Below, in pieces: positions 1 to 64,000 of a stretch of DNA of 64,000 nucleotides; the first letter of the stretch is position 1; each line of letters starts with the position of its first letter. A program made the position numbers and the translations under genes. The stretch is from positions 310,001 to 374,000 of the forward strand of contig NZ_JASJND010000007.1 in the NCBI RefSeq assembly GCF_030065535.1, given 5' to 3'. The notes under the pieces are model-generated. The model had not been told where the DNA came from, made no database searches, and worked only from the letters and a program-made list of their open reading frames with translations. The stretch is from Microbacterium dauci (GTDB lineage: Bacteria; Actinomycetota; Actinomycetes; Actinomycetales; Microbacteriaceae).

Positions 1-143
1 AGCAGGCTCAGCATGATCTCGCGGCCGCGGCCGGCACCCCGGGCGTCGACGAGCTGCTGCAGGGATTCCTGCCACTCCGACGTCTCTTCCGGGTCGCTGT
101 CCTGCGGGCCCTGCGAGTACGGATCCTGATCGTTGACAGTCAC
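1..143 (-). CDS. aceE: Pyruvate dehydrogenase E1 (AceE), N-terminal fragment
   Basis: Only the first 47 codons lie in the window; the gene runs off the left edge. Read leftward from a GTG at 143, the protein starts VTVNDQDPYSQGPQDSDPEE and continues into an acidic lead-in followed by LVDARGAGRGREIMLSLL, which I recognise as the start of the homodimeric E1 of the pyruvate dehydrogenase complex in Microbacteriaceae. E1 decarboxylates pyruvate with thiamine diphosphate and passes the acetyl group to the E2 lipoyl arm. An AAAGG ribosome-binding site sits 6-7 nt before the GTG. The E2 and E3 partners are encoded elsewhere in this window (sucB and lpd, 38257-41399). The identification rests on a short fragment; the 144-331 gap upstream holds its promoter region, but I see no clear -35/-10 for it. 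Confidence 0.75.
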   Translation of the reverse strand, partial: MTVNDQDPYSQGPQDSDPEETSEWQESLQQLVDARGAGRGREIMLSL

Positions 144-315
144 AAGAGGCCTTTCGTCGCCTGGCAGATCGTGCCAGGAATGAGGGATCGGGCGAGTGCG
201 GGCTTGTTCGCCTCACACAACTCGCTTGTCCTCAGCCTACCCATTCCGCCCACCTCCGGATCGCCGCGCACCTCACGTGCGGGCGCGCGACCCGGAGCAG
301 CGTCGGTGCGCCTCG

Positions 316-321
316 TAGACT
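316..321 (+). promoter_or_regulatory. -10 box of tRNA-Val
   Basis: TAGACT lies 10 nt before the tRNA 5' end, the expected distance for a -10 hexamer driving the tRNA. No convincing -35 is visible 16-18 nt upstream. Confidence 0.5.
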
Positions 322-331
322 GGACGCACCA

Positions 332-404
332 GGGCCTTTAGCTCAGCTGGTAGAGCGCCACGTTTACACCGTGGATGTCGTCGGTTCGATCCCGGCAGGG
401 CCCA
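332..404 (+). tRNA. tRNA-Val (anticodon TAC)
   Basis: A complete 73-nt cloverleaf can be folded by eye. The acceptor stem is GGGCCTT (332-338) with AGGGCCC (397-403) and discriminator A404. The D stem is GCTC/GAGC, the anticodon stem CCACG/CGTGG encloses the loop TTTACAC, and the T arm reads TCGG-TTCGATC-CCGG. The anticodon is T365-A366-C367, so it reads GUA/GUG-type valine codons. No CCA is encoded. The next gene starts after only one further base (GTG at 406). Confidence 0.95.
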
Positions 405-405
405 C

Positions 406-1137
406 GTGAACGCTGCACCCGCCGATCAGAAGCGCCTGCTCGACCTTGCGTCCCTCGACGAGGACATCCGTCGTGCCGACGCCGCCCGCCGCAACCCGGC
501 GCAGGCCGCGCGGGTGAAGGAGCTGCTCGCCGAGCGCGCCACCCAGTCGACCGAGCTGACCCGGCTCCTCGGTCTGCGTGACGACGCCAAGGCAGAGCTC
601 GCACGCATCGAGTCGGACGTCGCCATCGTCGACGCGCGCAGTGCGCGTGACGCCGCGCTCCTGGCCGCGTCGACGAACCCGAAGCAGGCGCAGGGCCTCG
701 AGCACGAGATCGCGTCGCTCGCCAAGCGCAAGAGCGACCTCGAAGACGCCGAGCTCGAAGTGATGGAGCGTCTCGAGGGCGCCGAGTCCGCCGTGGCCGC
801 GCAGGAGGCGCTGATCGCCGCGACGAACGACGAGGGTGCCCGGCTGAGCGCCGAGGGCAAGGCCTCCGTCGAGACCGCCACGGCGGCGTTCGACGCCGCG
901 ACCCGCGATCGCGCTGCAGTCGCAGAGTCCGTCCCGGCGCCGCTGCTCGCCGTCTACGAGCGGCTCGCCGCGCGTGGTGTGGGCGCCGGCTATCTGCAGC
1001 ACCGGACCTGCGGTGGATGCCGCATGGTCCTCAGCGGCACCGACCTGAACGTCGTGCGCGCCGCGGCCGAAGACGCCGTCATCCACTGCCCCGAGTGTGG
1101 CTGCATCCTCGTCCGGGACTACGACTCCGGCCTGTGA
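406..1137 (+). CDS. Coiled-coil zinc-ribbon protein (DUF164 / CT398-like)
   Basis: The 243-residue protein has a long alpha-helical hairpin rich in Ala, Glu and Arg (residues about 5-180) and a C-terminal zinc ribbon with two CxxC pairs, CGGC near residue 205 and CPEC near residue 229. This is the architecture of the C4-type zinc-ribbon family (DUF164, CT398-like), for which a nucleic-acid or secretion-associated role has been suggested but no reaction is established. The GTG start at 406 lies one base after tRNA-Val, so there is no room for an ordinary leader or Shine-Dalgarno site outside the tRNA. The protein reading from MNAAPADQKRLLDLASLD agrees with family N-termini, so I keep this start. 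The polymerase gene follows 22 nt downstream on the same strand. Confidence 0.85.
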   Translation: MNAAPADQKRLLDLASLDEDIRRADAARRNPAQAARVKELLAERATQSTELTRLLGLRDDAKAELARIESDVAIVDARSARDAALLAASTNPKQAQGLEHEIASLAKRKSDLEDAELEVMERLEGAESAVAAQEALIAATNDEGARLSAEGKASVETATAAFDAATRDRAAVAESVPAPLLAVYERLAARGVGAGYLQHRTCGGCRMVLSGTDLNVVRAAAEDAVIHCPECGCILVRDYDSGL

Positions 1138-1159
1138 GACCGATCGCGACGGTGACGCG

Positions 1160-2884
1160 GTGAGCGAGACGGCGGCACCCACGCAGGGTGTCGCCTTCGT
1201 CGTCGTCGGCGCGGCATCGGATGGGCTCGTCGATCTCGTCGAGTTGGATGCCGCGGGCGTCGAGTCTTCGCGTCGGCGGATGCCGCGGGCCGAGCTCGCC
1301 GGGCATGCGGCGAGCGTTGCACCGGAGACGCGCTGGGTGTGGAGCGACGCCTTCCACTGGTACGCGCCGCTGGTCGCGGCATCCGTCCGCATCGCTCGAT
1401 GCCACGATTTACGGTTGTGCCACGCGATCCTGCGCGACAGCTCGGCCGTGTCGGTTCCCGGTCCGATCCGGGCGGCGACCGAATGGGATGCCGCTGCCGC
1501 GACACCCGACGCAGGAGCGGCGACCCTGTTCGACTGGGTCGAAGGTCCGACAGGTGTGCCGCACGGCATCGACGCGGCGCTTGCGGAGTTCGCTCGGCAG
1601 CGCGCGGCGCTCGAGTCGGCCTCCGGCGCGCTCCGATTGCTGCTTGCGGCGGAGTCTGCAGGCGCGCTCATCGCCGTCGAGATGCACGCCGCCGGAGTGC
1701 CGTGGGACGGCGACGTGCACGACGGCATCCTTGCGGGGCTGCTGGGGGAGCGACCGACGTCGGGGCGCCTGCCGAGCCGGGTCGAGGAGCGCGCCGCCGA
1801 GGTGCGCGCGGCGCTCGGCGACCCGGCGGCGAGCCTCGACTCGCAGCCGAAGCTCTTGCGGGCATTGCATCGGGTCGGTGTCCTCGCGGCGTCGACCAGC
1901 AAGTGGGAGCTCGCGGAGTACGACCACCCCGTGATCGAGCCGCTTCTCGAGTACAAGAAGTTGACCCGGCTGCTGAGTGCGAACGGCTGGGCGTGGCGGG
2001 AGGAGTGGGCGCCCGACGGCAGGTTCCGTCCGGTGTACGTGCCGGGCGGTGTCGTCACCGGGCGCTGGGCATCGTCTGGCGGCGGTGCACTGCAGTTGCC
2101 CCGCCAGCTCCGCCCCGCGGTGCATGCCGATCCCGGGTGGGTGCTCGTCGTCGCCGATGTCGCGCAGCTGGAGCCCCGTGTGCTCGCGGCGATGTCGCGC
2201 GATACGGCGCTGGCCGACAGCGCTCGCGGAACCGACCTCTACGAGGGCATCGTCGCGCGCGGCGTGGTCGCGTCACGACAAGAGGCGAAGATCGCGATCC
2301 TCGGCGCGATGTACGGCGCGACGACCGGCGACAGCGGCCGCCTTGTTCCCGCGCTGCGGCGTGCGTACCCCCGGGCCATGGGCCTCGTCGACGACGCGGC
2401 CCGCATCGGCGAGGAGGGTGGCGTCGTGTCGACGTGGCTCGGGCGGACGAGCCCGCCGCCGGGAGGCTGGTGGCACGATGCGCAGGGCCAAGCCGGCGAT
2501 CCGGACGCCGCCGACGCGGACCGAGCGCGCGCCCAGCGCGCAGCGCGCGACCGCGGCCGCTTCACCCGCAACTTCGTCGTGCAGGGGACGGCTGCCGAGT
2601 GGGCGCTCGCGTGGCTCGCGGACGTGCGGACCCGCCTGGCCGCGTTGCCGCCGGTCGCCGAGGAGCGCGGCGCGCCGCGCTCCGGCATCCTCCAGTCACG
2701 TCGAGCGCATCTGTCGTTCTTCCTGCATGACGAGATCATCGTGCACGCGCCCGCCGAGCAAGCCGAGCACGCTGCTGCGGCCGTGACGGATGCCGCGGCA
2801 TCCGCGACTCGGCTTCTGTTCGGTGACTTCCCGCTCGACTTCCGCCTCGACCTGCAGATCCGCGCCGACGCGGCGAAGGACTGA
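1160..2884 (+). CDS. PolA-like DNA polymerase without 5' nuclease (bifunctional 3'-5' exonuclease/polymerase)
   Basis: This family-A polymerase homologue of 574 residues has the three polymerase motifs in order: motif A VVADVAQLEPRVLAAMSRD (around residue 330), motif B with RQEAKIAILGAMYGATTGD (around residue 372) and motif C LHDEIIVHAP (around residue 525). It lacks the 5'-nuclease domain of true PolA. The N-terminal third resembles a 3'-5' exonuclease-like fold. Such proteins are common in actinobacteria as a second PolA paralogue and are usually annotated as bifunctional 3'-5' exonuclease/DNA polymerase; their cellular job is not settled. The start is set at GTG 1160 because the upstream in-frame GTG at 1097 would overlap the preceding zinc-ribbon gene. 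The ribosome-binding site is weak. Confidence 0.85.
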   Translation: MSETAAPTQGVAFVVVGAASDGLVDLVELDAAGVESSRRRMPRAELAGHAASVAPETRWVWSDAFHWYAPLVAASVRIARCHDLRLCHAILRDSSAVSVPGPIRAATEWDAAAATPDAGAATLFDWVEGPTGVPHGIDAALAEFARQRAALESASGALRLLLAAESAGALIAVEMHAAGVPWDGDVHDGILAGLLGERPTSGRLPSRVEERAAEVRAALGDPAASLDSQPKLLRALHRVGVLAASTSKWELAEYDHPVIEPLLEYKKLTRLLSANGWAWREEWAPDGRFRPVYVPGGVVTGRWASSGGGALQLPRQLRPAVHADPGWVLVVADVAQLEPRVLAAMSRDTALADSARGTDLYEGIVARGVVASRQEAKIAILGAMYGATTGDSGRLVPALRRAYPRAMGLVDDAARIGEEGGVVSTWLGRTSPPPGGWWHDAQGQAGDPDAADADRARAQRAARDRGRFTRNFVVQGTAAEWALAWLADVRTRLAALPPVAEERGAPRSGILQSRRAHLSFFLHDEIIVHAPAEQAEHAAAAVTDAAASATRLLFGDFPLDFRLDLQIRADAAKD

Positions 2885-2892
2885 GCGCCGCG

Positions 2893-2898
2893 TAGAAT
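2893..2898 (+). promoter_or_regulatory. -10 box of rnpB
   Basis: TAGAAT lies 7 nt before the first paired base of the RNase P RNA, a good -10 position. No obvious -35 is visible; the element overlaps the region just after the polymerase stop codon. Confidence 0.55.
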
Positions 2899-2905
2899 CG
2901 GGGAC

Positions 2906-3273
2906 GCGAATGGGTCGGCTGGACGGTCGCGTGGCGCGCAAGCGCACCGAGGAACGTCCGGGCTCCACAGGGCAGGGCGGTGGGTAACACCCACCCGGAG
3001 TGATCCGCGAGACAGTGCCACAGAGAGCAGACCGCCCGGGCTTCGGCCCGGGTAAGGGTGAAAGGGTGGTGTAAGAGACCACCGGGGTCATGGTGACACG
3101 ACCCGCACGGTAAACCTCGCCCGGAGCAAGGCCAGACAGGGGATGTTGACGCGGCTCGCCGAGTCCCCGGGTAGGCCGCTGGAGCGGCGCGGCAACGCGT
3201 CGCCGAGAGAGATGACCGTCCACGGGGCTTCGGCCCCCGGACAGAACCCGGCGTACAGGCCGGCCCATTCGCC
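2906..3273 (+). ncRNA. rnpB: RNase P RNA (bacterial type A)
   Basis: The catalytic RNA of RNase P, which matures tRNA 5' ends. The 5' end GCGAATGGGTC pairs with the 3' end GGCCCATTCGC to form helix P1. The conserved core blocks are present: GAGGAACGTCCGGGC near the 5' end, AGGGTGAAAGGGTGG in the middle, and ACAGAACCCGGCGTACAGGC near the 3' end. Two GC-rich hairpins capped by CTTCGG-type loops (3031-3047 and 3222-3240) complete the expected shape. The end points are set by P1 pairing and could be off by a few bases. The gene sits between the polymerase gene and the oppositely oriented glucokinase gene, 12 nt from the stop codon of the latter. Confidence 0.95.
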
Positions 3274-3285
3274 TCTCCCGACGGG

Positions 3286-4107
3286 TCAGGAACTCGCGGT
3301 GCTCGCGAGGTCCTCGATGGTCCCTTCGAGCGCGCCGGGCTTCTCACCTGCGAGCGCGAGGGCTGCTGCGCCGATGATGCCGGCGTTGTTGCGGTGGACG
3401 GCAGGAACGATCTCGGTCTGCAGATCGAGCAGCGGCAGGAACTTGTCCGCGTGCTTCGATACCCCGCCGCCGACGACGAACAGGTCGGGGCTGAAGAGGA
3501 ATTCGAGGTGGCTGTAGTACGGCTGCAGGCGCGCCGACCACTCGTCCCACTCGAGCGAATCGCGCTCCATCGCGGAGTACGCCGCGAAGTGCTCGAAGTC
3601 CTTCTTGTGGCCGGGCCGGTGCAGGTGCCCGAGCTCGGTGTTCGGGATCAGTACACCGTTGTAGATCATCGCCGTGCCGATGCCGGTGCCGAGCGTGGTC
3701 AGCATGACGAGGCCGTCCCGATCCTTCGCGGCGCCGTAGCGCACCTCAGCGACGCCGGCGACGTCGGCATCGTTCGCGAAATGGATCTCGCGGCCGAGGC
3801 CGTCCTCGAAGAACTTCTCGGCTTCGAAGCCGATCCACGTCTGAGCGACGTTCGCGGCCGACATCGTGCGACCGTGCTTCACGATCGCGGGGAACGCGAC
3901 CCCGAGCGGCACCGAGGCGTCGGTGACCTCGAGTGTCTCGAGCACCGACTTCACTGCGGTGAGGACGTCGTCGGGTTCGGCGCCCTTGGGCGTGGGGACC
4001 TTGATGCGGTCGGTCAGCAGGCTGCCGTCCGCCAAATCGACGAGGGCACCCTTGATGCCCGTCCCGCCGATGTCGATGCCGACGGCCGTTGTCGCGCTCG
4101 TAGTCAT
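3286..4107 (-). CDS. ppgK: Polyphosphate glucokinase (ROK family)
   Basis: The 273-residue enzyme phosphorylates glucose using inorganic polyphosphate (and usually ATP) as donor. The ROK-family phosphate-binding motif is at the N-terminus (GIDIGGTGIKGALVD, residues 10-24), followed by NDADVAG, TLGTGIGTAM and NTELGHL, and a C-terminal VVGGGVSKHADKFLP segment typical of PPGK. The length matches the family (about 250-275). The start ATG at 4107 gives MTTSATTAVGID; TAGGCT (4115-4120, read leftward) lies 7 nt before it, so the transcript may be leaderless. The gene is convergent with rnpB and divergent from the small protein at 4180. Confidence 0.92.
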   Translation of the reverse strand: MTTSATTAVGIDIGGTGIKGALVDLADGSLLTDRIKVPTPKGAEPDDVLTAVKSVLETLEVTDASVPLGVAFPAIVKHGRTMSAANVAQTWIGFEAEKFFEDGLGREIHFANDADVAGVAEVRYGAAKDRDGLVMLTTLGTGIGTAMIYNGVLIPNTELGHLHRPGHKKDFEHFAAYSAMERDSLEWDEWSARLQPYYSHLEFLFSPDLFVVGGGVSKHADKFLPLLDLQTEIVPAVHRNNAGIIGAAALALAGEKPGALEGTIEDLASTASS

Positions 4108-4114
4108 GGTACCG

Positions 4115-4120
4115 AGCCTA
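4115..4120 (-). promoter_or_regulatory. -10 box of ppgK (leaderless type)
   Basis: TAGGCT read on the minus strand ends 7 nt before the ppgK ATG, so the predicted transcription start is at or next to the start codon. Confidence 0.5.
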
Positions 4121-4179
4121 GACCGCGAGCCGGGAGCGGTTCGTAGGATGGTGGCATCCGCGATGCCGAGGAGGCTGTG

Positions 4180-4407
4180 ATGAGCGACACCGAGCAGTAT
4201 TGGTACAACCTCACGACGAAGCAGGTGGAGCGCGGCTTCGAGTCGCCCGCCGTCGACCGAGCCGGTCCCTTCGCAACCGCCGAAGAAGCCGCGAAGGCTC
4301 CGGAGCTGCTCGCGGAGCGCTCGCGAGCCTGGGCGGCGGACGATGCGGCCGACGACAACTGGGGCACGCCCGCGAAGGGTTCCTCGGGCGACGCGTCGGA
4401 CCGATAG
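4180..4407 (+). CDS. Small conserved hypothetical protein (SPOR-like, acidic)
   Basis: The 75-residue protein begins MSDTEQYWYNLTTKQVERGF and carries a GPFATAEEAAKAPELL segment followed by an acidic, low-complexity tail. The YWYN...GPF.T..EA pattern is shared by small Microbacteriaceae proteins often labelled SPOR-domain-containing; I cannot assign a function. GAGGAGG (4168-4174) sits 5 nt before the ATG at 4180, preferred over the GTG at 4177. A TAGGAT box at 4145-4150 could be the -10. The TAG stop codon of this gene overlaps the -10 box of the next gene, glnA2. Confidence 0.7.
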   Translation: MSDTEQYWYNLTTKQVERGFESPAVDRAGPFATAEEAAKAPELLAERSRAWAADDAADDNWGTPAKGSSGDASDR

Positions 4408-4410
4408 TCT
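4405..4410 (+). promoter_or_regulatory. -10 box of glnA2
   Basis: TAGTCT overlaps the stop codon of the preceding small gene. It leaves a leader of about 20 nt holding the ribosome-binding site GGGGAAGGA (4425-4433) before the ATG at 4438. Confidence 0.45.
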
Positions 4411-4437
4411 GACAATCCACCCGCGGGGAAGGATGCG

Positions 4438-5775
4438 ATGGACAAGCAGCGTGACTTCGTTCTGAGGACGATCGAGGAACGGGGGGTCAAGTTCATCCGG
4501 CTGTGGTTCACCGACGTGACGGGAACCCTCAAGTCGGTCGCGATCGCACCCGCCGAAGTGGAGGGCGCGTTCGCCGAAGGCCTCGGGTTCGACGGCTCGG
4601 CGATCGAGGGCTTGACCCGCACGTACGAGTCGGACCTGCTCGCGCACCCCGACCCGACGACGTTCCAGACGCTGCCGTGGCGCGGCGAGATCGACCCGAC
4701 GGCGCGCATGTTCTGCGACATCACTACGCCCGACGGGCAGCCCGCCGTCGCAGACCCGCGCAACGTGCTCAAGCGCGCGCTCGCGAAGGCGGCGGACGCC
4801 GGGTTCACCTTCTACACGCACCCCGAGATCGAGTTCTACCTGCTGAAGTCCTCGACTGTTGGGCCGAACGGGCCCGAGCCGGTCGACTCCGCCGGGTACT
4901 TCGACAACGTCCCCGGCGGCACGGCGCACGACTTCCGTCGTCGTTCGGTGCGCATGCTCGAAGACCTCGGCATCTCGGTGGAGTTCAGCCACCACGAGGC
5001 CGGCCCCGGTCAGAACGAGATCGACCTGCGCTACGCCGACGCGCTCTCGACGGCCGACAACATCATGACCTTCCGCACCGTGATCAAGGAGGTGGCGATC
5101 GAGCAGGGCGTCTACGCGACGTTCATGCCGAAGCCGCTCAGCGGGCACCCGGGCAGCGGCATGCACACGCACATGTCGCTCTTCGAAGGTGATGTGAACG
5201 CGTTCTACGAAGAGGGCGCGCAGTACCAGCTCTCCAAGGTCGGTCGCCAGTTCATCGCCGGTCTCCTGCGCCACGCGAACGAGATCTCTGCGGTCACGAA
5301 CCAGTTCGTGAACTCGTACAAGCGCCTCTGGGGCGGCGATGAGGCGCCCAGCTTCATCTGCTGGGGCCACAACAACCGTTCCGCGCTCGTTCGCGTGCCG
5401 ATGTACAAGCCGAACAAGGGCGGCTCGACGCGCGTCGAGTACCGTGCGCTGGACTCGGCTGCGAACCCCTACCTCGCGTATGCGCTCATGCTCGCCGCGG
5501 GCCTCAAGGGCATCGAAGAGGAGTACGAGCTCCCCGCCGAGGCGGAGGACAACGTCTGGTCGCTGAGCGATGCGGAGCGTCGCGCGCTCGGCTACGGGTC
5601 GCTTCCCGCGAGCCTTGACCACGCGCTCGAGTACATGGAGGAGTCGGAGTTCGTCGCCGAGACGCTCGGCGAGCAGGTCTTCAACTACGTGCTGCTGAAC
5701 AAGCGTCGCGAGTGGCAGGAGTACCGCGCCCAGGTGACGCCGTTCGAACTGCAGAAGAACCTCGAGATGCTCTGA
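4438..5775 (+). CDS. glnA: Glutamine synthetase type I, GlnA2-like (no adenylylation tyrosine)
   Basis: The 445-residue enzyme condenses ammonia and glutamate to glutamine with ATP. The GS family hallmarks are present: GLGFDGSAIEG (residues 48-58), the metal/ATP loop HPEIEFYL, EAGPGQNEIDL, KPLSGHPGSGMHTHMSL and NRSALVRVP. The segment where the adenylylated tyrosine of GlnA1 enzymes lies (NLYDLPPEE in E. coli) reads EDNVWSLSDAE here, with Trp at about residue 374. The length and this replacement place it with GlnA2 enzymes (alpha-type GSI), which escape GlnE control. GlnE is encoded immediately downstream (5-nt gap), so the two are probably cotranscribed, yet the likely GlnE target is glnA1 at 34169-35593. 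Confidence 0.93.
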   Translation: MDKQRDFVLRTIEERGVKFIRLWFTDVTGTLKSVAIAPAEVEGAFAEGLGFDGSAIEGLTRTYESDLLAHPDPTTFQTLPWRGEIDPTARMFCDITTPDGQPAVADPRNVLKRALAKAADAGFTFYTHPEIEFYLLKSSTVGPNGPEPVDSAGYFDNVPGGTAHDFRRRSVRMLEDLGISVEFSHHEAGPGQNEIDLRYADALSTADNIMTFRTVIKEVAIEQGVYATFMPKPLSGHPGSGMHTHMSLFEGDVNAFYEEGAQYQLSKVGRQFIAGLLRHANEISAVTNQFVNSYKRLWGGDEAPSFICWGHNNRSALVRVPMYKPNKGGSTRVEYRALDSAANPYLAYALMLAAGLKGIEEEYELPAEAEDNVWSLSDAERRALGYGSLPASLDHALEYMEESEFVAETLGEQVFNYVLLNKRREWQEYRAQVTPFELQKNLEML

Positions 5776-5779
5776 GGCC

Positions 5780-8755
5780 ATGGCCTCATCAGAGCGCAGG
5801 GTCGCGCTCACCGATCTCGCCCGCGCCGGATTCGCCGACCTGTCGGCGTCCTCCGAAGCGTTGGATGAGCTCAGTGAGCTGACCGGAGTCGCGCGCGAGG
5901 ATCTTCTCCGCAGCGCCGAGCGCGCCGCCGACCCAGACGGCGCCGTGCAGGCGTCGGTCCGGATCGCGCGACGGGACGCCGCGGCGTTCCGCTCCGCTCT
6001 CGCAGACGCGGGCGCGGTGCTGTGGTTGCTCCTCGGCGCCTCGCAGGGGCTGGCCGACTTCTTCCTGCGGCATCCGTCCGAGCTCGGTGAACTGACCGGT
6101 GCCGGCGCTGCGCTTCCGTCAGCCGCCGACATGCAGCGAGAACTCCGCGAATCGGTCGGTGTGGGCGAGGACGGCTTCGCAGCGGCATCCGATGACGGCG
6201 CATGGAACGCGCTGCGGGTGCGGTACCGGCGACTCATCGCCCGGATCGCGGCCTTCGACCTGTCGGCGTCCGATGCGACATCGGTGCTGCCGGCCGTCGC
6301 CGCCGCGCTCGCGGATGCCGCGGGCGCAGCGCTCGATGCCTCGTTGTGCGTCGCTCGCACGAAGGCCTCCGCGATGTTCCCGCGCGAGCAGGTCGCCGCA
6401 ACCCGCCTCGCGATCATCGGGATGGGCAAGACCGGCGCCCGCGAGCTCAATTACGTCAGCGACGTCGACGTGATCTTCGTCGGGGGAGCAGGAGAGGGGA
6501 GTGACCTCGCTGAGGGGCGCGCGATCGACATCGCGACGCGTCTTGCGACCCTCACGATGCGCGGGATCGCCGACGTGGAGATCGAGCCTGCGCTGTGGGA
6601 GGTCGACGCGAACCTCCGCCCCGAGGGGAAGCAGGGGGCGCTCGTCCGTTCGCTCGACTCGCACTTGTCGTACTACGACCGCTGGGCGAAGAGTTGGGAG
6701 TTCCAGGCGCTGCTCAAGGCGCGCCCACTCGCCGGAGACCTCGAACTGGGCGAGCAGTACTGCGCGGCTGTCGCGCCGAAGGTCTGGACCAGCGGGGCCC
6801 GTGAGAACTTCGTCGACAGCGTCCAGCGCATGCGCGAACGCGTCACCGACCACATCCCCGCAGCCGAGGTGCCGCGGCAGTTGAAGCTCGGGCCGGGCGG
6901 CATCCGCGACATCGAATTCACGGTGCAGCTGTTGCAGCTCGTGCACGGCCTCGCCGACGACCGCATCCGTCAGCGGGGCACCCTCGACGCGCTCGAAGCG
7001 CTCGTGAGCGAGGGCTATATCGGACGGATGGATGCCGCAGCCTTCGGCCAGCACTACCGCACCCTCCGGGTCCTCGAGCACCGCCTGCAGCTGCGGCGCC
7101 TGCTGCGCACGCACCTCATGCCCGACGATGCCGACGACCTGCGCGTGCTCGCGCGGGCGAGCGGCCGCGCTGCCGACGCTGCCGGGGTCGCGGCGCTCTG
7201 GGAGTCGGTGAAGCAGCAGGTGCGCGACATCCACGTGCGGCTGTTCTACCGCCCGCTCCTGTCGGCGGTCGCGGCCCTTCCTGCCGACGAACAGACGCTC
7301 TCGCCGTCGCAGGCGCACGACCGCCTCGCGGCGATCGGGTTCCGCGATCCGGCAGGGTCGCTGCGCCACATCGGCGCGCTGACAAGCGGGCTCAGCCGCA
7401 AGGCCACGATCCAGCGGCACCTCATGCCGGTGATGATCCGCTGGTTCGCGGACGGCGTCGACCCGGATGCCGGGATCGTCGCGTTCCGCCGCATCAGCGA
7501 GCGGCTCGGCGACACCCCGTGGTTCCTGCGGATGTTGCGTGACTCGTCGGGTGCCGCCGAGCGTCTCACCCGTGTGTTGTCGGGTTCTCGATACGCGGCC
7601 GACCTCATGGAGTGGATCCCCGAGGCGGTCGCCTGGCTCGACTCGGCGGAGCAGCTGCGGCCGCGAACGGGGTTCGCGCTGCAGCAGGAGGCGCGCGCGA
7701 TCCAGACCCGCCACGAGCACATCGGCGACGCGATGCGGTCGGTGCGGGCACTCCGGCGCCGCGAGTTGCTGCGGCTCGCGCTCGGTGCGCTCCTCGGCGA
7801 GCTGTCCATCGCTGAACTCGCCGAGGGACTCACCTCGATCAACGAGGTCGCGATCCAGGCGACGCTCCGTGCCGTGTGGCGCGATGTCGTGCCGCCCGAG
7901 GACGACGACATGGACTTCGCAGTCATCGCGATGGGCCGGTTCGGTGGCGCCGAACTGGGCTTCGGGTCGGATGCCGACGTCATGTACGTCTACGAGGCGA
8001 ACGGCGTCCCGACGCAGCGGGCGCAAGAGCTCGCGCTGAAGATCGTGCAGGGGTTGCGTGAGCACTCCGAGGACCACCGTGCCCCGTTCGACCTCGATGC
8101 GGGCCTCCGGCCCGAGGGGCGGAACGGTCCGATGGCGCGTTCGCTCGAGTCCTATGCGGAGTACTACCAGCGGTGGTCGCTGTCATGGGAGGCGCAGGCG
8201 CTGCTGCGCGCACGCGGCGTCGCGGGGAGTGTCAAGCTCATCGCGAAGTTCATGGCGCTGGCCGACGACCTGCGGTTCCCCGTGAACCCCGACCCACAGG
8301 GGCTTCGCGAGATCAAGCGCATCAAGGCGCGCGTCGAAAACGAGCGGCTGCCGCAGGGTGTGGACCGCGCGCGCCACCTGAAGCTCGGTCCGGGCGGGCT
8401 CAGCGACGTCGAGTGGCTCGTTCAGTTGCTGCAACTCCAGCACGGCGCCGACGTCGAGGGGCTGCGGACGACCTCGACCACTGCGGCGCTCGCGGCCGCC
8501 CTCGGTGCGGGCCTGCTGCCCGAGGCATCCGCGAAACGACTGTCGGATGCCTGGTGGCTGGCGAGTCGCCTGCGCTCCGCGAACACGCTGCTGTCGGGGC
8601 AGACGAGCGACGTGCTCCCCGCCGACCGCGGCAAGCTCGACGGCATCGGGCGCCTGCTCGAGTACCCGCCGCGTTCGGCGACGGTCGTCGAGGAGGATTG
8701 GCTCCGCACTGCGCGACGGGCGCGCCGCTCCTTCGAATCCCTCTTCTACGGGTGA
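5780..8755 (+). CDS. glnE: Bifunctional glutamine synthetase adenylyltransferase/deadenylase
   Basis: The 991-residue enzyme attaches AMP to, and removes it from, the regulatory tyrosine of glutamine synthetase. Two nucleotidyltransferase domains are visible. The N-terminal one has GMGKTGARELNYVSDVDV (residues about 214-231), typical of the deadenylylating half. The C-terminal one has AMGRFGGAELGFGSDADV (around residue 716), the adenylylating half. Each is followed by an LKLGPGG...E helical block (LKLGPGGIRDIEF near residue 370; LKLGPGGLSDVEW near residue 867). The full length is normal for actinobacterial GlnE. The ATG at 5780 is 5 nt after the glnA2 stop. The tyrosine-bearing substrate GlnA1 is encoded in the same window, on the far side of the prophage. 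Confidence 0.95.
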   Translation: MASSERRVALTDLARAGFADLSASSEALDELSELTGVAREDLLRSAERAADPDGAVQASVRIARRDAAAFRSALADAGAVLWLLLGASQGLADFFLRHPSELGELTGAGAALPSAADMQRELRESVGVGEDGFAAASDDGAWNALRVRYRRLIARIAAFDLSASDATSVLPAVAAALADAAGAALDASLCVARTKASAMFPREQVAATRLAIIGMGKTGARELNYVSDVDVIFVGGAGEGSDLAEGRAIDIATRLATLTMRGIADVEIEPALWEVDANLRPEGKQGALVRSLDSHLSYYDRWAKSWEFQALLKARPLAGDLELGEQYCAAVAPKVWTSGARENFVDSVQRMRERVTDHIPAAEVPRQLKLGPGGIRDIEFTVQLLQLVHGLADDRIRQRGTLDALEALVSEGYIGRMDAAAFGQHYRTLRVLEHRLQLRRLLRTHLMPDDADDLRVLARASGRAADAAGVAALWESVKQQVRDIHVRLFYRPLLSAVAALPADEQTLSPSQAHDRLAAIGFRDPAGSLRHIGALTSGLSRKATIQRHLMPVMIRWFADGVDPDAGIVAFRRISERLGDTPWFLRMLRDSSGAAERLTRVLSGSRYAADLMEWIPEAVAWLDSAEQLRPRTGFALQQEARAIQTRHEHIGDAMRSVRALRRRELLRLALGALLGELSIAELAEGLTSINEVAIQATLRAVWRDVVPPEDDDMDFAVIAMGRFGGAELGFGSDADVMYVYEANGVPTQRAQELALKIVQGLREHSEDHRAPFDLDAGLRPEGRNGPMARSLESYAEYYQRWSLSWEAQALLRARGVAGSVKLIAKFMALADDLRFPVNPDPQGLREIKRIKARVENERLPQGVDRARHLKLGPGGLSDVEWLVQLLQLQHGADVEGLRTTSTTAALAAALGAGLLPEASAKRLSDAWWLASRLRSANTLLSGQTSDVLPADRGKLDGIGRLLEYPPRSATVVEEDWLRTARRARRSFESLFYG

Positions 8756-8812
8756 CGTGTCCTACGGTGGATCTGCGGTCGCCGCGCGGCCGCATCCGCA
8801 TGAGGGGGTCGC

Positions 8813-9739
8813 ATGTCCGTTGGTCTGCTCGCCGTCGTCGATGACATCCTGAGCGCCGCGCTCAAAGCATCGGCGAAGTCGGCTGGTGTGGTGATCGACG
8901 ACGCGGCCGTCACGCCGCAATATGTGCAGGGCATCACGCCCGCACGGGAGCTGCCGGTCGTCGGCAAGATCGCGCTCGGGTCGATCGCGAACAAGTTCCT
9001 GCTGATCATTCCCGTTGCGCTCCTGCTGACCGCGTTCGCGCCGGACGTGCTGCCATACCTGCTCATCCTCGGCGGTGCGTTCCTCTGCTACGAGGGCGCC
9101 GAGAAGGTCCTGGAGTGGTTCGGGTTCTCGCACGGCCACCACGACGAGGGTGCGCGCGACGAGAAGAAGCTCGTCTGGGGTGCGATCCGCACGGACCTGA
9201 TCCTCTCAAGCGAGATCATGCTCATCTCGCTCGCCAATCTCGACCCCGGCCTCGACATCTGGCAGACGCTGGCCATCCTCGCCGTCATCGCCGTGATGAT
9301 GACCGGCATCGTCTACGGCGTCGTCGCGCTCCTCGTGAAGATCGACGACGTCGGTCTCCGGATGGCGAAGAGCCCGATCCGTCGGGTGCGACACAACGGC
9401 ACGCGCATCGTCCGTTCGATGCCCGCGGTCTTCCGCGCGATCAGCATCATCGGCACTGTCGCGATGCTGTGGGTCGGCGGGCACCTCGTCCTCGAGAACC
9501 TCGGCGGCGTGGGCCTCACGTTCTTCACCGACGTGCTGCACGAGGTCGAACACCTCCTGCACGCGCTCGGACCCGTGGTCGTGTGGATCGGGGAGACGCT
9601 CGTGTCCGCCGTCGCCGGCCTCATCGCGGGTCTCGCGATCGTCGGGGTCATCCTGCTGGTCTCGCGGCTCCGCGGCGGATCAGACCGGCACGACGACGAT
9701 AACGCCGCACCGCACTCGCCGACGACGGGGACGCCCTGA
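8813..9739 (+). CDS. DUF808 inner-membrane protein (YedI-like)
   Basis: The 308-residue membrane protein begins MSVGLLAVVDDILSAALKAS, the typical DUF808 start, and has several hydrophobic spans: about residues 60-100, 135-180 and, near the C-terminus, 245-285. A His-rich stretch HGHHDEG follows the second span, and the segment RELPVVGKIALGSIANK is characteristic of the family. E. coli YedI belongs to it; no biochemical function is established. GAGGGGG at 8801-8807 is the ribosome-binding site. The gene is followed after 4 nt by the ABC permease operon, but a functional connection is not evident. Confidence 0.85.
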   Translation: MSVGLLAVVDDILSAALKASAKSAGVVIDDAAVTPQYVQGITPARELPVVGKIALGSIANKFLLIIPVALLLTAFAPDVLPYLLILGGAFLCYEGAEKVLEWFGFSHGHHDEGARDEKKLVWGAIRTDLILSSEIMLISLANLDPGLDIWQTLAILAVIAVMMTGIVYGVVALLVKIDDVGLRMAKSPIRRVRHNGTRIVRSMPAVFRAISIIGTVAMLWVGGHLVLENLGGVGLTFFTDVLHEVEHLLHALGPVVVWIGETLVSAVAGLIAGLAIVGVILLVSRLRGGSDRHDDDNAAPHSPTTGTP

Positions 9740-9743
9740 CATC

Positions 9744-12116
9744 GTGACGTCCTCGCCCCCGTCGGTCCGCCCGGCCGCACGCCTGTTCTGGGCACGGGTG
9801 CGCGCACAGCGGGGGCTGCTCCTCAGCACCGCGGGCACCGTCGCCGTCGCAGTGGCAACGGTCGGTTTCACCCTCTCGTGGCTGCACGACGCCGCGACGT
9901 CGACCGTCGATCCCGGCCCCGGCGCCGACCCTGAGCTCGTCGTATCGCAAGTTGCCGACGGGGCACGGGCGCTCGAGGCTGCCGCGCCGGCGCTCGTGAT
10001 CCTGATCGTGCTGGGCGGCGCCACTGCGGTCGCCCAGCTCGGGCGTCTCGTCGGCATCGCGCGCGCCCACGAGGACGCGACGCTCCGCGCCCGCGGCCTG
10101 TCGCGCGGCCAGGCGACGCTGCTCGCGCTCGTCGAGGGCGTGGTCGTCGTGGGCGCCGGTGCGCTCACGGGCACTGTGGCCGCAGCGGTCTTCGCGACAC
10201 TGCTCGGGATGCCGCTCTCCGGTATCGCCGCCGCAGCGCCGGGGACGGCGGCATCCGCACTCGCACTCCTCTTCGTCTTCGCCCTGGCGATTCGGCGGGC
10301 AGGTGCCGCGAGACGAGCGCGCGCGACGCGGATCGCGTCGGGCAGTGCGGTCGTGCTCGTGCTGCTGGCGGCCGGGCTTGTGCTCTGGCAGCTTCCGTCC
10401 GCCCGGAGTGGCGTGGCCGATCCGATCGCCGCTGCGGCGCCGACGGTGCTGCTCGCCGCCGGCGCCATCGTGGCGCTCGCTGTGTTCGGGCTCCTCGCGA
10501 CCGCGTGGGCGCCATTGGCGGCGCGCGGCACGGCCGTGCAGCCCGGCTTCTCGGCCCGGCAAGTGAGCCGCACGCTGCCCGTCGCCGCGGTCGCGGTCCT
10601 GCTGGTCGCGCTCACCACGGCGCAGGCGGTGTTCGTGTCGGCCTACGCCGGAACGTGGGAGGGCGCGACCCGAGACGCAGCCGCGCTGCGAGCCGGCGCT
10701 GCCGTCCGGGTCGATCTCGACCCGCAGTCCCTCGACCCGGCACGGCTGCCCGAGATCGCAGCCCTCGAGGGTGTGACCGCGGTCGCCCCAGCGACGGTGC
10801 AGGAGGTCGAGATCGGGGACGCCGTCGGCGAGCTCATCGCCCTGCCGACCGCCGCCGTCGCGGACGTCATCGACACCGCCGGCCTGCGCGCCGCTGATTC
10901 GCTCGTCCCCGAGACCGAGCCCGTCGAGACGATCCGGCTGGGAGCGGACGCAGAGACGCTCCAGGTGCGGGCGACGCTCGGTGCTGTGGAGCAGCCTGCC
11001 ATCGTCGAAGGCGACCGCGCACAGGTGTCGGCCGGGCTGCCGACCATCCGCCTCACTGCGATCCTTCTCGACGGCACCGGCGCACCGGTCACACTCCCTC
11101 TCGAGGACGACCGGCCGCTCATCCGTTCCGGCACGGTCGTGCTCACCGCTGAAGCGTCGCTGCCGGCGGGCTCGGCGCCATGGCGGTTGCTGGCTGTCAT
11201 TGCCGGCACGCCGCCGGGGTTCGGCACCCGGCAGGTCGACGTCACCATCGACGACGTCGTCGCGGGGACCGAGCTCGCCGTGACCGGCTCCGCGACCCTC
11301 GAGACGAACGGCCCCGATGTGGTCCTGTGGCTGGCCGGACCCGCGGCATCCGGTGCGCTTCCGGTCACCGTCAGTGCGGCACTCGCGGCGCGGACCGGCG
11401 TCGCCGAGGGAGATCCGCTCGACCTGCGGTACGCCGGCAGCGGGCGTCGAGTCGACGCCGTCGTCGCGTCGATCATCCCAGCCATCCCGGGCGCCGGGAC
11501 CGAGCTCGCGGTCTTCACGCCACTCGAGTCGTTGCTGCACAGTCAGCTCCAGCGGGGCTCGTCGATCGTCGCCCCGAACTCCGTGTGGGTGGATGCCGCT
11601 CCCGAGGCCGCGGCATCCGTGAGTGAGATCCTCGGCGACCGCCCCGTCTTGACCGCCGTCGCCGACCCCGGCACGCGCCTCGTGGGTGCGCTCATCCCTG
11701 GGTGGTGGATCGCGACGGTCGGGTCGACGATCCTCGCGCTGATCGCCGTCCTCGCGAGCGCGCAGACCCTCGCGCACGCGCGGCGAGGCGAGGTCGCCGT
11801 GCTCCGCGCGCTGGGGCTGACCGCGACCCGGCAGGCGGCGATCCGCGCCGGCGAACTGACCGCCGTCACAGCGACCGCGCTCCTGCTCGGCGGGCTCGCC
11901 GGCGCCGGTATCGGCCTGATCGCCGTTCCCGAACTCGTCCGCGCCTCCACGCCGGGGCTCGGTGTCATCGGTGCGACGTCGATGGTCTTCGATCTCCCAC
12001 CGCTCGCGATCGCGTTGGCGGCGCTCGTGGCCGGGCTCGCGAGCGTGATCGCCGCAGCCGCCGCGGTGACGCAGCGCCACGCACGCACCGCGACCGTGAC
12101 GGAAGGTGACCGATGA
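9744..12116 (+). CDS. ABC transporter permease, FtsX-like (first of pair)
   Basis: The 790-residue integral membrane protein has an N-terminal span (LLLSTAGTVAVAVATVGFTL), a cluster of spans at about residues 85-290, a large extracytoplasmic region of about 330 residues, and a C-terminal FtsX-type four-helix region. The segment VAVLRALGLTATRQAAIRAGE marks the FtsX/MacB-like loop. Proteins of this type move or release lipophilic or peptide substrates, or transmit conformational force across the membrane; the substrate here cannot be read from sequence. The gene starts the operon with a GTG at 9744. Its stop overlaps the next ATG (ATGA at 12113-12116), indicating translational coupling to the second permease. 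Confidence 0.85.
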   Translation: MTSSPPSVRPAARLFWARVRAQRGLLLSTAGTVAVAVATVGFTLSWLHDAATSTVDPGPGADPELVVSQVADGARALEAAAPALVILIVLGGATAVAQLGRLVGIARAHEDATLRARGLSRGQATLLALVEGVVVVGAGALTGTVAAAVFATLLGMPLSGIAAAAPGTAASALALLFVFALAIRRAGAARRARATRIASGSAVVLVLLAAGLVLWQLPSARSGVADPIAAAAPTVLLAAGAIVALAVFGLLATAWAPLAARGTAVQPGFSARQVSRTLPVAAVAVLLVALTTAQAVFVSAYAGTWEGATRDAAALRAGAAVRVDLDPQSLDPARLPEIAALEGVTAVAPATVQEVEIGDAVGELIALPTAAVADVIDTAGLRAADSLVPETEPVETIRLGADAETLQVRATLGAVEQPAIVEGDRAQVSAGLPTIRLTAILLDGTGAPVTLPLEDDRPLIRSGTVVLTAEASLPAGSAPWRLLAVIAGTPPGFGTRQVDVTIDDVVAGTELAVTGSATLETNGPDVVLWLAGPAASGALPVTVSAALAARTGVAEGDPLDLRYAGSGRRVDAVVASIIPAIPGAGTELAVFTPLESLLHSQLQRGSSIVAPNSVWVDAAPEAAASVSEILGDRPVLTAVADPGTRLVGALIPGWWIATVGSTILALIAVLASAQTLAHARRGEVAVLRALGLTATRQAAIRAGELTAVTATALLLGGLAGAGIGLIAVPELVRASTPGLGVIGATSMVFDLPPLAIALAALVAGLASVIAAAAAVTQRHARTATVTEGDR

Positions 12117-14782
12117 GCGCCCGGACACGGCCACTCGGCCTGCTCGCGCGCCACCTCCGGGCGCGCACGGGCGGCGGCGCCGTGCTCGCCATGATCACCG
12201 TGGTGCTCGCCTTCCTTGCGGCGCTCGCGCCGACCGCGGCCGTCCAACTCGCCGACGCGACCATCCGTGACCGTATCGACGGCCTCTCGGGGCCGGCCCG
12301 CGACCTCACCGCCACGGCCGGCACGTTCCCGCAAATCGCGGCCGTCGGCACGGGGCTCACGACAGACGAGGTCTGGGGACTGTTCCTGGATGCCGCCGAG
12401 GCGATCCGCCTCGACGCCGACGCCCCACTACCCGAGGTGCTTGGTCCGCTGCGCGCCGTCGCCCGTTCGGTCCCCTCGGCGACGGATCCCGCGCCGCAGA
12501 AGGTCGGTGTCGCGTACGCACCCGGTTACGAGGAGGAGATCGAGCTCAGCTCGGGTCGACTGCCCGATCCCGCTGAGGCGGTCGCCGCGGTCGAGATCGT
12601 GCTGTCCGATCGTGCCGCGGAGGAGGCCGGCTGGGAGGTGGACACGACGCGGGCGGTGCCGAGTTGGGAGGGTGACGTCGACGTCACGCTCGTCGGCACG
12701 TTCATGCCTCGCGACCCCGACGCCGAGTATTGGCAGCACACTCCATCGATCCTCGACGCCAACGTCTTCGACGATGGCAACGCGCCGCGCCAAGTGACGG
12801 TGACCGGGTTCGCACACCCCGCAGGGATGGGATACGGCGGTGCGTTCCCAGGGACGTACCGGACTGACATGTGGTTCTCGGTCTCCACGCCGGACATCGA
12901 TGCGCAGAACGCGAATGCGGTCGTCGCGGCGCTGCGAGGGTTCACAGCGGTGGGTCACCCCGTCGGGGAGAGCGCCGACGGGAGCGGCATCCTGAGCCTC
13001 CGCTTCGACGCCGGCGTGACGGCGGAACTCGAACGCGCGATCGCACAGCAGTCCGCCACGATGAGCGTCGTCGCGATGCTCATCGCAGGGCCGCTCGGTG
13101 TCGCGGTCGCGGTGCTCGTCCTCGCTGCAAGGCTCATTCTCGAGGGGCGCCGCGCGAGCCTGCGGCTCCTGTCGGCGCGCGGCGCCTCTCACGCGCAACT
13201 GAGGGGCATCCTCGCGCTCGAGGGCGTGACCTGGGCGACGCTGCCCGCGCTCGCTGGTGCGATCGCGGCGTTCTTCGTGGCGGTTGCGGTGTGGGGTGTG
13301 CCCCTGACGTCGGCGTCGTATGTCGGCGCGGCCGCCGTCGGCATCGTGCCGGTCGCGATCCTCGCGGTGCTGGCCCCCGCCGCTGCCGAACGCGGTGCTC
13401 GCGCAGACCTCGACGCGCGGGGGAGCAGGCTCCGCGTCATCGGTGAAGGTGTGCTGCTCGTCCTCACCGCGGTCGCCGCGACGCTGCTGTTCGTACGCGG
13501 CTACGCCGAGCAGCCCGATGCGCTCCTCGCCGCAGCGCCACTGCTCCTCTCGTTGACCGCGTGCGTCCTCACCCTCCGCCTGTATCCATTGCCGCTCCGG
13601 TGGTTGGGCACGCGCGCCGCACGTCGGCCCGGCGTGGTCGGGTTCCTTGGGTCGGCTCGGGCGCTCCGCGATCCGGCGATCGGCATCACGCCGGTGCTCG
13701 CACTCGTCGTCGGCGTCGCTGTCGCCGTCTCGAGTGGCGTGCTCCTGTCCGTGATCGACGCGGGCGCGCGTGAGTCTTCCCGCGCACAGATCGGCGGCGA
13801 CATGCGCATCGACGGAGCGATGTTCACGGCCGCACAGCTCGAGGCTGTCGGCGACGTCGATGGGGTGGCCGCGGCCACCGGTATCTCGGGCGCGGAAACC
13901 TCGCAACTGTCGATCGACGGACGTGACCGCAACACGGTCGTGTTCGTCGTGGATGCCGCAGCCCTTCGCGCCGTCCAGGGCGAGGGCCCCGGGCTGCTCC
14001 CAGAGGGTGCTGCTCCCGTCGCCGCACCAGTGTCGATCATCGCCTCGGGGGTCGCCGCCGACGCGATCGGCGACGCAGGCGAGGTGGAGCTCGGCGGCGT
14101 GCCCGTCGACGTCGCCGGCGTCACTCGCGGCCCCGTCCCGACCGGGGCGCGCGAGAACTGGGTCGCGATCGACGCGGCGGCGGCCGAAGAGGTGCTCGGC
14201 CGGGATCCGTCCGATCGGACGATCGTGGTGCGCCTCGACGCGGCGGCCGATGCGACCGCGGTCGAAGAGGCCATCCGCGCGATCGTGGGGCCGATCGCTG
14301 TCATCGACGCGGAGACGGATGTCCTCGCGGACGTGCAGGAGGGCGCCGCGGTCCAGGGGGTCCGTGCCGCGCTCGGTGCGGCGACGGTGCTCGCCGCGCT
14401 GCTGAGCGCCGCCGCCGTCGCGATCACCCTCGTGCTCGCAGCCGCGCCGCGAGCACGGATCGTCGCGCTGTTGCGGACGCTCGGCGCGCCGCGGCGGGTT
14501 TCCCGCGGGCTCGTGGCGTGGGAGATCACGCCGCCCGCGGTTGCCGCGGTGGTGGCGGGGACGCTCTTCGGCGCACTCGTCCCGCTCGTCGTGATGGCCG
14601 CGGTCGACCTGCGTCCCTTCACGGGGTCATCGGAGCCGCCCGGCTACGCCGTGGACCCGCTGCTGCTCGCCGCCACCGCGGGCGGCTTCATCGTGACCGC
14701 CGCCGTCTTGACCGGCGCGGCCTTGTTGCTGGCGCGTCGGACCGGCGCGGCATCCGCGCTCCGTACCGTCGAGGAAGGATGA
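12113..14782 (+). CDS. ABC transporter permease, FtsX-like (second of pair)
   Basis: The 889-residue permease is paralogous in design to the first: an N-terminal span (AVLAMITVVLAFLAALAPTA), a long extracytoplasmic domain to about residue 310, a central group of spans (about 320-560), a second extracytoplasmic region and a C-terminal group of spans. The loop IVALLRTLGAPRRVSRGLVAWE is the FtsX-type signature. The two permeases probably form a heterodimer with the two ATPases encoded next. The ATG overlaps the stop of the preceding gene. The operon has no linked sensor kinase or regulator in view, unlike bacitracin-type BceAB systems. Confidence 0.85.
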   Translation: MSARTRPLGLLARHLRARTGGGAVLAMITVVLAFLAALAPTAAVQLADATIRDRIDGLSGPARDLTATAGTFPQIAAVGTGLTTDEVWGLFLDAAEAIRLDADAPLPEVLGPLRAVARSVPSATDPAPQKVGVAYAPGYEEEIELSSGRLPDPAEAVAAVEIVLSDRAAEEAGWEVDTTRAVPSWEGDVDVTLVGTFMPRDPDAEYWQHTPSILDANVFDDGNAPRQVTVTGFAHPAGMGYGGAFPGTYRTDMWFSVSTPDIDAQNANAVVAALRGFTAVGHPVGESADGSGILSLRFDAGVTAELERAIAQQSATMSVVAMLIAGPLGVAVAVLVLAARLILEGRRASLRLLSARGASHAQLRGILALEGVTWATLPALAGAIAAFFVAVAVWGVPLTSASYVGAAAVGIVPVAILAVLAPAAAERGARADLDARGSRLRVIGEGVLLVLTAVAATLLFVRGYAEQPDALLAAAPLLLSLTACVLTLRLYPLPLRWLGTRAARRPGVVGFLGSARALRDPAIGITPVLALVVGVAVAVSSGVLLSVIDAGARESSRAQIGGDMRIDGAMFTAAQLEAVGDVDGVAAATGISGAETSQLSIDGRDRNTVVFVVDAAALRAVQGEGPGLLPEGAAPVAAPVSIIASGVAADAIGDAGEVELGGVPVDVAGVTRGPVPTGARENWVAIDAAAAEEVLGRDPSDRTIVVRLDAAADATAVEEAIRAIVGPIAVIDAETDVLADVQEGAAVQGVRAALGAATVLAALLSAAAVAITLVLAAAPRARIVALLRTLGAPRRVSRGLVAWEITPPAVAAVVAGTLFGALVPLVVMAAVDLRPFTGSSEPPGYAVDPLLLAATAGGFIVTAAVLTGAALLLARRTGAASALRTVEEG

Positions 14783-14786
14783 CGAG

Positions 14787-15719
14787 ATGACTGCACGCAA
14801 CGATGAGGGGGTCGACATCCTCTGCACGGATCTCGTCCGCATCTTCAAGGTGCCGTCTCGGAGCGGCCCCGGCATCGAGGTCCAGGCGCTGCAGGGACTC
14901 AACCTGCGTGTCGGCCGCGGCGAGCTCGTCGCCGTCGTCGGCGCCTCGGGATCGGGCAAGTCCACGCTGTTGTCGATCCTGTCGAGCCTCGACCAGCCGA
15001 CCGCGGGCGTCGCGCGCGTCGCCGGGCACGATCTGCTCACGATGAAGGAGAAGGAGCGGGTGTCGTTCCGGCGGCACAGCGTGGGCTTCGTCTGGCAGCA
15101 GACGTCGCGGAACCTGCTCCCGTATCTCTCGGCCGCAGAGAACATCGCCGCGGCGCTCGCGATCGGCACCCGTGGCGGCTCCGGTCGTCGGCAGCGCGTC
15201 GCCGAGTTGGTCGAGCTCCTCGAGATCGGGCACTGTGCTGATCGCCGTCCCGCCGAGATGTCGGGTGGCGAACAGCAGCGGACCGCGGTCGCGGTCGGCA
15301 TCGCGAACGAACCGCGCGTGCTGCTCGCGGACGAGCCGACCGGTGAGCTCGACGATGAGACGAGCGTCCAGGTGCTCGAGGCGATGCGTTCGGTGAACCG
15401 CGAGCTCGGCGTCACGACGCTCATCGTCACCCATGACCCGACCGTGTCGGAGCACGTCGCCCGCACGGTGCAGATCCGCGACGGGCGCACATCGACTGAG
15501 GTGCTGCGGTCGACGCGCGTTGACGAGCACGGTGTCGAGGAGCACATCGCCGAGGAGTACGCGGTGCTCGACCGCGTCGGCAGACTCCAACTCCCGGACG
15601 AGTTCGTCGCGGCGCTCGACCTTCGCGAACGCGTGCGCCTGGCGCTCGAGCCCGATCACGTGGGCGTGTGGCCGGGGCAGCCTGCGCGCGGCGCGGCATC
15701 CGAGGAGGACGCATCATGA
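14787..15719 (+). CDS. ABC transporter ATPase (MacB/LolD-like) with C-terminal extension
   Basis: The 310-residue ATP-binding subunit has Walker A GASGSGKST (around residue 52), signature MSGGEQQR (around 159), Walker B VLLADEPTGEL and a switch His in VTHD. The ABC core ends near residue 225. It is followed by about 85 residues that contain an acidic helix and end VGVWPGQPA; this extension is absent from the second ATPase of the operon. The stop overlaps the next ATG (ATGA, 15716-15719). It should energise the FtsX-like permeases encoded upstream. Confidence 0.88.
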   Translation: MTARNDEGVDILCTDLVRIFKVPSRSGPGIEVQALQGLNLRVGRGELVAVVGASGSGKSTLLSILSSLDQPTAGVARVAGHDLLTMKEKERVSFRRHSVGFVWQQTSRNLLPYLSAAENIAAALAIGTRGGSGRRQRVAELVELLEIGHCADRRPAEMSGGEQQRTAVAVGIANEPRVLLADEPTGELDDETSVQVLEAMRSVNRELGVTTLIVTHDPTVSEHVARTVQIRDGRTSTEVLRSTRVDEHGVEEHIAEEYAVLDRVGRLQLPDEFVAALDLRERVRLALEPDHVGVWPGQPARGAASEEDAS

Positions 15720-16396
15720 TCGCCGCACTCCGTGGTGAGCGACTCACCCGCACGTTCTCGACGCCTGCCGGTGAGGTGCAAGCGTGCGTGGACATCGACA
15801 TCCATGCCGAGCCGGGGGAGCTGGTCGTCCTCCGCGGCGCGTCGGGTGCGGGCAAGACGACGCTGCTGAACATGCTGGGCGGGCTCGACCGGCCGACGTC
15901 CGGTCGCGTGCTGCTCGGTGATGTGGATGCCACGGCGCTGTCAGAGGATGCGCTCGCGACGGTCCGGCGAGAGCGCCTCGGGTTCGTCTTCCAGTCGTTC
16001 GGGCTGATCCCGGTGCTGTCGGCAGCCGAGAACGTGGAACTGCCGCTGCGCATCGCCGGGGTGGCGGCGGGGGAGCGCGACGAGCGCGTGGCGGAGGCGC
16101 TGCGGCTGGTCGGTCTCGAACGTCACGCCGAGCAGCGCCCGACGGAGCTCTCGGGCGGGCAGCAGCAGCGGGTCGGCATCGCGCGGGCGATCGCGGGCGC
16201 GCCGCAGGTGCTCCTCGCCGACGAGCCGACCGGGCAGCTCGACTCGCGCACCGCGGCGAGCGTCATGGACCTCTTGGGAACGCTCGTCCACGAGCGTGGG
16301 CTCGCCGCGATCGTCTCGACCCACGACCCGCTGCTGGTCGAGCGCGCCGACCGCGTCGTCGAACTCCACGGCGGCCGTGTGACCTCGATCGTCTGA
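15716..16396 (+). CDS. ABC transporter ATPase (MacB/LolD-like)
   Basis: The compact 226-residue ATPase has Walker A GASGAGKTT, signature LSGGQQQR, Walker B VLLADEPTGQLD and switch His in STHDP. Its length is that of a LolD/MacB-type nucleotide-binding domain with nothing extra. It is the last gene of the four-gene operon 9744-16396, translationally coupled to the preceding ATPase by an ATGA overlap. Two different ATPases and two different permeases in one operon suggest a fully heteromeric transporter. The substrate is unknown. Confidence 0.88.
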   Translation: MIAALRGERLTRTFSTPAGEVQACVDIDIHAEPGELVVLRGASGAGKTTLLNMLGGLDRPTSGRVLLGDVDATALSEDALATVRRERLGFVFQSFGLIPVLSAAENVELPLRIAGVAAGERDERVAEALRLVGLERHAEQRPTELSGGQQQRVGIARAIAGAPQVLLADEPTGQLDSRTAASVMDLLGTLVHERGLAAIVSTHDPLLVERADRVVELHGGRVTSIV

Positions 16397-16453
16397 TCGA
16401 CAACTGCGCGCACGAAAGCTGTCAAGGCCCGGGTGCGCAGGGACAGGCTTCCG

Positions 16454-16459
16454 TAGCGT
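16454..16459 (+). promoter_or_regulatory. -10 box of the small acidic gene (leaderless type)
   Basis: TAGCGT ends 7 nt before the ATG at 16467. Because the alternative GTG at 16458 lies inside this box, the box argues for the ATG as the true start. Confidence 0.45.
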
Positions 16460-16466
16460 GCCCGAT

Positions 16467-16730
16467 ATGGATACGCAGCACGATCGTACCGACGAGCCGA
16501 CGCCAGCCACCGAGAGTCAGCACTCGGCGCGGAATGACCTCGCTCACGACACTGCCTACAGCCCGGGGAGCGAGAGCGAGACCGCGCGCAAGCAGGACGA
16601 AGGCATGGGTGTCTCTGTGGACGAGGACATCGACGAGTCGCAGGTGCAGGTCGCGCCGGGGACGGGTGGGCCGGACGACGTCGGTGAGGTGACGGTCGAT
16701 CCGCAGGACCTCAACCTTTCGGGTCACTGA
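16467..16730 (+). CDS. Small acidic hypothetical protein
   Basis: The 87-residue protein is strongly acidic and hydrophilic, starts MDTQHDRTDEPTPATESQ, and has no hydrophobic core or cysteine. It looks intrinsically disordered. An in-frame GTG at 16458 would add three residues, but the TAGCGT box supports the ATG. It ends 4 nt before a possible GTG of the glutaminase gene. I do not recognise a family; stress-related acidic proteins of this kind are common in actinobacteria, but that is only a resemblance. Confidence 0.6.
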   Translation: MDTQHDRTDEPTPATESQHSARNDLAHDTAYSPGSESETARKQDEGMGVSVDEDIDESQVQVAPGTGGPDDVGEVTVDPQDLNLSGH

Positions 16731-16787
16731 CCCGTGCGCGTCGAACGCACCGCGCCGGCGCACCAAGGTCGGGGCGCGCGATCGATC

Positions 16788-17705
16788 ATGGATGTCGATC
16801 TCGACGAGCTGATCGCGCGGGTGCGAACCCACCGCGGTGGCGCCGTCGACGAGAGCATCCCCGCGCTCGCATCAGCGGATCCGGACCTGCTCGGTGTCAC
16901 GCTCGTCGGCGTCGACGGCGTGGCGTCATCAGGGGGTGATGCCGATGTGCTGTTCAGCGTGCAGTCCGCGGTGAAGCCCTTCCTCTTCGCACTCGCGCTG
17001 GCCGACACGGACGGCGATGCGCTCGACCGCGTCGGGATCGAACCGACAGGCGAGGCCTTCGACGCGGTCAAACTCGAAAGCGGTACCGGACGACCACCGA
17101 ACCCGATGGTCAACGCGGGCGCCATCCTCACCGCCGCGCTGGTGCACGGCGGGTCGGCGGACGAGCGGAGCGAACGCATCCTTCGCGGCCTCTCCGCCTT
17201 CGCCGGACGGCCGCTGTCGGTCGATGAGGAGGTCGCCGAGGATGAGCATCTTCTCGGTGATCGCAACCACGCGCTTGCGCACCTGATGCGGTCCGAGGGA
17301 ACACTCGCGATCTCCGCCGACGATGCGGTCGCGGCATACGCTCGCGCCTGTGCCGTGCTCGTCGACGCCGAAGCCCTGGCCGTGATGGGTGCGACGCTCG
17401 CGGCGGGCGGCCGCAATCCAGTCACGGGGGACCTGGTCGTGTCCCCGGCTGTTGCACGTGATGTCGTCTCCGTGATGGCCACCTGCGGTGTCTACGACGG
17501 GTCCGGTCGGTGGATGCGAAGCGTCGGGGTGCCGGCCAAATCCAGCGTCTCGGGAGCGGTCGTCCTCGCCGCGCCGGGCGTCCTCGGCGCAGCGGTCATC
17601 AGCCCGCCGCTCGACGAGCGGGGGACGAGCGTGCGGGGCCACATGGCGGCCGACCTGCTCAGCGCCGAGCTCGGCCTGCATTCGTTCGGCGCACTCACGA
17701 GCTGA
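16788..17705 (+). CDS. glsA: Glutaminase (GlsA family)
   Basis: The 305-residue enzyme hydrolyses glutamine to glutamate and ammonia. The serine-dependent SxxK catalytic pair is in FSVQSAVKPF (Ser60, Lys63 from this start). Other family blocks are NPMVNAGAI, the EGTLAISADDAVAAYARACAV helix region, MATCGVYDGSG and VGVPAKSSVSGAV. In the last block the usual KSGVGGG is altered to KSSVSGA, a mild departure. The ATG at 16788 gives the family's usual N-terminus and length (about 305-310); an in-frame GTG at 16734 would add 18 residues directly after the preceding stop. Glutaminase beside glnA1 (before the prophage entered) put glutamine synthesis and breakdown genes tail to tail. Confidence 0.9.
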   Translation: MDVDLDELIARVRTHRGGAVDESIPALASADPDLLGVTLVGVDGVASSGGDADVLFSVQSAVKPFLFALALADTDGDALDRVGIEPTGEAFDAVKLESGTGRPPNPMVNAGAILTAALVHGGSADERSERILRGLSAFAGRPLSVDEEVAEDEHLLGDRNHALAHLMRSEGTLAISADDAVAAYARACAVLVDAEALAVMGATLAAGGRNPVTGDLVVSPAVARDVVSVMATCGVYDGSGRWMRSVGVPAKSSVSGAVVLAAPGVLGAAVISPPLDERGTSVRGHMAADLLSAELGLHSFGALTS

Positions 17706-17718
17706 GCGCACAACGCGG

Positions 17719-17750
17719 AAGCGCCCGCCAGGCGAACCTGGCGGGCGCTT
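17719..17750. terminator. Bidirectional terminator between glsA and the original glnA1 3' end
   Basis: A perfect 14-bp hairpin, AAGCGCCCGCCAGG / CCTGGCGGGCGCTT with loop CGAA. In the prophage-free chromosome it would lie 14 nt after the glsA stop and about 18 nt after the glnA1 stop (TCA at 17768-17770), serving both genes. The prophage has moved it about 16.4 kb from glnA1. No long T run follows, as is common in high-GC actinobacteria. Confidence 0.85.
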
Positions 17751-17773
17751 CTCGGTATCCGACGGATCAGACC

Positions 17774-17793
17774 CCGAAGTACAGCTCGTACTC
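17774..17793. repeat. attL core (20-bp direct repeat, copy 1)
   Basis: CCGAAGTACAGCTCGTACTC, identical to 34176-34195. Read on the minus strand this copy still encodes the original end of GlnA1 (EYELYFG, then GTC and TGA at 17768-17770), a relic of the chromosomal gene. The bases right of the core (CTCCCGGGG) are phage. Confidence 0.93.
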
Positions 17794-17885
17794 CTCCCGG
17801 GGTGACGGGGTGTCGTGGGAGATGCTGAGTTCCGCGTGTTTTCGCGGCGTAGATCAACGGGGAATCATGGGTGATTCCGGCGTTC

Positions 17886-17915
17886 TGCGGACTTTTTGCG
17901 GACTCGGTGCGGACG
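17886..17915. repeat. Integrase arm-type repeats, attL side (three copies)
   Basis: TGCGGACT at 17886-17893 and 17897-17904 and TGCGGACG at 17908-17915 start exactly 11 bp apart, about one helical turn. The same octamer at the same 11-bp spacing occurs inside attR. Paired short repeats flanking a core are the layout of arm-type binding sites of tyrosine integrases. Confidence 0.75.
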
Positions 17916-17973
17916 AGGCGAGGGAACCTCGGCCAACTTGGCCGCGGCTTTCGCAGTGTCGGCGCCCGGGGTG

Positions 17974-18270
17974 ATGATGATCCGCGTGGCAGAACGGTGG
18001 CATCCAATGCTTGCCACGGTCGAGCGTCCTACTGGAACGTGGACGCTTACGACCCCGGATGGTCACGCTTACGGCCGGGTCGAGATACGCCGGCAGGGTG
18101 AGCTCGTCTTCTACCGTGCGTGGTTTCGCGACGCTGAGCTCGTGCGATCGCCAAGCCTCAGAGACGCGACGATGCTCGTCCACCGCGCCTACATCGCGAC
18201 GCTCAGCCCCGGTCCACCTCCAGGCGGCATCTACCCGGACTTGAACGGCGGTCTATCCTCGAGGCCATGA
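17974..18270 (+). CDS. Prophage hypothetical protein
   Basis: The 98-residue protein, MMIRVAERWHPMLATVERPT onward, has a beta-rich core (GTWTLTTPDGHAYGRVEIRR), an aromatic VFYRAWF segment and a helical ARDATMLVHRAY-like stretch, ending with a Pro/Gly-rich tail. No family is recognised. The start is uncertain: ATG at 17974 or 17977 is preferred over an in-frame upstream codon at 17896, which lies in the arm-repeat region. It is one of two rightward genes next to attL, facing against the leftward operon. Its stop overlaps the ATG of the next small gene (ATGA). The 17706-17973 stretch before it holds only the terminator, attL and the arm repeats. Confidence 0.55.
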   Translation: MMIRVAERWHPMLATVERPTGTWTLTTPDGHAYGRVEIRRQGELVFYRAWFRDAELVRSPSLRDATMLVHRAYIATLSPGPPPGGIYPDLNGGLSSRP

Positions 18271-18431
18271 CCGACCCGCTCGACGACACAGGCCAACCCG
18301 AGTGCCCAACCTGCGGCACCGTGATGCGTGAGATCGACGGGGGCTACGAATGCGGGTGGGACGGGACACGCATCGACATCCCCTGGGTTGAACGACCAAC
18401 CGGGGGAGACGACCTGCCGGGGTTTGGCTAA
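18267..18431 (+). CDS. Very small zinc-ribbon-like prophage protein
   Basis: The 54-residue reading frame starts with the ATG that overlaps the preceding stop codon, a sign of translational coupling. The protein contains CPTC at residues 13-16 and a single Cys in YECGW near residue 29, so it looks like half of a zinc ribbon with only three cysteines. The rest is acidic and Pro/Gly-rich (IDIPWVERPTGGDD). It ends with TAA at 18429-18431, overlapping by four bases the 3' end of the convergent gene at 18428-18706. The function is unknown. Confidence 0.5.
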   Translation: MTDPLDDTGQPECPTCGTVMREIDGGYECGWDGTRIDIPWVERPTGGDDLPGFG

Positions 18432-18706
18432 GGCCCGAGCGGGTCGTCCTTTTCCGGTGGCAGGTCCGCGGCTGCGAGCAGGCGTGCTGCTTCAAGTTGG
18501 TCGACGATGTACTTGTGCCACGCGGCGCGGCGCTCAGCAGGGATAGATGCTTCGACCATGCCGGCGAACTTCACCGCGACGTGCACTGGATGGACGTCGG
18601 AGGCTTTGAGGCGTTCGTCAGCAGCCGTGTGCGCCTCGTCGTCGTCGGATTGCAGAGCAACGAGGATGTCGAAGCAGTGGAAAGTGACCCGGTCCTGGTA
18701 GCTCAT
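18428..18706 (-). CDS. Prophage hypothetical protein, last gene of the leftward series
   Basis: The 92-residue protein, MSYQDRVTFHCFDILVALQS onward, is mostly helical and acidic, with AERRAAWHKYIVDQLEAARLL as a likely amphipathic helix. It has no membrane span and no lysis-protein motif. Its start overlaps the stop of the sigma-like gene by four bases (18703-18706), so the two are probably translated together. It is the most promoter-distal gene of the leftward series and lies where many actinophages keep lysis genes, but nothing in its sequence supports such a role. Confidence 0.6.
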   Translation of the reverse strand: MSYQDRVTFHCFDILVALQSDDDEAHTAADERLKASDVHPVHVAVKFAGMVEASIPAERRAAWHKYIVDQLEAARLLAAADLPPEKDDPLGP

Positions 18707-19716
18707 GCCACCAAGGTACGGCCTGCATCAGACGCTGCTGCTTTTGCTTCAGCACCATTCTTTGGGGCTTGGATACCGTGCCGGGTTCGCCACGTGGCGA
18801 TGGCGTACCTGGAACGCGATTCCGCCCATCCGGTGCGAGCCGCAACGTCCGCCACGCTCGACGGAGGAGGGTTGAGGCCGTCGAGGATGTTGGCATCGGC
18901 GTCATAGTCAAGCTTCACGGCGCGCAGTGACGGCTGCACTTTGATGCCGTTGCCAGAATCGAGCATGTCCAGAATGTAGGAGACGTCCACTCGGTAGGCG
19001 ATCTGCACCCACCCGAGCCATGAGGGCAAGTCGCATCCGTAGGTCTCCTGCACATACGCTTCGGCGGCGTCCTGCAGTGGCGTTTCGTAGTCCTCTCGGA
19101 TAGCCGGAACGCGCGGCACGTCGTTGGGTCCCTTGTCGAGCACGAGGCGCATTGCGTGGTGCAGCAGATAGGCCGTGTTGTTATGGATCCATGTCCGTGC
19201 GGGCTTGTCTGTCGCCCCGACCATCCCACCGATTTGCCTTGAGGACATGCCTTCGAAGAAGAAGAGCGCCAGCGGGATCTTGTTCACTCGCGGAAGAAGC
19301 GCGATGACGTCCGCCAACTGCCGGAGAAGGAGTCCATCGTGCTGCTGAGTGCGAAGTGAAGTGAAGACCGCGGCCGGATCGGCATTGGGAAACTCGGGGC
19401 GCGGCGAGATGCTTCGGAAGTCGGTGATTCGTGTTGCCCACTTCGCTTTCGCGTTGGTGATGCCGCTGTCGACCCGGTTCTTGACGCATGCCCACACCCA
19501 CGTCCATGCGCGGAAGTCGATACTCCCTTCGTCTAGTTGATTGATCACCTCAGTCAGGGCGAGCCATGCAATCGCGGCACGATCCTCGGGATGGAAGTAG
19601 ACGTTGTTTGAGAGATTCCACCGCGCGATCGCATAACCCCGGGCTGGGCCGAGCATCGCTTCGAAGGCGAGCTCACGGCTGTAGTCGAGCCCTTCCAAGT
19701 CGTCGAGCCAGGTCAT
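18703..19716 (-). CDS. Prophage sigma-70-like protein with extra C-terminal domain
   Basis: The 337-residue protein has a segment like sigma region 2 (EDRAAIAWLALTEVINQLDE then FRAWTWVWACVKNRV, residues 44-82) and one like region 4 (LLPRVNKIPLALFFFEGMSS then RQIGGMVGA...RTWIHNNTAYLLHHAM, residues 140-190). In the latter the helix-turn-helix spans about residues 155-182. About 140 residues follow that are not part of a usual ECF sigma, including a second HTH-like stretch SSVADVAARTGWAESRSRYA near residues 290-310. GAAAGG lies 8 nt before the ATG. The gene is visibly less GC-rich than its neighbours. It follows the tail genes in the leftward series. A role in late transcription or host redirection is inference; a DNA-binding regulator that only resembles sigma is the alternative. 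Confidence 0.65.
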   Translation of the reverse strand: MTWLDDLEGLDYSRELAFEAMLGPARGYAIARWNLSNNVYFHPEDRAAIAWLALTEVINQLDEGSIDFRAWTWVWACVKNRVDSGITNAKAKWATRITDFRSISPRPEFPNADPAAVFTSLRTQQHDGLLLRQLADVIALLPRVNKIPLALFFFEGMSSRQIGGMVGATDKPARTWIHNNTAYLLHHAMRLVLDKGPNDVPRVPAIREDYETPLQDAAEAYVQETYGCDLPSWLGWVQIAYRVDVSYILDMLDSGNGIKVQPSLRAVKLDYDADANILDGLNPPPSSVADVAARTGWAESRSRYAIATWRTRHGIQAPKNGAEAKAAASDAGRTLVA

Positions 19717-19728
19717 TTGAAGCGCCTT

Positions 19729-21192
19729 TCAAGCCCCGCTGGTGCGGACGATGGTGGGGAGATCGAGGGAGCCGGTGGCGGAGGCGGTTCCGATCGGCAG
19801 AGCGTTATCGAGGGTCGCGGTCACTGACCAGGACACCGTCTTCGTGCCGTCGCTCTCGTGGGTGATCGTGACGGTGTCGTTGAGTAGCGAGATCGTCTGG
19901 GGTGTTGACCGTCGGAAGTCGTAGGCGAAACCGGAACTGCCCTTCGTCTTCCCGCCGATGTTGAGCGACCAGGTGCTGTCGTTATCCGCGTTCCACTTGC
20001 CGTCGCCTGCGGTCTTCTCGAGCCAGACGCGGCGGCGAAGTAGTGACGTGTTCGTGAGCACGTTCTGCGAGACCGACTCGATGAGGAGGTGAAGCCGATA
20101 GCGGTTGTCGCCGCTGAAGGTGACGGTCTCTCGGAGGCGCACAGGTTCAGCGGGCTCTTCAGTGGGGTCTTCGGGTGTCTGGGAGGTGTCCATCGTGCGA
20201 GCCGTGACAGTCATCTCATCGTTGGCAAGGTTGAACTCGACGGTCTGGATCGCACCGAACTGTGTGGGGGCGTCGGGGAACGTGAAGGTGGCCGGCTGCT
20301 CGGCTCGTGTGTTCCAGTCCGCGACGATGGTTGCCGATACCTCGCGCCCGCGCTGCTGCGCCCGCCTGACGGCGTACTCGGATCGGCCCGGGCCAGGGTA
20401 GGGGGAGTTGAGGGTCACGAGACTGGCGCGGCTGTACGGCGTGCGGAGCGCAAACGCGTCGACTCGCTCCCGTTGCGCACCTCCGGAGTCGGTCCACCGG
20501 TAGCGGGTGATTCGGGCATCGAACCAGAGGTCTCCGTCCCGGTCGATGGTGTCTTGCGCTTCGATCAGGTTGACGCCGGTGGTGAGGTTGAGGACGTCAC
20601 CGTCACCGGTGTAGTTCGCGTCACGTAGGGTCCACACACGCGCCTCGTCGCACACGAGACGGAGCCCGAGAGCTTGCACGAGCGGGTGCAGGAACTCGAT
20701 CGCGGACTCGCCGGCCTTCCAGAGCAGCGCTTCCTCGTCGGCGTCCTCACCCACCGGGGCGCGATCGTCGGAGGGCGCGAGGACTGCGCCCGGGATCGCT
20801 CGGTCGAGCACGTACGAGACGACGGCGCGGATCGAAGTCATCCCGGCCATCGCTGTGACGTTCGCGAGCGGGCGGTAGTCACCAAGCAGCGCCTCATCGG
20901 ACGCGAGATCCACGGTGATGATGCCGGAGCCGTAAGCAGCAGGCCGCCGGCGCACTCCGAGGTTGAAGGTGCGCTCCTGCACCACGGGCCCGTCCTCGCC
21001 CTGGAAGATCGCTTTGACGTCGAGAATGACGCGGGGCGCGTCGCGCGGGTCGAGCAGCTCCAGGAACCGCATTGGCACCTGGATGTTCGCCTGTACATGG
21101 GGGGAGCGGCCAGCATCGAGGGAGATGCTGCCGTCGATGATCGGGAGATCCTCGCCCGCGATCTCGGCAGTGTAGGTGTGGGTTGAGTTCAT
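19729..21192 (-). CDS. Minor tail protein with DUF859-like C-terminus
   Basis: The 487-residue protein starts MNSTHTYTAEIAGEDLPIID at ATG 21192; the reading frame is open far upstream, but that part is a shadow of the tail and tape-measure genes. The N-terminal 330 residues resemble tail-associated baseplate hub proteins (repeated beta segments, LNLTTGVNLIEAQDTIDRDG). The last 130 residues (VTFSGDNRYRLHLLIESVSQ onward, ending SATGSLDLPTIVRTSGA) resemble the DUF859 phage structural domain, a beta-sandwich seen at the tips of siphovirus tails. It likely forms the tail tip or receptor-contact structure. The ATG overlaps the stop of the preceding tail gene by four bases. Confidence 0.75.
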   Translation of the reverse strand: MNSTHTYTAEIAGEDLPIIDGSISLDAGRSPHVQANIQVPMRFLELLDPRDAPRVILDVKAIFQGEDGPVVQERTFNLGVRRRPAAYGSGIITVDLASDEALLGDYRPLANVTAMAGMTSIRAVVSYVLDRAIPGAVLAPSDDRAPVGEDADEEALLWKAGESAIEFLHPLVQALGLRLVCDEARVWTLRDANYTGDGDVLNLTTGVNLIEAQDTIDRDGDLWFDARITRYRWTDSGGAQRERVDAFALRTPYSRASLVTLNSPYPGPGRSEYAVRRAQQRGREVSATIVADWNTRAEQPATFTFPDAPTQFGAIQTVEFNLANDEMTVTARTMDTSQTPEDPTEEPAEPVRLRETVTFSGDNRYRLHLLIESVSQNVLTNTSLLRRRVWLEKTAGDGKWNADNDSTWSLNIGGKTKGSSGFAYDFRRSTPQTISLLNDTVTITHESDGTKTVSWSVTATLDNALPIGTASATGSLDLPTIVRTSGA

Positions 21193-21692
21193 CGCCACAC
21201 GCCCCACAACCTTCGGGCGTTCGGCCCGTCGACCTCTTGGTAGTCGACCCGCAGTCGCCACGACTGCGTCGAGGTGAGCGTCCTGGTGACGTCGCCGCTC
21301 ACGACGTAGAACATCTCCGCGGAGCCGAGGAGGCTGCGTCGTTCGTCCTCGTTTCCGGCACGGGAGCCATCGGGCGTCCAGCGATCGCTGAGGCCGTGGG
21401 GAAGTTTCAGGTCGAGCGCCAGCACCTGCCCGTACCTGTGCAGCGTCTCCGCTCGCATTGCTTCTTGGGTCGAGTTGAAGTGCAGGGTGAGCGTTCCCGT
21501 TCGCAGAGTGGCGGGTCGGAAGGTGACGTCCGGGAACCGTGAGCCGAGGATCTGGTGGACGATGTTCTGCGATTGCACGGTGGACTCGTAGCCCTCGACC
21601 GCGGTGGGGTTCACCCAGGGGAGGTTCGAGTAGTGCGGCGGGTTGGGGTCGGAAAACATCCCGCCGAGCGAGGCTTCGCGAATCATGTGCAT
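21189..21692 (-). CDS. Minor (distal) tail protein
   Basis: The 167-residue protein begins MHMIREASLGGMFSDPNPPH. The pattern of RTGTLTLHFNSTQEAM, a conserved segment of phage distal tail/minor tail proteins, and the C-terminal RLRVDYQEVDGP stretch suit a Dit-like ring that joins the tail tube to the tip. It lies between the tape-measure gene and the tip protein, the expected place. It overlaps the next gene by four bases and follows the tape-measure stop by two. Confidence 0.7.
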   Translation of the reverse strand: MHMIREASLGGMFSDPNPPHYSNLPWVNPTAVEGYESTVQSQNIVHQILGSRFPDVTFRPATLRTGTLTLHFNSTQEAMRAETLHRYGQVLALDLKLPHGLSDRWTPDGSRAGNEDERRSLLGSAEMFYVVSGDVTRTLTSTQSWRLRVDYQEVDGPNARRLWGVWR

Positions 21693-21694
21693 TG

Positions 21695-22900
21695 CTACTC
21701 CCAGAGCCGTCCGTTTGCGCCGTGCACGCGGGCGCGGATGGTCCCGTTCTTCGCGGCGGGCGTGTAGTTCCGCCAGTCGCTGTCATCGACGACCGTGCGG
21801 ACGGTGACTGTCTTCTCGGCAAGCTCACGCTGCTCGAGGGCGTCGAGGTCTTCGTGCGCGGTCTTCGCGTCCGCGTCGATGACGATCTCCTTGCCGTCTG
21901 GGAGCTTGTAGATCGTGTTGCCGAGGTCGTCGGTCTTGTCCGTCGCGGTGCCCGCGCTGGTGGCGTAGTCGTACAGCGCGCGCGAGGCGTTCTCGGCCTG
22001 CTCCTTCCCGAGACGCATCGCTTCGCTCTGGAGCCCGAGCGCTTCGGTGCCGCGGGCGATCTCCTGGCCGAGCTCGCGCTGCTCTGCAGTCATCGTCGAT
22101 TTGTCGTAGGACATGCCCGAGCCGGTGGAGGTCTCACGGAGCACCTCGCCCCATTCGCGCTGCTTGTCATTCAGCGACGACGTCGCGACCTCGAGAGCGG
22201 TCGCATCGCCGGCCATTGCGCGCATCGCGGTGGCCACATCAGTGCCCCAGTCGGTGGCGTTCTGCTTGGCCTGCTTGTAGCGCTCCTCGTTGGTCGCGAT
22301 GTCCTGCACCTCGGCAACCACATGCGAGGCGGAGACGATTTTGCCGGCGCTCTCCTGGTACGCGCTCGCCCACTCTGCGGCGGATTCTGCGAGCGCCTGC
22401 TGCTTCTCGTCGGCCTCCTGCAGGCTGGCGGTCACCGCACCGAGGCCGACCGCGCCAGCAGCGAGTGCAGCGGCGCCTACGAGGCCAGCAGGTCCAGCAC
22501 CGGCGAGCGTCGCGGCGAGTCCACCGAGCGTGTCCTGCCCGACCTGGCCGAGGTCGGACATGTCGCCGCGGAACGAGGAGACCGCCTCGCCGAGGTTCTG
22601 GCCCATCTCCTGCGAGAGCTCGGATGCGCCACCCTTCACGCGGTCGAAGCCACGCTTGCCACCGTCGCCGAGGTCACGCATGCTGTCGTCAGCACGCTTG
22701 GACGCCTTCTGCACGTCGCGCAGCTCGTCCTCGAGCTTGTCGAGACTCCGAGCGCCATCCTGAGACGCTCGACCCGCGGCGGTCGCTAGGTCGGTGAATG
22801 CCTCCTCCGCGTCGCCGAGCGGCTTCACGACGCCGGAGCGGATGCCCTCGTCGAACTCTCGGGTGTTCGCCGCGATCCCGATCTCGTGAACGGACGCCAT
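21695..22900 (-). CDS. Tape-measure protein, short
   Basis: The 401-residue protein is mostly helical, with Ala-, Gln- and Asp-rich coiled segments (ARSLDKLEDELRDVQKASKR) and a hydrophobic Ala/Gly patch typical of tape measures (AGPAGLVGAAALAAGAVGLG, around residues 135-154). Position, immediately before the distal tail gene, supports the call. The length is very short for a siphovirus; at the usual 0.15 nm per residue it predicts a tail of roughly 60 nm. The start ATG at 22900 overlaps the TGA of the preceding gene. Upstream in-frame codons exist but would run into that gene. Confidence 0.8.
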   Translation of the reverse strand: MASVHEIGIAANTREFDEGIRSGVVKPLGDAEEAFTDLATAAGRASQDGARSLDKLEDELRDVQKASKRADDSMRDLGDGGKRGFDRVKGGASELSQEMGQNLGEAVSSFRGDMSDLGQVGQDTLGGLAATLAGAGPAGLVGAAALAAGAVGLGAVTASLQEADEKQQALAESAAEWASAYQESAGKIVSASHVVAEVQDIATNEERYKQAKQNATDWGTDVATAMRAMAGDATALEVATSSLNDKQREWGEVLRETSTGSGMSYDKSTMTAEQRELGQEIARGTEALGLQSEAMRLGKEQAENASRALYDYATSAGTATDKTDDLGNTIYKLPDGKEIVIDADAKTAHEDLDALEQRELAEKTVTVRTVVDDSDWRNYTPAAKNGTIRARVHGANGRLWE

Positions 22901-23403
22901 CACTTCCCCTTCAGTTCGAGGGCATCGAGCGCCGTGCGGACGGCGGTCTGCACCCACAGCGCTGCGAAGCGGGGGATGCTGTCGCGGGCTGCAGGGTGGA
23001 ACGTGTTGCCGCCACGGCGGGGGATGCCGAACGCGTTGCCGAGGCGCCGGGAGTAGCGGTTGCCCTTCCGGGATCGCTGCGTGATCTGCTTCGTGGGGTC
23101 AGCGCCGAACTCCGCAGCCTTCGCGATGGCCGACACGGGCGTGCCAGAGGCGAGCTTGCCGACCGACCCGGAGCGGAGGAACACGTTCCGAGCGGTCACG
23201 CCCACGCGTGCCGGGTTCACGAGCGCCCGCTGCTGCAGGCGTGTTCCGGCGCGATCCCGAGTCTCCCCGAACCAGATCGGTTCGGCCGCGGCTTTGGTCT
23301 GCACGCCGATCTGCTTGCGAACTTCGGCGGGCAGACCCCTCGCCGCGATGAGCATGTCCCGCAGAGGTGAGTCGACCAGCAGGCTGATGCGTCCACTGGC
23401 CAT
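22900..23403 (-). CDS. Phage tail-assembly/HK97 gp10-like protein
   Basis: The 167-residue basic protein starts MASGRISLLVDSPLRDMLIA at ATG 23403. The segments RGLPAEVRKQIGVQTKAAAE and the Arg-rich GNRYSRRLGNAFGIPRRGG, with a closing helix AVRTALDALELKGK, resemble gp10-type minor proteins of the head-tail/tail region. It lies between the major tail protein and the tape measure, where tail-assembly chaperones usually sit. I saw no slippery-sequence frameshift that would make the usual G/GT pair. Assignment is by position and general character. Confidence 0.5.
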   Translation of the reverse strand: MASGRISLLVDSPLRDMLIAARGLPAEVRKQIGVQTKAAAEPIWFGETRDRAGTRLQQRALVNPARVGVTARNVFLRSGSVGKLASGTPVSAIAKAAEFGADPTKQITQRSRKGNRYSRRLGNAFGIPRRGGNTFHPAARDSIPRFAALWVQTAVRTALDALELKGK

Positions 23404-23408
23404 CCCGG

Positions 23409-23816
23409 TCAGCCCCCGACAGGTGCGGTGAACGTCGGCTGCCCGATCACACCGAGGTTGAGGGTGGCGGAGTGACGGCCAGTGTCGCCGCCCACCTGCG
23501 CTGCCTTGAACCGCACCGTCGCGGCGATCGCGTCGCCGCCGTCCTGGGGCGTGTAGACGATGTCCTTCGTCTGCCCGTGCCATTCGATTGCGCGCTTCGA
23601 GAGGGAGCCGGCCGTCTTCCAATCCTGGTGGAAGGCGATCTGCAGTTCCCAGGCGTTGTCGCCCACGAAGGACTGGATGTCGCCGGAGATGTCGATGACG
23701 GACTCGGAAGGGGCGGTCGGGATGAGCGCGCAGCTGGTGACGCCGTAGTGCTCGTCGTCATCGACGGTGAGGGTTCCCGTCGTCCCGAAGTAGGCGGCGT
23801 TTCGGATGGTGGCCAT
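23409..23816 (-). CDS. Major tail protein (tail tube)
   Basis: The 135-residue protein, MATIRNAAYFGTTGTLTVDD onward, has alternating beta segments (ESVIDISGDIQSFVGDNAWE, AIAATVRFKAAQVGGDTGRH, SATLNLGVIGQPTFTAPVGG), the pattern of small tube proteins of siphoviruses. The closing TFTAPVGG is typical of actinophage tube proteins. It sits just after the tail-terminator-like gene (2-nt gap) and before the gp10-like gene. The tube monomer would assemble around the tape-measure protein. Confidence 0.75.
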   Translation of the reverse strand: MATIRNAAYFGTTGTLTVDDDEHYGVTSCALIPTAPSESVIDISGDIQSFVGDNAWELQIAFHQDWKTAGSLSKRAIEWHGQTKDIVYTPQDGGDAIAATVRFKAAQVGGDTGRHSATLNLGVIGQPTFTAPVGG

Positions 23817-23818
23817 GA

Positions 23819-24217
23819 TTACTCCTCGGTGGGGGTCTGGATGGGGATGTGCGACAGGAGGGTGAGCGTGACCCGCCAGGCGATTGCGCCGTTGGCGAGG
23901 CGCTCCTTGCGGGCGGTGTCCCAGAAGATGTCGTCGGAGCGCTGAAGCGCGTGTACGAGGTTGAGGATCTGTGCGTCTGCACCGTCCTCGTCGCCGCTGC
24001 CCGCGGAGGCGAGGACCGCGTCCATCTGCGGTGCGACTGTCTGCCGGTCGAGCGCGGCGCCCTGGACCGACGATGAGATCTCGGTGAACTCGAAGTAGAG
24101 AACCGGCACGACTGTGTCGACCGCCGGAGTGAGCGCATCCTCGATACGGATGCCTGGCAGGAGCGGCTTGAGCCGCGCCTTCACGTCCGCGCGGAGGCCA
24201 GCGAGGTCAGAAAACAT
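23819..24217 (-). CDS. Tail terminator / neck protein
   Basis: The 132-residue protein, MFSDLAGLRADVKARLKPLL onward, has the N-terminal helix and beta-rich body (TVVPVLYFEFTEISSSVQGA, AIAWRVTLTLLSHIPIQTPT) typical of tail-terminator or minor neck proteins, which cap the tail tube and join it to the head. The gene order (adaptor, this gene, tube protein) agrees. It overlaps the preceding adaptor gene by 11 bases. Confidence 0.6.
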   Translation of the reverse strand: MFSDLAGLRADVKARLKPLLPGIRIEDALTPAVDTVVPVLYFEFTEISSSVQGAALDRQTVAPQMDAVLASAGSGDEDGADAQILNLVHALQRSDDIFWDTARKERLANGAIAWRVTLTLLSHIPIQTPTEE

Positions 24218-24623
24218 CTGGCACCCCCGAGGTGGGGCGGATGATGCGCTGGATGTCCTTGGTCAGCGGGCGCGGTGAGTACGCGAACCCGTCGGGTCCG
24301 TCCTCGCCCTTGCCCGCGAGCCACAGGTTCTTCGCCTGCTGCAGTTGCGCGAACGCGTAGCGGTCTGGGATGGCGGTGGGAGCAGCCTCGAGGTCGAGGA
24401 GGGTGAGGACCGCAGCGATCCGCCCCTCCTCGACACCGAGGTTCTCGAGCAGGTCAGCGACCTGGACCGCCGGTTCATCATCCGCCGCGAAGTCGAGCAC
24501 CTGCTCGCGCGCCACCGACAGCAGCAGTTCGCAGAGCTCGACGTTCTCGATGGGTAGCTCGGGGAGGGCGGCGTGTGCGCGCGCCTCCCCGTCTGCCTCT
24601 AGGAGTGTGAACCAGCGGGCCAT
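24207..24623 (-). CDS. Head-tail adaptor protein
   Basis: The 138-residue acidic helical protein, MARWFTLLEADGEARAHAAL onward, has the make-up of gp6/gp15-like head-tail connectors: a helical N-terminal half (LCELLLSVAREQVLDFA) and a loop-rich C-terminus with LQQAKNLWLAGKGEDGPDGF. It follows the capsid gene by 3 nt, the usual position of the adaptor that binds the portal ring. Family membership is inferred from position and composition. Confidence 0.6.
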   Translation of the reverse strand: MARWFTLLEADGEARAHAALPELPIENVELCELLLSVAREQVLDFAADDEPAVQVADLLENLGVEEGRIAAVLTLLDLEAAPTAIPDRYAFAQLQQAKNLWLAGKGEDGPDGFAYSPRPLTKDIQRIIRPTSGVPDVF

Positions 24624-24626
24624 GAA

Positions 24627-26327
24627 TCAGGCCGGCTTCGTTCCGATGAGGACGAGCGCCTCGGGGCGGACGACGAAGGTCTCGAGGTAGCCGATGACTG
24701 CCTTGTCGATGCCGCCCTTGGCGATGTCGAGCGCGTCGATCTGGATCGGGGTGCTGCCCTGTTCCCGGAACTCGATCGCGTTCTTCGCGCCAGCGAGTAC
24801 CTGCGGTTCGGTGGGCACCGTGCCGGGGAAGAAGGACTGCGCGGCCTTCTTGATGACGACCTTGCCGTCCGCGGCGCCCTGGCCACTGCCGGCGGTGACG
24901 CCGAACGAGACGTACTCGGGGATGAGCTCCTTCGGGGTGTAGAGGAGCTGGTTCCATGCGGTCGGGTTGACGACGACCGAAGCGGCGTCGTCGTCCGCGT
25001 CGCTGATCGCTTCGATCGCCTGGATGACCATGCCCATCGCGGTCGGGTAGTCGTGGCCGGCGACGTCGGGGAAGGTGCCCGGTGCGACGAGGCGGTCGAG
25101 TGCCGCCGAGGTGCGAGATGCGGCCTCGAAGACTGCCTTGAGGCCGTCCTCGTCGGTGACCTTCGCGTAGGAGTCCACGACGCCTTCGAAGAAGGCCTGG
25201 AGGACGTCAGCGCCGCCTTCGAGGTCGTACCACTCGCGGGCGACGTCTGCGCCGTACCCGTAGGGCTGGATGCTCGAGGACTTCGTGCCGGTGGTGGCGG
25301 TGCCGGAGGGGATGTCGGACTTGTTGCCGTTCCACTTCTGGACGAGGGCGGTGCCCTGCGCGAGGGTGAAGCCCTTGCGTCCGCCGAGCTGGATGCCGCC
25401 GTAGGTGTGGGTGAACAGGTCGAGGTACTTGCGCTGGTATCGCTTGCCCTGCCAGAGCTTGCCGACCCAGGCGGGCTGCAGCACACCGGACGCAGCGGTG
25501 GTGAGACCGCCGGTCGCGTTGTACTTGATGTCGGAGAGCGCGGCGAGCAGCGTCTCAGCGTCGGGTGCGGACATGCCGGTCTTGACCTGCGCCATGCTGG
25601 CGAAGATGGTCCCGAGGGATGCCTCTTCGGCGGCGGACTGCTGACCCGCGAGCAGGGTGGTGGGGACGGTCGTGGCCGGAGTCTGCGTCCCCGGCTCGGT
25701 TGCGGTGGCGGTCACGGTGGACCCTCCTTCTGGGTTGTCCTCAGCCGGGGCGGCCTCGGGGGTGTAGGTCGCCGTCTCGCCATCTGGCGTGTTGACGGTG
25801 ATGTCTGCAGGGAGCGCGGAGGACAGAACCGTGAGGTGCCCCTCCTCGTCGGGTGCGAGGGTCGTGTCCAGTTCGACGGCTTCGGTGTCTTCGGCGGCGA
25901 GAAGCGTCGCGCCCTCGAAGGCGGGTCGCTTGACCTGGGCGGCGGCGAAGAGCACGGAGCCGGGGAGCGCCTTGCCGTCGCGGATGCGGACCTCAGCGAC
26001 CTCGGCGGACAGGTGCTTGCGATCGCCCGTCTTGCCTTCCTCGAATGCGCGTCTGCCGGCGGCGTTGCGGCGATAGCTGAACGTCGCCATGACGCCCTCG
26101 GGCTGCTCCCAGACCTTCGAGAAGGCACCGACGACGTGCTCGCGCTTGTGCTCGATGTTGAGCGACATCCCGGTGAGATCTTCGTCCAAGGTGATATCGC
26201 CGGGTGCGAAGGTGAACGTGCCGAGGTTCGAGCGCGCGGGGACGCCGTAGGGGATGAGCAGGCCGGTGGCGGTGAGGTCATCCTCGGAGAACTCGAGGGT
26301 GCCGGCGTCGATGATGACAGGTTCCAT
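24627..26327 (-). CDS. Fused capsid maturation protease and HK97-type major capsid protein
   Basis: One continuous 566-residue reading frame joins two head functions. Residues 1-150 are a prohead protease: the His is in MSLNIEHKREHVVGAF (His60) and the Ser in HLSAEVAEVRI (Ser107), as in HK97-family S78/U35-like proteases. Residues about 150-235 are an acidic, Thr/Pro-rich linker. Residues about 235-566 are an HK97-fold capsid protein (WVGKLWQGKRYQRKYLDLFT, then VVVNPTAWNQLLYTPK, ending IGYLETFVVRPEALVLIGTK). In most tailed phages these are separate genes. The protease would have to cut its own linker during maturation. The gene follows the portal gene by 3 nt. Confidence 0.85.
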   Translation of the reverse strand: MEPVIIDAGTLEFSEDDLTATGLLIPYGVPARSNLGTFTFAPGDITLDEDLTGMSLNIEHKREHVVGAFSKVWEQPEGVMATFSYRRNAAGRRAFEEGKTGDRKHLSAEVAEVRIRDGKALPGSVLFAAAQVKRPAFEGATLLAAEDTEAVELDTTLAPDEEGHLTVLSSALPADITVNTPDGETATYTPEAAPAEDNPEGGSTVTATATEPGTQTPATTVPTTLLAGQQSAAEEASLGTIFASMAQVKTGMSAPDAETLLAALSDIKYNATGGLTTAASGVLQPAWVGKLWQGKRYQRKYLDLFTHTYGGIQLGGRKGFTLAQGTALVQKWNGNKSDIPSGTATTGTKSSSIQPYGYGADVAREWYDLEGGADVLQAFFEGVVDSYAKVTDEDGLKAVFEAASRTSAALDRLVAPGTFPDVAGHDYPTAMGMVIQAIEAISDADDDAASVVVNPTAWNQLLYTPKELIPEYVSFGVTAGSGQGAADGKVVIKKAAQSFFPGTVPTEPQVLAGAKNAIEFREQGSTPIQIDALDIAKGGIDKAVIGYLETFVVRPEALVLIGTKPA

Positions 26328-26330
26328 AGG

Positions 26331-27359
26331 TCAGTCCTCCCGGACCGGTGCGGTGGTCGGTGTGGGTGTGGTGAACGCGTCGGACACGTCGAAGGCGACG
26401 TAGGTTCCGGGTGCGCTGACGTCGTCGAGGGAGAGGCGTGCGGCGATCGCATCGGCGTAGCGTCGCGAGCCGAGATCCCAGAGCTCGGAGCGTTCGGTCG
26501 ACGTGTTGCTGTAGGACATGTCGCCCCCGCCGCCGGCCTTTGCACCCTCGATCGCGGCGGCGGGGACCGCGCAGTGATTCGCGAGGTCGAGGCGGATGCT
26601 GTTGGTCGCATCGGCAAACAGGTCGACCGCCTTGTCGCCGTGCTCCTTCACCTCGACGTACGAGGGAGTCACGGACACGCTGGTCTCCGTGCGGGTCTGC
26701 GAGTAGTCGCGAGCGAGCTTCTGCTTCTGCTTGCGAGTCATCTCATCGAACCGTGCGTCCGTCAGGTGCAGTTCGGTGCCGGCCGGAGGCGACGAGAGCC
26801 GCACGAGGCGCGCGAGATCCAGCGCCCGTGCCTGCCGGATCGTGTCGACGCCGTCCTGCAGGATGCCGCTGTCGCCGAGGGGGATGTAGATCAGCCGCTG
26901 ACGGTACTTCGCGTCGATGGCTTCCTGCACCTCGAGCTGCGCGTTCGTGATCTTCCAGAACGCCTGCGGGATGTGGATTGCATCCACGATGCGGTCGTCC
27001 TCGAGCTGACATCCAAGGAGTGCCTGCCCGCCGAGCGCGAGATCCTTCACCAGGCCCTTCGTGCGGACGAGTGGCGGGACGCCGGAAGCCGAGGACTGCA
27101 GCCATCCGGGCTGCTCTGCGGACCGCACACCGCCACCGTCGTACTGCACGAGGGGCATCGTGGAGACGACGTCCTGATGCATCTGGATCGCACGCTTGAG
27201 GCCGGGGACGCGCATCGCAGTGTCGACCGTGACGATGCGGGGGTCTACGCCGAACAGCTCCCCAACGATCGCGGTCTCGAGCGAGTCCTGCGGCGAGAAC
27301 GGCGAAACAGGGGCTGGTGTGTTCCACGTCCCCTGTACGAGCCAGTTCCAAAGTCCCAT
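26331..27359 (-). CDS. Portal protein (HK97-like, short)
   Basis: The 342-residue protein, MGLWNWLVQGTWNTPAPVSP onward, shows the portal pattern: the N-terminal segment VDTAMRVPGLKRAIQMHQDV (repeated crossing helices), a DLALGGQALLGCQLEDDRIV wing region, and a C-terminal clip with HCAVPAAAIEGAKAGGGGDM and SYSNTSTERSELWDLGSRRY. HK97-like portals are typically 380-450 residues, so this one is compact. It would form the dodecameric ring through which DNA enters. It follows the terminase with a 53-nt gap, the largest inside the structural genes, which holds a perfect inverted repeat. Confidence 0.85.
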   Translation of the reverse strand: MGLWNWLVQGTWNTPAPVSPFSPQDSLETAIVGELFGVDPRIVTVDTAMRVPGLKRAIQMHQDVVSTMPLVQYDGGGVRSAEQPGWLQSSASGVPPLVRTKGLVKDLALGGQALLGCQLEDDRIVDAIHIPQAFWKITNAQLEVQEAIDAKYRQRLIYIPLGDSGILQDGVDTIRQARALDLARLVRLSSPPAGTELHLTDARFDEMTRKQKQKLARDYSQTRTETSVSVTPSYVEVKEHGDKAVDLFADATNSIRLDLANHCAVPAAAIEGAKAGGGGDMSYSNTSTERSELWDLGSRRYADAIAARLSLDDVSAPGTYVAFDVSDAFTTPTPTTAPVRED

Positions 27360-27385
27360 CCCTTCAATGGTGACAAACCCCAGGT

Positions 27386-27400
27386 TGGAAACTGTTTCCA
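27386..27400. repeat. Inverted repeat between terminase and portal genes
   Basis: TGGAAACTGTTTCCA is a perfect palindrome of two 7-base arms around one T. It lies in the only sizeable gap of the structural operon. It may be a protein-binding site, a processing hairpin or chance; the stem is short for a terminator. Confidence 0.4.
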
Positions 27401-27412
27401 GTGGTATGTGTG

Positions 27413-28966
27413 CTAGTTCCCGACGATGTCGACGCGGGTATTGGCCGCCTTCTCGTCATCGAGGGCGTAGAGGGCTCGGGAGCACGCCTCGAGCGGGGTG
27501 ACGTCGCCCTCGGGAGCGTTCCGCTCGTCAGGGATACCGAAAGCCCACGCCCCCGAAGTGCCGAACCCGCGGCGCACGGCGAGCTCGGCTGCACGGTCGA
27601 GAGGGTCCTGCCCGTAGTGGACGAGGTCTCCGGCGTTGAGGGTCTTCATGAACAGCACCGCGGCGCGGGGAATGTCGGCGCGACGGAGCGCACGAGCCTG
27701 GATCGGTGGGCGTCCCGCGAGGAGCGGGGAGATCTCAACCGTCTCGGTGGGGCGTCCCTCGTCGTACACGACGCGACGGCGGAGCGAGCGCGCCTTCAGC
27801 AGCACCTGCTTGCGGAACCCCTCGGTGCCCTCCTGGTGGTGGATCAGGGCGACGTGCCGGCGGTCCTTCTTGCCCTTCCACGCGATCGCGATCGACGCCC
27901 ACGCGCCGTCCTTGTGGATCGCGACGGCCATCGCAAGCACGGGCGGCGGCGTGACCGTCGAGAACGGCATGTCAGCGACGGAGGACGTCCACACCGGCTG
28001 CTTGATCAATGTGGTTGCGGAACCCTCCTCGCCAGGAAGTGACAAGTACTCGCGCTGGAACGCCTTCGAGGTCATCGCATTGAAGTTGTCCTCGACGTCC
28101 GACAGGGGAGTGGTGAACCCGATACCCGGGTGATGCAGTTCGATCAGTTCCCGCACGTGCCCAAGGGGGTGCTCCTCAGTCGGCTCCCAGGCTTCGAGCT
28201 CCGCGGGGTCGATGTCCTGCTCCACGCCGTGACGGATGACGCCAGCCCTCTGCATCGTCAGCAACTGCCACAGGAGGTTGCCCTGCTGGTAGTCGGGCGC
28301 CGTCCCCGAGCCGACCATCTGAGGAAGGACGCGGCCGTCGAGAGTCGGCGGGATGGACGTCATGAGGTCTTCGGTCATCTGCGGCGTCGCGTCCTGCGCC
28401 TCGTCGACCCACGCGATGTCGTACGCGCCCGACGTGAAGGCCTCATTGCCGGGAGCGTAGGCGTTGAAGAACGAGCCGTGCGGCCACCGAATGTGCTCGG
28501 TGCCCTTGCCGGTGTTGACGATGAACGGGCGCGTCTTCGGGTCCGGGTACAGACGGTCGAGCTGCATGACGATGTCCTTCCGGAAGCGTTCGCCCGTCTT
28601 CTGGCCACCGTCCTTCTTCGTCATCGTCCAGCCCGCCAAGTAGTCCTCACGCAGCGAGCAGCGCCCCAAGATAACGGCCTGGATGGCGGTGGTCTTCGTC
28701 GAGCGACGCGGCTCGAGGATGCCGTTGAACTTCCGGCCGGCGTTGAGCATGTCGGCGATGTTCAACTGCAGCGGAGACGGACCCGGCTGCCGATCGCCAC
28801 CACGGGGACGCTTGTCCATCCGCAGCAGCCGCGCGCCCTCGAGGAACTCGCGACGCGTCTCCTCCGTCGTGACGAGCTCGGTCACCTGGACCGGGGCGGG
28901 GATCAGCGAACGCCACTCCAACCAAGTCGATTCTTCGGCGAGATCCGCCAGCGTCGGCGACTTCAT
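27413..28966 (-). CDS. Terminase large subunit
   Basis: The 517-residue packaging motor has Walker A EPRRSTKTT (residues 85-93) and Walker B YDIAWVDEAQD (around residues 182-192), followed by the coupling-motif region GSGTAPD. The nuclease half follows, with VLAMAVAIHKDGAWASIAIA, GRPTETVEISPLLA and the closing GDVTPLEACSRALYALDDEK. The total length is normal. It pumps DNA through the portal and cuts it. No small terminase subunit was recognised upstream; the nearest candidates are the HNH and HTH proteins at 29046-29650. Between 28967 and 29045 no gene is seen. Confidence 0.9.
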   Translation of the reverse strand: MKSPTLADLAEESTWLEWRSLIPAPVQVTELVTTEETRREFLEGARLLRMDKRPRGGDRQPGPSPLQLNIADMLNAGRKFNGILEPRRSTKTTAIQAVILGRCSLREDYLAGWTMTKKDGGQKTGERFRKDIVMQLDRLYPDPKTRPFIVNTGKGTEHIRWPHGSFFNAYAPGNEAFTSGAYDIAWVDEAQDATPQMTEDLMTSIPPTLDGRVLPQMVGSGTAPDYQQGNLLWQLLTMQRAGVIRHGVEQDIDPAELEAWEPTEEHPLGHVRELIELHHPGIGFTTPLSDVEDNFNAMTSKAFQREYLSLPGEEGSATTLIKQPVWTSSVADMPFSTVTPPPVLAMAVAIHKDGAWASIAIAWKGKKDRRHVALIHHQEGTEGFRKQVLLKARSLRRRVVYDEGRPTETVEISPLLAGRPPIQARALRRADIPRAAVLFMKTLNAGDLVHYGQDPLDRAAELAVRRGFGTSGAWAFGIPDERNAPEGDVTPLEACSRALYALDDEKAANTRVDIVGN

Positions 28967-29045
28967 TCGCCCTCACTTGCGGGGAGAGGGGCGCGTGTCG
29001 AGCCGTAGGCGGGGGTTGCTCGTGGTCGCTCTAGAAAAACTCGTG

Positions 29046-29348
29046 TCATGCCCATGTGGGTGTGTCCAGTCGTGTGGTGCGGGTGGGTGTGCGTCGGGCG
29101 TTGGTGATGCGTGCGCCGAGTTTGCCGCCGTGGCTGCGGTTGCCGCGTCTGCATTCGGGGGCGGCGTTGTCGATGTGTTCGCCTCCGTCTGGGTGGATGT
29201 GGCCGACGTCGTAGGGTGCGCCTTCGGGGATGAGGTGGCCGTGTCGCCAGCAGGTGACGTCGTTGCCGCGTGCCCAGGCTTGTGCGACTTGGGCGCGGAC
29301 GAGGCGGACGGTGCGTCGCCATTCGGGTGTGGCGTGTTTGGCGGTCAT
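29046..29348 (-). CDS. HNH endonuclease
   Basis: The 100-residue protein starts MTAKHATPEWRRTVRLVRAQ. It has the HNH pattern: a Cys in VTCWRHG, the His of PYDVGHIHPD, Asn in HIDNAAPECRRGNRSHG, and the closing basic tail. The start at 29348 is preferred, since the frame stays open upstream only as a shadow of the HTH gene, giving a His/Arg/Pro-rich nonsense N-terminus. HNH proteins are frequently found next to terminase genes and are needed for cos cleavage in several such phages, which suggests cohesive-end packaging here. The DNA is unusual in its many GTGG/GGTG runs. Confidence 0.8.
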   Translation of the reverse strand: MTAKHATPEWRRTVRLVRAQVAQAWARGNDVTCWRHGHLIPEGAPYDVGHIHPDGGEHIDNAAPECRRGNRSHGGKLGARITNARRTPTRTTRLDTPTWA

Positions 29349-29650
29349 GTGGTGGTGCCGATGCGTCGGAGGGCTTTGGCGACGGTGGTGTGGGTGATGC
29401 CGATGAGTGTGGCGATGGCGCGGGTGGTGAGTCCTTGTTGGTGGAGTTCGTGGATGCGGGTGTCGTGTTTGGGTGTGGGTCCGTGTTTGCGGCCGATGAT
29501 GTTGACGCTTGTGGTGCCGTGGGTGCGTGCGTGGGTGCGGGCTTCGAGGATGGCGGTGGTGTGGTCCCAGCACCATTCGCCGCGGTCGCAGGTGGTGCAT
29601 CCCCAGACGGCTGAGCCGCCGTCGCGTGGTTGTTCTGCCCAGACGGTCAT
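29345..29650 (-). CDS. Helix-turn-helix protein with Cys-rich N-terminus
   Basis: The 101-residue protein starts MTVWAEQPRDGGSAVWGCTT and has a small cysteine/His cluster (WGCTTCDRGEWCWDH) that could bind zinc. The C-terminal HTH has the sequence IHELHQQGLTTRAIATLIGI followed by THTTVAKALRRIG, typical of resolvase-type and transposase-type HTH. It may be a small DNA-binding adaptor; a small terminase role is possible given its place near terminase but is not supported by sequence. Its start overlaps the initiator's stop by four bases. Confidence 0.65.
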   Translation of the reverse strand: MTVWAEQPRDGGSAVWGCTTCDRGEWCWDHTTAILEARTHARTHGTTSVNIIGRKHGPTPKHDTRIHELHQQGLTTRAIATLIGITHTTVAKALRRIGTTT

Positions 29651-30282
29651 GCTGCGTCCAATCGGGATCGGATGACGGCGGCGAGGTTTTTTGCGCCGGT
29701 GAGGTTGGCTTCGGTGGCTTGTTTGATGCGGAGGTATCCGTCCCAGGGGTCGCCGTTGCCGAGGCGGTAGGCGTAGCGCATGAGCTCCTCGGGTGAGAGC
29801 GGGAGCTTGCGATCGGTGCGGAGCGTGCGGAGCGCGTTCACCGCAAACGGGTGGTTTTGGTGCTGTCCGGAAGGTGTGTTTAGTACGCGCGTGGGTTCGC
29901 TCTTAGGAGTTGGCACCTCTAGGGGTGCCATTTGGTCCCCTGATTTGGCACCCTCAGGGGTGCCATTTGCCTGTGGATAAGTTGGCACCCTAATGGCCCG
30001 TGAGGGTGCCATTTGATAGGCGGGCATGACGGTGTACTGAGTGGTGGTTCCGCGCTTCGACTCGTAGGCGACGAGGTCGTGGAAGGCGAGCCGTTCGAGG
30101 CAGGCGCGGACGCTCTTTCGGGACAGGCCGGCCATGTCGGCGAGCTCCGTCTGGGTGGTGGGTTCGGTGACGTTGTCTTCGCCCGCGAGGCTGATGAGCG
30201 CGAGCAGCAGTCGGGAATCGCCAGCGCTGATGCGCGTACGCGCGAGTGCGCCGCTCGTGGCGAACTGCTTCGGGAACCTCAT
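29647..30282 (-). CDS. Lambda-O-like replication initiator with winged-helix N-terminus
   Basis: The 211-residue protein starts MRFPKQFATSGALARTRISA. Its N-terminal half has a winged-helix pattern (TELADMAGLSRKSVRACLER, then LVAYESKRGTTTQYTV), as in replication-initiation proteins. The middle is a flexible Pro/Ser-rich linker. The C-terminal part is helical (PFAVNALRTLRTDRKLPLSP, GDPWDGYLRIKQATEANLTG). The linker-coding DNA (29910-30015) carries repeated TGGCACCC/GGGTGCCA units and a DnaA box, which is how lambda O and related initiators hold their origin inside the gene. The identity as an initiator is an inference from that arrangement and the HTH; a plain regulator is the alternative. Confidence 0.6.
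   Translation of the reverse strand: MRFPKQFATSGALARTRISAGDSRLLLALISLAGEDNVTEPTTQTELADMAGLSRKSVRACLERLAFHDLVAYESKRGTTTQYTVMPAYQMAPSRAIRVPTYPQANGTPEGAKSGDQMAPLEVPTPKSEPTRVLNTPSGQHQNHPFAVNALRTLRTDRKLPLSPEELMRYAYRLGNGDPWDGYLRIKQATEANLTGAKNLAAVIRSRLDAA
29910..30015. other. Putative prophage replication origin: six iteron-like octamers and a DnaA box
   Basis: Three TGGCACCC-type units (TTGGCACCT at 29910-29918, TTGGCACCCT at 29945-29954 and 29982-29991) alternate with three copies of the reverse complement extended as GGGTGCCATTTG (29923-29934, 29958-29969, 30004-30015). They form three successive inverted repeats. Between the second and third lies TGTGGATAA (29972-29980), whose complement TTATCCACA is the consensus DnaA box. 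All lie inside the initiator gene's linker-coding region. Confidence 0.65.
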
Positions 30283-30584
30283 CGGATGGTGTCTCCGGGG
30301 ACGGTGAGTCGCAGGTGGGCGACGTCGGCGGGTGTGTCATTTGACACAGGTCGGGGGTAGCGGTGGGCGAGGTACTCGCGGAAGTGCTCCAGGTCCTCGG
30401 CGGTGTACTCGCGTCCCTGGTCGAAGATCCGGCCGTCCTTGGCGCTGACGGTGCGGCCGTCGTTGCGGCATCCGCAGCCCCAGACGCACCAGCCGGATGC
30501 GGGGTCGAACTCGTGTCGTTGGATGATGTTGGAGTTGGTGGCGCTGGTCTCGCGCCGGATGCGGCATTCCCTTCGGTTCGTCAT
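30279..30584 (-). CDS. Prophage hypothetical protein with clustered cysteines
   Basis: The 101-residue basic/acidic protein starts MTNRRECRIRRETSATNSNI. It has CVWGCGC near residue 33, a possible metal-binding or structural cluster, and a helical segment EDLEHFREYLAHRYPRPVSN. Its stop overlaps the start of the initiator gene by four bases, so the two may be coupled. No family is recognised. Confidence 0.55.
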   Translation of the reverse strand: MTNRRECRIRRETSATNSNIIQRHEFDPASGWCVWGCGCRNDGRTVSAKDGRIFDQGREYTAEDLEHFREYLAHRYPRPVSNDTPADVAHLRLTVPGDTIR

Positions 30585-30605
30585 CGTGTGCTCCTTCCTC
30601 TTGCG

Positions 30606-30678
30606 TCCCTCTGGTCGGATTCGAACCGACGTCGTCCACGCTTAGAAGGCGGGCGCTCATCCACTGAGCTACAGAGGG
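30606..30678 (-). tRNA. Prophage tRNA-Arg (anticodon TCT), slightly irregular
   Basis: Read on the minus strand it folds into a cloverleaf: acceptor CCCTCTG/CAGAGGG (seven perfect pairs) with discriminator A, D stem GCTC/GAGC, T stem GTCGG/CCGAC with loop TTCGAAT. The anticodon arm CCCGC-CTTCTAA-GCGTG gives anticodon TCT (arginine AGA/AGG) with one C-U mismatch and a 6-nt variable loop. A shifted pairing (CCGCC/CGTGG) would give anticodon CTA but needs a C-C closing pair. No CCA is encoded. AGA is rare in such GC-rich hosts. Confidence 0.75.
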
Positions 30679-30712
30679 GGGAGGGTGTCCGTGACCGTGG
30701 ACACCCTTGGTG

Positions 30713-31111
30713 TCAGGTGGTGGACACCTCCCGCGTGAGGTCGATCATCATCTCGAGCTCGAGCTGCACGAGGGGGTCGCTGACCGCCTTGCCCATCGCG
30801 ACCCGGTACTGCCACGCCGTCGATCCGGGGACGCGCTCGCGGGCGATCCCGCCTCGCATGGTGCGCTCCCACTTGCTGAAGAAGTAGGCGGCGCGAGGGA
30901 GCAGCTTCTTCGTGATGAGTGCGCGCTCGTCGGGGGTCACGTTCCGCAGGAACTTGATGACGAACTCCTTGCGGGACGGGATGCGCGTCACGGTGTAGAA
31001 CACACGGATCGTGAGGCTCGGATCGTTGACGAACTCGGTGTAGTAGCAGTCGGTCTTGTAGTCCTCGCCGATCGTCACGGTGTAGTCGCTGTACCGCGTC
31101 GAGGCGCTCAT
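30713..31111 (-). CDS. Prophage hypothetical protein
   Basis: The 132-residue protein starts MSASTRYSDYTVTIGEDYKT. The N-terminal half is beta-rich (LTIRVFYTVTRIPSRKEFVI) and the rest helical, with TPDERALITKKLLPRAAYFF and LVQLELEMMIDLTREVSTT at the end. No membrane span or known motif is visible. Its ATG overlaps the stop of the HTH gene 31108-31371. In the early region it could serve regulation or host interference; no function can be assigned. Confidence 0.6.
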   Translation of the reverse strand: MSASTRYSDYTVTIGEDYKTDCYYTEFVNDPSLTIRVFYTVTRIPSRKEFVIKFLRNVTPDERALITKKLLPRAAYFFSKWERTMRGGIARERVPGSTAWQYRVAMGKAVSDPLVQLELEMMIDLTREVSTT

Positions 31112-31371
31112 GCGTTCATCTCCGCGTAGGCGACGATCTCGTAGGGCGTGACGCCGAGGTGGTCCGCGATCCAGTCGATTTGGTTCGTGGTGATCTCGAC
31201 GTTGCCCGAGATGAGTTCCCAGAACTCGGCGACGGTCATCCCGATGTTGTGCGCGATCAGGATGAGCTTCGCGACCGAGATGTCGTCGATTCGAGCTCGG
31301 AGCTCCTTCGCGATCGCCCTCGTGAACGGGCCGGCCAGTGGAGTGTCGGTGGTGGGGTGTACGGTGTTCAT
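31108..31371 (-). CDS. Small HTH protein of the early region
   Basis: The 87-residue protein starts MNTVHPTTDTPLAGPFTRAI. The segment AKLILIAHNIGMTVAEFWEL followed by QIDWIADHLGVTPYEIVAYA resembles a Cro/XRE-type helical DNA-binding fold, with the recognition region not sharply defined. It lies third in the leftward early series. It may be a Cro-like regulator or an antirepressor partner. It ends with TGA overlapping the next gene's ATG. Confidence 0.5.
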   Translation of the reverse strand: MNTVHPTTDTPLAGPFTRAIAKELRARIDDISVAKLILIAHNIGMTVAEFWELISGNVEITTNQIDWIADHLGVTPYEIVAYAEMNA

Positions 31372-31374
31372 GAG

Positions 31375-31668
31375 TTAGTTGCCTTTCAGGTGACTCGAAG
31401 GCCGTCCCGCTGCAACGGGGCGGTCTTCTTCTTTGATGGGGAATGCGGCGCGGAACACTTCATCGCTGGAGTACGCGCCGATGGCGTAGACGATGTACGT
31501 GTCCAGCGCGAGGGCGTCGTGCGCGGGGTCGTACCCGTAGCCCTTCGCCTCGTAATGGACGAGGACACTGGCAGTGATGCCGATGCGTCGCGCGGCTTCC
31601 TCGGTCGTGAGCCCGAGTCCTAGCCGGATCTTCTGGAGATCGGGCTGCGGGTCGCCGATGCGGGGCAC
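31375..31668 (-). CDS. XRE-like helix-turn-helix regulator (possible Cro)
   Basis: The 97-residue protein starts at a GTG (31668) directly abutting the stop of the excisionase-like gene. An XRE-type HTH is at the N-terminus: LQKIRLGLGLTTEEAARRIG then ITASVLVHYEAKGYG (residues about 10-45). The remainder is short and mixed. Such a gene, second after the early promoter and opposite the repressor, is a plausible Cro that represses the repressor gene. That role is inferred from position. Confidence 0.6.
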   Translation of the reverse strand: MPRIGDPQPDLQKIRLGLGLTTEEAARRIGITASVLVHYEAKGYGYDPAHDALALDTYIVYAIGAYSSDEVFRAAFPIKEEDRPVAAGRPSSHLKGN

Positions 31669-31851
31669 TTAGGACACCTCCTCGAACGCGTCCTCGATGA
31701 ACTTCTCGACGTCGGACTCTCTGAAGGTGAGTCGGCCGGCGATCTTCGCGTGCTTCGGCGCGGTGCCCTGCTGGATCATCCAGTAGAGCTGGTTCTTCGA
31801 TCGACGGAGCCGCGTGGCGACCTCATCAACGAGTAGCAACTTGTCTGTCAT
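31669..31851 (-). CDS. Excisionase-like MerR/AlpA-type HTH protein
   Basis: The 60-residue protein is MTDKLLLVDEVATRLRRSKN followed by a winged HTH (QLYWMIQQGTAPKHAKIAGR, then LTFRESDVEKFIED). This is the signature of Xis/AlpA-type small winged-helix proteins, which bend attachment-site DNA so that integrase excises. It is the first gene of the leftward early series, so it would be made on induction, when the repressor is lost. An alternative is a simple transcriptional regulator. Confidence 0.75.
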   Translation of the reverse strand: MTDKLLLVDEVATRLRRSKNQLYWMIQQGTAPKHAKIAGRLTFRESDVEKFIEDAFEEVS

Positions 31852-31898
31852 CTGTAGCTCCGGAATATCAGGAAAGCCGAACCTCGACTTCGAGAATC

Positions 31899-31926
31899 AC
31901 AATACCCATAAATCATGATTCGTCAA
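31899..31926 (-). promoter_or_regulatory. Leftward early promoter with palindromic operator
   Basis: Read leftward: -35 TTGACG (31921-31926), 16-nt spacer, -10 TATTGT (31899-31904). The spacer contains a perfect 10-bp palindrome AATCATGATT (31911-31920), a natural operator for the repressor encoded divergently at 31962. It would drive the whole lytic series. Confidence 0.6.
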
Positions 31927-31961
31927 GTCAAACCACGGGAAACCTGATACCGTTGGCGATC

Positions 31962-32525
31962 ATGAGCCAGCACGACGACCTGATCGGTGAGAATCTCGCC
32001 CGCCTTCGCGATTCCGTTTCACAGACCGAGCTTGCGAATCGCATGCGTGAGCGGGGCCATAAGTGGACCCAGCCGACCGTCGTCGCCGTCGAGAAGGGCG
32101 AGCGGCCGCTGCGTCTCGGCGAGGCGATCGACATCGCGGAAGTGCTCGGGGTCGACTTGCAGGATCTCGTCGACTACCCGGCGGCTCTGACCTTCTACAA
32201 CCAGATGGTCCGGGCAGAGGAGTCGCGCGCCCAGATGCTCCTGTGGGCTGCGCGGTACGAAGCGCAAGCACGCGCACTCGTGCGGGAGGCGGCGGCGTAC
32301 CGCAAGGAGACGGGCGAATCGGTCGACAGTGAGATCGAGGATTGGGGCATCGTCACGAGCGAGCCCGCTGATCACTTGGACTCTGCGAGAGCCGCACTCC
32401 TGCACTTCATCGAGTACGCGAAGGGCGGCCCGGAGCGCTGGGCATCTGTCAGGCCGATTGATGCGTTGATTTCTAGATATGAGCCGAAGGTGATCGCCGA
32501 TGGCGAGCATCAAGCAGAGGCCTGA
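31962..32525 (+). CDS. Immunity repressor (XRE family)
   Basis: The 187-residue protein starts MSQHDDLIGENLARLRDSVS. Its N-terminal HTH (VSQTELANRMRERGHKWTQ, then PTVVAVEKGERPLRLGEAID) is of the XRE/CI type. The rest is helical and acidic, with no LexA-like autocleavage domain visible. ATG 31962 is chosen over the TTG at 31953. It is transcribed rightward, away from the leftward early promoter, and ends inside the integrase gene start (26-bp overlap), so repressor and integrase are probably one transcript made in the lysogen. The palindrome AATCATGATT is the probable target. Confidence 0.78.
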   Translation: MSQHDDLIGENLARLRDSVSQTELANRMRERGHKWTQPTVVAVEKGERPLRLGEAIDIAEVLGVDLQDLVDYPAALTFYNQMVRAEESRAQMLLWAARYEAQARALVREAAAYRKETGESVDSEIEDWGIVTSEPADHLDSARAALLHFIEYAKGGPERWASVRPIDALISRYEPKVIADGEHQAEA

Positions 32526-33564
32526 CGGGGCCTGGCGGGCACGCTACCGCGACGACGCCGGCAAGGAACACGCCCGCCACTTCGCGAAGAAGCGGGACGG
32601 CGAAGCTTGGCTCGTCGAGCAGCAGGCCGCGGTAGCCGCAGGAACGCACGTAACTCCCGCTCGAGCGCGTACGACGCTTGGCGAGTGGGCCGAGACCTGG
32701 ATGAGCGGTTACGAGCGCCACAAGGCATCGACGGCGCGTCAGGCGCGCGTCCACCTGAAGGTGATCGTCGCGGAGCTTGGGGATCGGCCCATGCGCGATA
32801 TTCGACCCTCGGAGATCCGCACGTGGGTCACGTCACTGCAGGCTCGCTACGCACCGTCGACGGTGTACGCGCTGCACCGTCGTTTGTCGCAGGTCTTCAC
32901 TGACGCGATCGACGACGGCCTCGTCGCGAAGTCGCCGTGCTCTCGGAAGACATCGCCGCCAGCCCCCAAACAGCGACCGTACGTCGCGACGACGGAGCAG
33001 GTGTGGGCGTTGCATGACGCGCTGCCAGAGCACTTCCGGCCGGTGGTGTTGCTCGGCGCGTTCGTCGGCTTGAGGGTCGCGGAGATCGCCGTGCTGCGCG
33101 TCCGGGACGTCGACTTCATGCGGGGCATCGTGACGCCGGCTATTCAGTACCCGGCCGAACCGTTGAAGACTGACACCTCGAAGAATCCGGTTCCGATCCC
33201 GACCGAGCTCGCGGTGCTGCTGAACGCGAACCCCGTGCGCTGGGGGAGTGACACGATCGTCGTGGGTGCGTTCGGTCGGCCCGTCGCGCCTTACACGATC
33301 GAGCAGGCGTTCGCTGCTGCGCGTGAGGCTGTCGACGGGCTACCTGCCGGCTTCCGAATTCACGACTTGCGGCACTACTTCGCTAGCCTGCTCATCGCCG
33401 CTGGCCTCGACATCAAGACCGTCCAGGCGCGACTACGCCACGCGTCCGCGAAGACGACGCTCGACACCTACGGGCACATGTGGCCCGACCGCGACGAATC
33501 GTCGCGAGCGGCCGTGAGCGCTGCACTGCGAGTCCCAGTGGCTGCGGCAACGGACGCCGGCTGA
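32500..33564 (+). CDS. int: Tyrosine integrase
   Basis: The 354-residue recombinase has an N-terminal arm-binding domain (ASIKQRPDGAWRARYRDDAG, residues 2-55), a core-binding SAM-like domain (residues about 60-145) and a catalytic domain. In the latter the active-site set is visible: Arg192 (FVGLRVAEI), Lys223, His288 and Arg291 (HDLRHYF), His314 (RLRHAS), and the nucleophile Tyr324 (LDTYGHMWPD). All key residues are present. It should recombine the 20-bp core in attL/attR. The arm-type repeats with 11-bp spacing at both ends are the likely target of its N-terminal domain. Confidence 0.93.
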   Translation: MASIKQRPDGAWRARYRDDAGKEHARHFAKKRDGEAWLVEQQAAVAAGTHVTPARARTTLGEWAETWMSGYERHKASTARQARVHLKVIVAELGDRPMRDIRPSEIRTWVTSLQARYAPSTVYALHRRLSQVFTDAIDDGLVAKSPCSRKTSPPAPKQRPYVATTEQVWALHDALPEHFRPVVLLGAFVGLRVAEIAVLRVRDVDFMRGIVTPAIQYPAEPLKTDTSKNPVPIPTELAVLLNANPVRWGSDTIVVGAFGRPVAPYTIEQAFAAAREAVDGLPAGFRIHDLRHYFASLLIAAGLDIKTVQARLRHASAKTTLDTYGHMWPDRDESSRAAVSAALRVPVAAATDAG

Positions 33565-33565
33565 T

Positions 33566-34066
33566 CTACCGGGCAGGGGGTTCGTGTGTGGCAAACCATG
33601 CGAGCGCCCGCTCGAGCGGTTCGTACACCCAGCACCAGAGCGCCTGCTCCTCGTAGAGCACTGCGCTGGCCTCGTAGCCGGGCCGCGCCGGGCACTCGCG
33701 CCAGAGCCAGCCGCCCCCGAATGGCCCGACACCGTATGGGCCTTCCCCGAACCCCACCGCCATCGCGGCGTGCACGCCCCGATGAGCGACCTCGCCGCGA
33801 ACGTAGACCATCGCGACAACATTGCGACGCTCGACGTCAGACGCAGCCCATGCCACCTGCTGCTTCCCATTCACGCCGTAGGCGCTCCACAGCGCGTACA
33901 GATGACCTAATGCCTCCGCAGTCCGAGTGAGGATGCTCGCTTCATCGTCCGCGTCGATTGCGCGTCGGATGGCTTGTGAGGCGTCTGCGAGGCCAGCGAG
34001 GGCGATCTCGCGAGTGCTGAACGACGGTTCTGGGACCACGGTGAGGCCTTCCGGTGCTGGCGTCAT
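33566..34066 (-). CDS. Hypothetical protein between integrase and attR
   Basis: The 166-residue protein starts MTPAPEGLTVVPEPSFSTRE. A helical N-terminus (REIALAGLADASQAIRRAID, then LTRTAEALGHLYALWSAYGV) is followed by a Trp/Gly/Tyr-rich part (GPYGVGPFGGGWLWRECPAR, YEEQALWCWVYEPLERALAW). It converges on integrase with a 1-nt gap. It is oriented like glnA1 and begins about 100 nt beyond the glnA1 stop, so it could be reached by glnA1 transcription in a lysogen. Similar proteins occur on actinobacterial mobile elements, but I know of no function. Confidence 0.6.
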   Translation of the reverse strand: MTPAPEGLTVVPEPSFSTREIALAGLADASQAIRRAIDADDEASILTRTAEALGHLYALWSAYGVNGKQQVAWAASDVERRNVVAMVYVRGEVAHRGVHAAMAVGFGEGPYGVGPFGGGWLWRECPARPGYEASAVLYEEQALWCWVYEPLERALAWFATHEPPAR

Positions 34067-34078
34067 AGCGGGGTAGGC

Positions 34079-34114
34079 AGAGAGCCCGCCAGCACGGATG
34101 CTGACGGGCTCTCT
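34079..34114. terminator. Phage-borne hairpin downstream of glnA1
   Basis: AGAGAGCCCGCCAGCA / TGCTGACGGGCTCTCT with loop CGGA: a 16-bp stem with one mismatch. It lies 55 nt after the glnA1 stop codon (leftward) and 13 nt before the ATG of the gene 33566-34066. It can replace the lost native terminator of glnA1. Confidence 0.7.
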
Positions 34115-34123
34115 GTGAGATTC

Positions 34124-34142
34124 TGCGGACTCCCTGCGGACT
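34124..34142. repeat. Integrase arm-type repeats, attR side (two copies)
   Basis: TGCGGACT at 34124-34131 and 34135-34142, starting 11 bp apart. The octamer and spacing are the same as in the triplet near attL. Confidence 0.75.
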
Positions 34143-34168
34143 AAGCCCCGGATTTCCGCGTCATCTGG

Positions 34169-35593
34169 CTACACTCCGAAGTACAGCTCGTACTCGAAGG
34201 GGTGCGGGCGCTGGGCCAGCGGCTGGATCTCGTTCTCGATCTTGTACTCGATCCACGTCTCGATGAGCTCGGGCGTGAACACGTTGCCACGGGTCAGGAA
34301 CTCGTGGTCGGCGCGGAGCGCCTCGAGCGAGTCGAGCAGCGAGTTCGGAACCTGGGGAATGCTCTTGGCTTCCTCGGGCGGCAGCTCGTAGAGGTCCTTG
34401 TCGACCGGCTCGTGCGGCTCGATGCGGTTGATGATGCCGTCGAGGCCGGCCATCAGCTGCGCGGCGAACGCGAGGTACGGGTTGCCCGAGGCATCCGGCG
34501 CACGGAACTCGATGCGCTTGGCCTTGGGGTTCGAGCCCGTGATCGGAATGCGGATGGCAGCCGAACGGTTACCGGCCGAGTACACCAGGTTGACCGGCGC
34601 CTCGAAGCCCTTCACCAGACGGTGGTAGGAGTTCAGCGTCGGGTTGGTGAACGCGAGGACGGCGGGCGCGTGCGCCAGGATGCCGCCGATGTACCAGCGA
34701 GCGATGTCGCTCAGGCCGCCGTAGCCCTTCTCGTCGTAGAACAGCGGCTCGCCGTCGTTCCACAGCGACTGGTGCGTGTGCATGCCGGAGCCGTTGTCAC
34801 CGAACAGCGGCTTGGGCATGAAGGTCGCGACCTTGCCCCACTCCTCGGCGACGTTCTTGACGATGTACTTGAACTTCAGGATGTCGTCGGCCGCGTGCAC
34901 CATGGTGTCGAAGCGGTAGTTGATCTCCTGCTGACCGCCGGTGCCGACCTCGTGGTGCGCACGCTCGAGCAGGAGGCCTGCGTCGATGAGCTTCAGCGAG
35001 ATGTCGTCGCGGAGGTCGGCCGTCTTGTCGACGGGCGAAACGGGGAAGTAGCCGCCCTTGTAGGGGGTCTTGTTGGCCAGGTTGCCGCCCTCTTCGGTGC
35101 GGCCGGTGTTCCAGGCGCCCTCTTCGGAGTCGACCGAGTAGAAGCTCGCGTTCTGCTTCACTTCGTAACGGACGTCGTCGAAGATGTAGAACTCGGCCTC
35201 GGGGGCGAAGAACGCGGTGTCGGCGATGCCGGTCGAGGCGAGGTACTTCTCGGCCTTCTTGGCGACCTGGCGCGGGTCCTTGGCGTAGATCTCGCCGGTG
35301 CGCGGGTTGTAGATGTCGAAGACCATGATGAGCGTCTTCGCCTCGCGGAACGGGTCGAGGTACGCGGTGGTGACATCCGGGATCAGCTGCATGTCGGATT
35401 CGTGGATGTTCGCGAAGCCGCGGATCGACGAACCGTCGAAGAGCTGGCCGACCGTGAAGAACTCCTCGTCGACGGTCGAGGCCGGGATGTTGAAGTGCTG
35501 CTGCACACCGGGGAGATCCGTGAAACGGATGTCGAGGAACTTGACGTCCTCGTCCTTGATGTACGCGAGCACCTCGGATGAATCTTTGAACAT
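34169..35593 (-). CDS. glnA: Glutamine synthetase type I, adenylylatable (GlnA1), 3' end rebuilt by prophage
   Basis: The 474-residue beta-type GSI has [20 protein letters not shown] at the N-terminus and the metal and ATP motifs ([60 protein letters not shown]). The adenylylation loop [18 protein letters not shown] carries Tyr at about residue 402, the GlnE target. GGAG lies 7-8 nt before the ATG. The last residues, EYELYFGV, straddle the 20-bp prophage core (34176-34195). The final codons GGA GTG TAG are phage DNA, whereas the relic at attL ends GGG GTC TGA; the encoded protein is the same. The gene's natural neighbour and terminator (glsA side) now lie beyond the prophage. Confidence 0.95.
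34176..34195. repeat. attR core (20-bp direct repeat, copy 2)
   Basis: Identical to 17774-17793. Right of it the sequence continues as chromosomal glnA1 (GAAGGGGTGCGG); left of it (TCTGGCTACACT) is phage. It lies inside glnA1 codons for EYELYFG. Confidence 0.93.
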
Positions 35594-35713
35594 GGAGTCT
35601 CCAAGATCGGATGCGATTGGCGTCGCCTGTCGGATCAGGCGCCCCTCGAACCTATCCCGATCCAGTTGCTCTGCAGTATCCCGCGTGTTTCAGGGAGGTT
35701 ACGCGAGCCCGAT

Positions 35714-35719
35714 TAGGCT
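35714..35719 (+). promoter_or_regulatory. -10 box of the RDD gene (leaderless type)
   Basis: TAGGCT ends 7 nt before the GTG at 35727, so the predicted transcript has little or no leader. It lies in the 133-bp divergent region shared with glnA1. Confidence 0.5.
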
Positions 35720-35726
35720 GGGTTCT

Positions 35727-36155
35727 GTGACCGCTCCAGCCTCTGAATACCCCGGTGAACGGCTGGGCCGCCCCACATCCGGACGCGGCAGCATCGGACG
35801 TCCAGGACGGCGGATCTTGGCGCTCCTGATCGACTGGACGGCCGCGACCATCATCGCGACCGCGTTCTTCGGGTACGACCAGTTCGCATTGCCTGAAAAG
35901 GCCGGCTGGACGATGTTCGCGCCGATGATCGTGTTCGCGGCGCTCCAGATCATCTTCATCCCGACGATCGGCGGGAGCCCGGGGCACCGCATCCTCGGGA
36001 TGCGAGTCGAGATGGAGCGTGGGGGATGGGTCGGCCTGTGGCGGCCGATCGTCCGCACGGCACTGCTCGTGCTCGTCATCCCCGCCGTGATCTGGGATGC
36101 CGACCAGCGCGGCATCCACGACAAGATCGTCGGCACGGTCCTCGTCCGCGCCTGA
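35727..36155 (+). CDS. RDD-family membrane protein
   Basis: The 142-residue protein starts MTAPASEYPGERLGRPTSGR at GTG 35727. Its RDD features are the Arg in GRRILALLIDWTAATIIATA, the hydrophobic spans at about residues 28-45, 60-85 and 115-130, and GGSPGHRILGMRVEM. RDD proteins are small membrane proteins of mostly unknown function, sometimes linked to ion transport. It is transcribed divergently from glnA1 and convergently to the DUF4191 gene, 18 nt away from its stop. Confidence 0.85.
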   Translation: MTAPASEYPGERLGRPTSGRGSIGRPGRRILALLIDWTAATIIATAFFGYDQFALPEKAGWTMFAPMIVFAALQIIFIPTIGGSPGHRILGMRVEMERGGWVGLWRPIVRTALLVLVIPAVIWDADQRGIHDKIVGTVLVRA

Positions 36156-36173
36156 GCGATCAGCGTCGGCGGA

Positions 36174-36884
36174 TCACCGCGGGCGCTGTGCGCGTGCGCG
36201 TGCCGGGTCGATTCCCTTCGGGATCGGCAGCGACGTGACCGACTGCGACACCGAATCGATGCGCTTGACGACCGCGGCGAGCGTCGCACGGTCCACCGTC
36301 TTCGGGAGCGACTTGATGGTCTTCGCGAGCTGCGAGATGGGCACGTCACCATCTTCGTGGCCCACGTAGATGACCTCGATGTTCACACCGGATGCCACGC
36401 GCGAGACCTTCTTGCGCTCGTCGCTGACGAGGCGCGTGAGGCGCCCGCGAGCGCCCTCTCCGACGATGACGACGCCGCCGCGGCCGACGGCACGGTAGAC
36501 GGCGTCCTGCGTGCGGGGGTTCACGCCGACGGGCATGTCGCTGGTCACCCAGCGACGGCCGAGGCCGGTGGAGAGGATGTGGCCGGCGGCACCGGGCATG
36601 CCGTCGAGCTTCTTGTACATGACGCGCGTCGAGAGCCGCGTCAGGGTGATCATCGCGAGCAGGAAGCCGAGGAGCAGGCCGCTGACGCCCCAGAGGATGA
36701 CGCTCCAGATCGCGAACGGCGGGATCAGGAACCCGATCAGCACGCCGACGCCGACACCGAGGACGATCACGCCGATCAGCGCGAACGGCAGCCACCGGAA
36801 CTCGCCCTGCGTGAACGTGTAGAGCGAGCGGATCTGGGAGAAGAAGCCGGGACGCTTCTCAGGAGCGGTACTGCGCGATGCCAT
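36174..36884 (-). CDS. DUF4191 membrane protein
   Basis: The 236-residue protein starts MASRSTAPEKRPGFFSQIRS and has two adjacent hydrophobic spans (WLPFALIGVIVLGVGVGVLI, then AIWSVILWGVSGLLLGFLLA, residues 29-82). A cytoplasmic domain follows with GMPGAAGHILSTGLGRRWVT and VGRGGVVIVGEGARGRLTRL. This is the DUF4191 layout, conserved in actinobacteria next to lipoic-acid or glnA genes; the function is unknown. The ATG at 36884 lies 6 nt after a TAGGCT box, again a leaderless-type start. Confidence 0.85.
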   Translation of the reverse strand: MASRSTAPEKRPGFFSQIRSLYTFTQGEFRWLPFALIGVIVLGVGVGVLIGFLIPPFAIWSVILWGVSGLLLGFLLAMITLTRLSTRVMYKKLDGMPGAAGHILSTGLGRRWVTSDMPVGVNPRTQDAVYRAVGRGGVVIVGEGARGRLTRLVSDERKKVSRVASGVNIEVIYVGHEDGDVPISQLAKTIKSLPKTVDRATLAAVVKRIDSVSQSVTSLPIPKGIDPARARAQRPR

Positions 36885-36890
36885 GTGCTC

Positions 36891-36896
36891 AGCCTA
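36891..36896 (-). promoter_or_regulatory. -10 box of the DUF4191 gene (leaderless type)
   Basis: TAGGCT on the minus strand, 6 nt before the ATG at 36884. Confidence 0.5.
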
Positions 36897-37002
36897 CCTT
36901 TTGCGTGCCGCCGACTTCTTCACACCCGTGCCGGGCCGCGAGCTCTCCACCGGAGCGCTCGCGGCACCGACGGGCCCGCATCGCGAGCGTGACGCTGGGG
37001 TG

Positions 37003-38244
37003 ATGGAGCCGATCCCCCTCGCACCACCGCAGACGTTGCGCGAGTTGACGCTCGCGGATGCGCCGTTCGCAGGCACTCTTTGCGGCGGAGATCCACCCAC
37101 GGTCTGGATCGACGCGGCCGTGTTCGCGTCCTCGCCGGCCTGGGCGGCGGGTGAGGCCGAGCACGTGCTGGCGCCGATGGACGCCGGCCGGACGCTCGCG
37201 GGCGATCGGGTCGTCGTCGAACACTGCCCGTTCCGTCTGGGAGCGTTGGTGGAGGCGGGCGGGGTCGATGCTGCGGGCGCAGCTGTGACGGTCGCGGTCA
37301 GCATGCTCCGCGGGGCTGCGGAGGCAGACGCGGTGGGCGCCGAGGTCGGGTCGTGGTGGGTGACCACCGCAGGCAGGCCGATGCTCGCGCTCACCGGCTC
37401 GGCGGCGTGGCGCGTCGAGGCCGCGTCGATCTTGGAGGCGCTCCGCACGCGAGTATCAACCGAACTCTCATCCCTCCTCGCAGATGCAGCGACAGCGCTC
37501 TCGGACGCACGGTCGCTGCGCCGCGAAGCGGAGCGTGTCGAAGCGGCGCTGTTCGAGGTTGCGCTGCCAGGGCCGCTCGAGCTCGCTCCACGAGCGGATG
37601 CCGCGCCGCCGCACGCCACGCGCGTCGCAAACGCTCCCGAGGCGCGGCGGTCTTCGAGCGTCGTCGCGTCGCTGGTCGACACGATCGCGGGGGCGCTCGA
37701 CCGACAGTTCGCCGACCGGCTGCGAGGCGTGGGTGTGTCCCTCGCCGCGATGCGAAGCCGTTCGCGTCCGACTGCACGGCGCCCACACCGACGTCGTGCG
37801 GTGCTCCTCGCCGGAGCGGCCGGAACCGCCGTGGTGGCAGCCGGGCTATTCTGGCCGGCGACAGCCGACCCGGGCCCCGACCCGCGTTCGTCGACCACCG
37901 CGACCGCGTCCCCGACCGCGTCGACCACCCCCGCGCCGCCTTCGTCACCGGCGACGTCCGCGCCGGCCGCCGACCCCGACGACGACATCGCGGTGCAGGG
38001 TGCGGCGCTCGTGCGTGCCGTCGCGGGGTGCACCGAGCGGTGCGACGGGTTCTGGGAAGAGCCGCACCAGGCGGCATCCATTCCGGCAGCGGTCGGGGAC
38101 TTCACCGTCGAGGTGATCGACGAGTACGGGGGAGTGGCGGCGCTCCGGGTGTCCGGCGATGCACCGGCGCAGGTCGTCGTGATCGTGCGCCGAAACGACG
38201 AATGGCTGGTCCGCGAGGTGTACGACCTCGCAGACCAGCCATGA
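37003..38244 (+). CDS. Hypothetical single-span membrane protein
   Basis: The 413-residue protein starts MEPIPLAPPQTLRELTLADA at ATG 37003; an in-frame upstream start is possible but would run into the DUF4191 promoter. Residues 1-260 are Ala-rich and cytoplasmic by prediction. A basic stretch (TARRPHRRR) precedes one membrane span (AVLLAGAAGTAVVAAGLFWP, about residues 266-286). A Thr/Ser/Pro-rich linker follows, and then an external domain ending VIVRRNDEWLVREVYDLADQ. A pair of cysteines (GCTERCDG) lies in the external part. I do not recognise a family. It ends 12 nt before the oppositely oriented sucB. Confidence 0.6.
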   Translation: MEPIPLAPPQTLRELTLADAPFAGTLCGGDPPTVWIDAAVFASSPAWAAGEAEHVLAPMDAGRTLAGDRVVVEHCPFRLGALVEAGGVDAAGAAVTVAVSMLRGAAEADAVGAEVGSWWVTTAGRPMLALTGSAAWRVEAASILEALRTRVSTELSSLLADAATALSDARSLRREAERVEAALFEVALPGPLELAPRADAAPPHATRVANAPEARRSSSVVASLVDTIAGALDRQFADRLRGVGVSLAAMRSRSRPTARRPHRRRAVLLAGAAGTAVVAAGLFWPATADPGPDPRSSTTATASPTASTTPAPPSSPATSAPAADPDDDIAVQGAALVRAVAGCTERCDGFWEEPHQAASIPAAVGDFTVEVIDEYGGVAALRVSGDAPAQVVVIVRRNDEWLVREVYDLADQP

Positions 38245-38256
38245 CGCCAGTGCGCG

Positions 38257-39972
38257 TTACGCGCCGAGCTGTGCCTCGAACTGCGCCGCCTCGAGGCGCG
38301 CCTTGACGGCGCTCAGGAAGCGGGCTGCGTCGGCGCCGTCGATGACACGGTGGTCGTACGACAGGGCGAGGTAGACGTACGAGCGAACGCCGATCGCGTC
38401 CTTGCCGTCGATCGAGACGACGCCCGGACGCTTCACGACGACACCCGTGCCGAGGATCGCCGACTGCGGCAGGAACACGACGGGCGTGTCGAACAGCGCG
38501 CCGCGCGAACCGGTGTTGGTCAGCGTGAACGTGCCGCCGGCGAGCTCGTCGGGCTTCAGCTTGTTGTTGCGCGTGCGGTCGGCCAGGTCGGCGATCTCGT
38601 GCGCGATCTGGGCGATGGTCTTGTCACCGGCGTCGCGGAGGACGGGGGTGAGCAGGCCGCGCTCGGTGTCGACCGCGATCGAGAGGTTCTCGGACGCCGG
38701 GTAGACGATCTGGTCGCCGTCGACGGTCGCGTTGATGATCGGGAACGCCTTCAGCGCCTCTGCCGCGGCGAGCGCGAAGAACGGCATGAACGACAGCTTG
38801 TCGCCGGTCTTCTCGAGGAACGACGCCTTCACCTTGTCGCGGTAGTTCGCGACCTTGGTGACGTCGACCTCGATGACCGTGGTGAGCTGCGCGGTCTGCT
38901 GCATCGACTCGACGGCGCGGCTGGCGAGCACCTTGCGCAGACGCGACATCGCCTGCGTGGTGCCGCGCAGCGGCGAGACCTCGAGGGGTGCGGGCGCTGC
39001 GGCTGCCGGAGCCGCGGCGGGTGCCTCGGACTTCGGTGCCTCGGCGGCCTTGAGGACGTCCTCCTTGCGGATGCGTCCGCCGACACCGCTGCCGGTGACC
39101 GTGGCAAGGTCGACGCCGTGCTGCTGCGCGAGCTTGCGGACGAGGGGCGTCACGTAGGTGACGTCGTCATCAGCGGATGCCGCGGGCGCAGGTGCCTCGG
39201 CCTTCGCGGGCTCGGCGGCCGGTGCCGGAGCGGCGGCGGGAGCCGGAGCCTCGGCCTTGGCGGGCTCGGCGGCCGGAGCGGGCTCCTCGGCCTTCGCGGG
39301 CTCCTCGGCCTTCGCGGGCTCGGCGGCGGGAGCCGGAGCCTCGGCGGCGGGCGCCGGAGCACCCGAGCCGACGCGGGCGAGCACGGCGCCGACGGCGACG
39401 GTCTCGTCCTCCTGGACGAGGATCTCGGTCAGCGTGCCGGCGACCGGCGAGGGGATCTCGGTGTCGACCTTGTCGGTCGAGATCTCGAGGAGCGGCTCGT
39501 CGACTGCGACGTCGTCGCCGACCTGCTTCAGCCAGCGGGTGACGGTGCCCTCGGTGACGCTCTCGCCGAGTTCGGGGAGCACGACATCCTTCGCGTCGCC
39601 CGATGCGGCGGGGGCTGCCTCGGCGGCGGGCGCCTGCTCTGCGGGAGCCTCGGCTGCGGGAGCCTCCTCCGCGGGGGCTGCCTCGGGCTCGGCGGGCGCT
39701 GCATCGTCAGCGGGGGCGTCGGCCGGTGCGGACGAGCCGTCGCCGATCTTCGCGAGGACGGCGCCGACCTCGACGGTCTCGTCCTCCTCGACGAGGATCT
39801 CCTCGATGACGCCGCTCACCGGCGACGGGATCTCCGTGTCGACCTTGTCGGTCGAGATCTCGAGCAGCCCCTCGTCGGCCTGGATCGTGTCCCCGACCTT
39901 CTTGAGCCAGCGGGTGACCGTTCCCTCAGTGACGCTCTCACCGAGCGCGGGGAGGACCACGGATGTGCTCAT
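38257..39972 (-). CDS. sucB: 2-oxoglutarate/2-oxoacid dehydrogenase E2 (dihydrolipoamide acyltransferase), two lipoyl domains
   Basis: The 571-residue E2 transfers acyl groups to CoA in 2-oxoacid dehydrogenase complexes. It has two lipoyl domains, each with [14 protein letters not shown]; the lipoylated lysines are about Lys43 and Lys168. A long Ala/Pro/Glu-rich linker follows. Next come an E3-binding domain ([20 protein letters not shown]) and a catalytic domain ending [20 protein letters not shown] with the HxxxDG active site. In actinobacteria one such E2 can serve both pyruvate and 2-oxoglutarate complexes. AAGGAG precedes the ATG by about 8 nt. The preceding gene in the same direction is lpd, 62 nt upstream. 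Confidence 0.92.
39180..39365. repeat. Degenerate tandem repeats encoding the Ala/Pro/Glu linker of SucB
   Basis: Repeats of about 24-30 bp such as CCTCGGCCTTCGCGGGCTC recur in the linker between the second lipoyl domain and the E3-binding domain. They encode [20 protein letters not shown]-type sequence, a low-complexity swinging arm that is prone to length change. Confidence 0.75.
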
Positions 39973-40034
39973 GACTGTGTCTCCTTCAAGAAAGTGCGTG
40001 TGCTGTCTAGCCTAGTCCCGCCCGACAGGGGTGG

Positions 40035-41399
40035 TCAGACGGTATGGAGCGGCTTGCCCGCGAGTGCGAGGAACGCCTCGCCCAACGCCTCGCTCTGGGT
40101 GGGGTGGGCGTGGATGAGGGGTGCGAGGTCTTCGGGGTGCGCCTCCCAACCGACGGCCAACTGACCCTCGGTGATGAGCTCGCCGACGCGGTCGCCGACG
40201 AGATGCACGCCCACGATCGGGCCGTTGGCGACGCGGACGACCTTGGCGATGCCTCCGGTGCCGATGATCTCGCTCTTGCCGTTGCCGGCGAGGTTGTATT
40301 CGTAGGCGACGACCGCGTCGCCGTGGGCCGCGCGGGCCTGCGCCTCGGTGAGACCGACGGATGCCACCTCGGGGTGCGAGTACGCGACGCGGGGAATCGA
40401 GGACTCCGGCACCGCGATGGGCGAGAGCCCCGCGATCTGCTCGGCGACGAAGATGCCCTGCTGGAACCCGCGGTGCGCGAGCTGGAGGCCGGGGACGATG
40501 TCGCCGACCGCCCAGACGTGCGGCACTGCGGTCTGCAGCCGCTCGTCCACGACCACGAAGCCGCGGTCGAGTGCGATACCCGCCTCCTCAAAACCGAGCC
40601 CGGCGGTGACCGGACCGCGACCGACCGCGACGAGCACGTACTCGGCGTCGACGGTGGTCCCGTCCGAGAGGGCGACCGAGACACCGGCATCCGTCGTCGT
40701 CACGCCCTCGCAGCGGGTGGCGAGCTTGCTCTGGATGCCGCGGCGGCGGTACGCGCGTTCGAGCGCCTTGCTCGAGGTCTCGTCCTCTGCTGGGAGGAGG
40801 TGGTCGAGCGCCTCGACGATCGTGACCTCGGCGCCGAACGAGCGCCAGACGCTCGCGAACTCGACGCCGATCACGCCGCCGCCGAGGATGACGACGCTGT
40901 TCGGGATGACGTCGAGCTCGAGCGCGGTCTCACTGGTCAGGACGCGCCCGCCGACCTCGATGCCGGGGATCGTACGCGTGTACGAGCCGGTCGCGAGTAC
41001 GACGTCCGCACCCTGGTAGACGTCCTCGCCGACGATGACGGCGCGGTCCGCACCGAGCCGGCCCTCGCCCGCGACAACGGTGATGCCGCGGCCGGACACG
41101 AGACCCTGCAGACCCTTGTATTTCTTGGCGACGATGCCTTCGCGGTACGCAGCGGTCCGCGCCGGGTCGATCCCGGTAAGCGTCGCGTCGACGCCTACGG
41201 ATGCCGCTTCACGGACGTGGTCCGCGATCTCGGCGGTGTGGAGCAGCGCCTTGGTCGGGATGCACCCGCGGTGGAGGCAGGTGCCACCGAGGCGGTCCTT
41301 CTCGATGAGTGCGACGGACTTGCCGAGTTCGGCCGCGCGCAGGGCTGCGGCGTACCCGCCGCTGCCGCCGCCGAGGACGACGACGTCGAAGGTGTTCAT
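40035..41399 (-). CDS. lpdA: Dihydrolipoyl dehydrogenase (E3)
   Basis: The 454-residue flavoprotein reoxidises the lipoyl arm of E2 using FAD and NAD+. It has an N-terminal FAD-binding GGGSGGYAAA (residues 10-19), the redox-active pair in GGTCLHRGCIPTKAL (Cys41 and Cys46), an NAD-binding site VVILGGGVIGVEFASVW, the second FAD segment VWAVGDIVPGLQLAHRG, and the C-terminal His-Glu pair in HAHPTQSEALGEAF. The start is ATG 41399, which overlaps the stop of pepA (ATGA); the open frame further upstream is a shadow of pepA. Order pepA-lpd-sucB on one strand suggests one transcript. Confidence 0.94.
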   Translation of the reverse strand: MNTFDVVVLGGGSGGYAAALRAAELGKSVALIEKDRLGGTCLHRGCIPTKALLHTAEIADHVREAASVGVDATLTGIDPARTAAYREGIVAKKYKGLQGLVSGRGITVVAGEGRLGADRAVIVGEDVYQGADVVLATGSYTRTIPGIEVGGRVLTSETALELDVIPNSVVILGGGVIGVEFASVWRSFGAEVTIVEALDHLLPAEDETSSKALERAYRRRGIQSKLATRCEGVTTTDAGVSVALSDGTTVDAEYVLVAVGRGPVTAGLGFEEAGIALDRGFVVVDERLQTAVPHVWAVGDIVPGLQLAHRGFQQGIFVAEQIAGLSPIAVPESSIPRVAYSHPEVASVGLTEAQARAAHGDAVVAYEYNLAGNGKSEIIGTGGIAKVVRVANGPIVGVHLVGDRVGELITEGQLAVGWEAHPEDLAPLIHAHPTQSEALGEAFLALAGKPLHTV

Positions 41400-42865
41400 C
41401 GTGCGAGTCCTTCCAGGTAGGCGAGGAGGGTCCGCACGGTCGCTCCCGTCGGCCCCTTCTCGCTCGGGCCGAACGGCGACTTCGTCGTCCCGCTGCCCGC
41501 GATGTCGAGGTGGATCCACGGGATGCGCGGCGCATCCGCGTCGTCGCCGGTGCGTCCGACGAAGCGGCGCAGGAAGAGTCCGGCGAACATCGTGCCGCCC
41601 GCCGGGTCGCCGATCTTCGCGTTCTGCAGGTCGGCGATGGGGGAGTCGAGCTCGTCTTCCATGTGTGCGGGCAGCGGCAGCTGCCATGCGAGTTCGCCGG
41701 CACGCTCCGCGGCGGCGAGGTACGCGGCGACCGCCTCGTCGTCGCCCATCACGCCCGTGTGGCGGTTTCCGAGCGCAGTGATGACCGCACCGGTGAGGGT
41801 TGCGACGTCGATGAGCACGTCCGGGTTGGTCCGGCTCGCGGCGACGAGTCCGTCGGCCATGACCAGTCGCCCCTCGGCGTCGGTGTTCAGCACCTCGACG
41901 GTCGTACCGTCGAGCATGCGGAGCACGTCGCCCGGACGGGTCGCGCGACCCGACGGCATGTTGTCGGCGATGCACAGCCACGCGCTGACTGCGATCGGCA
42001 GCGCCTGCTGTGCGGCAGCCTTGACGACCGCGAGCGCCGTCGCTGCGCCCGCCATGTCGTACTTCATTCCGACCATCGATGCCGGCGGCTTGAGCGAGAG
42101 CCCGCCGGTATCGAACGTGATGCCCTTGCCGACCACGGCGACGTGGGTCGCTGCGCCCGCGGGCGCGTAGGTGAGACGTACGAAGCGCGGCGGCCGGTCG
42201 GAGCCCTGACCGACGCCGAGGATGCCGCCGAAGCCCTGTGCCGCGAGCTCGACCTCGTCGAGGACCTCGACCTCGATCGGCAGGTCTGCCGTCTCGGCGA
42301 CGGCGCGGTCCGCGAGGTCGGCCGGTCCCATCCACTCGGCGGGGACGTTCACGAGGTCTTTCACGAGGGCGACGGCGCCACCCAGCGCGTCGACAGCGGC
42401 ACGATCGGCGTCCGCGACCTCGGCTGCGGTGTGGACGACCACGGCGGTCGCACGCTGCTTCGCGGCATCCGTCTTCTTGTATCCGGCGAACCGGTACCCG
42501 CCGAGCACGGCACCCTCTGCCGCCGCGCGCCAGAGCTCGTCGTTGGCGGGTGCTGCGATCGCGATGGTTGCGAACCCGGTCGTAGTGCGGACGGCCGCGC
42601 CGACGGCGTCACGGAGGCTCGTTGCGGTGGGCGTCGCGCCTGTCCCGAAGACGAAGAGCGGGAGCGCGGTCGACTCGGGTGCGTGCACGCGAACGGTCGA
42701 TCCGGCGGCGCCGGTGAATCCGACACCGCGCAGTGCTGCGTCGAGCCCGGGCCAGTCGGCGATCGCCTCGGCCGCGCCGTCGAGCGGCGGGAGAGCCAGC
42801 AGCAGGGCGTCGGCGCCGGAGTCTCGGAGCGCGGAAGTGGTCACGGTCAGCTCGGGGTACGGCAT
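41396..42865 (-). CDS. pepA: Leucyl aminopeptidase (M17)
   Basis: The 489-residue peptidase removes N-terminal residues in a hexameric, two-metal enzyme. The family motif NTDAEGRLVMAD (around residue 328) is present, as are the metal ligands in VVGKGITFDTGGLSLKP and YDMAGAATALAVVKA. The start is uncertain: ATG 42865 (MPYPELTVTT) has GGAGG only about 2 nt upstream, while ATG 42874 adds MEV. It is the first gene of the pepA-lpd-sucB series and is divergent from the PAC2 gene. A role in peptide turnover is standard; no special regulation is visible. Confidence 0.9.
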   Translation of the reverse strand: MPYPELTVTTSALRDSGADALLLALPPLDGAAEAIADWPGLDAALRGVGFTGAAGSTVRVHAPESTALPLFVFGTGATPTATSLRDAVGAAVRTTTGFATIAIAAPANDELWRAAAEGAVLGGYRFAGYKKTDAAKQRATAVVVHTAAEVADADRAAVDALGGAVALVKDLVNVPAEWMGPADLADRAVAETADLPIEVEVLDEVELAAQGFGGILGVGQGSDRPPRFVRLTYAPAGAATHVAVVGKGITFDTGGLSLKPPASMVGMKYDMAGAATALAVVKAAAQQALPIAVSAWLCIADNMPSGRATRPGDVLRMLDGTTVEVLNTDAEGRLVMADGLVAASRTNPDVLIDVATLTGAVITALGNRHTGVMGDDEAVAAYLAAAERAGELAWQLPLPAHMEDELDSPIADLQNAKIGDPAGGTMFAGLFLRRFVGRTGDDADAPRIPWIHLDIAGSGTTKSPFGPSEKGPTGATVRTLLAYLEGLAR

Positions 42866-42936
42866 GACCTCCATCCTAGGGACGGCGCGTTCGCTCAGAG
42901 CGGGACGCGGCGGGCCGACCCCTCCGGCAGGCCTCG

Positions 42937-42942
42937 TACAGT
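42937..42942 (+). promoter_or_regulatory. -10 box of the PAC2 gene (leaderless type)
   Basis: TACAGT ends 6 nt before the ATG at 42949; the 6-nt gap GGAGGC is too close to act as an ordinary Shine-Dalgarno site. Confidence 0.45.
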
Positions 42943-42948
42943 GGAGGC

Positions 42949-43878
42949 ATGCCGCTGTCCGGACCCCTCTACGAGCGCGTCGCCTCCGCCCCTCCTGTAC
43001 CGGCGGGGCTTCCGTTGGTCATCGCGCTCACCGGATTCACGGATGCCGGTTCCGCGGTGAGCCGCCTCGCCGATCACCTCCGCTCCGAGCACGCGCCGGA
43101 GCCGGTCATCTCCTTCAATGCCGACGTCCTCTTCGACTACCGGGCGCGCCGACCCATCATCACCTTCGACGGCGATCGGCTCGTCGACTTCGAGCCGCCG
43201 CGGCTCGAGCTCTCGCTCGCGCACGACGCGCTCGGACAGCCCTTCGTCCTGCTCGCCGGTTATGAACCGGACTTCGCGTGGGAGGCGTTCGCCGACACGA
43301 TCGTCGGGCTCGCCGAAGGGCTCGAAGTGCGGTCGGTGACCTGGGTCCACGCGATCCCCATGCCGGTGCCCCACACGCGCCCCATCGGCACGACGGTGAG
43401 CGGCACGCGCACCGCGCTCACCGAGGCGCACTCCGTGTGGAAGCCGCACACGCAGGTGCCTGCGACCGCGGGGCACCTCGTCGAATACCGGCTCACGCAG
43501 GCCGGCGCCGAGGTGGCCGGATTCGTCCTCCTCGTGCCGCACTACCTCGCCGAGACAGATTTCCCGGCTGCGGCGATCGCGGCACTCGACAGCATCTCCG
43601 TCGCGACCGGGCTCGTCTTCGACAGCGACGTCCTGCGAGACGAGAACCGCGAGTACCTCGTGAAGGTCGACGATCAGGTCGGTGGCAGCGACGAGCTGAC
43701 CACGATGCTGCAGAACCTCGAGAACCGGTACGACGCGTACATGGCGGGTTCCACTCACGCACAGCCGATCATCCACACGGGCGACCTGCCCTCTGCGGAC
43801 GAGCTCGCCGCCGAACTGGAACGGTTCCTCGCGAACCGGCCGTCCGGCGATGACGACCGTCGTCCCGGCCTCGGCTGA
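42949..43878 (+). CDS. PAC2-family protein
   Basis: The 309-residue protein starts MPLSGPLYERVASAPPVPAG. The PAC2 hallmark regions are LPLVIALTGFTDAGSAVSRL (residues 21-40), VLFDYRARRPIITFDGDRLV and VTWVHAIPMPVPHTRPIGTT. The family is named after proteasome-assembly chaperone 2; in actinobacteria the role is not established and it is usually called PAC2 or ATP-grasp superfamily by similarity. It lies between pepA (divergent) and sigA (same direction, 208 nt downstream). Confidence 0.85.
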   Translation: MPLSGPLYERVASAPPVPAGLPLVIALTGFTDAGSAVSRLADHLRSEHAPEPVISFNADVLFDYRARRPIITFDGDRLVDFEPPRLELSLAHDALGQPFVLLAGYEPDFAWEAFADTIVGLAEGLEVRSVTWVHAIPMPVPHTRPIGTTVSGTRTALTEAHSVWKPHTQVPATAGHLVEYRLTQAGAEVAGFVLLVPHYLAETDFPAAAIAALDSISVATGLVFDSDVLRDENREYLVKVDDQVGGSDELTTMLQNLENRYDAYMAGSTHAQPIIHTGDLPSADELAAELERFLANRPSGDDDRRPGLG

Positions 43879-43900
43879 CCCGACGACACCATCTCCCGCG

Positions 43901-43926
43901 GGAATGCGGGCACCGATCCGGGTGTT
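43901..43926 (+). promoter_or_regulatory. SigR/SigH-type promoter upstream of sigA
   Basis: GGAAT (43901-43905), exactly 18 nt, then GTT (43924-43926). GGAAT-N18-GTT is the consensus for the thiol-oxidative-stress ECF sigma SigR/SigH. A vegetative -35-like TTGACA (43925-43930) overlaps its 3' end but has no convincing -10. A second TTGACA occurs at 44027-44032. The gene-free stretch 43879-44086 therefore looks like a multi-promoter leader of sigA. Confidence 0.65.
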
Positions 43927-44086
43927 GACACCGGCACGTCCTTCATGCATCCGAGACGTATGAGAGAATGGACGAAATGACCCGTTGTCAAACGGTGGGG
44001 TGCGCTCCGGCTGCACTGCGCCGGACTTGACAAGGGTCTTACTAGTGTCCGAACCCCGGCGGAAGATCGTCGGTGAAAGGCGAGAC

Positions 44087-45426
<1,340 letters not shown>

Positions 45427-45430
<4 letters not shown>

Positions 45431-46131
45431 GCGGCGTCGCGAACGAGGGCAAGGACCTCACCCGCGCGATCGACGGCACGACCTACGCCCGGATCCCGAT
45501 CCGGACGCACGTCGTCATGCCCGGCGAGGACATCGAGGCGATCGTCACGCAGTACGCGGCATCCGAGCTCGAGCCGGGTGACCTGCTGTTCGTGACCGAG
45601 AAGATCGTTGCGATCACGCAGGGCCGCTCCTACCTCGTCGAAGAGATCCAGCCGCGCCCGCTCGCCCGCTTCCTCTCCCGCTACGTGGTGAAGACGAAGT
45701 ACGGCATCGGTCTCGGCATGCCAGAGACGATGGAGATGGCGCTCCGCGAATGCGGCACGCCCCGCATCGTCTTCGCCGCCGGCGTCGCCGCGATCACGAA
45801 GCTGTTCGGTCGCCGCGGCGATTTCTACCGGATCGCGGGCGACAAGGCGCGTTCGATCGACGGCCCCACGCCGCACACGATCCCGCCGTACAACAAGGCC
45901 GTCGTGCTCGGCCCGAAGGACCCCGCAGGCGTCGCAGCGCGGCTGAAGGCGCGCCTGGGCGGCGCCAATGAGGTCGCCGTCGTCGACATCAACGACATCG
46001 GCGGCAATATCCTGGGGTCCACACTCGACCGCGCGGGGGAGCAGCGCCTCGTGCGCATCCTCTCCGACAACCCGCTCGGCCAGGGACACCAGTCCACGCC
46101 GCTCGGCATCATCCGGCCGTCGAAGGCCTGA
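45427..46131 (+). CDS. F420-0:gamma-glutamyl ligase-like protein
   Basis: The 234-residue protein starts [20 protein letters not shown]. The CofE/FbiB-type ligase domain is visible in [20 protein letters not shown] (residues 45-64), [20 protein letters not shown] and [16 protein letters not shown] near the end. CofE adds glutamate to coenzyme F420, using GTP. This protein is a stand-alone ligase domain and no other F420 genes are visible here. With two ATP-grasp ligase genes directly downstream (2-nt gap) it may instead modify another glutamate- or amine-bearing product. Overlap with sigA (ATGA) makes cotranscription likely. Confidence 0.78.
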
Positions 46132-46133
46132 TC

Positions 46134-47156
46134 ATGGGCGCCGTGCACCGCCTCTACCGGCGCGTCCGCTTCTTCGTGCGGCGCATCGTGAACTTCGACG
46201 CCGACCGGGTACTGCAGTTCGCACGCCAGTCGGCGCGGCTCTCGTCCGCACCGCTCTGGTGGGTCGTCATCGACATGATCTGGTGCTCGGTGCGGTACGA
46301 GACCACCTTCGAGAACTATTCGGAGTGGGACTTCCGCATCCTCAAGGGTCGTGAGCGCAAGACGTACATGACCGACCCGAAGTCGTTCCACCTGTCGCGA
46401 CGCCTGAACGACAACGCGCAGCGCGCGATCTTCGACGACAAGCTCGAGTTCGCGACGCGCTTCGGTGCGGAACTCGGTCGCGAATGGATCGACCTGCGCC
46501 AGACGGATGCCGCGGCGTTCGCGGATTTCGTCGCGCGGCACCCGCGGATCATCGCCAAGAACCCCGGCGGTGTCGGCGGCAACGGCATCTCGCTGCGGGA
46601 CACCGCGGAGATCACCGACGCGGCCGCCGTCCGCGAGGAGCTGCTCGCCGCGGGCCAGGCGCTCGTCGAGGAAGTGCTGGTCCAGCACGAGGACATGGCC
46701 TCGCTCTACCCGCAGAGCGTCAACTCGCTGCGCATGGTGTCGTACCTCGACCCTGACGGTGAGGTGCACGTCCTGGCGGCGGTCCTCAAGATCGGCAACG
46801 GCGGCGTGATCGACAACTTCAGCAACGGCGGCATGTACACGATGCTCGGCGAAGACGGCCGCGCGCTCCATGCCGCCAGCGACGAGGAGGGGCGCCCGTT
46901 CGCGGTGCACCCGGTCACCGGTGTGACGATCGCCGGGTTCCAGGTGCCGCTGTACGAAGAGGTGCTCGCGCTCGTGGATCGCCTCGCCCGCCGCGTGCCG
47001 GCCTTCCCGTACATCGGGTGGGACGTGGCGATCACGCCGACCGGTCCCGTCGTCATCGAGGGCAACCACAACTCGGGCGTCTTCCAGTCGAAGCCGTCCG
47101 TCTCCGGCATCCGCCGCGGCTTGCTGCCGCGGTACCGTGCCGCCATGCGGTTCTGA
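46134..47156 (+). CDS. ATP-grasp protein, sugar-transfer-associated type (copy 1)
   Basis: The 340-residue protein starts MGAVHRLYRRVRFFVRRIVN. The sugar-transfer ATP-grasp features are IDMIWCSVRYETTFENYSEW, ILKGRERKTYMTDPKSFHLS, the nucleotide/metal region RIIAKNPGGVGGNGISL, and the closing WDVAITPTGPVVIEGNHNSG. It is about 50 percent or more identical by eye to the next gene, a tandem duplicate. ATP-grasp enzymes form amide or thioester bonds; the substrate is not known. It starts 2 nt after the F420-ligase-like gene. Confidence 0.82.
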   Translation: MGAVHRLYRRVRFFVRRIVNFDADRVLQFARQSARLSSAPLWWVVIDMIWCSVRYETTFENYSEWDFRILKGRERKTYMTDPKSFHLSRRLNDNAQRAIFDDKLEFATRFGAELGREWIDLRQTDAAAFADFVARHPRIIAKNPGGVGGNGISLRDTAEITDAAAVREELLAAGQALVEEVLVQHEDMASLYPQSVNSLRMVSYLDPDGEVHVLAAVLKIGNGGVIDNFSNGGMYTMLGEDGRALHAASDEEGRPFAVHPVTGVTIAGFQVPLYEEVLALVDRLARRVPAFPYIGWDVAITPTGPVVIEGNHNSGVFQSKPSVSGIRRGLLPRYRAAMRF

Positions 47157-47181
47157 CCGCACCCGTTTCGGAGGAACCGCC

Positions 47182-48198
47182 ATGCGCCGCATCCGCGTCC
47201 GACTGCTGTACCTGATCCGCCGTGCCCGGAAGCTCCGGCCCGGCAACCTCGTCGAGTTCGCCCGCACGGTGCAGCAGGTCTCGAAGGCACCGGTGCCGGT
47301 CATCATCGCCGACATGCTGTGGTGCTCAGTCCGGTACGACATGGCGTTCCGCGATTACGCGGTGTGGGACATCCGGCTGCTGAACGGTCGCGAGCGCGCG
47401 ACGTGGATGACGCACCCGAAGTCGTTCCGCATCACGCGGATGTACAACACGCCCGAGGGGCGGTCCAAGCTCGAGGACAAGCGCCGATTCGCGCGCGAGT
47501 ACGCCGACCTGCTCGGGCGGGAGACCGTCGACCTGCGCGACATCGATGACGCCGCGCTGTCGGCGTTCCTCGGTCGCCACGCGAAGGTGCTCGCGAAGCC
47601 GAATGAGGGGCACGGCGGTGGCGGGATCGACCTGCACGAGGTGACGCCGGACACGGATGCCGCCGCGTTCCGCGCCGAGCTCGCCGCGAAGGGACAGACC
47701 GTTCTGGACGAGTTCATCGTGCAGCACCCCGAGATGTCGACGCTGTACGCCGACGCGGTCAACACGGTCCGCATCATCACCTTCCTCGACACCACGACCG
47801 ACCGCGTGCACCTGCTCGCCGCGGTCCTCCGCATCGGCAACGGCGACGTCATCGACAACTTCGCCTCGGGTGGCATGTTCACGATGCTCGACGACGAGGG
47901 CGTCGCGATGTACCCCGGCGTCGACAAGCAGAGCAACGTCTACCGGGAACACCCCGCGACCGGCACGCCGATCGTCGGGTTCCAGGTGCCGATGTACGAC
48001 CGGGTGCTCGACCTCGCGGCATCCCTCGCCCGGCGAACTCCGGAAGCGCCCTACGTCGGCTGGGACATCGCGCTCACGCCGAACGGTCCGGTCGTCATCG
48101 AGGGCAACCACAACTCCAGCGTGTTCCAGCCGAAGCCGTCGGCGTCCGGTGTCCGCACCGGTCTCTTGCCCGTCTACCAGGCGGCCGTGGGGTTCTGA
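47182..48198 (+). CDS. ATP-grasp protein, sugar-transfer-associated type (copy 2)
   Basis: The 338-residue protein starts MRRIRVRLLYLIRRARKLRP; ATG 47182 is supported by GGAGGAA 5-6 nt upstream. Conserved blocks match copy 1: IADMLWCSVRYDMAFRDYAV, DIRLLNGRERATWMTHPKSF, VLAKPNEGHGGGGIDL and WDIALTPNGPVVIEGNHNSS. The N-terminus is basic and may dock to the membrane or to a partner. A strong terminator follows at 48212-48245, closing the sigA-ligase-ATP-grasp series. The basis for keeping two copies is unclear; they may join different substrates. Confidence 0.82.
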   Translation: MRRIRVRLLYLIRRARKLRPGNLVEFARTVQQVSKAPVPVIIADMLWCSVRYDMAFRDYAVWDIRLLNGRERATWMTHPKSFRITRMYNTPEGRSKLEDKRRFAREYADLLGRETVDLRDIDDAALSAFLGRHAKVLAKPNEGHGGGGIDLHEVTPDTDAAAFRAELAAKGQTVLDEFIVQHPEMSTLYADAVNTVRIITFLDTTTDRVHLLAAVLRIGNGDVIDNFASGGMFTMLDDEGVAMYPGVDKQSNVYREHPATGTPIVGFQVPMYDRVLDLAASLARRTPEAPYVGWDIALTPNGPVVIEGNHNSSVFQPKPSASGVRTGLLPVYQAAVGF

Positions 48199-48211
48199 AC
48201 CCGGCGCACGT

Positions 48212-48245
48212 ACGAAGGGCCCCACCGATCGGTGGGGCCCTTCGT
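48212..48245. terminator. Terminator after the tandem ATP-grasp genes
   Basis: ACGAAGGGCCCCACC / GGTGGGGCCCTTCGT with loop GATC: a perfect 15-bp stem. It lies 13 nt after the stop codon and 23 nt before the convergent DUF7455 gene, so it can serve both directions. Confidence 0.9.
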
Positions 48246-48268
48246 CATCTCCCGTGTGGGAGGAGCGT

Positions 48269-48490
48269 TCAGGGAGCCTCGCTCAAGCGAGCGGTCTCGT
48301 CGTGCCAGCTGGTCGCGACGGAGCGCAGCTTCTCCTCGTACTTGCGACCGTGGTGGGCGCAGAACAGCAGCTCGCTGCCGTTCACCTCCGCCGCGATGTA
48401 GGCCTGCGCTCCACAGGAGTCGCAACGGTCCATCGCGGTCAGGCGGTATTCGAGGACGGCTCCGGGCTCGGTGGCGGTTGAAGTGCTCAT
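48269..48490 (-). CDS. DUF7455 zinc-binding small protein
   Basis: The 73-residue protein starts MSTSTATEPGAVLEYRLTAM. It has a metal-site pattern: CDSCGAQA (Cys23 and Cys26) and CAHHGRKY about 20 residues later, as in the DUF7455 family, which is conserved beside sigA and topoisomerase IV genes in actinobacteria. The role is unknown. AGGAGG lies before the ATG (minus strand). It converges on the ATP-grasp gene and is divergent from parE, with about 190 nt between. Confidence 0.82.
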   Translation of the reverse strand: MSTSTATEPGAVLEYRLTAMDRCDSCGAQAYIAAEVNGSELLFCAHHGRKYEEKLRSVATSWHDETARLSEAP

Positions 48491-48667
48491 GTCAGGTGCC
48501 TCCTCAGTGGTTCGGGTGCGGAACGTTCATCACATACAACCACGGTGCTGTTGCAGGTATGCCGCGATTCGATGACATTTCGCTGTGCGCGTATGGTCCT
48601 GTGTGACCTGCCGGTATCAGTGCCGTGACCGCGCGTGTGTCGAGCCGCCGGCGTCGGCACCCGCGGA

Positions 48668-48673
48668 TACGCT
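48668..48673 (+). promoter_or_regulatory. -10 box of parE
   Basis: TACGCT ends 8 nt before the GTG at 48682, a near-leaderless arrangement. Confidence 0.4.
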
Positions 48674-48681
48674 TGAGGATT

Positions 48682-50754
48682 GTGACCGCCGAGTATTCCG
48701 CCCACCACCTCCAGGTGCTCGAAGGGCTCGAAGCCGTCCGCAAGCGCCCGGGCATGTACATCGGGTCGACCGACTCGCGCGGCCTCATGCACTGCCTCTG
48801 GGAGATCATCGACAATTCGGTCGACGAGGCACTCGGCGGCTACGGCTCGCGCATCGACATCGTGCTCCACGCCGACGGCAGCGTCGAGGTGCGCGACAAG
48901 GCGCGCGGCATCCCGGTCGATGTCGAACCGCGCACCGGGCTCACGGGTGTCGAGGTCGTCTTCACGAAGCTCCACGCCGGCGGCAAGTTCGGCGGTGGGT
49001 CCTACGCCGCGTCCGGCGGCCTCCACGGCGTCGGCGCCTCGGTCGTGAACGCCCTTTCCGAGCGGCTCGACGTCGAGGTCGACCGTGCCGGCAAGACCTA
49101 CGCGATGTCGTTCCACCGCGGTGAGCCGGGCACGTTCGCAGGCGACGCGCCGAGCTCCGCCTTCAGCCCTTACGAGCGGTCCAGCGAGCTCCGCGTCGTC
49201 GGGAAGGCCGCGAAGGGGGTCACCGGCACCCGCATCCGTTACTGGGCCGACCGGCAGATCTTCACGAAGGATGCCGCGTTCGACCTGTCAGAGCTCGAGC
49301 AGCGCGCCCGCCAGACGGCGTTCCTCGTCCCAGGTCTCGAGATCGTCATCCTCGACCAGCGCGGCGAGGAGCCGATCGAGACCAGCTACCGGTTCGACGG
49401 CGGCATCTCGGAGTTCGCCGACTTCCTCGCACCCGACGCGCCGATCACCGACACCTGGCGCCTCGAGGGCGTCGGAAACTTCACCGAGACGGTGCCCGTG
49501 CTGCAGCCGAGCGGCGCGATGGTGCCGACGGAGGTGCAGCGCGAGTGCCACGTCGACATCGCGTTGCGGTGGGGGACCGGTTACGAGACCGTCGGCCGCT
49601 CGTTCGTAAACATCATCGCGACGCCCAAGGGTGGCACGCACCAGCAGGGCTTCGAGCAGGGACTCATGAAGGTCGTCCGCGGCCAGATCGAGGCGAACGC
49701 CCGCAAGCTCAAGGTCGGCGCCAGCGAGAAGATCGAGAAGGACGACATCCTCGCGGGGCTCTCCGTCGTGCTGACCGTGCGCCTGCCCGAACCCCAATTC
49801 GAGGGACAGACGAAGGAAATCCTCGGCACGCCCGCGGTCCGCAACATCGTGGCATCCGTCGTGAACAAGGAGCTCGGCGCGAAGTTCTCGTCGACCAAGC
49901 GCGACGACAAGGCGCAGACAGCGCTCTTGCTCGAGAAGGTCGTCTCGGAAATGAAGGCGCGCATCTCGGCGCGCACCCACAAGGAGACGCAGCGTCGCAA
50001 GAACGCCCTCGAATCGTCGTCGTTGCCGGCGAAGCTCGCGGACTGCCGCACGAACGACGTCGGCGAGTCGGAACTCTTCATCGTCGAGGGCGACTCGGCG
50101 CTCGGTACCGCGAAGCTCGCCCGCAACAGCGAGTATCAGGCGCTGCTGCCGATCCGCGGCAAGATCCTGAACGTGCAGAAGGCGTCGATCAGCGACATGC
50201 TGTCGAACGCGGAGTGCGCCGCGATCATCCAGGTGATCGGTGCAGGCTCGGGCCGCTCATTCGACCTCGAGGCAGCGCGCTACGGCAAGGTGATCCTGAT
50301 GAGCGACGCCGACGTCGACGGCGCGCACATCCGCACGCTGCTGCTGACACTCTTCTTCCGCTACATGCGCCCACTCGTCGAAGCGGGCCGTGTCTATGCC
50401 GCCGTCCCGCCGCTGCACCGTGTCATCGTCGTGAACCCCGGGTCGAAGCCCAACGAGACGATCTACACCTACAGCGAGAAGGAACTGCATTCGCTCCTCG
50501 CGAAGCTCACGAAGTCCGGCCGTCGGTGGCAGGAGCCGATCCAGCGGTACAAGGGCCTCGGCGAGATGGATGCCGATCAGTTGGCCGACACCACGATGGC
50601 CCGCGATGGTCGTTTGCTCCGGCGTGTACGCATGCAGGACGCCGAGTCGGCGGCATCCGTCTTCGAACTCCTCATGGGCAGCGAAGTGGCGCCGCGACGC
50701 GACTTCATCGTGTCGTCGGCCGATCGCCTCGACCGCGAGGCGATCGACGCCTGA
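48682..50754 (+). CDS. parE: DNA topoisomerase IV subunit B (ParE)
   Basis: The 690-residue ATPase subunit has the GHKL motifs WEIIDNSVDEALGGY (around residue 41), GGLHGVGASVVNALS and GTHQQGFEQGLMKV, then the Toprim motifs VEGDSALGTAK and SDADVDGAHIRTLLL. It decatenates chromosomes together with ParC, encoded on the opposite strand 270 nt downstream. The start is set at GTG 48682 (MTAEYSAHHLQVLEGLEAVR) because this matches family N-termini; an in-frame start at 48625 would add an Arg-rich, non-family extension. ParE is distinguished from GyrB by its pairing with the non-GyrA-like ParC and by the neighbours SigA and DUF7455. Confidence 0.9.
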   Translation: MTAEYSAHHLQVLEGLEAVRKRPGMYIGSTDSRGLMHCLWEIIDNSVDEALGGYGSRIDIVLHADGSVEVRDKARGIPVDVEPRTGLTGVEVVFTKLHAGGKFGGGSYAASGGLHGVGASVVNALSERLDVEVDRAGKTYAMSFHRGEPGTFAGDAPSSAFSPYERSSELRVVGKAAKGVTGTRIRYWADRQIFTKDAAFDLSELEQRARQTAFLVPGLEIVILDQRGEEPIETSYRFDGGISEFADFLAPDAPITDTWRLEGVGNFTETVPVLQPSGAMVPTEVQRECHVDIALRWGTGYETVGRSFVNIIATPKGGTHQQGFEQGLMKVVRGQIEANARKLKVGASEKIEKDDILAGLSVVLTVRLPEPQFEGQTKEILGTPAVRNIVASVVNKELGAKFSSTKRDDKAQTALLLEKVVSEMKARISARTHKETQRRKNALESSSLPAKLADCRTNDVGESELFIVEGDSALGTAKLARNSEYQALLPIRGKILNVQKASISDMLSNAECAAIIQVIGAGSGRSFDLEAARYGKVILMSDADVDGAHIRTLLLTLFFRYMRPLVEAGRVYAAVPPLHRVIVVNPGSKPNETIYTYSEKELHSLLAKLTKSGRRWQEPIQRYKGLGEMDADQLADTTMARDGRLLRRVRMQDAESAASVFELLMGSEVAPRRDFIVSSADRLDREAIDA

Positions 50755-50761
50755 GCGCCGC

Positions 50762-50767
50762 TAGCCT
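50762..50767 (+). promoter_or_regulatory. -10 box of the DUF4287 gene (leaderless type)
   Basis: TAGCCT ends 6 nt before the GTG at 50774. Confidence 0.5.
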
Positions 50768-50773
50768 GAGGTC

Positions 50774-51022
50774 GTGAGCACCCACCGCGTCCCGGCCCCG
50801 GTCTTCGCCGACGGCGAGAAGCCGAAGGGGCCGGCATCGTACTTCGCGAGCATCGAGAAGACGTACGGCCAGCCGATCCAGCATTGGCTCGACATTGCGG
50901 CCGGCGCGCTCGACACCCGCGCACACATGGAGGCCGTTTCGCTCCTCAAAGATGAGCACGGCCTCGGCCACGGGCACGCGAACGCGGTCGTCGCCTACGT
51001 GAAGGCGAAGCTCGCAGGCTGA
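50774..51022 (+). CDS. DUF4287 protein
   Basis: The 82-residue protein starts MSTHRVPAPVFADGEKPKGP. It has GPASYFASIEKTYGQPIQHW, then SLLKDEHGLGHGHANAVVAY, the hallmark of DUF4287; these small helical proteins may bind DNA or nucleotides, with no function proved. It lies between parE and parC: 19 nt after the parE stop and convergent with parC, whose stop is 1 nt away. It has its own leaderless-type -10 box. Confidence 0.85.
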   Translation: MSTHRVPAPVFADGEKPKGPASYFASIEKTYGQPIQHWLDIAAGALDTRAHMEAVSLLKDEHGLGHGHANAVVAYVKAKLAG

Positions 51023-51023
51023 C

Positions 51024-53480
51024 TCAGCGGACGACGGTGCCGATCGCGCCGATGACGGCGTCGAGTGTCTGCCCCGATGCATCCCGCTTCGCACCCGGCT
51101 CCGGAAGCTGACGCACCGCACCGTCCGAGCCGACCGCGCGAGGGTCTTCGCCGACCCACGCCAGGGTCAGCGTGTCCTCGCCGCGGAGGAAGCGCTGCGC
51201 ACGGACGCCGCCGGTCGCGCGGCCCTTCGCCGGGAACTCCGCGAAGGCCGAGACCTTGCCGGAGCCGGCGTCGGTGCCCGCGAGCGCCGACGTCGATCCG
51301 GCGATGGTCGCGACGACGGTCTCATCACCTGCCGTGACGGCCGTGAAGGCGATGACCCGTGCGTCGTCGGAGAGTCGGATGCCGGCCATGCCGCCGGCCG
51401 CGCGACCCTGGGGACGCACGGCCGCGGCGTCGAACCGGAGCAGTTGCGCGTCGCTCGCGACGAAGACGAGCTCCGTGCCGTCGGCGGCGGGCGCCGCGCC
51501 GACGACCGTGTCGCCGGGCTTGAGCGAGATGACCTCGACATCGTGCTTGCCGGCGGGCAACTCGCTTGCTGCGACGCGCTTCACGACGCCCTGTGCGGTA
51601 CCCAGCGCGATCGGTGCCGGCTCGTCGAGCCTGACCACGGCGACGACGTGTTCGCCGCCCGAGAGCCCGAGGTACTGGTCGGCCTTCGTGCCGGCACCGA
51701 GCTGCACGGAGTTGGCGGGCACGGACGGCAGATCCACGGGGGAGAAGCGCACCAGGCGACCGGCGCTGGTCACGGCGCCGAGGTCGCCGCGGGTGGTCGC
51801 GTCGACGGCCGAACGGATCGCGTCGTGCTTCGACCGGCGCGCGGGCGTGACGATGCCCCCGCCGGGCGCATCGGCGACGAGCTCGGCACGGATCATCCGG
51901 CCGGTCGCCGAGAGGAACACGCGGCACGGGGCGTCGGCGATCTGGAGGTCGGCCGGCGCCGCGGCGCGCCCACGCGGGGCGACGGGGCCGCCGTTCGTCA
52001 GGAGCGTGCGCCGCGGGGTGCCGTAGGCGTCGGCCGCGGCATCCAATTCCACCGCCACCTGACGGCGGAGAAGCGCATCGCTGCCGAGCAACTCTTCGAG
52101 CGCCGCGATGTCTGCCTTGAGCGTGTCGCGCTCGGTCTCGAGTTCGACGCGGGAGAACTTGGTGAGGCGGCGCAGACGAAGCTCGAGGATGTACTCCGCC
52201 TGCAGCTGCGACAGGTCAAACACGTCCATGAGGCGCGTGCGGGCCATCTCGCTGTCGTCCGACGTGCGGATGACCTGGATGACCTCGTCGATGTCGAGGA
52301 TCGCGATGAGGAGACCCTCGACGAGGTGCAGGCGCTCCTGCTTGCGTGCGAGGCGGAACCGGCTGCGACGGGTGATGACCTGGATGCGGTGGTCGAGGTA
52401 GACCCGCAGCATCTCCTTGAGCCCGAGCGTCTGCGGCTGACCGCCGACGAGCGCGACGTTGTTGATGCCGAACGAGTCCTCGAGGGGCGTGAGTCGGAAG
52501 AGCTGCTCGAGGACGGCGTTCGGGTCGAAGCCGGTCTTGATGCCGATGACGAGGCGCAGGCCGTGGTTGCGGTCGGTGAGGTCGGTGATGTCGGAGATGC
52601 CGGTCAGCTTCTTCGCGGTGACGGCGTCGCGGATCTTCTCCATGACCCGCTCGGGGCCGACCATGTAGGGGAGCTCGGTGATGACGATGCCGGTGCGGCG
52701 CGGACCGAGCGACTCGATCGACGACTTCGCGCGGGTGCGGAACGTGCCGCGACCCGACTGGTACGCCTCTTTGATGCCGTCGAGACCGACGATCACGCCG
52801 CCACCGGGAAGGTCGGGACCGGGGACGAACTCCATGAGCTCGTCGAGCGTGGCTTCGGGGTGCTCGAGCAGGTGGATCGCGGCCGAGACGACCTCGATGA
52901 GGTTGTGCGGCGCCATGTTGGTCGCCATACCGACCGCGATGCCGGTCGTGCCGTTGACGAGCAGGTTCGGGAACGCCGCCGAAAGCACTTCGGGCTGCTG
53001 GAACTGCCCGTCGTAGTTGGGGATGAAGTCGACGACGTCTTCATCGAGGTGCTCGGTGAGCGCGAGCGCGGACGGAGCGAGCCGGGCCTCGGTGTATCGG
53101 GCGGCGGCGGGCCCGTCGTCGAGCGAGCCGAAGTTGCCGTGTCCATCGACCAGCGGCACCCGCAGCGCGAAATCTTGCGCGAGCCGCACGAGCGCGTCGT
53201 AGATGGCGGAGTCGCCATGCGGGTGGAGCTTTCCCATCACCTCGCCGACGACGCGGGCGCTCTTCACATGACCGCGGTCGGGGCGGAGTCCCATCTCGGC
53301 CATCTGGAAGAGGATGCGTCGCTGGACGGGCTTCAGTCCGTCGCGGGCGTCGGGCAGTGCGCGCGAGTAGATGACGGAATAGGCGTACTCGAGGAACGAC
53401 CCCTGCATCTCGTCGGCGAGGTCGACATCCTCGATGCGCTCGACGGCGGGTGCTGACGGGGGAGTGCTGCGAGCTGCCAT
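51024..53480 (-). CDS. parC: DNA topoisomerase IV subunit A (ParC)
   Basis: The 818-residue breakage-reunion subunit has the helix-turn-helix and quinolone-pocket region [20 protein letters not shown] (Ser91 in the drug-pocket position) and the catalytic tyrosine in [14 protein letters not shown] (Tyr129). It also has the GyrA/ParC core [20 protein letters not shown]. The C-terminal beta-pinwheel (residues about 500-810) lacks a clear GyrA box (QRRGGKG), which favours ParC over GyrA. It ends 1 nt from the DUF4287 gene. It pairs with ParE above. Confidence 0.9.
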
Positions 53481-53587
53481 GTCCTCGATCGTTCTCGGGC
53501 CTCGCTCAGCCCTTGATCGTGCGAGGTCGAGGGCGGTCGGATGCCGGTGCGGGTGGGGCCGTCGCGCCGTATGGGAGACTTGCCCGG

Positions 53588-54727
53588 ATGTCCCACAGCC
53601 TACCCGCGGACCCGCCCGGAGCCCGGAGCCTCACCGGTGTCGTGCCGCATGTGATCGCGGCGCTCGAAGGTGGGGACAGCTGGTTCGCGCCGGCTCGTTC
53701 CGGCGTCGTCCTCCTCGTCGACGGACTCGGTCGGGGCAATCTGACGGCTCGCGCCGGGCATGCCCGGTTCCTCACCCAGCGGATGACGAAGAAGGATGCC
53801 GCCCGCACGGTGTTCCCTTCGACGACGGCGGCCGGGTTGGGGAGCCTCCTCACCGGCACTGCGCCCGGCGCGCACGGGCTCGTCGGCTATCGCGCTCGCG
53901 TGCCGGGGACGGACAAGGCGCCGAACCAGCTCCGCGGGTACGAGACGGACGGGCTTGATCCGCTCACCTGGCAGCTGCAGCAGCCGATCCTCGACCGCGA
54001 AGCGCAGCATGGGCGACCGGTGTTCGTCGTCACGAAGGCGATGTATCGGGACACCGGGTTCACCCGTGCCCTCATGCGCGGCGCGCAGTTCGTCGCGGCG
54101 TCGACGATCGCCGAGCGTGTCGAGGTCGCCGCGGATCTCGCGCTGCGGCATCCCGGCGCTCTCGTCTATGCGTATGTGCCGGAGCTCGACGGTCTCGGGC
54201 ACGCGAAGGGTTGGGAGAGCGACGAATGGTCGGCGGGGCTCGAGATCGTGGATGCCGCGGCCCGGGCGCTCGACGATGCGCTCGGCGGAGCGGCTGGTGC
54301 GGTGCTCACCGCGGACCACGGGATGGTCGACGTGCCGCGCCATCGTCAGATGCTGTTGTCCGACAGTGACCCGCTCCTCGACGGCGTCCGGCTCATCGGG
54401 GGCGAGCCCCGGATGCTCCACCTGTACTCCGAGGACGGCGAGGCTGTCTCACTGCTTGCGCGCTGGCGCGATGCCGAGGCGCAGCGGTCGTGGGTGCTCA
54501 GCCGGAGCGAAGCGATCGAGGCCGGGCTCTTCGGCGCGGCCGTCGACGCTGGGGTCGTCCCGCGTATCGGTGACGTGCTCGTCGCGGCGCGCTCGGCGGT
54601 CGCGTACTACGACGATCGGGAACTCGACAAGAAGCCGCAGAAGATGGTCGGCCAGCATGGATCGCTCACTGAGCAAGAGCGCATCGTGCCGCTCGTGCGG
54701 CTCGGCGCGTTCGCTCCGGAACGCTGA
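53588..54727 (+). CDS. Alkaline phosphatase superfamily (nucleotide pyrophosphatase/phosphodiesterase-like) protein
   Basis: The 379-residue enzyme starts [20 protein letters not shown] at ATG 53588. The metal-binding and nucleophile motifs are [13 protein letters not shown] (around residue 45), [20 protein letters not shown] (nucleophile Thr/Ser), [13 protein letters not shown] and [11 protein letters not shown]. These fit type I phosphodiesterase/nucleotide pyrophosphatases. No signal peptide or membrane span is visible, so it is probably cytoplasmic. The upstream frame is open but starts in the parC promoter region. The substrate is unknown. It converges with sepH, 23 nt away. Confidence 0.85.
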
Positions 54728-54750
54728 CGCCCCCGGAGCGATGACACGGG

Positions 54751-55770
54751 TCAGCCGTCTTCGGTGCGAGCGCCGAAGACGATCTCGTCCCACGACGGCA
54801 TCGAGGTGCGACCCTTGCGACGCGTCTGCTCGGTGGGAGCATCCGCGTCGTCGGTGACGTCCTCGACAGCGGCATCCGCTTCGTCATAGCCGGGTTCGAG
54901 CGCATCGAACAGCGCGACCGGCGAGGACGCGCGCTCGGGTGCCGTCGATTCGCTCGGCATCGGCTCGCGCTGACCGCGACGACGGCGCAACGCTTCGAGC
55001 AGGTCGGCCGTCTCGGCGGAGGTCACAGGCGCATCGGGCGCGCGCTTGATCGCGGCCTGTTGCACGGCGGGCGACGAGGAGGGGCGCGCTTCGGGGGTGT
55101 CGTCGACGTCGACCTCCACGACGCCGCGAGGACCGAACGCAGCACTGTCGAAGCGGGTGGCGTCCTTGAGTGGCGAGGAGTCGAGCGCGCGCAGACGCGG
55201 GATGAGCCCTTCGGGCAGTGATCCCTGTCGCGAGAGCTGGACCGCGTCGGAGTTCTGCGGCGACAGACTCGATCGGCGCGGGTCAAAGCTCCATCGCGCA
55301 TCGTGGTCGACCTCGTTCGCAGTGAACTCGAGCTTGACGACCCAGCCGGACTGGTCGCGCCAGCTCGTCCAGCGTTCACCGGTGGCATTCGCCTCGGTGA
55401 GCTTGGCCCGCACCGCGTTACCGAACGTCGGCTGCGCGCCGGGGTCGAGTTCGCCGCCGATGAGGACGGTCACCGCGAGCGCCTGGCCGACGATGTGCTC
55501 ACGTTCCGCCAGCACCGGACCTTCGAAGCGCTGCACGTCTTCCAGGCGGACGCCGAGGAGTTCGGCGACTTCTTCGGCAGACATGCCCGATCGGATGTGC
55601 GCTTGGATGTCCCGAGGGCTGGGGCGGACGGCCCGCGGCTCGGTCTCGCGCTGCAGTCGGCGCAACTGCGCGCGCAGCGATTCGTCGACCGCGAGCGAGA
55701 AGCGGTCGCCCGCGTCGGTGGCGAGCATCAGTCGGCCGTCTTCGGTGCCGATGACTTTCAGCTGTTCCAT
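54751..55770 (-). CDS. sepH: Septation protein SepH (DUF3071)
   Basis: The 339-residue protein starts MEQLKVIGTEDGRLMLATDA at ATG 55770. The DUF3071 region covers residues 1-180 and includes a helix-turn-helix-like segment PRDIQAHIRSGMSAEEVAEL, then LGVRLEDVQRFEGPVLAERE. The rest is an acidic, low-complexity tail with SMPSWDEIVFGAR near the end. In Streptomyces and mycobacteria SepH binds FtsZ and stimulates its assembly. AAAGGG lies 8 nt before the ATG; the open frame upstream is not used. The 55771-56041 gap upstream holds its promoter and that of the DUF4193 gene, but no gene. Confidence 0.88.
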   Translation of the reverse strand: MEQLKVIGTEDGRLMLATDAGDRFSLAVDESLRAQLRRLQRETEPRAVRPSPRDIQAHIRSGMSAEEVAELLGVRLEDVQRFEGPVLAEREHIVGQALAVTVLIGGELDPGAQPTFGNAVRAKLTEANATGERWTSWRDQSGWVVKLEFTANEVDHDARWSFDPRRSSLSPQNSDAVQLSRQGSLPEGLIPRLRALDSSPLKDATRFDSAAFGPRGVVEVDVDDTPEARPSSSPAVQQAAIKRAPDAPVTSAETADLLEALRRRRGQREPMPSESTAPERASSPVALFDALEPGYDEADAAVEDVTDDADAPTEQTRRKGRTSMPSWDEIVFGARTEDG

Positions 55771-56041
55771 GCGAACACCCTTTCTCCTAGGTCGCGGCGA
55801 TTCAGCGTGGGCCGTTTCGACCTGCGCTGACATGGTCGCACGCACCCTCGACGGCGCACGGGAATATCGCGGGCGTGCCGCAAGTTTGCGGTGGCGTGCC
55901 TTCGAATGACGGCGCTGCGGAACCGTCCATTTGCGAATCCCACGTGGGTGATGCAAACTATGGCCGCCCGATCGGGTGCCGGACGCCGACGACGGTTCCC
56001 ACAACACCACAGCAACACCCCGAAAGTTGAGACATCCTCGC

Positions 56042-56332
56042 ATGGCAACGGATTACGACGCCCCCCGGAAGACCGAAGACGACAGTGAGTCGATCGAGGC
56101 CCTCAAGGAGCGCGTTCCGGACAAGCTGTCCGGGTCGACGGGCGACGAGGACTCCGACAACCCGGCCGGCTTCGAGCTCCCCGGCGCAGACCTCTCCGAC
56201 GTCGATCTCGACGTCGTCGTCCTCCCGGCTCAAGAAGACGAGTTCACCTGCATCGAGTGCTTCCTGGTGAAGCACCGTACCCAGATCGACCACCAGACCT
56301 CGGTCGGTGCGATCTGCACCGAGTGCGCCTGA
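56042..56332 (+). CDS. DUF4193 protein
   Basis: The 96-residue acidic protein starts MATDYDAPRKTEDDSESIEA at ATG 56042; the in-frame upstream ATG (55976) would add a non-family extension. It has ELPGADLSDVDLDVVVLPAQ and the closing pair FTCIECFLVKHRTQI ... ICTECA, two CxxC motifs that could hold a metal. It is an actinobacterial family with no established role. It converges with the DUF3093 gene, leaving 21 nt between the stops. Confidence 0.85.
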   Translation: MATDYDAPRKTEDDSESIEALKERVPDKLSGSTGDEDSDNPAGFELPGADLSDVDLDVVVLPAQEDEFTCIECFLVKHRTQIDHQTSVGAICTECA

Positions 56333-56353
56333 GCGACACGCTCGGTTCTGACG

Positions 56354-56827
56354 TCAACGACCCCGCTGCGCGCGGGTGATGATCGCCGCCACCCGTTCCG
56401 GGGTGCGTGACGAGAACACCCATCGCGTCGTGGGGTCGTTCTCGTCCTTCACGGCGATACGCACGACGCCGTCGATGCCACCGCGGAGCAGGTGCCAGTC
56501 ATCGCGGCCGAGGTCGCGTCCACGGGCCGCGCGAGCTTCCTCTCCGGTGAGCGATTCAGGCTCGCCGAGCACGGCCAGGGGGATGCGGGCGCGGCCGACC
56601 CGCAGCTCGTCGCCGCTGATCGACACGACCGGTGCGCTCCCGATGAGGGCGACGACGATCGCGACGCCGACGGCGAGTCCGATCGCGAGCGCGAGCGTCT
56701 GATCCACCGGGACGAACACGATGGCTGCCATCGGGGCGCACACCGCCGCGCTGACGAGCAACCAGAGCGATGGACTCAGCCGTTCGCGATAGGCGTTGGC
56801 GGACGTGGCGTGTTCGACGTTGTGCAT
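56354..56827 (-). CDS. DUF3093 membrane protein
   Basis: The 157-residue protein starts MHNVEHATSANAYRERLSPS at ATG 56827. Two hydrophobic spans (LWLLVSAAVCAPMAAIVFVP, then LALAIGLAVGVAIVVALIGS, residues about 21-65) precede a cytoplasmic domain with DELRVGRARIPLAVLGEPES and TRWVFSSRTPERVAAIITRA. This is the DUF3093 layout, a family conserved next to dut in actinobacteria. Its start region and the dut promoter overlap head to head (13 nt between start codons). Confidence 0.87.
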   Translation of the reverse strand: MHNVEHATSANAYRERLSPSLWLLVSAAVCAPMAAIVFVPVDQTLALAIGLAVGVAIVVALIGSAPVVSISGDELRVGRARIPLAVLGEPESLTGEEARAARGRDLGRDDWHLLRGGIDGVVRIAVKDENDPTTRWVFSSRTPERVAAIITRAQRGR

Positions 56828-56833
56828 TAGCCT
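56828..56833 (+). promoter_or_regulatory. -10 box of dut (leaderless type)
   Basis: TAGCCT ends 6 nt before the dut GTG at 56840 and abuts the DUF3093 start codon on the other strand. Confidence 0.5.
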
Positions 56834-56839
56834 CGGGGG

Positions 56840-57289
56840 GTGACGGAATCCGTTGACGTTCCCATTATCTCGACTGCGGTCCCGGTCTACGCCCATCCGG
56901 GCGATGCCGGCGCCGACCTGGTGGCCTCGGAGGCCGCGCATCTCGCACCCGGACAGCGTGCACTCATCGGCACCGGCGTCCGCATCGCGCTGCCCGACGG
57001 GTACGTCGCCTTCGTCGTCCCCCGGAGCGGCCTCGCCGCCAAGCACGGCATCACCGTTGTGAACTCCCCGGGCACCGTGGACGCCGGTTACCGCGGCGAG
57101 ATCAAGGTGACGCTGTTGAACACGGATGCCACGGAATCGTTCGACGTGGCGCCCGGCGACCGCATCGCGCAGCTGATCGTGATGCCCGTCCCGCGCGCGA
57201 ACTTCATCCCGGTCGAGACCCTCCCCGACAGTGTGCGTGGCGAGGGTGGCTTCGGATCGACCGGCTACACGACAGGACTCACCGCATGA
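56840..57289 (+). CDS. dut: dUTP diphosphatase
   Basis: The 149-residue trimeric enzyme hydrolyses dUTP to dUMP, keeping uracil out of DNA and feeding dTMP synthesis. The five dUTPase motifs are visible: GDAGADL (motif 1), PRSGLAAKHGITVV (motif 2), GTVDAGYRGEIKV (motif 3), GDRIAQLIV (motif 4) and the Gly-rich C-terminus GEGGFGSTGY (motif 5). The start is GTG 56840, 6 nt after TAGCCT. Its stop overlaps the ATG of the DUF3710 gene by four bases. Confidence 0.95.
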   Translation: MTESVDVPIISTAVPVYAHPGDAGADLVASEAAHLAPGQRALIGTGVRIALPDGYVAFVVPRSGLAAKHGITVVNSPGTVDAGYRGEIKVTLLNTDATESFDVAPGDRIAQLIVMPVPRANFIPVETLPDSVRGEGGFGSTGYTTGLTA

Positions 57290-57867
57290 CCGACGAGATC
57301 GCCCTCAAGTCCGCGCCGTCCGATCGAGCCGAGAACGGCCCGTTCGACGAGACCGAGGCCAACCCGGTCCGCCCCTACATCGACCTCGGCGGAGTGAAGA
57401 TCCTCCCGCGCGAGGGACTCAACCTTCGCCTCGAGGTCGAGGAGCAGACCAAGCGCATCGTCGCCATCGGCCTCGACTACGCCGGTTCGACCTTGCAGGT
57501 GCAGCCGTTCGCCGCGCCGCGGTCCTCGGGGCTCTGGGAGGAGACGCGCGAACAGATCCGTTCGCAGATCCGTGAACAGGGTGGCCGCGTGGAAGAGCGT
57601 GAGGGTCCGCTCGGCCCCGAACTGCTCGCCGAGGTGCCGGTCGTCGGCGCGGAAGGCGCCGCAGGCAAGCGGCTCGCGCGCTTCGTCGGCGTCGACGGCC
57701 CCCGCTGGTTCCTCCGCGGCGTCGTCGGTGGCGCGGCTGCCGGCGACCCGGCCGCCGCGGCACAGATCGAGGACCTGTTCCGCTCGATCGTCGTCGTCCG
57801 TGGCGGGACCCCGATGCCCCCGCGCGACCTCATCCCGCTGAAGATGCCCGCGACCCCCGGCGCATGA
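57286..57867 (+). CDS. DUF3710 protein
   Basis: The 193-residue protein starts MTDEIALKSAPSDRAENGPF. The family blocks are IDLGGVKILPREGLNLRLEV, LQVQPFAAPRSSGLWEETRE and GPRWFLRGVVGGAAAGDPAA. DUF3710 proteins follow dut in actinobacteria; no function is established. No membrane span is seen. Its ATG overlaps the dut stop and its stop overlaps the DUF3159 start, so dut-DUF3710-DUF3159 form a tightly coupled operon. Confidence 0.87.
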   Translation: MTDEIALKSAPSDRAENGPFDETEANPVRPYIDLGGVKILPREGLNLRLEVEEQTKRIVAIGLDYAGSTLQVQPFAAPRSSGLWEETREQIRSQIREQGGRVEEREGPLGPELLAEVPVVGAEGAAGKRLARFVGVDGPRWFLRGVVGGAAAGDPAAAAQIEDLFRSIVVVRGGTPMPPRDLIPLKMPATPGA

Positions 57868-58598
57868 GCGAGTCGCAGCGCCCGGACGACGCTCGCCCGG
57901 GACTCGAGCCGCCGTCGCCGTCCGCGTCCGAACTCGTCGGGCAGGCACTGGGCCAAGCCGCGCGACGCGCCGGGCTCGATCCCGCGGATGAGGCGACGAC
58001 CGGTCGTGTGGTCTGGCGGGCGATGGGTGGCTGGCGCGGTGTCGTCGAGTCGGTCCTCCCAGGCCTCGCCTTCGTCCTGCTCTACACGCTGACGGGACAA
58101 GACCTCGTCATCTCGCTCGCCGGATCGGTCGGCCTCGCCGTGGTGTTCACCGCTGTCCGACTCATCCAGCGTTCGCCCGCGAGTGCTGCGTTCGGTGGGC
58201 TGATCGCGGCCGGTGTGGCCGCCGCCCTCGCGCTCTTCACGGGGCGAGGCGAGGACAATTTCGTCCCCGGCCTCATCACCAATGCCGTCTACGGCACGGC
58301 GTTCCTCGTCTCGGCCGTGATCGGCTGGTCGCTGATCGGCCTCGCCGTCGGGTTCCTCATGAACGAGGGTGTCGCGTGGCGCCGGGATCAGCGCAAGCGA
58401 CGCGTGTTCTTCTGGCTCGCGATCGCGTGGGCCGCGCTCTTCTTCGCTCGGCTTGCGGTACAGCTGCCGCTCTACCTGGCGGGCGAGGTCGCGCTTCTCG
58501 GCACCCTCAAACTCATCATGGGGTTGCCGCTGTTCGCGCCGCTCGTCGCGGTCACATGGCTCGCCGTGCGTGCGGTGTATCCGCGTCGCGACGCGTGA
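57864..58598 (+). CDS. DUF3159 membrane protein
   Basis: The 244-residue protein starts MSESQRPDDARPGLEPPSPS and has six hydrophobic spans between residues about 60 and 240 (for example VVESVLPGLAFVLLYTLTGQ, VFFWLAIAWAALFFARLAVQ). The DUF3159 family is conserved with dut in actinobacteria and resembles intracellular septation-type small membrane proteins; no function is shown. It is the last gene of the dut operon. The operator-like palindrome of acnA lies 7 nt after its stop. Confidence 0.85.
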   Translation: MSESQRPDDARPGLEPPSPSASELVGQALGQAARRAGLDPADEATTGRVVWRAMGGWRGVVESVLPGLAFVLLYTLTGQDLVISLAGSVGLAVVFTAVRLIQRSPASAAFGGLIAAGVAAALALFTGRGEDNFVPGLITNAVYGTAFLVSAVIGWSLIGLAVGFLMNEGVAWRRDQRKRRVFFWLAIAWAALFFARLAVQLPLYLAGEVALLGTLKLIMGLPLFAPLVAVTWLAVRAVYPRRDA

Positions 58599-58604
58599 TA
58601 GATT

Positions 58605-58622
58605 TATCTCGACATCAAGATA
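58605..58622. promoter_or_regulatory. Palindromic operator candidate upstream of acnA
   Basis: TATCTCGACATCAAGATA is an 18-bp imperfect palindrome (seven of nine positions symmetric), about 114 nt upstream of the acnA start. A partial iron-box-like sequence, TTAGGACGGCCTCACTAG (58643-58660), lies between, matching only about 11 of 19 positions of the DtxR consensus. The 58599-58735 gap holds nothing else. Confidence 0.45.
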
Positions 58623-58735
58623 GTTTTCCGCACCTCGCAGGTTAGGACGGCCTCACTAGCCGCCGACGGCGAGCGCGGGGAAGATGGGGGAGTGTGGGCC
58701 ATGTCGCCCGCGCCCGCCGATGAAGGAGAGCACAC

Positions 58736-61594
<2,859 letters not shown>

Positions 61595-61607
61595 ACGATC
61601 GCCTGAA

Positions 61608-61643
61608 AGAGAGCCCCGACGCCGTCTCGCGTCGGGGCTCTCT
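61608..61643. terminator. Terminator of acnA
   Basis: AGAGAGCCCCGACGC / GCGTCGGGGCTCTCT with loop CGTCTC: a perfect 15-bp stem, 13 nt after the acnA stop. The -10 of dxs lies 13 nt beyond it. Confidence 0.92.
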
Positions 61644-61656
61644 GCGTCTGCCCGCG

Positions 61657-61662
61657 TAGACT
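61657..61662 (+). promoter_or_regulatory. -10 box of dxs (leaderless type)
   Basis: TAGACT ends 6 nt before the ATG at 61669. Because the acnA terminator ends at 61643, this is the only place for the dxs promoter, and its -35 region falls in the terminator stem. Confidence 0.55.
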
Positions 61663-61668
61663 CGGGTC

Positions 61669-63621
61669 ATGAGTCTTCTCGAGCGCATCCACGGTCCGCG
61701 AGACCTTGATGGGCTCTCGCGAGATGAGCTGCGTACCCTCGCGACCGAGGTCCGCGACTTCCTCGTCGAGAACGTGGCGCGCACCGGCGGTCACCTCGGT
61801 CCCAACCTCGGCGTCGTCGAACTGACCATCGCGCTGCACCGCATCTTCGACTCGCCGAACGACCCGTTCATCTTCGACACCGGCCACCAGTCGTACGTCC
61901 ACAAACTCCTCACCGGGCGGCAGGACTTCTCGGGGCTCCGCTCGCGCGGCGGCCTCGCAGGTTACCCGCAGCGCTCGGAGAGCGAGCACGACGTCGTCGA
62001 GTCCTCGCACGCGTCGAGTTCGCTGAGCTGGGCTGACGGTGTCTCCCGTGCGCTCACGCGCACCGGTCGGAAGGACCGTCACGTCGTCGCGGTCGTGGGC
62101 GACGGAGCCCTCACCGGCGGCATGACGTGGGAAGCGCTCAACAACATCACCGACGACAACGACCGAAATCTCGTCATCGTGGTGAACGACAACGGCCGCT
62201 CGTACGCGCCGACGATCGGCGGCATGGCGCGGTACCTGAACCGCGTCCGCACCGCCGACAGCTACGAGAGCCTGCGCGAGAGCTCGGCACGGTTCTTCCG
62301 GCTGCTCGGTCCCATGGGCCGGGCGGTATACCGCGGGGTCCGCGGCGGCACGCACGGGTTCCTGTCCCGGTTCACCAACAACGCGGCGCTCTACTCGAAT
62401 CTCGACATCAAGTACCTCGGCCCCATCGACGGCCACGACTTCGAGGCGCTCGAAGAGACGCTGCAGCTGGCGAAGGAATACAGCGCGCCGGTCATCGTCC
62501 ACGTCATCACCGAGAAGGGACGCGGGTACGAACCCGCACGCCGCGACGAGGCGGACCAGTTCCACGCCGTCGGCAAGATCGACCCTTCGACCGGCGAGCC
62601 GATCGGCACCTCGGACGCCGTCGCGTGGACGGACGTGTTCTCGTCCTCGCTCGTGGCAGCGGGCGAGCGCCGCGAGGATGTGATCGCGATGACTGCCGCG
62701 ATGCTCCGTCCGACCGGTCTCCAGGAGTTCGCACAGCGGTTCCCGGACCGTGTGTACGACGTCGGCATCGCCGAGCAGCACGCCGTCGCTTCTTCGGCCG
62801 GACTCGCATACGGCGGGTTGCATCCCGTCGTCGCGATTTACGCGACGTTCATGAACCGCGCCTTCGACCAGGTGCTGATGGATGTCGCGCTGCACAAGGC
62901 CGGCGTCACGTTCGTGCTCGATCGCTCCGGCGTCACCGGGCCGGATGGGCCGAGTCACCACGGCGTGTGGGACCTGGCGATGCTCCAACTCGTGCCCGGT
63001 ATCCGCATCGCGGCTCCTCGCGACGGCGAGCGACTCCGTGAGCTCTTTGACGAAGCCATCGAGGTCGATGACGCGCCGACGGTCGTCCGCTTCCCGAAGG
63101 GTGCGGTTCCGGTCACGCTCGACGCGGTCGAGCGACGCGAAGACGGCGCCGACGTGCTCTACCGCAGCGACGCCGAGGACGTGCTGATCGTCGCGATCGG
63201 CCCCATGGCGCACCTCGCGATGGACGTCGCCGAGCGCCTGCGGGCACAGGGGATCGGTGCCACGGTGGTCGATCCACGGTGGGCGGTGCCGATCCAGCCC
63301 TCCATCGTCGAACTCGCGCGGAGCCATCGCCTCGTCATCACGATCGAGGACGGCATCCGCGTCGGCGGTGTCGGAACGCGTGTGCGCCAAGTGCTCCGCG
63401 AGGCGGGGGTTTCGACCGCGGTCGACGAGCTCGGCCTGCCCGATCGCTTCATCGATCACGCGACACGGGAGCAGATCCTCGACGACGCCGGTCTGTCGCC
63501 GTCGAAGATCGCGCAGGACGTCGTGGCCCAGGTGCTCGGCACGCGCATCCCGATGGCCCGTCCCGCGACCGATACGGGCGCGATCTGGCTCGCCGACGAA
63601 GCACGGCACGGCGAGTCCTGA
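61669..63621 (+). CDS. dxs: 1-Deoxy-D-xylulose-5-phosphate synthase
   Basis: The 650-residue thiamine-diphosphate enzyme joins pyruvate and glyceraldehyde-3-phosphate, the first step of the non-mevalonate isoprenoid pathway. It has GHQSYVHKLLTGR and SSSLSWADGVSRAL near the N-terminus, and the ThDP motif GDGALTGGMTWEALNNI with IVVNDNGRSYAP. The pyrimidine-domain motif is GIAEQHAVASSAGLAYGGLH, then YATFMNRAFDQV and DRSGVTGPDGPSHHG. It has the usual length (about 630-650). The transcript is probably leaderless (-10 six nt upstream), with no Shine-Dalgarno site. A pepN-type gene follows, 40 nt downstream. Confidence 0.94.
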   Translation: MSLLERIHGPRDLDGLSRDELRTLATEVRDFLVENVARTGGHLGPNLGVVELTIALHRIFDSPNDPFIFDTGHQSYVHKLLTGRQDFSGLRSRGGLAGYPQRSESEHDVVESSHASSSLSWADGVSRALTRTGRKDRHVVAVVGDGALTGGMTWEALNNITDDNDRNLVIVVNDNGRSYAPTIGGMARYLNRVRTADSYESLRESSARFFRLLGPMGRAVYRGVRGGTHGFLSRFTNNAALYSNLDIKYLGPIDGHDFEALEETLQLAKEYSAPVIVHVITEKGRGYEPARRDEADQFHAVGKIDPSTGEPIGTSDAVAWTDVFSSSLVAAGERREDVIAMTAAMLRPTGLQEFAQRFPDRVYDVGIAEQHAVASSAGLAYGGLHPVVAIYATFMNRAFDQVLMDVALHKAGVTFVLDRSGVTGPDGPSHHGVWDLAMLQLVPGIRIAAPRDGERLRELFDEAIEVDDAPTVVRFPKGAVPVTLDAVERREDGADVLYRSDAEDVLIVAIGPMAHLAMDVAERLRAQGIGATVVDPRWAVPIQPSIVELARSHRLVITIEDGIRVGGVGTRVRQVLREAGVSTAVDELGLPDRFIDHATREQILDDAGLSPSKIAQDVVAQVLGTRIPMARPATDTGAIWLADEARHGES

Positions 63622-63661
63622 GCTGGGTCGCGCTGCGGCATCCGCGTGACACGATGGACGG

Positions 63662-64000
63662 ATGAGCTCCGCGAACCTGACCCGTGATGAGACCGCTGCC
63701 CGCTCCGCCGCGGTGCGGCTGCACACCGTCGACGTGGATCTCGATCTGCGATCGGCGACGGATGCCGCGCAGTCGACGTTCGCGACGGTGAGCACGCTCC
63801 GCTTCTCGGCGACCACCGCGGAGACCTGGGTCGACTTCATCGGCGATGCCGTCGATCAGGTGAGCGTCAACGGCGTCGACGTGCCCGTCGAATGGGACGG
63901 TGCTCGTGTGCTGCTCCGAGGACCTTCTGCCGAGAACGAGGTCCGCATCACGGCGCGCGGCCGCTTCAGCGCATCGGGGGAGGGCCTGCACCGGTTCGTC
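63662..64000 (+). CDS. pepN: Aminopeptidase N (M1), N-terminal fragment
   Basis: Only the first 113 codons lie in the window. The protein starts MSSANLTRDETAARSAAVRL and continues HTVDVDLDLRSATDAAQSTF, a typical start of actinobacterial PepN (beta-saddle N-terminal domain). It ends in-frame at the window edge (SASGEGLHRFV, the conserved GEGLH motif). The zinc site lies beyond the edge. Aminopeptidase N trims N-terminal residues of peptides. The start is ATG 63662, without a strong ribosome-binding site. Confidence 0.85.
   Translation, partial: MSSANLTRDETAARSAAVRLHTVDVDLDLRSATDAAQSTFATVSTLRFSATTAETWVDFIGDAVDQVSVNGVDVPVEWDGARVLLRGPSAENEVRITARGRFSASGEGLHRFV

Follow-up and report, generated by a model that had tools for sequence, protein, structure and literature searches.

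A sigma-70-like gene with an additional C-terminal domain at the end of the late operon of a Microbacterium mini-prophage

Phage sigma factors are best known in larger phages, and group 5 sigma factors of the UviA/TcdR type go with bacteriocin or toxin loci that include a holin-like partner. The Microbacterium phage clusters EC and EI are reported to encode sigma factors, that of cluster EC being suggested to control phage gene expression; the cluster EC sigma gene lies among the right-arm genes and the lysis cassette after the tail genes, and in most Microbacterium phage genomes the lysis cassette directly follows the tail genes (PMC7302621). The element described here is not mentioned in the listed titles and abstract openings of the literature on Microbacterium prophage sigma factors or phage-encoded sigma factors, nor in the title and abstract opening obtained for prophages, sigma factors, lysis cassettes and Actinobacteria.

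The window, that is, the whole stretch of 64,000 nucleotides of Microbacterium dauci DNA that was analysed, contains a temperate mini-siphophage of 16.4 kb with the following features:

17774..34195, no strand: whole mini-prophage, 16,422 bases bounded by 20-bp direct repeats and delimited by gene order
17774..17793, no strand: att-like 20-bp direct repeat, copy 1
18428..18706, minus strand: 92-aa ORF with a 4-base overlap with the sigma-like gene; no convincing family
18703..19716, minus strand: sigma-70-like gene, 337 aa, from profile matches, relatives and model fold
19729..21183, minus strand: distal tail protein, 36% over 174 residues to PensacolaC28 gene 10, with a C-terminal DUF859
21189..21692, minus strand: tail protein, 38% over 45 residues to PensacolaC28 gene 9
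21695..22957, minus strand: short tape measure protein (PensacolaC28 gene 8), the true start of which is probably internal
23409..23816, minus strand: major tail protein
24627..26327, minus strand: protein of the capsid/protease fusion type, 34% to PensacolaC28 gene 3
26331..27359, minus strand: portal, 34% to PensacolaC28 gene 2
27413..28966, minus strand: terminase large subunit, 39% to PensacolaC28 gene 1
29345..29650, minus strand: HTH protein of 101 aa ahead of the terminase, only its position making it a small-terminase candidate
31669..31851, minus strand: HTH_17 excisionase-like protein
31953..32525, plus strand: HTH_3 repressor-like protein
32500..33564, plus strand: tyrosine integrase
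34176..34195, no strand: second copy of the att-like 20-bp direct repeat, within the 3' end of ORF 34169-35593

The integrase and repressor genes are read in one direction. The opposite direction begins with an excisionase-like gene and several small genes, continues through terminase, portal, capsid and adaptor genes to those of the tail, and closes with the sigma-like gene. Ten structural proteins of PensacolaC28 (16.7 kb, PP978844.1), from the terminase to the distal tail protein, match the element in the same order, at 21% to 58%, and the arrangement of that type, terminase-portal-capsid-short tail together with an integrase and a repressor, is present. We take ORF 34169-35593 by eye to be the glutamine synthetase gene glnA; the elements of the window, G068 (L016:1499) and G037 (L015:9114) have in common an overlapping attachment repeat at the 3' end of a glnA gene (by eye). 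The window element also carries a tRNA-Arg gene (anticodon TCT; 30605-30678, minus strand) and the G037 element another (L022:724-797), and a tRNA scan found none in the other elements scanned. We favour, as probable though far from secure, the reading that the last gene of the operon encodes an ECF-like factor of the sigma-70 family that is made late in the growth of this temperate mini-siphophage and directs host RNA polymerase. The position of the gene in the operon and the order of its domains are observed directly; core binding, the choice of promoters, expression late in growth and the targets are predicted.

An earlier note on this DNA had described the gene as a prophage-encoded, sigma-70/ECF-like ORF, less GC-rich than the rest of the element, with an extra C-terminal domain. 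An intact 337-aa frame with an ATG start was indeed confirmed at 18703-19716 (minus strand), and its GC content is 60.9% compared with 65.9% for the element, 2.3% of equal-length segments of the element being as low. A chance ORF is ruled out by the signature of purifying selection in three pairs of relatives (dN/dS about 0.17, 0.13 and 0.24) and by the match of the relatives' HMM. Built from nine relatives with the window copy excluded, this HMM ranks 18703-19716 first among the 381 ORFs of the window (E 3.7e-22) and aligns to residues 74 to 299. Residues 132-178 of the window protein match Pfam Sigma70_r4_2 with an E-value of 5.5e-4 and 20 bits, below the gathering score of 25.7, and residues 36-174 match the sigma70-ECF family TIGR02937 with an E-value of 0.0041 and 16.8 bits, compared with a cut-off of 42.9; a PHROG search of the window protein matched no family. 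An HMM of the C-terminal part of the relatives finds the window ORF (E 5.5e-13), whereas that of their N-terminal part does not at E<=10. The comparison with HMMs of sigma-70 regions 2 and 4 that the note had proposed recovers region 4 weakly and leaves region 2 of the window copy undetected by sequence.

The relatives belong to the sigma-70 superfamily. Five of the nine pass the TIGR02937 cut-off of 42.9 bits with matches spanning regions 2-4 (residues 22-203 of 331 in L041), the other four scoring 40.3, just below the cut-off, 27.1, 30.1 and 17 bits. All three relatives submitted to Pfam exceed the gathering score of Sigma70_r4_2, and PHROG sigma-factor family 1740 matches the same three with E-values of 2.7e-4, 0.0075 and 6.9e-7. 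In addition, every PDB chain matched at E<0.001 by a profile of six members, the window copy included, is a sigma factor, among them FliA (4e-8, with the match beginning at profile position 104), SigW, SigF and others. The sigma identity is well supported for the family and moderately supported for the window copy, and the assignment of the earlier note stands mostly through the relatives. Combining alignment, HMMs and models, the protein divides into four parts:

19435..19683, minus strand: sigma-2-like part, residues ~12-94, from alignment and a low-confidence model; not found by sequence
19138..19326, minus strand: sigma-4 part, residues ~131-193, from the Pfam match and model
18958..19095, minus strand: family-specific conserved block, residues ~208-253, from alignment and HMM
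18781..18906, minus strand: C-terminal helical segment, residues ~271-312, from the model; an HTH in relatives

The borders of the two sigma-like parts are a little wider than the residues 44-82 and 140-190 given at first, and the extra C-terminal part proves to be conserved, with an HTH at its end in the relatives. The AlphaFold2 models, one with the window protein first (mean pLDDT 54) and one of a relative, L041 (mean pLDDT 56), are both of low confidence. In the former, residues 12-94 superpose on 8b3z, the N-terminal domain of SigE (Z 7.6, rmsd 2.9, 74 residues), which is not an independent match, because the model alignment included relatives. In the L041 model, the N-terminal domain of SigE is matched by residues 13-103 (Z 9.1, rmsd 2.0, 74 residues), sigma-E region 4 by residues 147-214, with a sigma-4 fold (2h27; Z 7.5, rmsd 1.8, 68 residues), and the HTH of the Tc3 transposase by residues 281-329 (Z 7.2, rmsd 2.9, 49 residues). 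ECF (group 4) sigma factors consist of sigma-2 and sigma-4 and lack domains of regions 1.1 and 3; between sigma-2 and sigma-4 this low-confidence model has no helix of note. Foldseek returned nothing at E<=0.001 for either model, and nearly all of the best 50 rows listed per model, at E >0.001, were sigma factors or holoenzymes. Among the 50 VIA rows listed per model, all 50 for the window model are sigma factors or RNA polymerase-with-sigma entries (the matched chain being taken as sigma), as are 47 for the relative's model, where the C-terminal HTH matches the Tc3 transposase in two of the other three and the third is an 'RNA-guided transcription complex'. Since Z-values of this size can come from a common arrangement, most weight is given to the sequence profiles.

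Within the family, the window copy has diverged furthest. The core-binding stretch of region 2, D-D-L-I-Q in the relatives, aligns with E-D-R-A-A in the window copy, and core binding by this copy may be altered or lost, because its region 2 is not recognisable by sequence. This degeneracy would suit a DNA-binding protein with a sigma-like fold that does not bind polymerase and acts, for example, in packaging, integration or repression, as would the resemblance of the C-terminal HTH of the relatives to transposase and phage HTHs and to the HTH of the small protein encoded ahead of the terminase (29345-29650). However, most of the relatives scanned retain matches across both regions 2 and 4, and a separate HTH protein already occupies the small-terminase position, so that we consider such a role unlikely. 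The sigma-like gene as the small terminase itself was rejected because it lies at the opposite end of the operon and that separate HTH protein precedes the terminase.

The family is rare. A profile search found it in eight of 366 genomes of the same genus, the own genome counted, with carriers including Microbacterium sp. oral taxon 186, M. lacticum DSM 20427 and M. hydrocarbonoxydans P30, and three viral contigs also carry the gene. One of these, the metagenomic contig L045, has 15,101 bases with a 127-base direct terminal repeat, in keeping with a circular genome of about 15 kb. Among 148 related genomes, a first search recovered three clear relatives as well as a match in a genome of the same order, G091 (E 1.4e-4, residues 42-108), that has two TGA codons inside. 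Scans with A3 found three genome loci and three viral-contig loci, whereas viral and genome contigs scanned with the window protein, and viral contigs scanned with A1 and with one relative, gave no match. In a phage collection, tblastn with a fourth family member at E<=10 gave nine partial matches, the best at E 7e-3, and a plasmid search gave six partly matching records, three of them under annotated sigma factors. Matches in a family-level sample of 398 genomes, from the own genome and 12 others, cover 50-112 of 317 positions near region 4 and were set aside as ordinary sigma factors.

Between G080 and G037, identity is 69% for the sigma-like protein, 53% for the distal tail protein and 87% for the integrase, compared with 32% for the terminase and 29% for the capsid; between G080 and G081 the terminases are 86% identical and the sigma-like proteins 28%. 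The sigma-like gene therefore changes faster than the head genes or has been exchanged apart from them. The G080 and G037 elements are mosaics, alike in integrase, excisionase, distal tail and sigma (53-87%) and dissimilar in terminase and capsid. The early region of the G080 element (L021:1098-3596) contains transposase-like ORFs of the integrase-core and IS481-type families, as assigned by eye.

In PensacolaC28, genes for a minor tail protein, an endolysin and two membrane proteins stand where the window element has its sigma-like gene, and neither a lysin nor a late-strand membrane ORF was recognised after the tail genes of the window element. That the gene follows the tail genes, as noted earlier, is confirmed by the gene order and the PensacolaC28 matches; that this is a position of lysis genes emerges mostly from relatives and sister elements. 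The slot was compared in 25 elements, namely ten that bear the sigma-like gene (eight prophages, L045, and L046, which ends 564 bases past the gene) and 15 sisters (14 of 33 sigma-less, terminase-positive genomes, plus PensacolaC28), L082, L084 and L087-L090 being covered in part; L044, which is 97% identical to G080 and has the gene cut at its contig end, was excluded from the count. A lysin candidate occupies the slot in nine of the 15 sisters and was recognised in none of the ten sigma-bearing elements, the two never occurring together (Fisher p 0.0028, with related elements treated as independent). In nine elements, the late strand beyond the sigma-like gene holds no open frame >140 aa, and none of the unlabelled late-strand ORFs called has a membrane-like segment; no late-strand holin was recognised. 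No wall hydrolase was found among the 11 Pfam families matched by 20 L045 proteins. The same holds for the 25 families displayed, out of 30, in a scan of the eight prophages that took in 98 ORFs, 11 from the window and 87 out of 121 without a label; structural proteins from seven of these prophages lay outside the scan.

This lysis-slot pattern suggests a model of host-programmed lysis, in which an element with no lysis genes of its own would use the factor to switch on host wall hydrolases or stress and death programmes and so open the cell late. We nevertheless regard this as improbable. Missing lysis genes need no sigma factor, because six of the 15 sisters have neither a sigma-like gene nor a slot lysin, and for the same reason replacement of lysis genes by the sigma gene is not claimed as a proven event. 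Moreover, lysis proteins may go unrecognised in a scan of this extent: four of the nine slot lysin candidates lack a Pfam match and were assigned by position and likeness by eye, and of the five with an M23 or VanY match two lie above the cut-off and three below. The more specific proposal, that a lineage of ~15-kb temperate phages exchanged endolysin and holin for a sigma factor through which the host is led to lyse itself, is in our view distinctly unlikely; if true, cell opening would be set by transcription reprogramming rather than by phage enzymes.

Five of the sister mini-prophages (L084, L087, L088, L089 and L090) adjoin a broken dprA, for example at L084:4879-5637 and L089:4848-5333, and seem to interrupt this DNA-uptake gene. 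In four of the five, the dprA part beside the element ends at profile position 146-150 of 212, and in the fifth the remainder (146-209 plus the winged helix) adjoins the element. No lysin was recognised in the slot of these five sisters, which are reminiscent of prophages that switch competence genes.

The stop codon of the distal tail gene (19729-21183) ends 12 bases before the start of the sigma-like gene and overlaps a purine-rich ribosome-binding stretch. In eight of nine elements the distance between the upstream stop and the start as called is -37 to +12 bases, the exception being G068 (+120), whose element has no recognised major tail or distal tail genes (L016:11106-14835), such that the sigma-like gene follows the tape measure gene, and may therefore be defective; G203 retains a minor tail gene ahead of the sigma-like gene. 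A cargo (moron) gene, expressed from its own promoter in the lysogen and altering host transcription in a way unrelated to phage growth, would be in keeping with the location at the element end near the attachment site and with the lower GC content. Such a gene is, however, hardly to be expected here, as there is little room for a promoter upstream in eight of the nine elements, unless inside the preceding gene, and in all members seen the gene takes the same place behind the last tail gene. Least probable, and in our estimate very unlikely, is a factor carried in the tail or head that enters the next cell with the DNA and starts early-gene transcription, since, despite the translational coupling to the distal tail gene and the inheritance of sigma with distal tail genes and integrase but not head genes in one pair (G080/G037), nothing in the sequence marks the protein as structural and G068 keeps the gene without recognised distal tail genes.

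The coupling to tail genes favours late over lysogeny-time expression. According to the preferred reading, an ECF-like factor acting on host polymerase, translation of the protein would accompany that of the tail proteins, late in the lytic programme, the sigma-2 and sigma-4 parts at its N-terminus would attach it to the host core RNA polymerase, and sigma-4, aided by the additional C-terminal HTH, would pick promoters. The predicted outcome is a late transcription programme beyond that of the host sigma factors, in all likelihood one that raises expression of the operon of the element itself. The last-gene position is, however, unusual for an activator of its own operon and counts against this reading, as does the retention of the gene in the G068 element, where major tail and distal tail genes were not recognised. 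The non-coding stretches of eight elements yielded no shared two-box motif and no 5-mer pair above shuffles, a comparison of low power. An overlap directly after a sigma gene is the usual place of an anti-sigma factor; the 92-aa ORF at this place in the window is unsupported as such a partner, with no convincing family and a weak match (E 0.013) in one pair, to the ORF after the G068 gene.

Sigma factors encoded by phages are a known kind, and what is new here is the domain make-up, the location and the tiny genome. Purifying selection maintains a sigma factor in genomes that have about 20 genes, mostly devoted to heads, tails and integration, and the mini-prophages that carry it form a group without recognised lysis genes. 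Removal of this single gene makes testable both how such elements exit the cell and what a further HTH contributes to an ECF-type sigma factor.

Among the systems compared, the UviA/TcdR type differs in its holin-like partner, none having been recognised for the window family. The post-tail lysis cassette, typical but not defining of the PensacolaC28 type, was not recognised in the window element. The EC and EI sigma factors are likewise phage-encoded and from the same host genus, but tblastn of three family members against the phage collection, which may not include EC/EI records, found nothing at E<=0.01. ECF sigma factors (TIGR02937; SigE/SigW type) share with the window family the sigma-2 and sigma-4 domains joined by a linker and provide its best profile and fold matches, whereas the window family adds about 120-140 C-terminal residues, comprising a conserved block and another HTH, and is located in a phage late operon.
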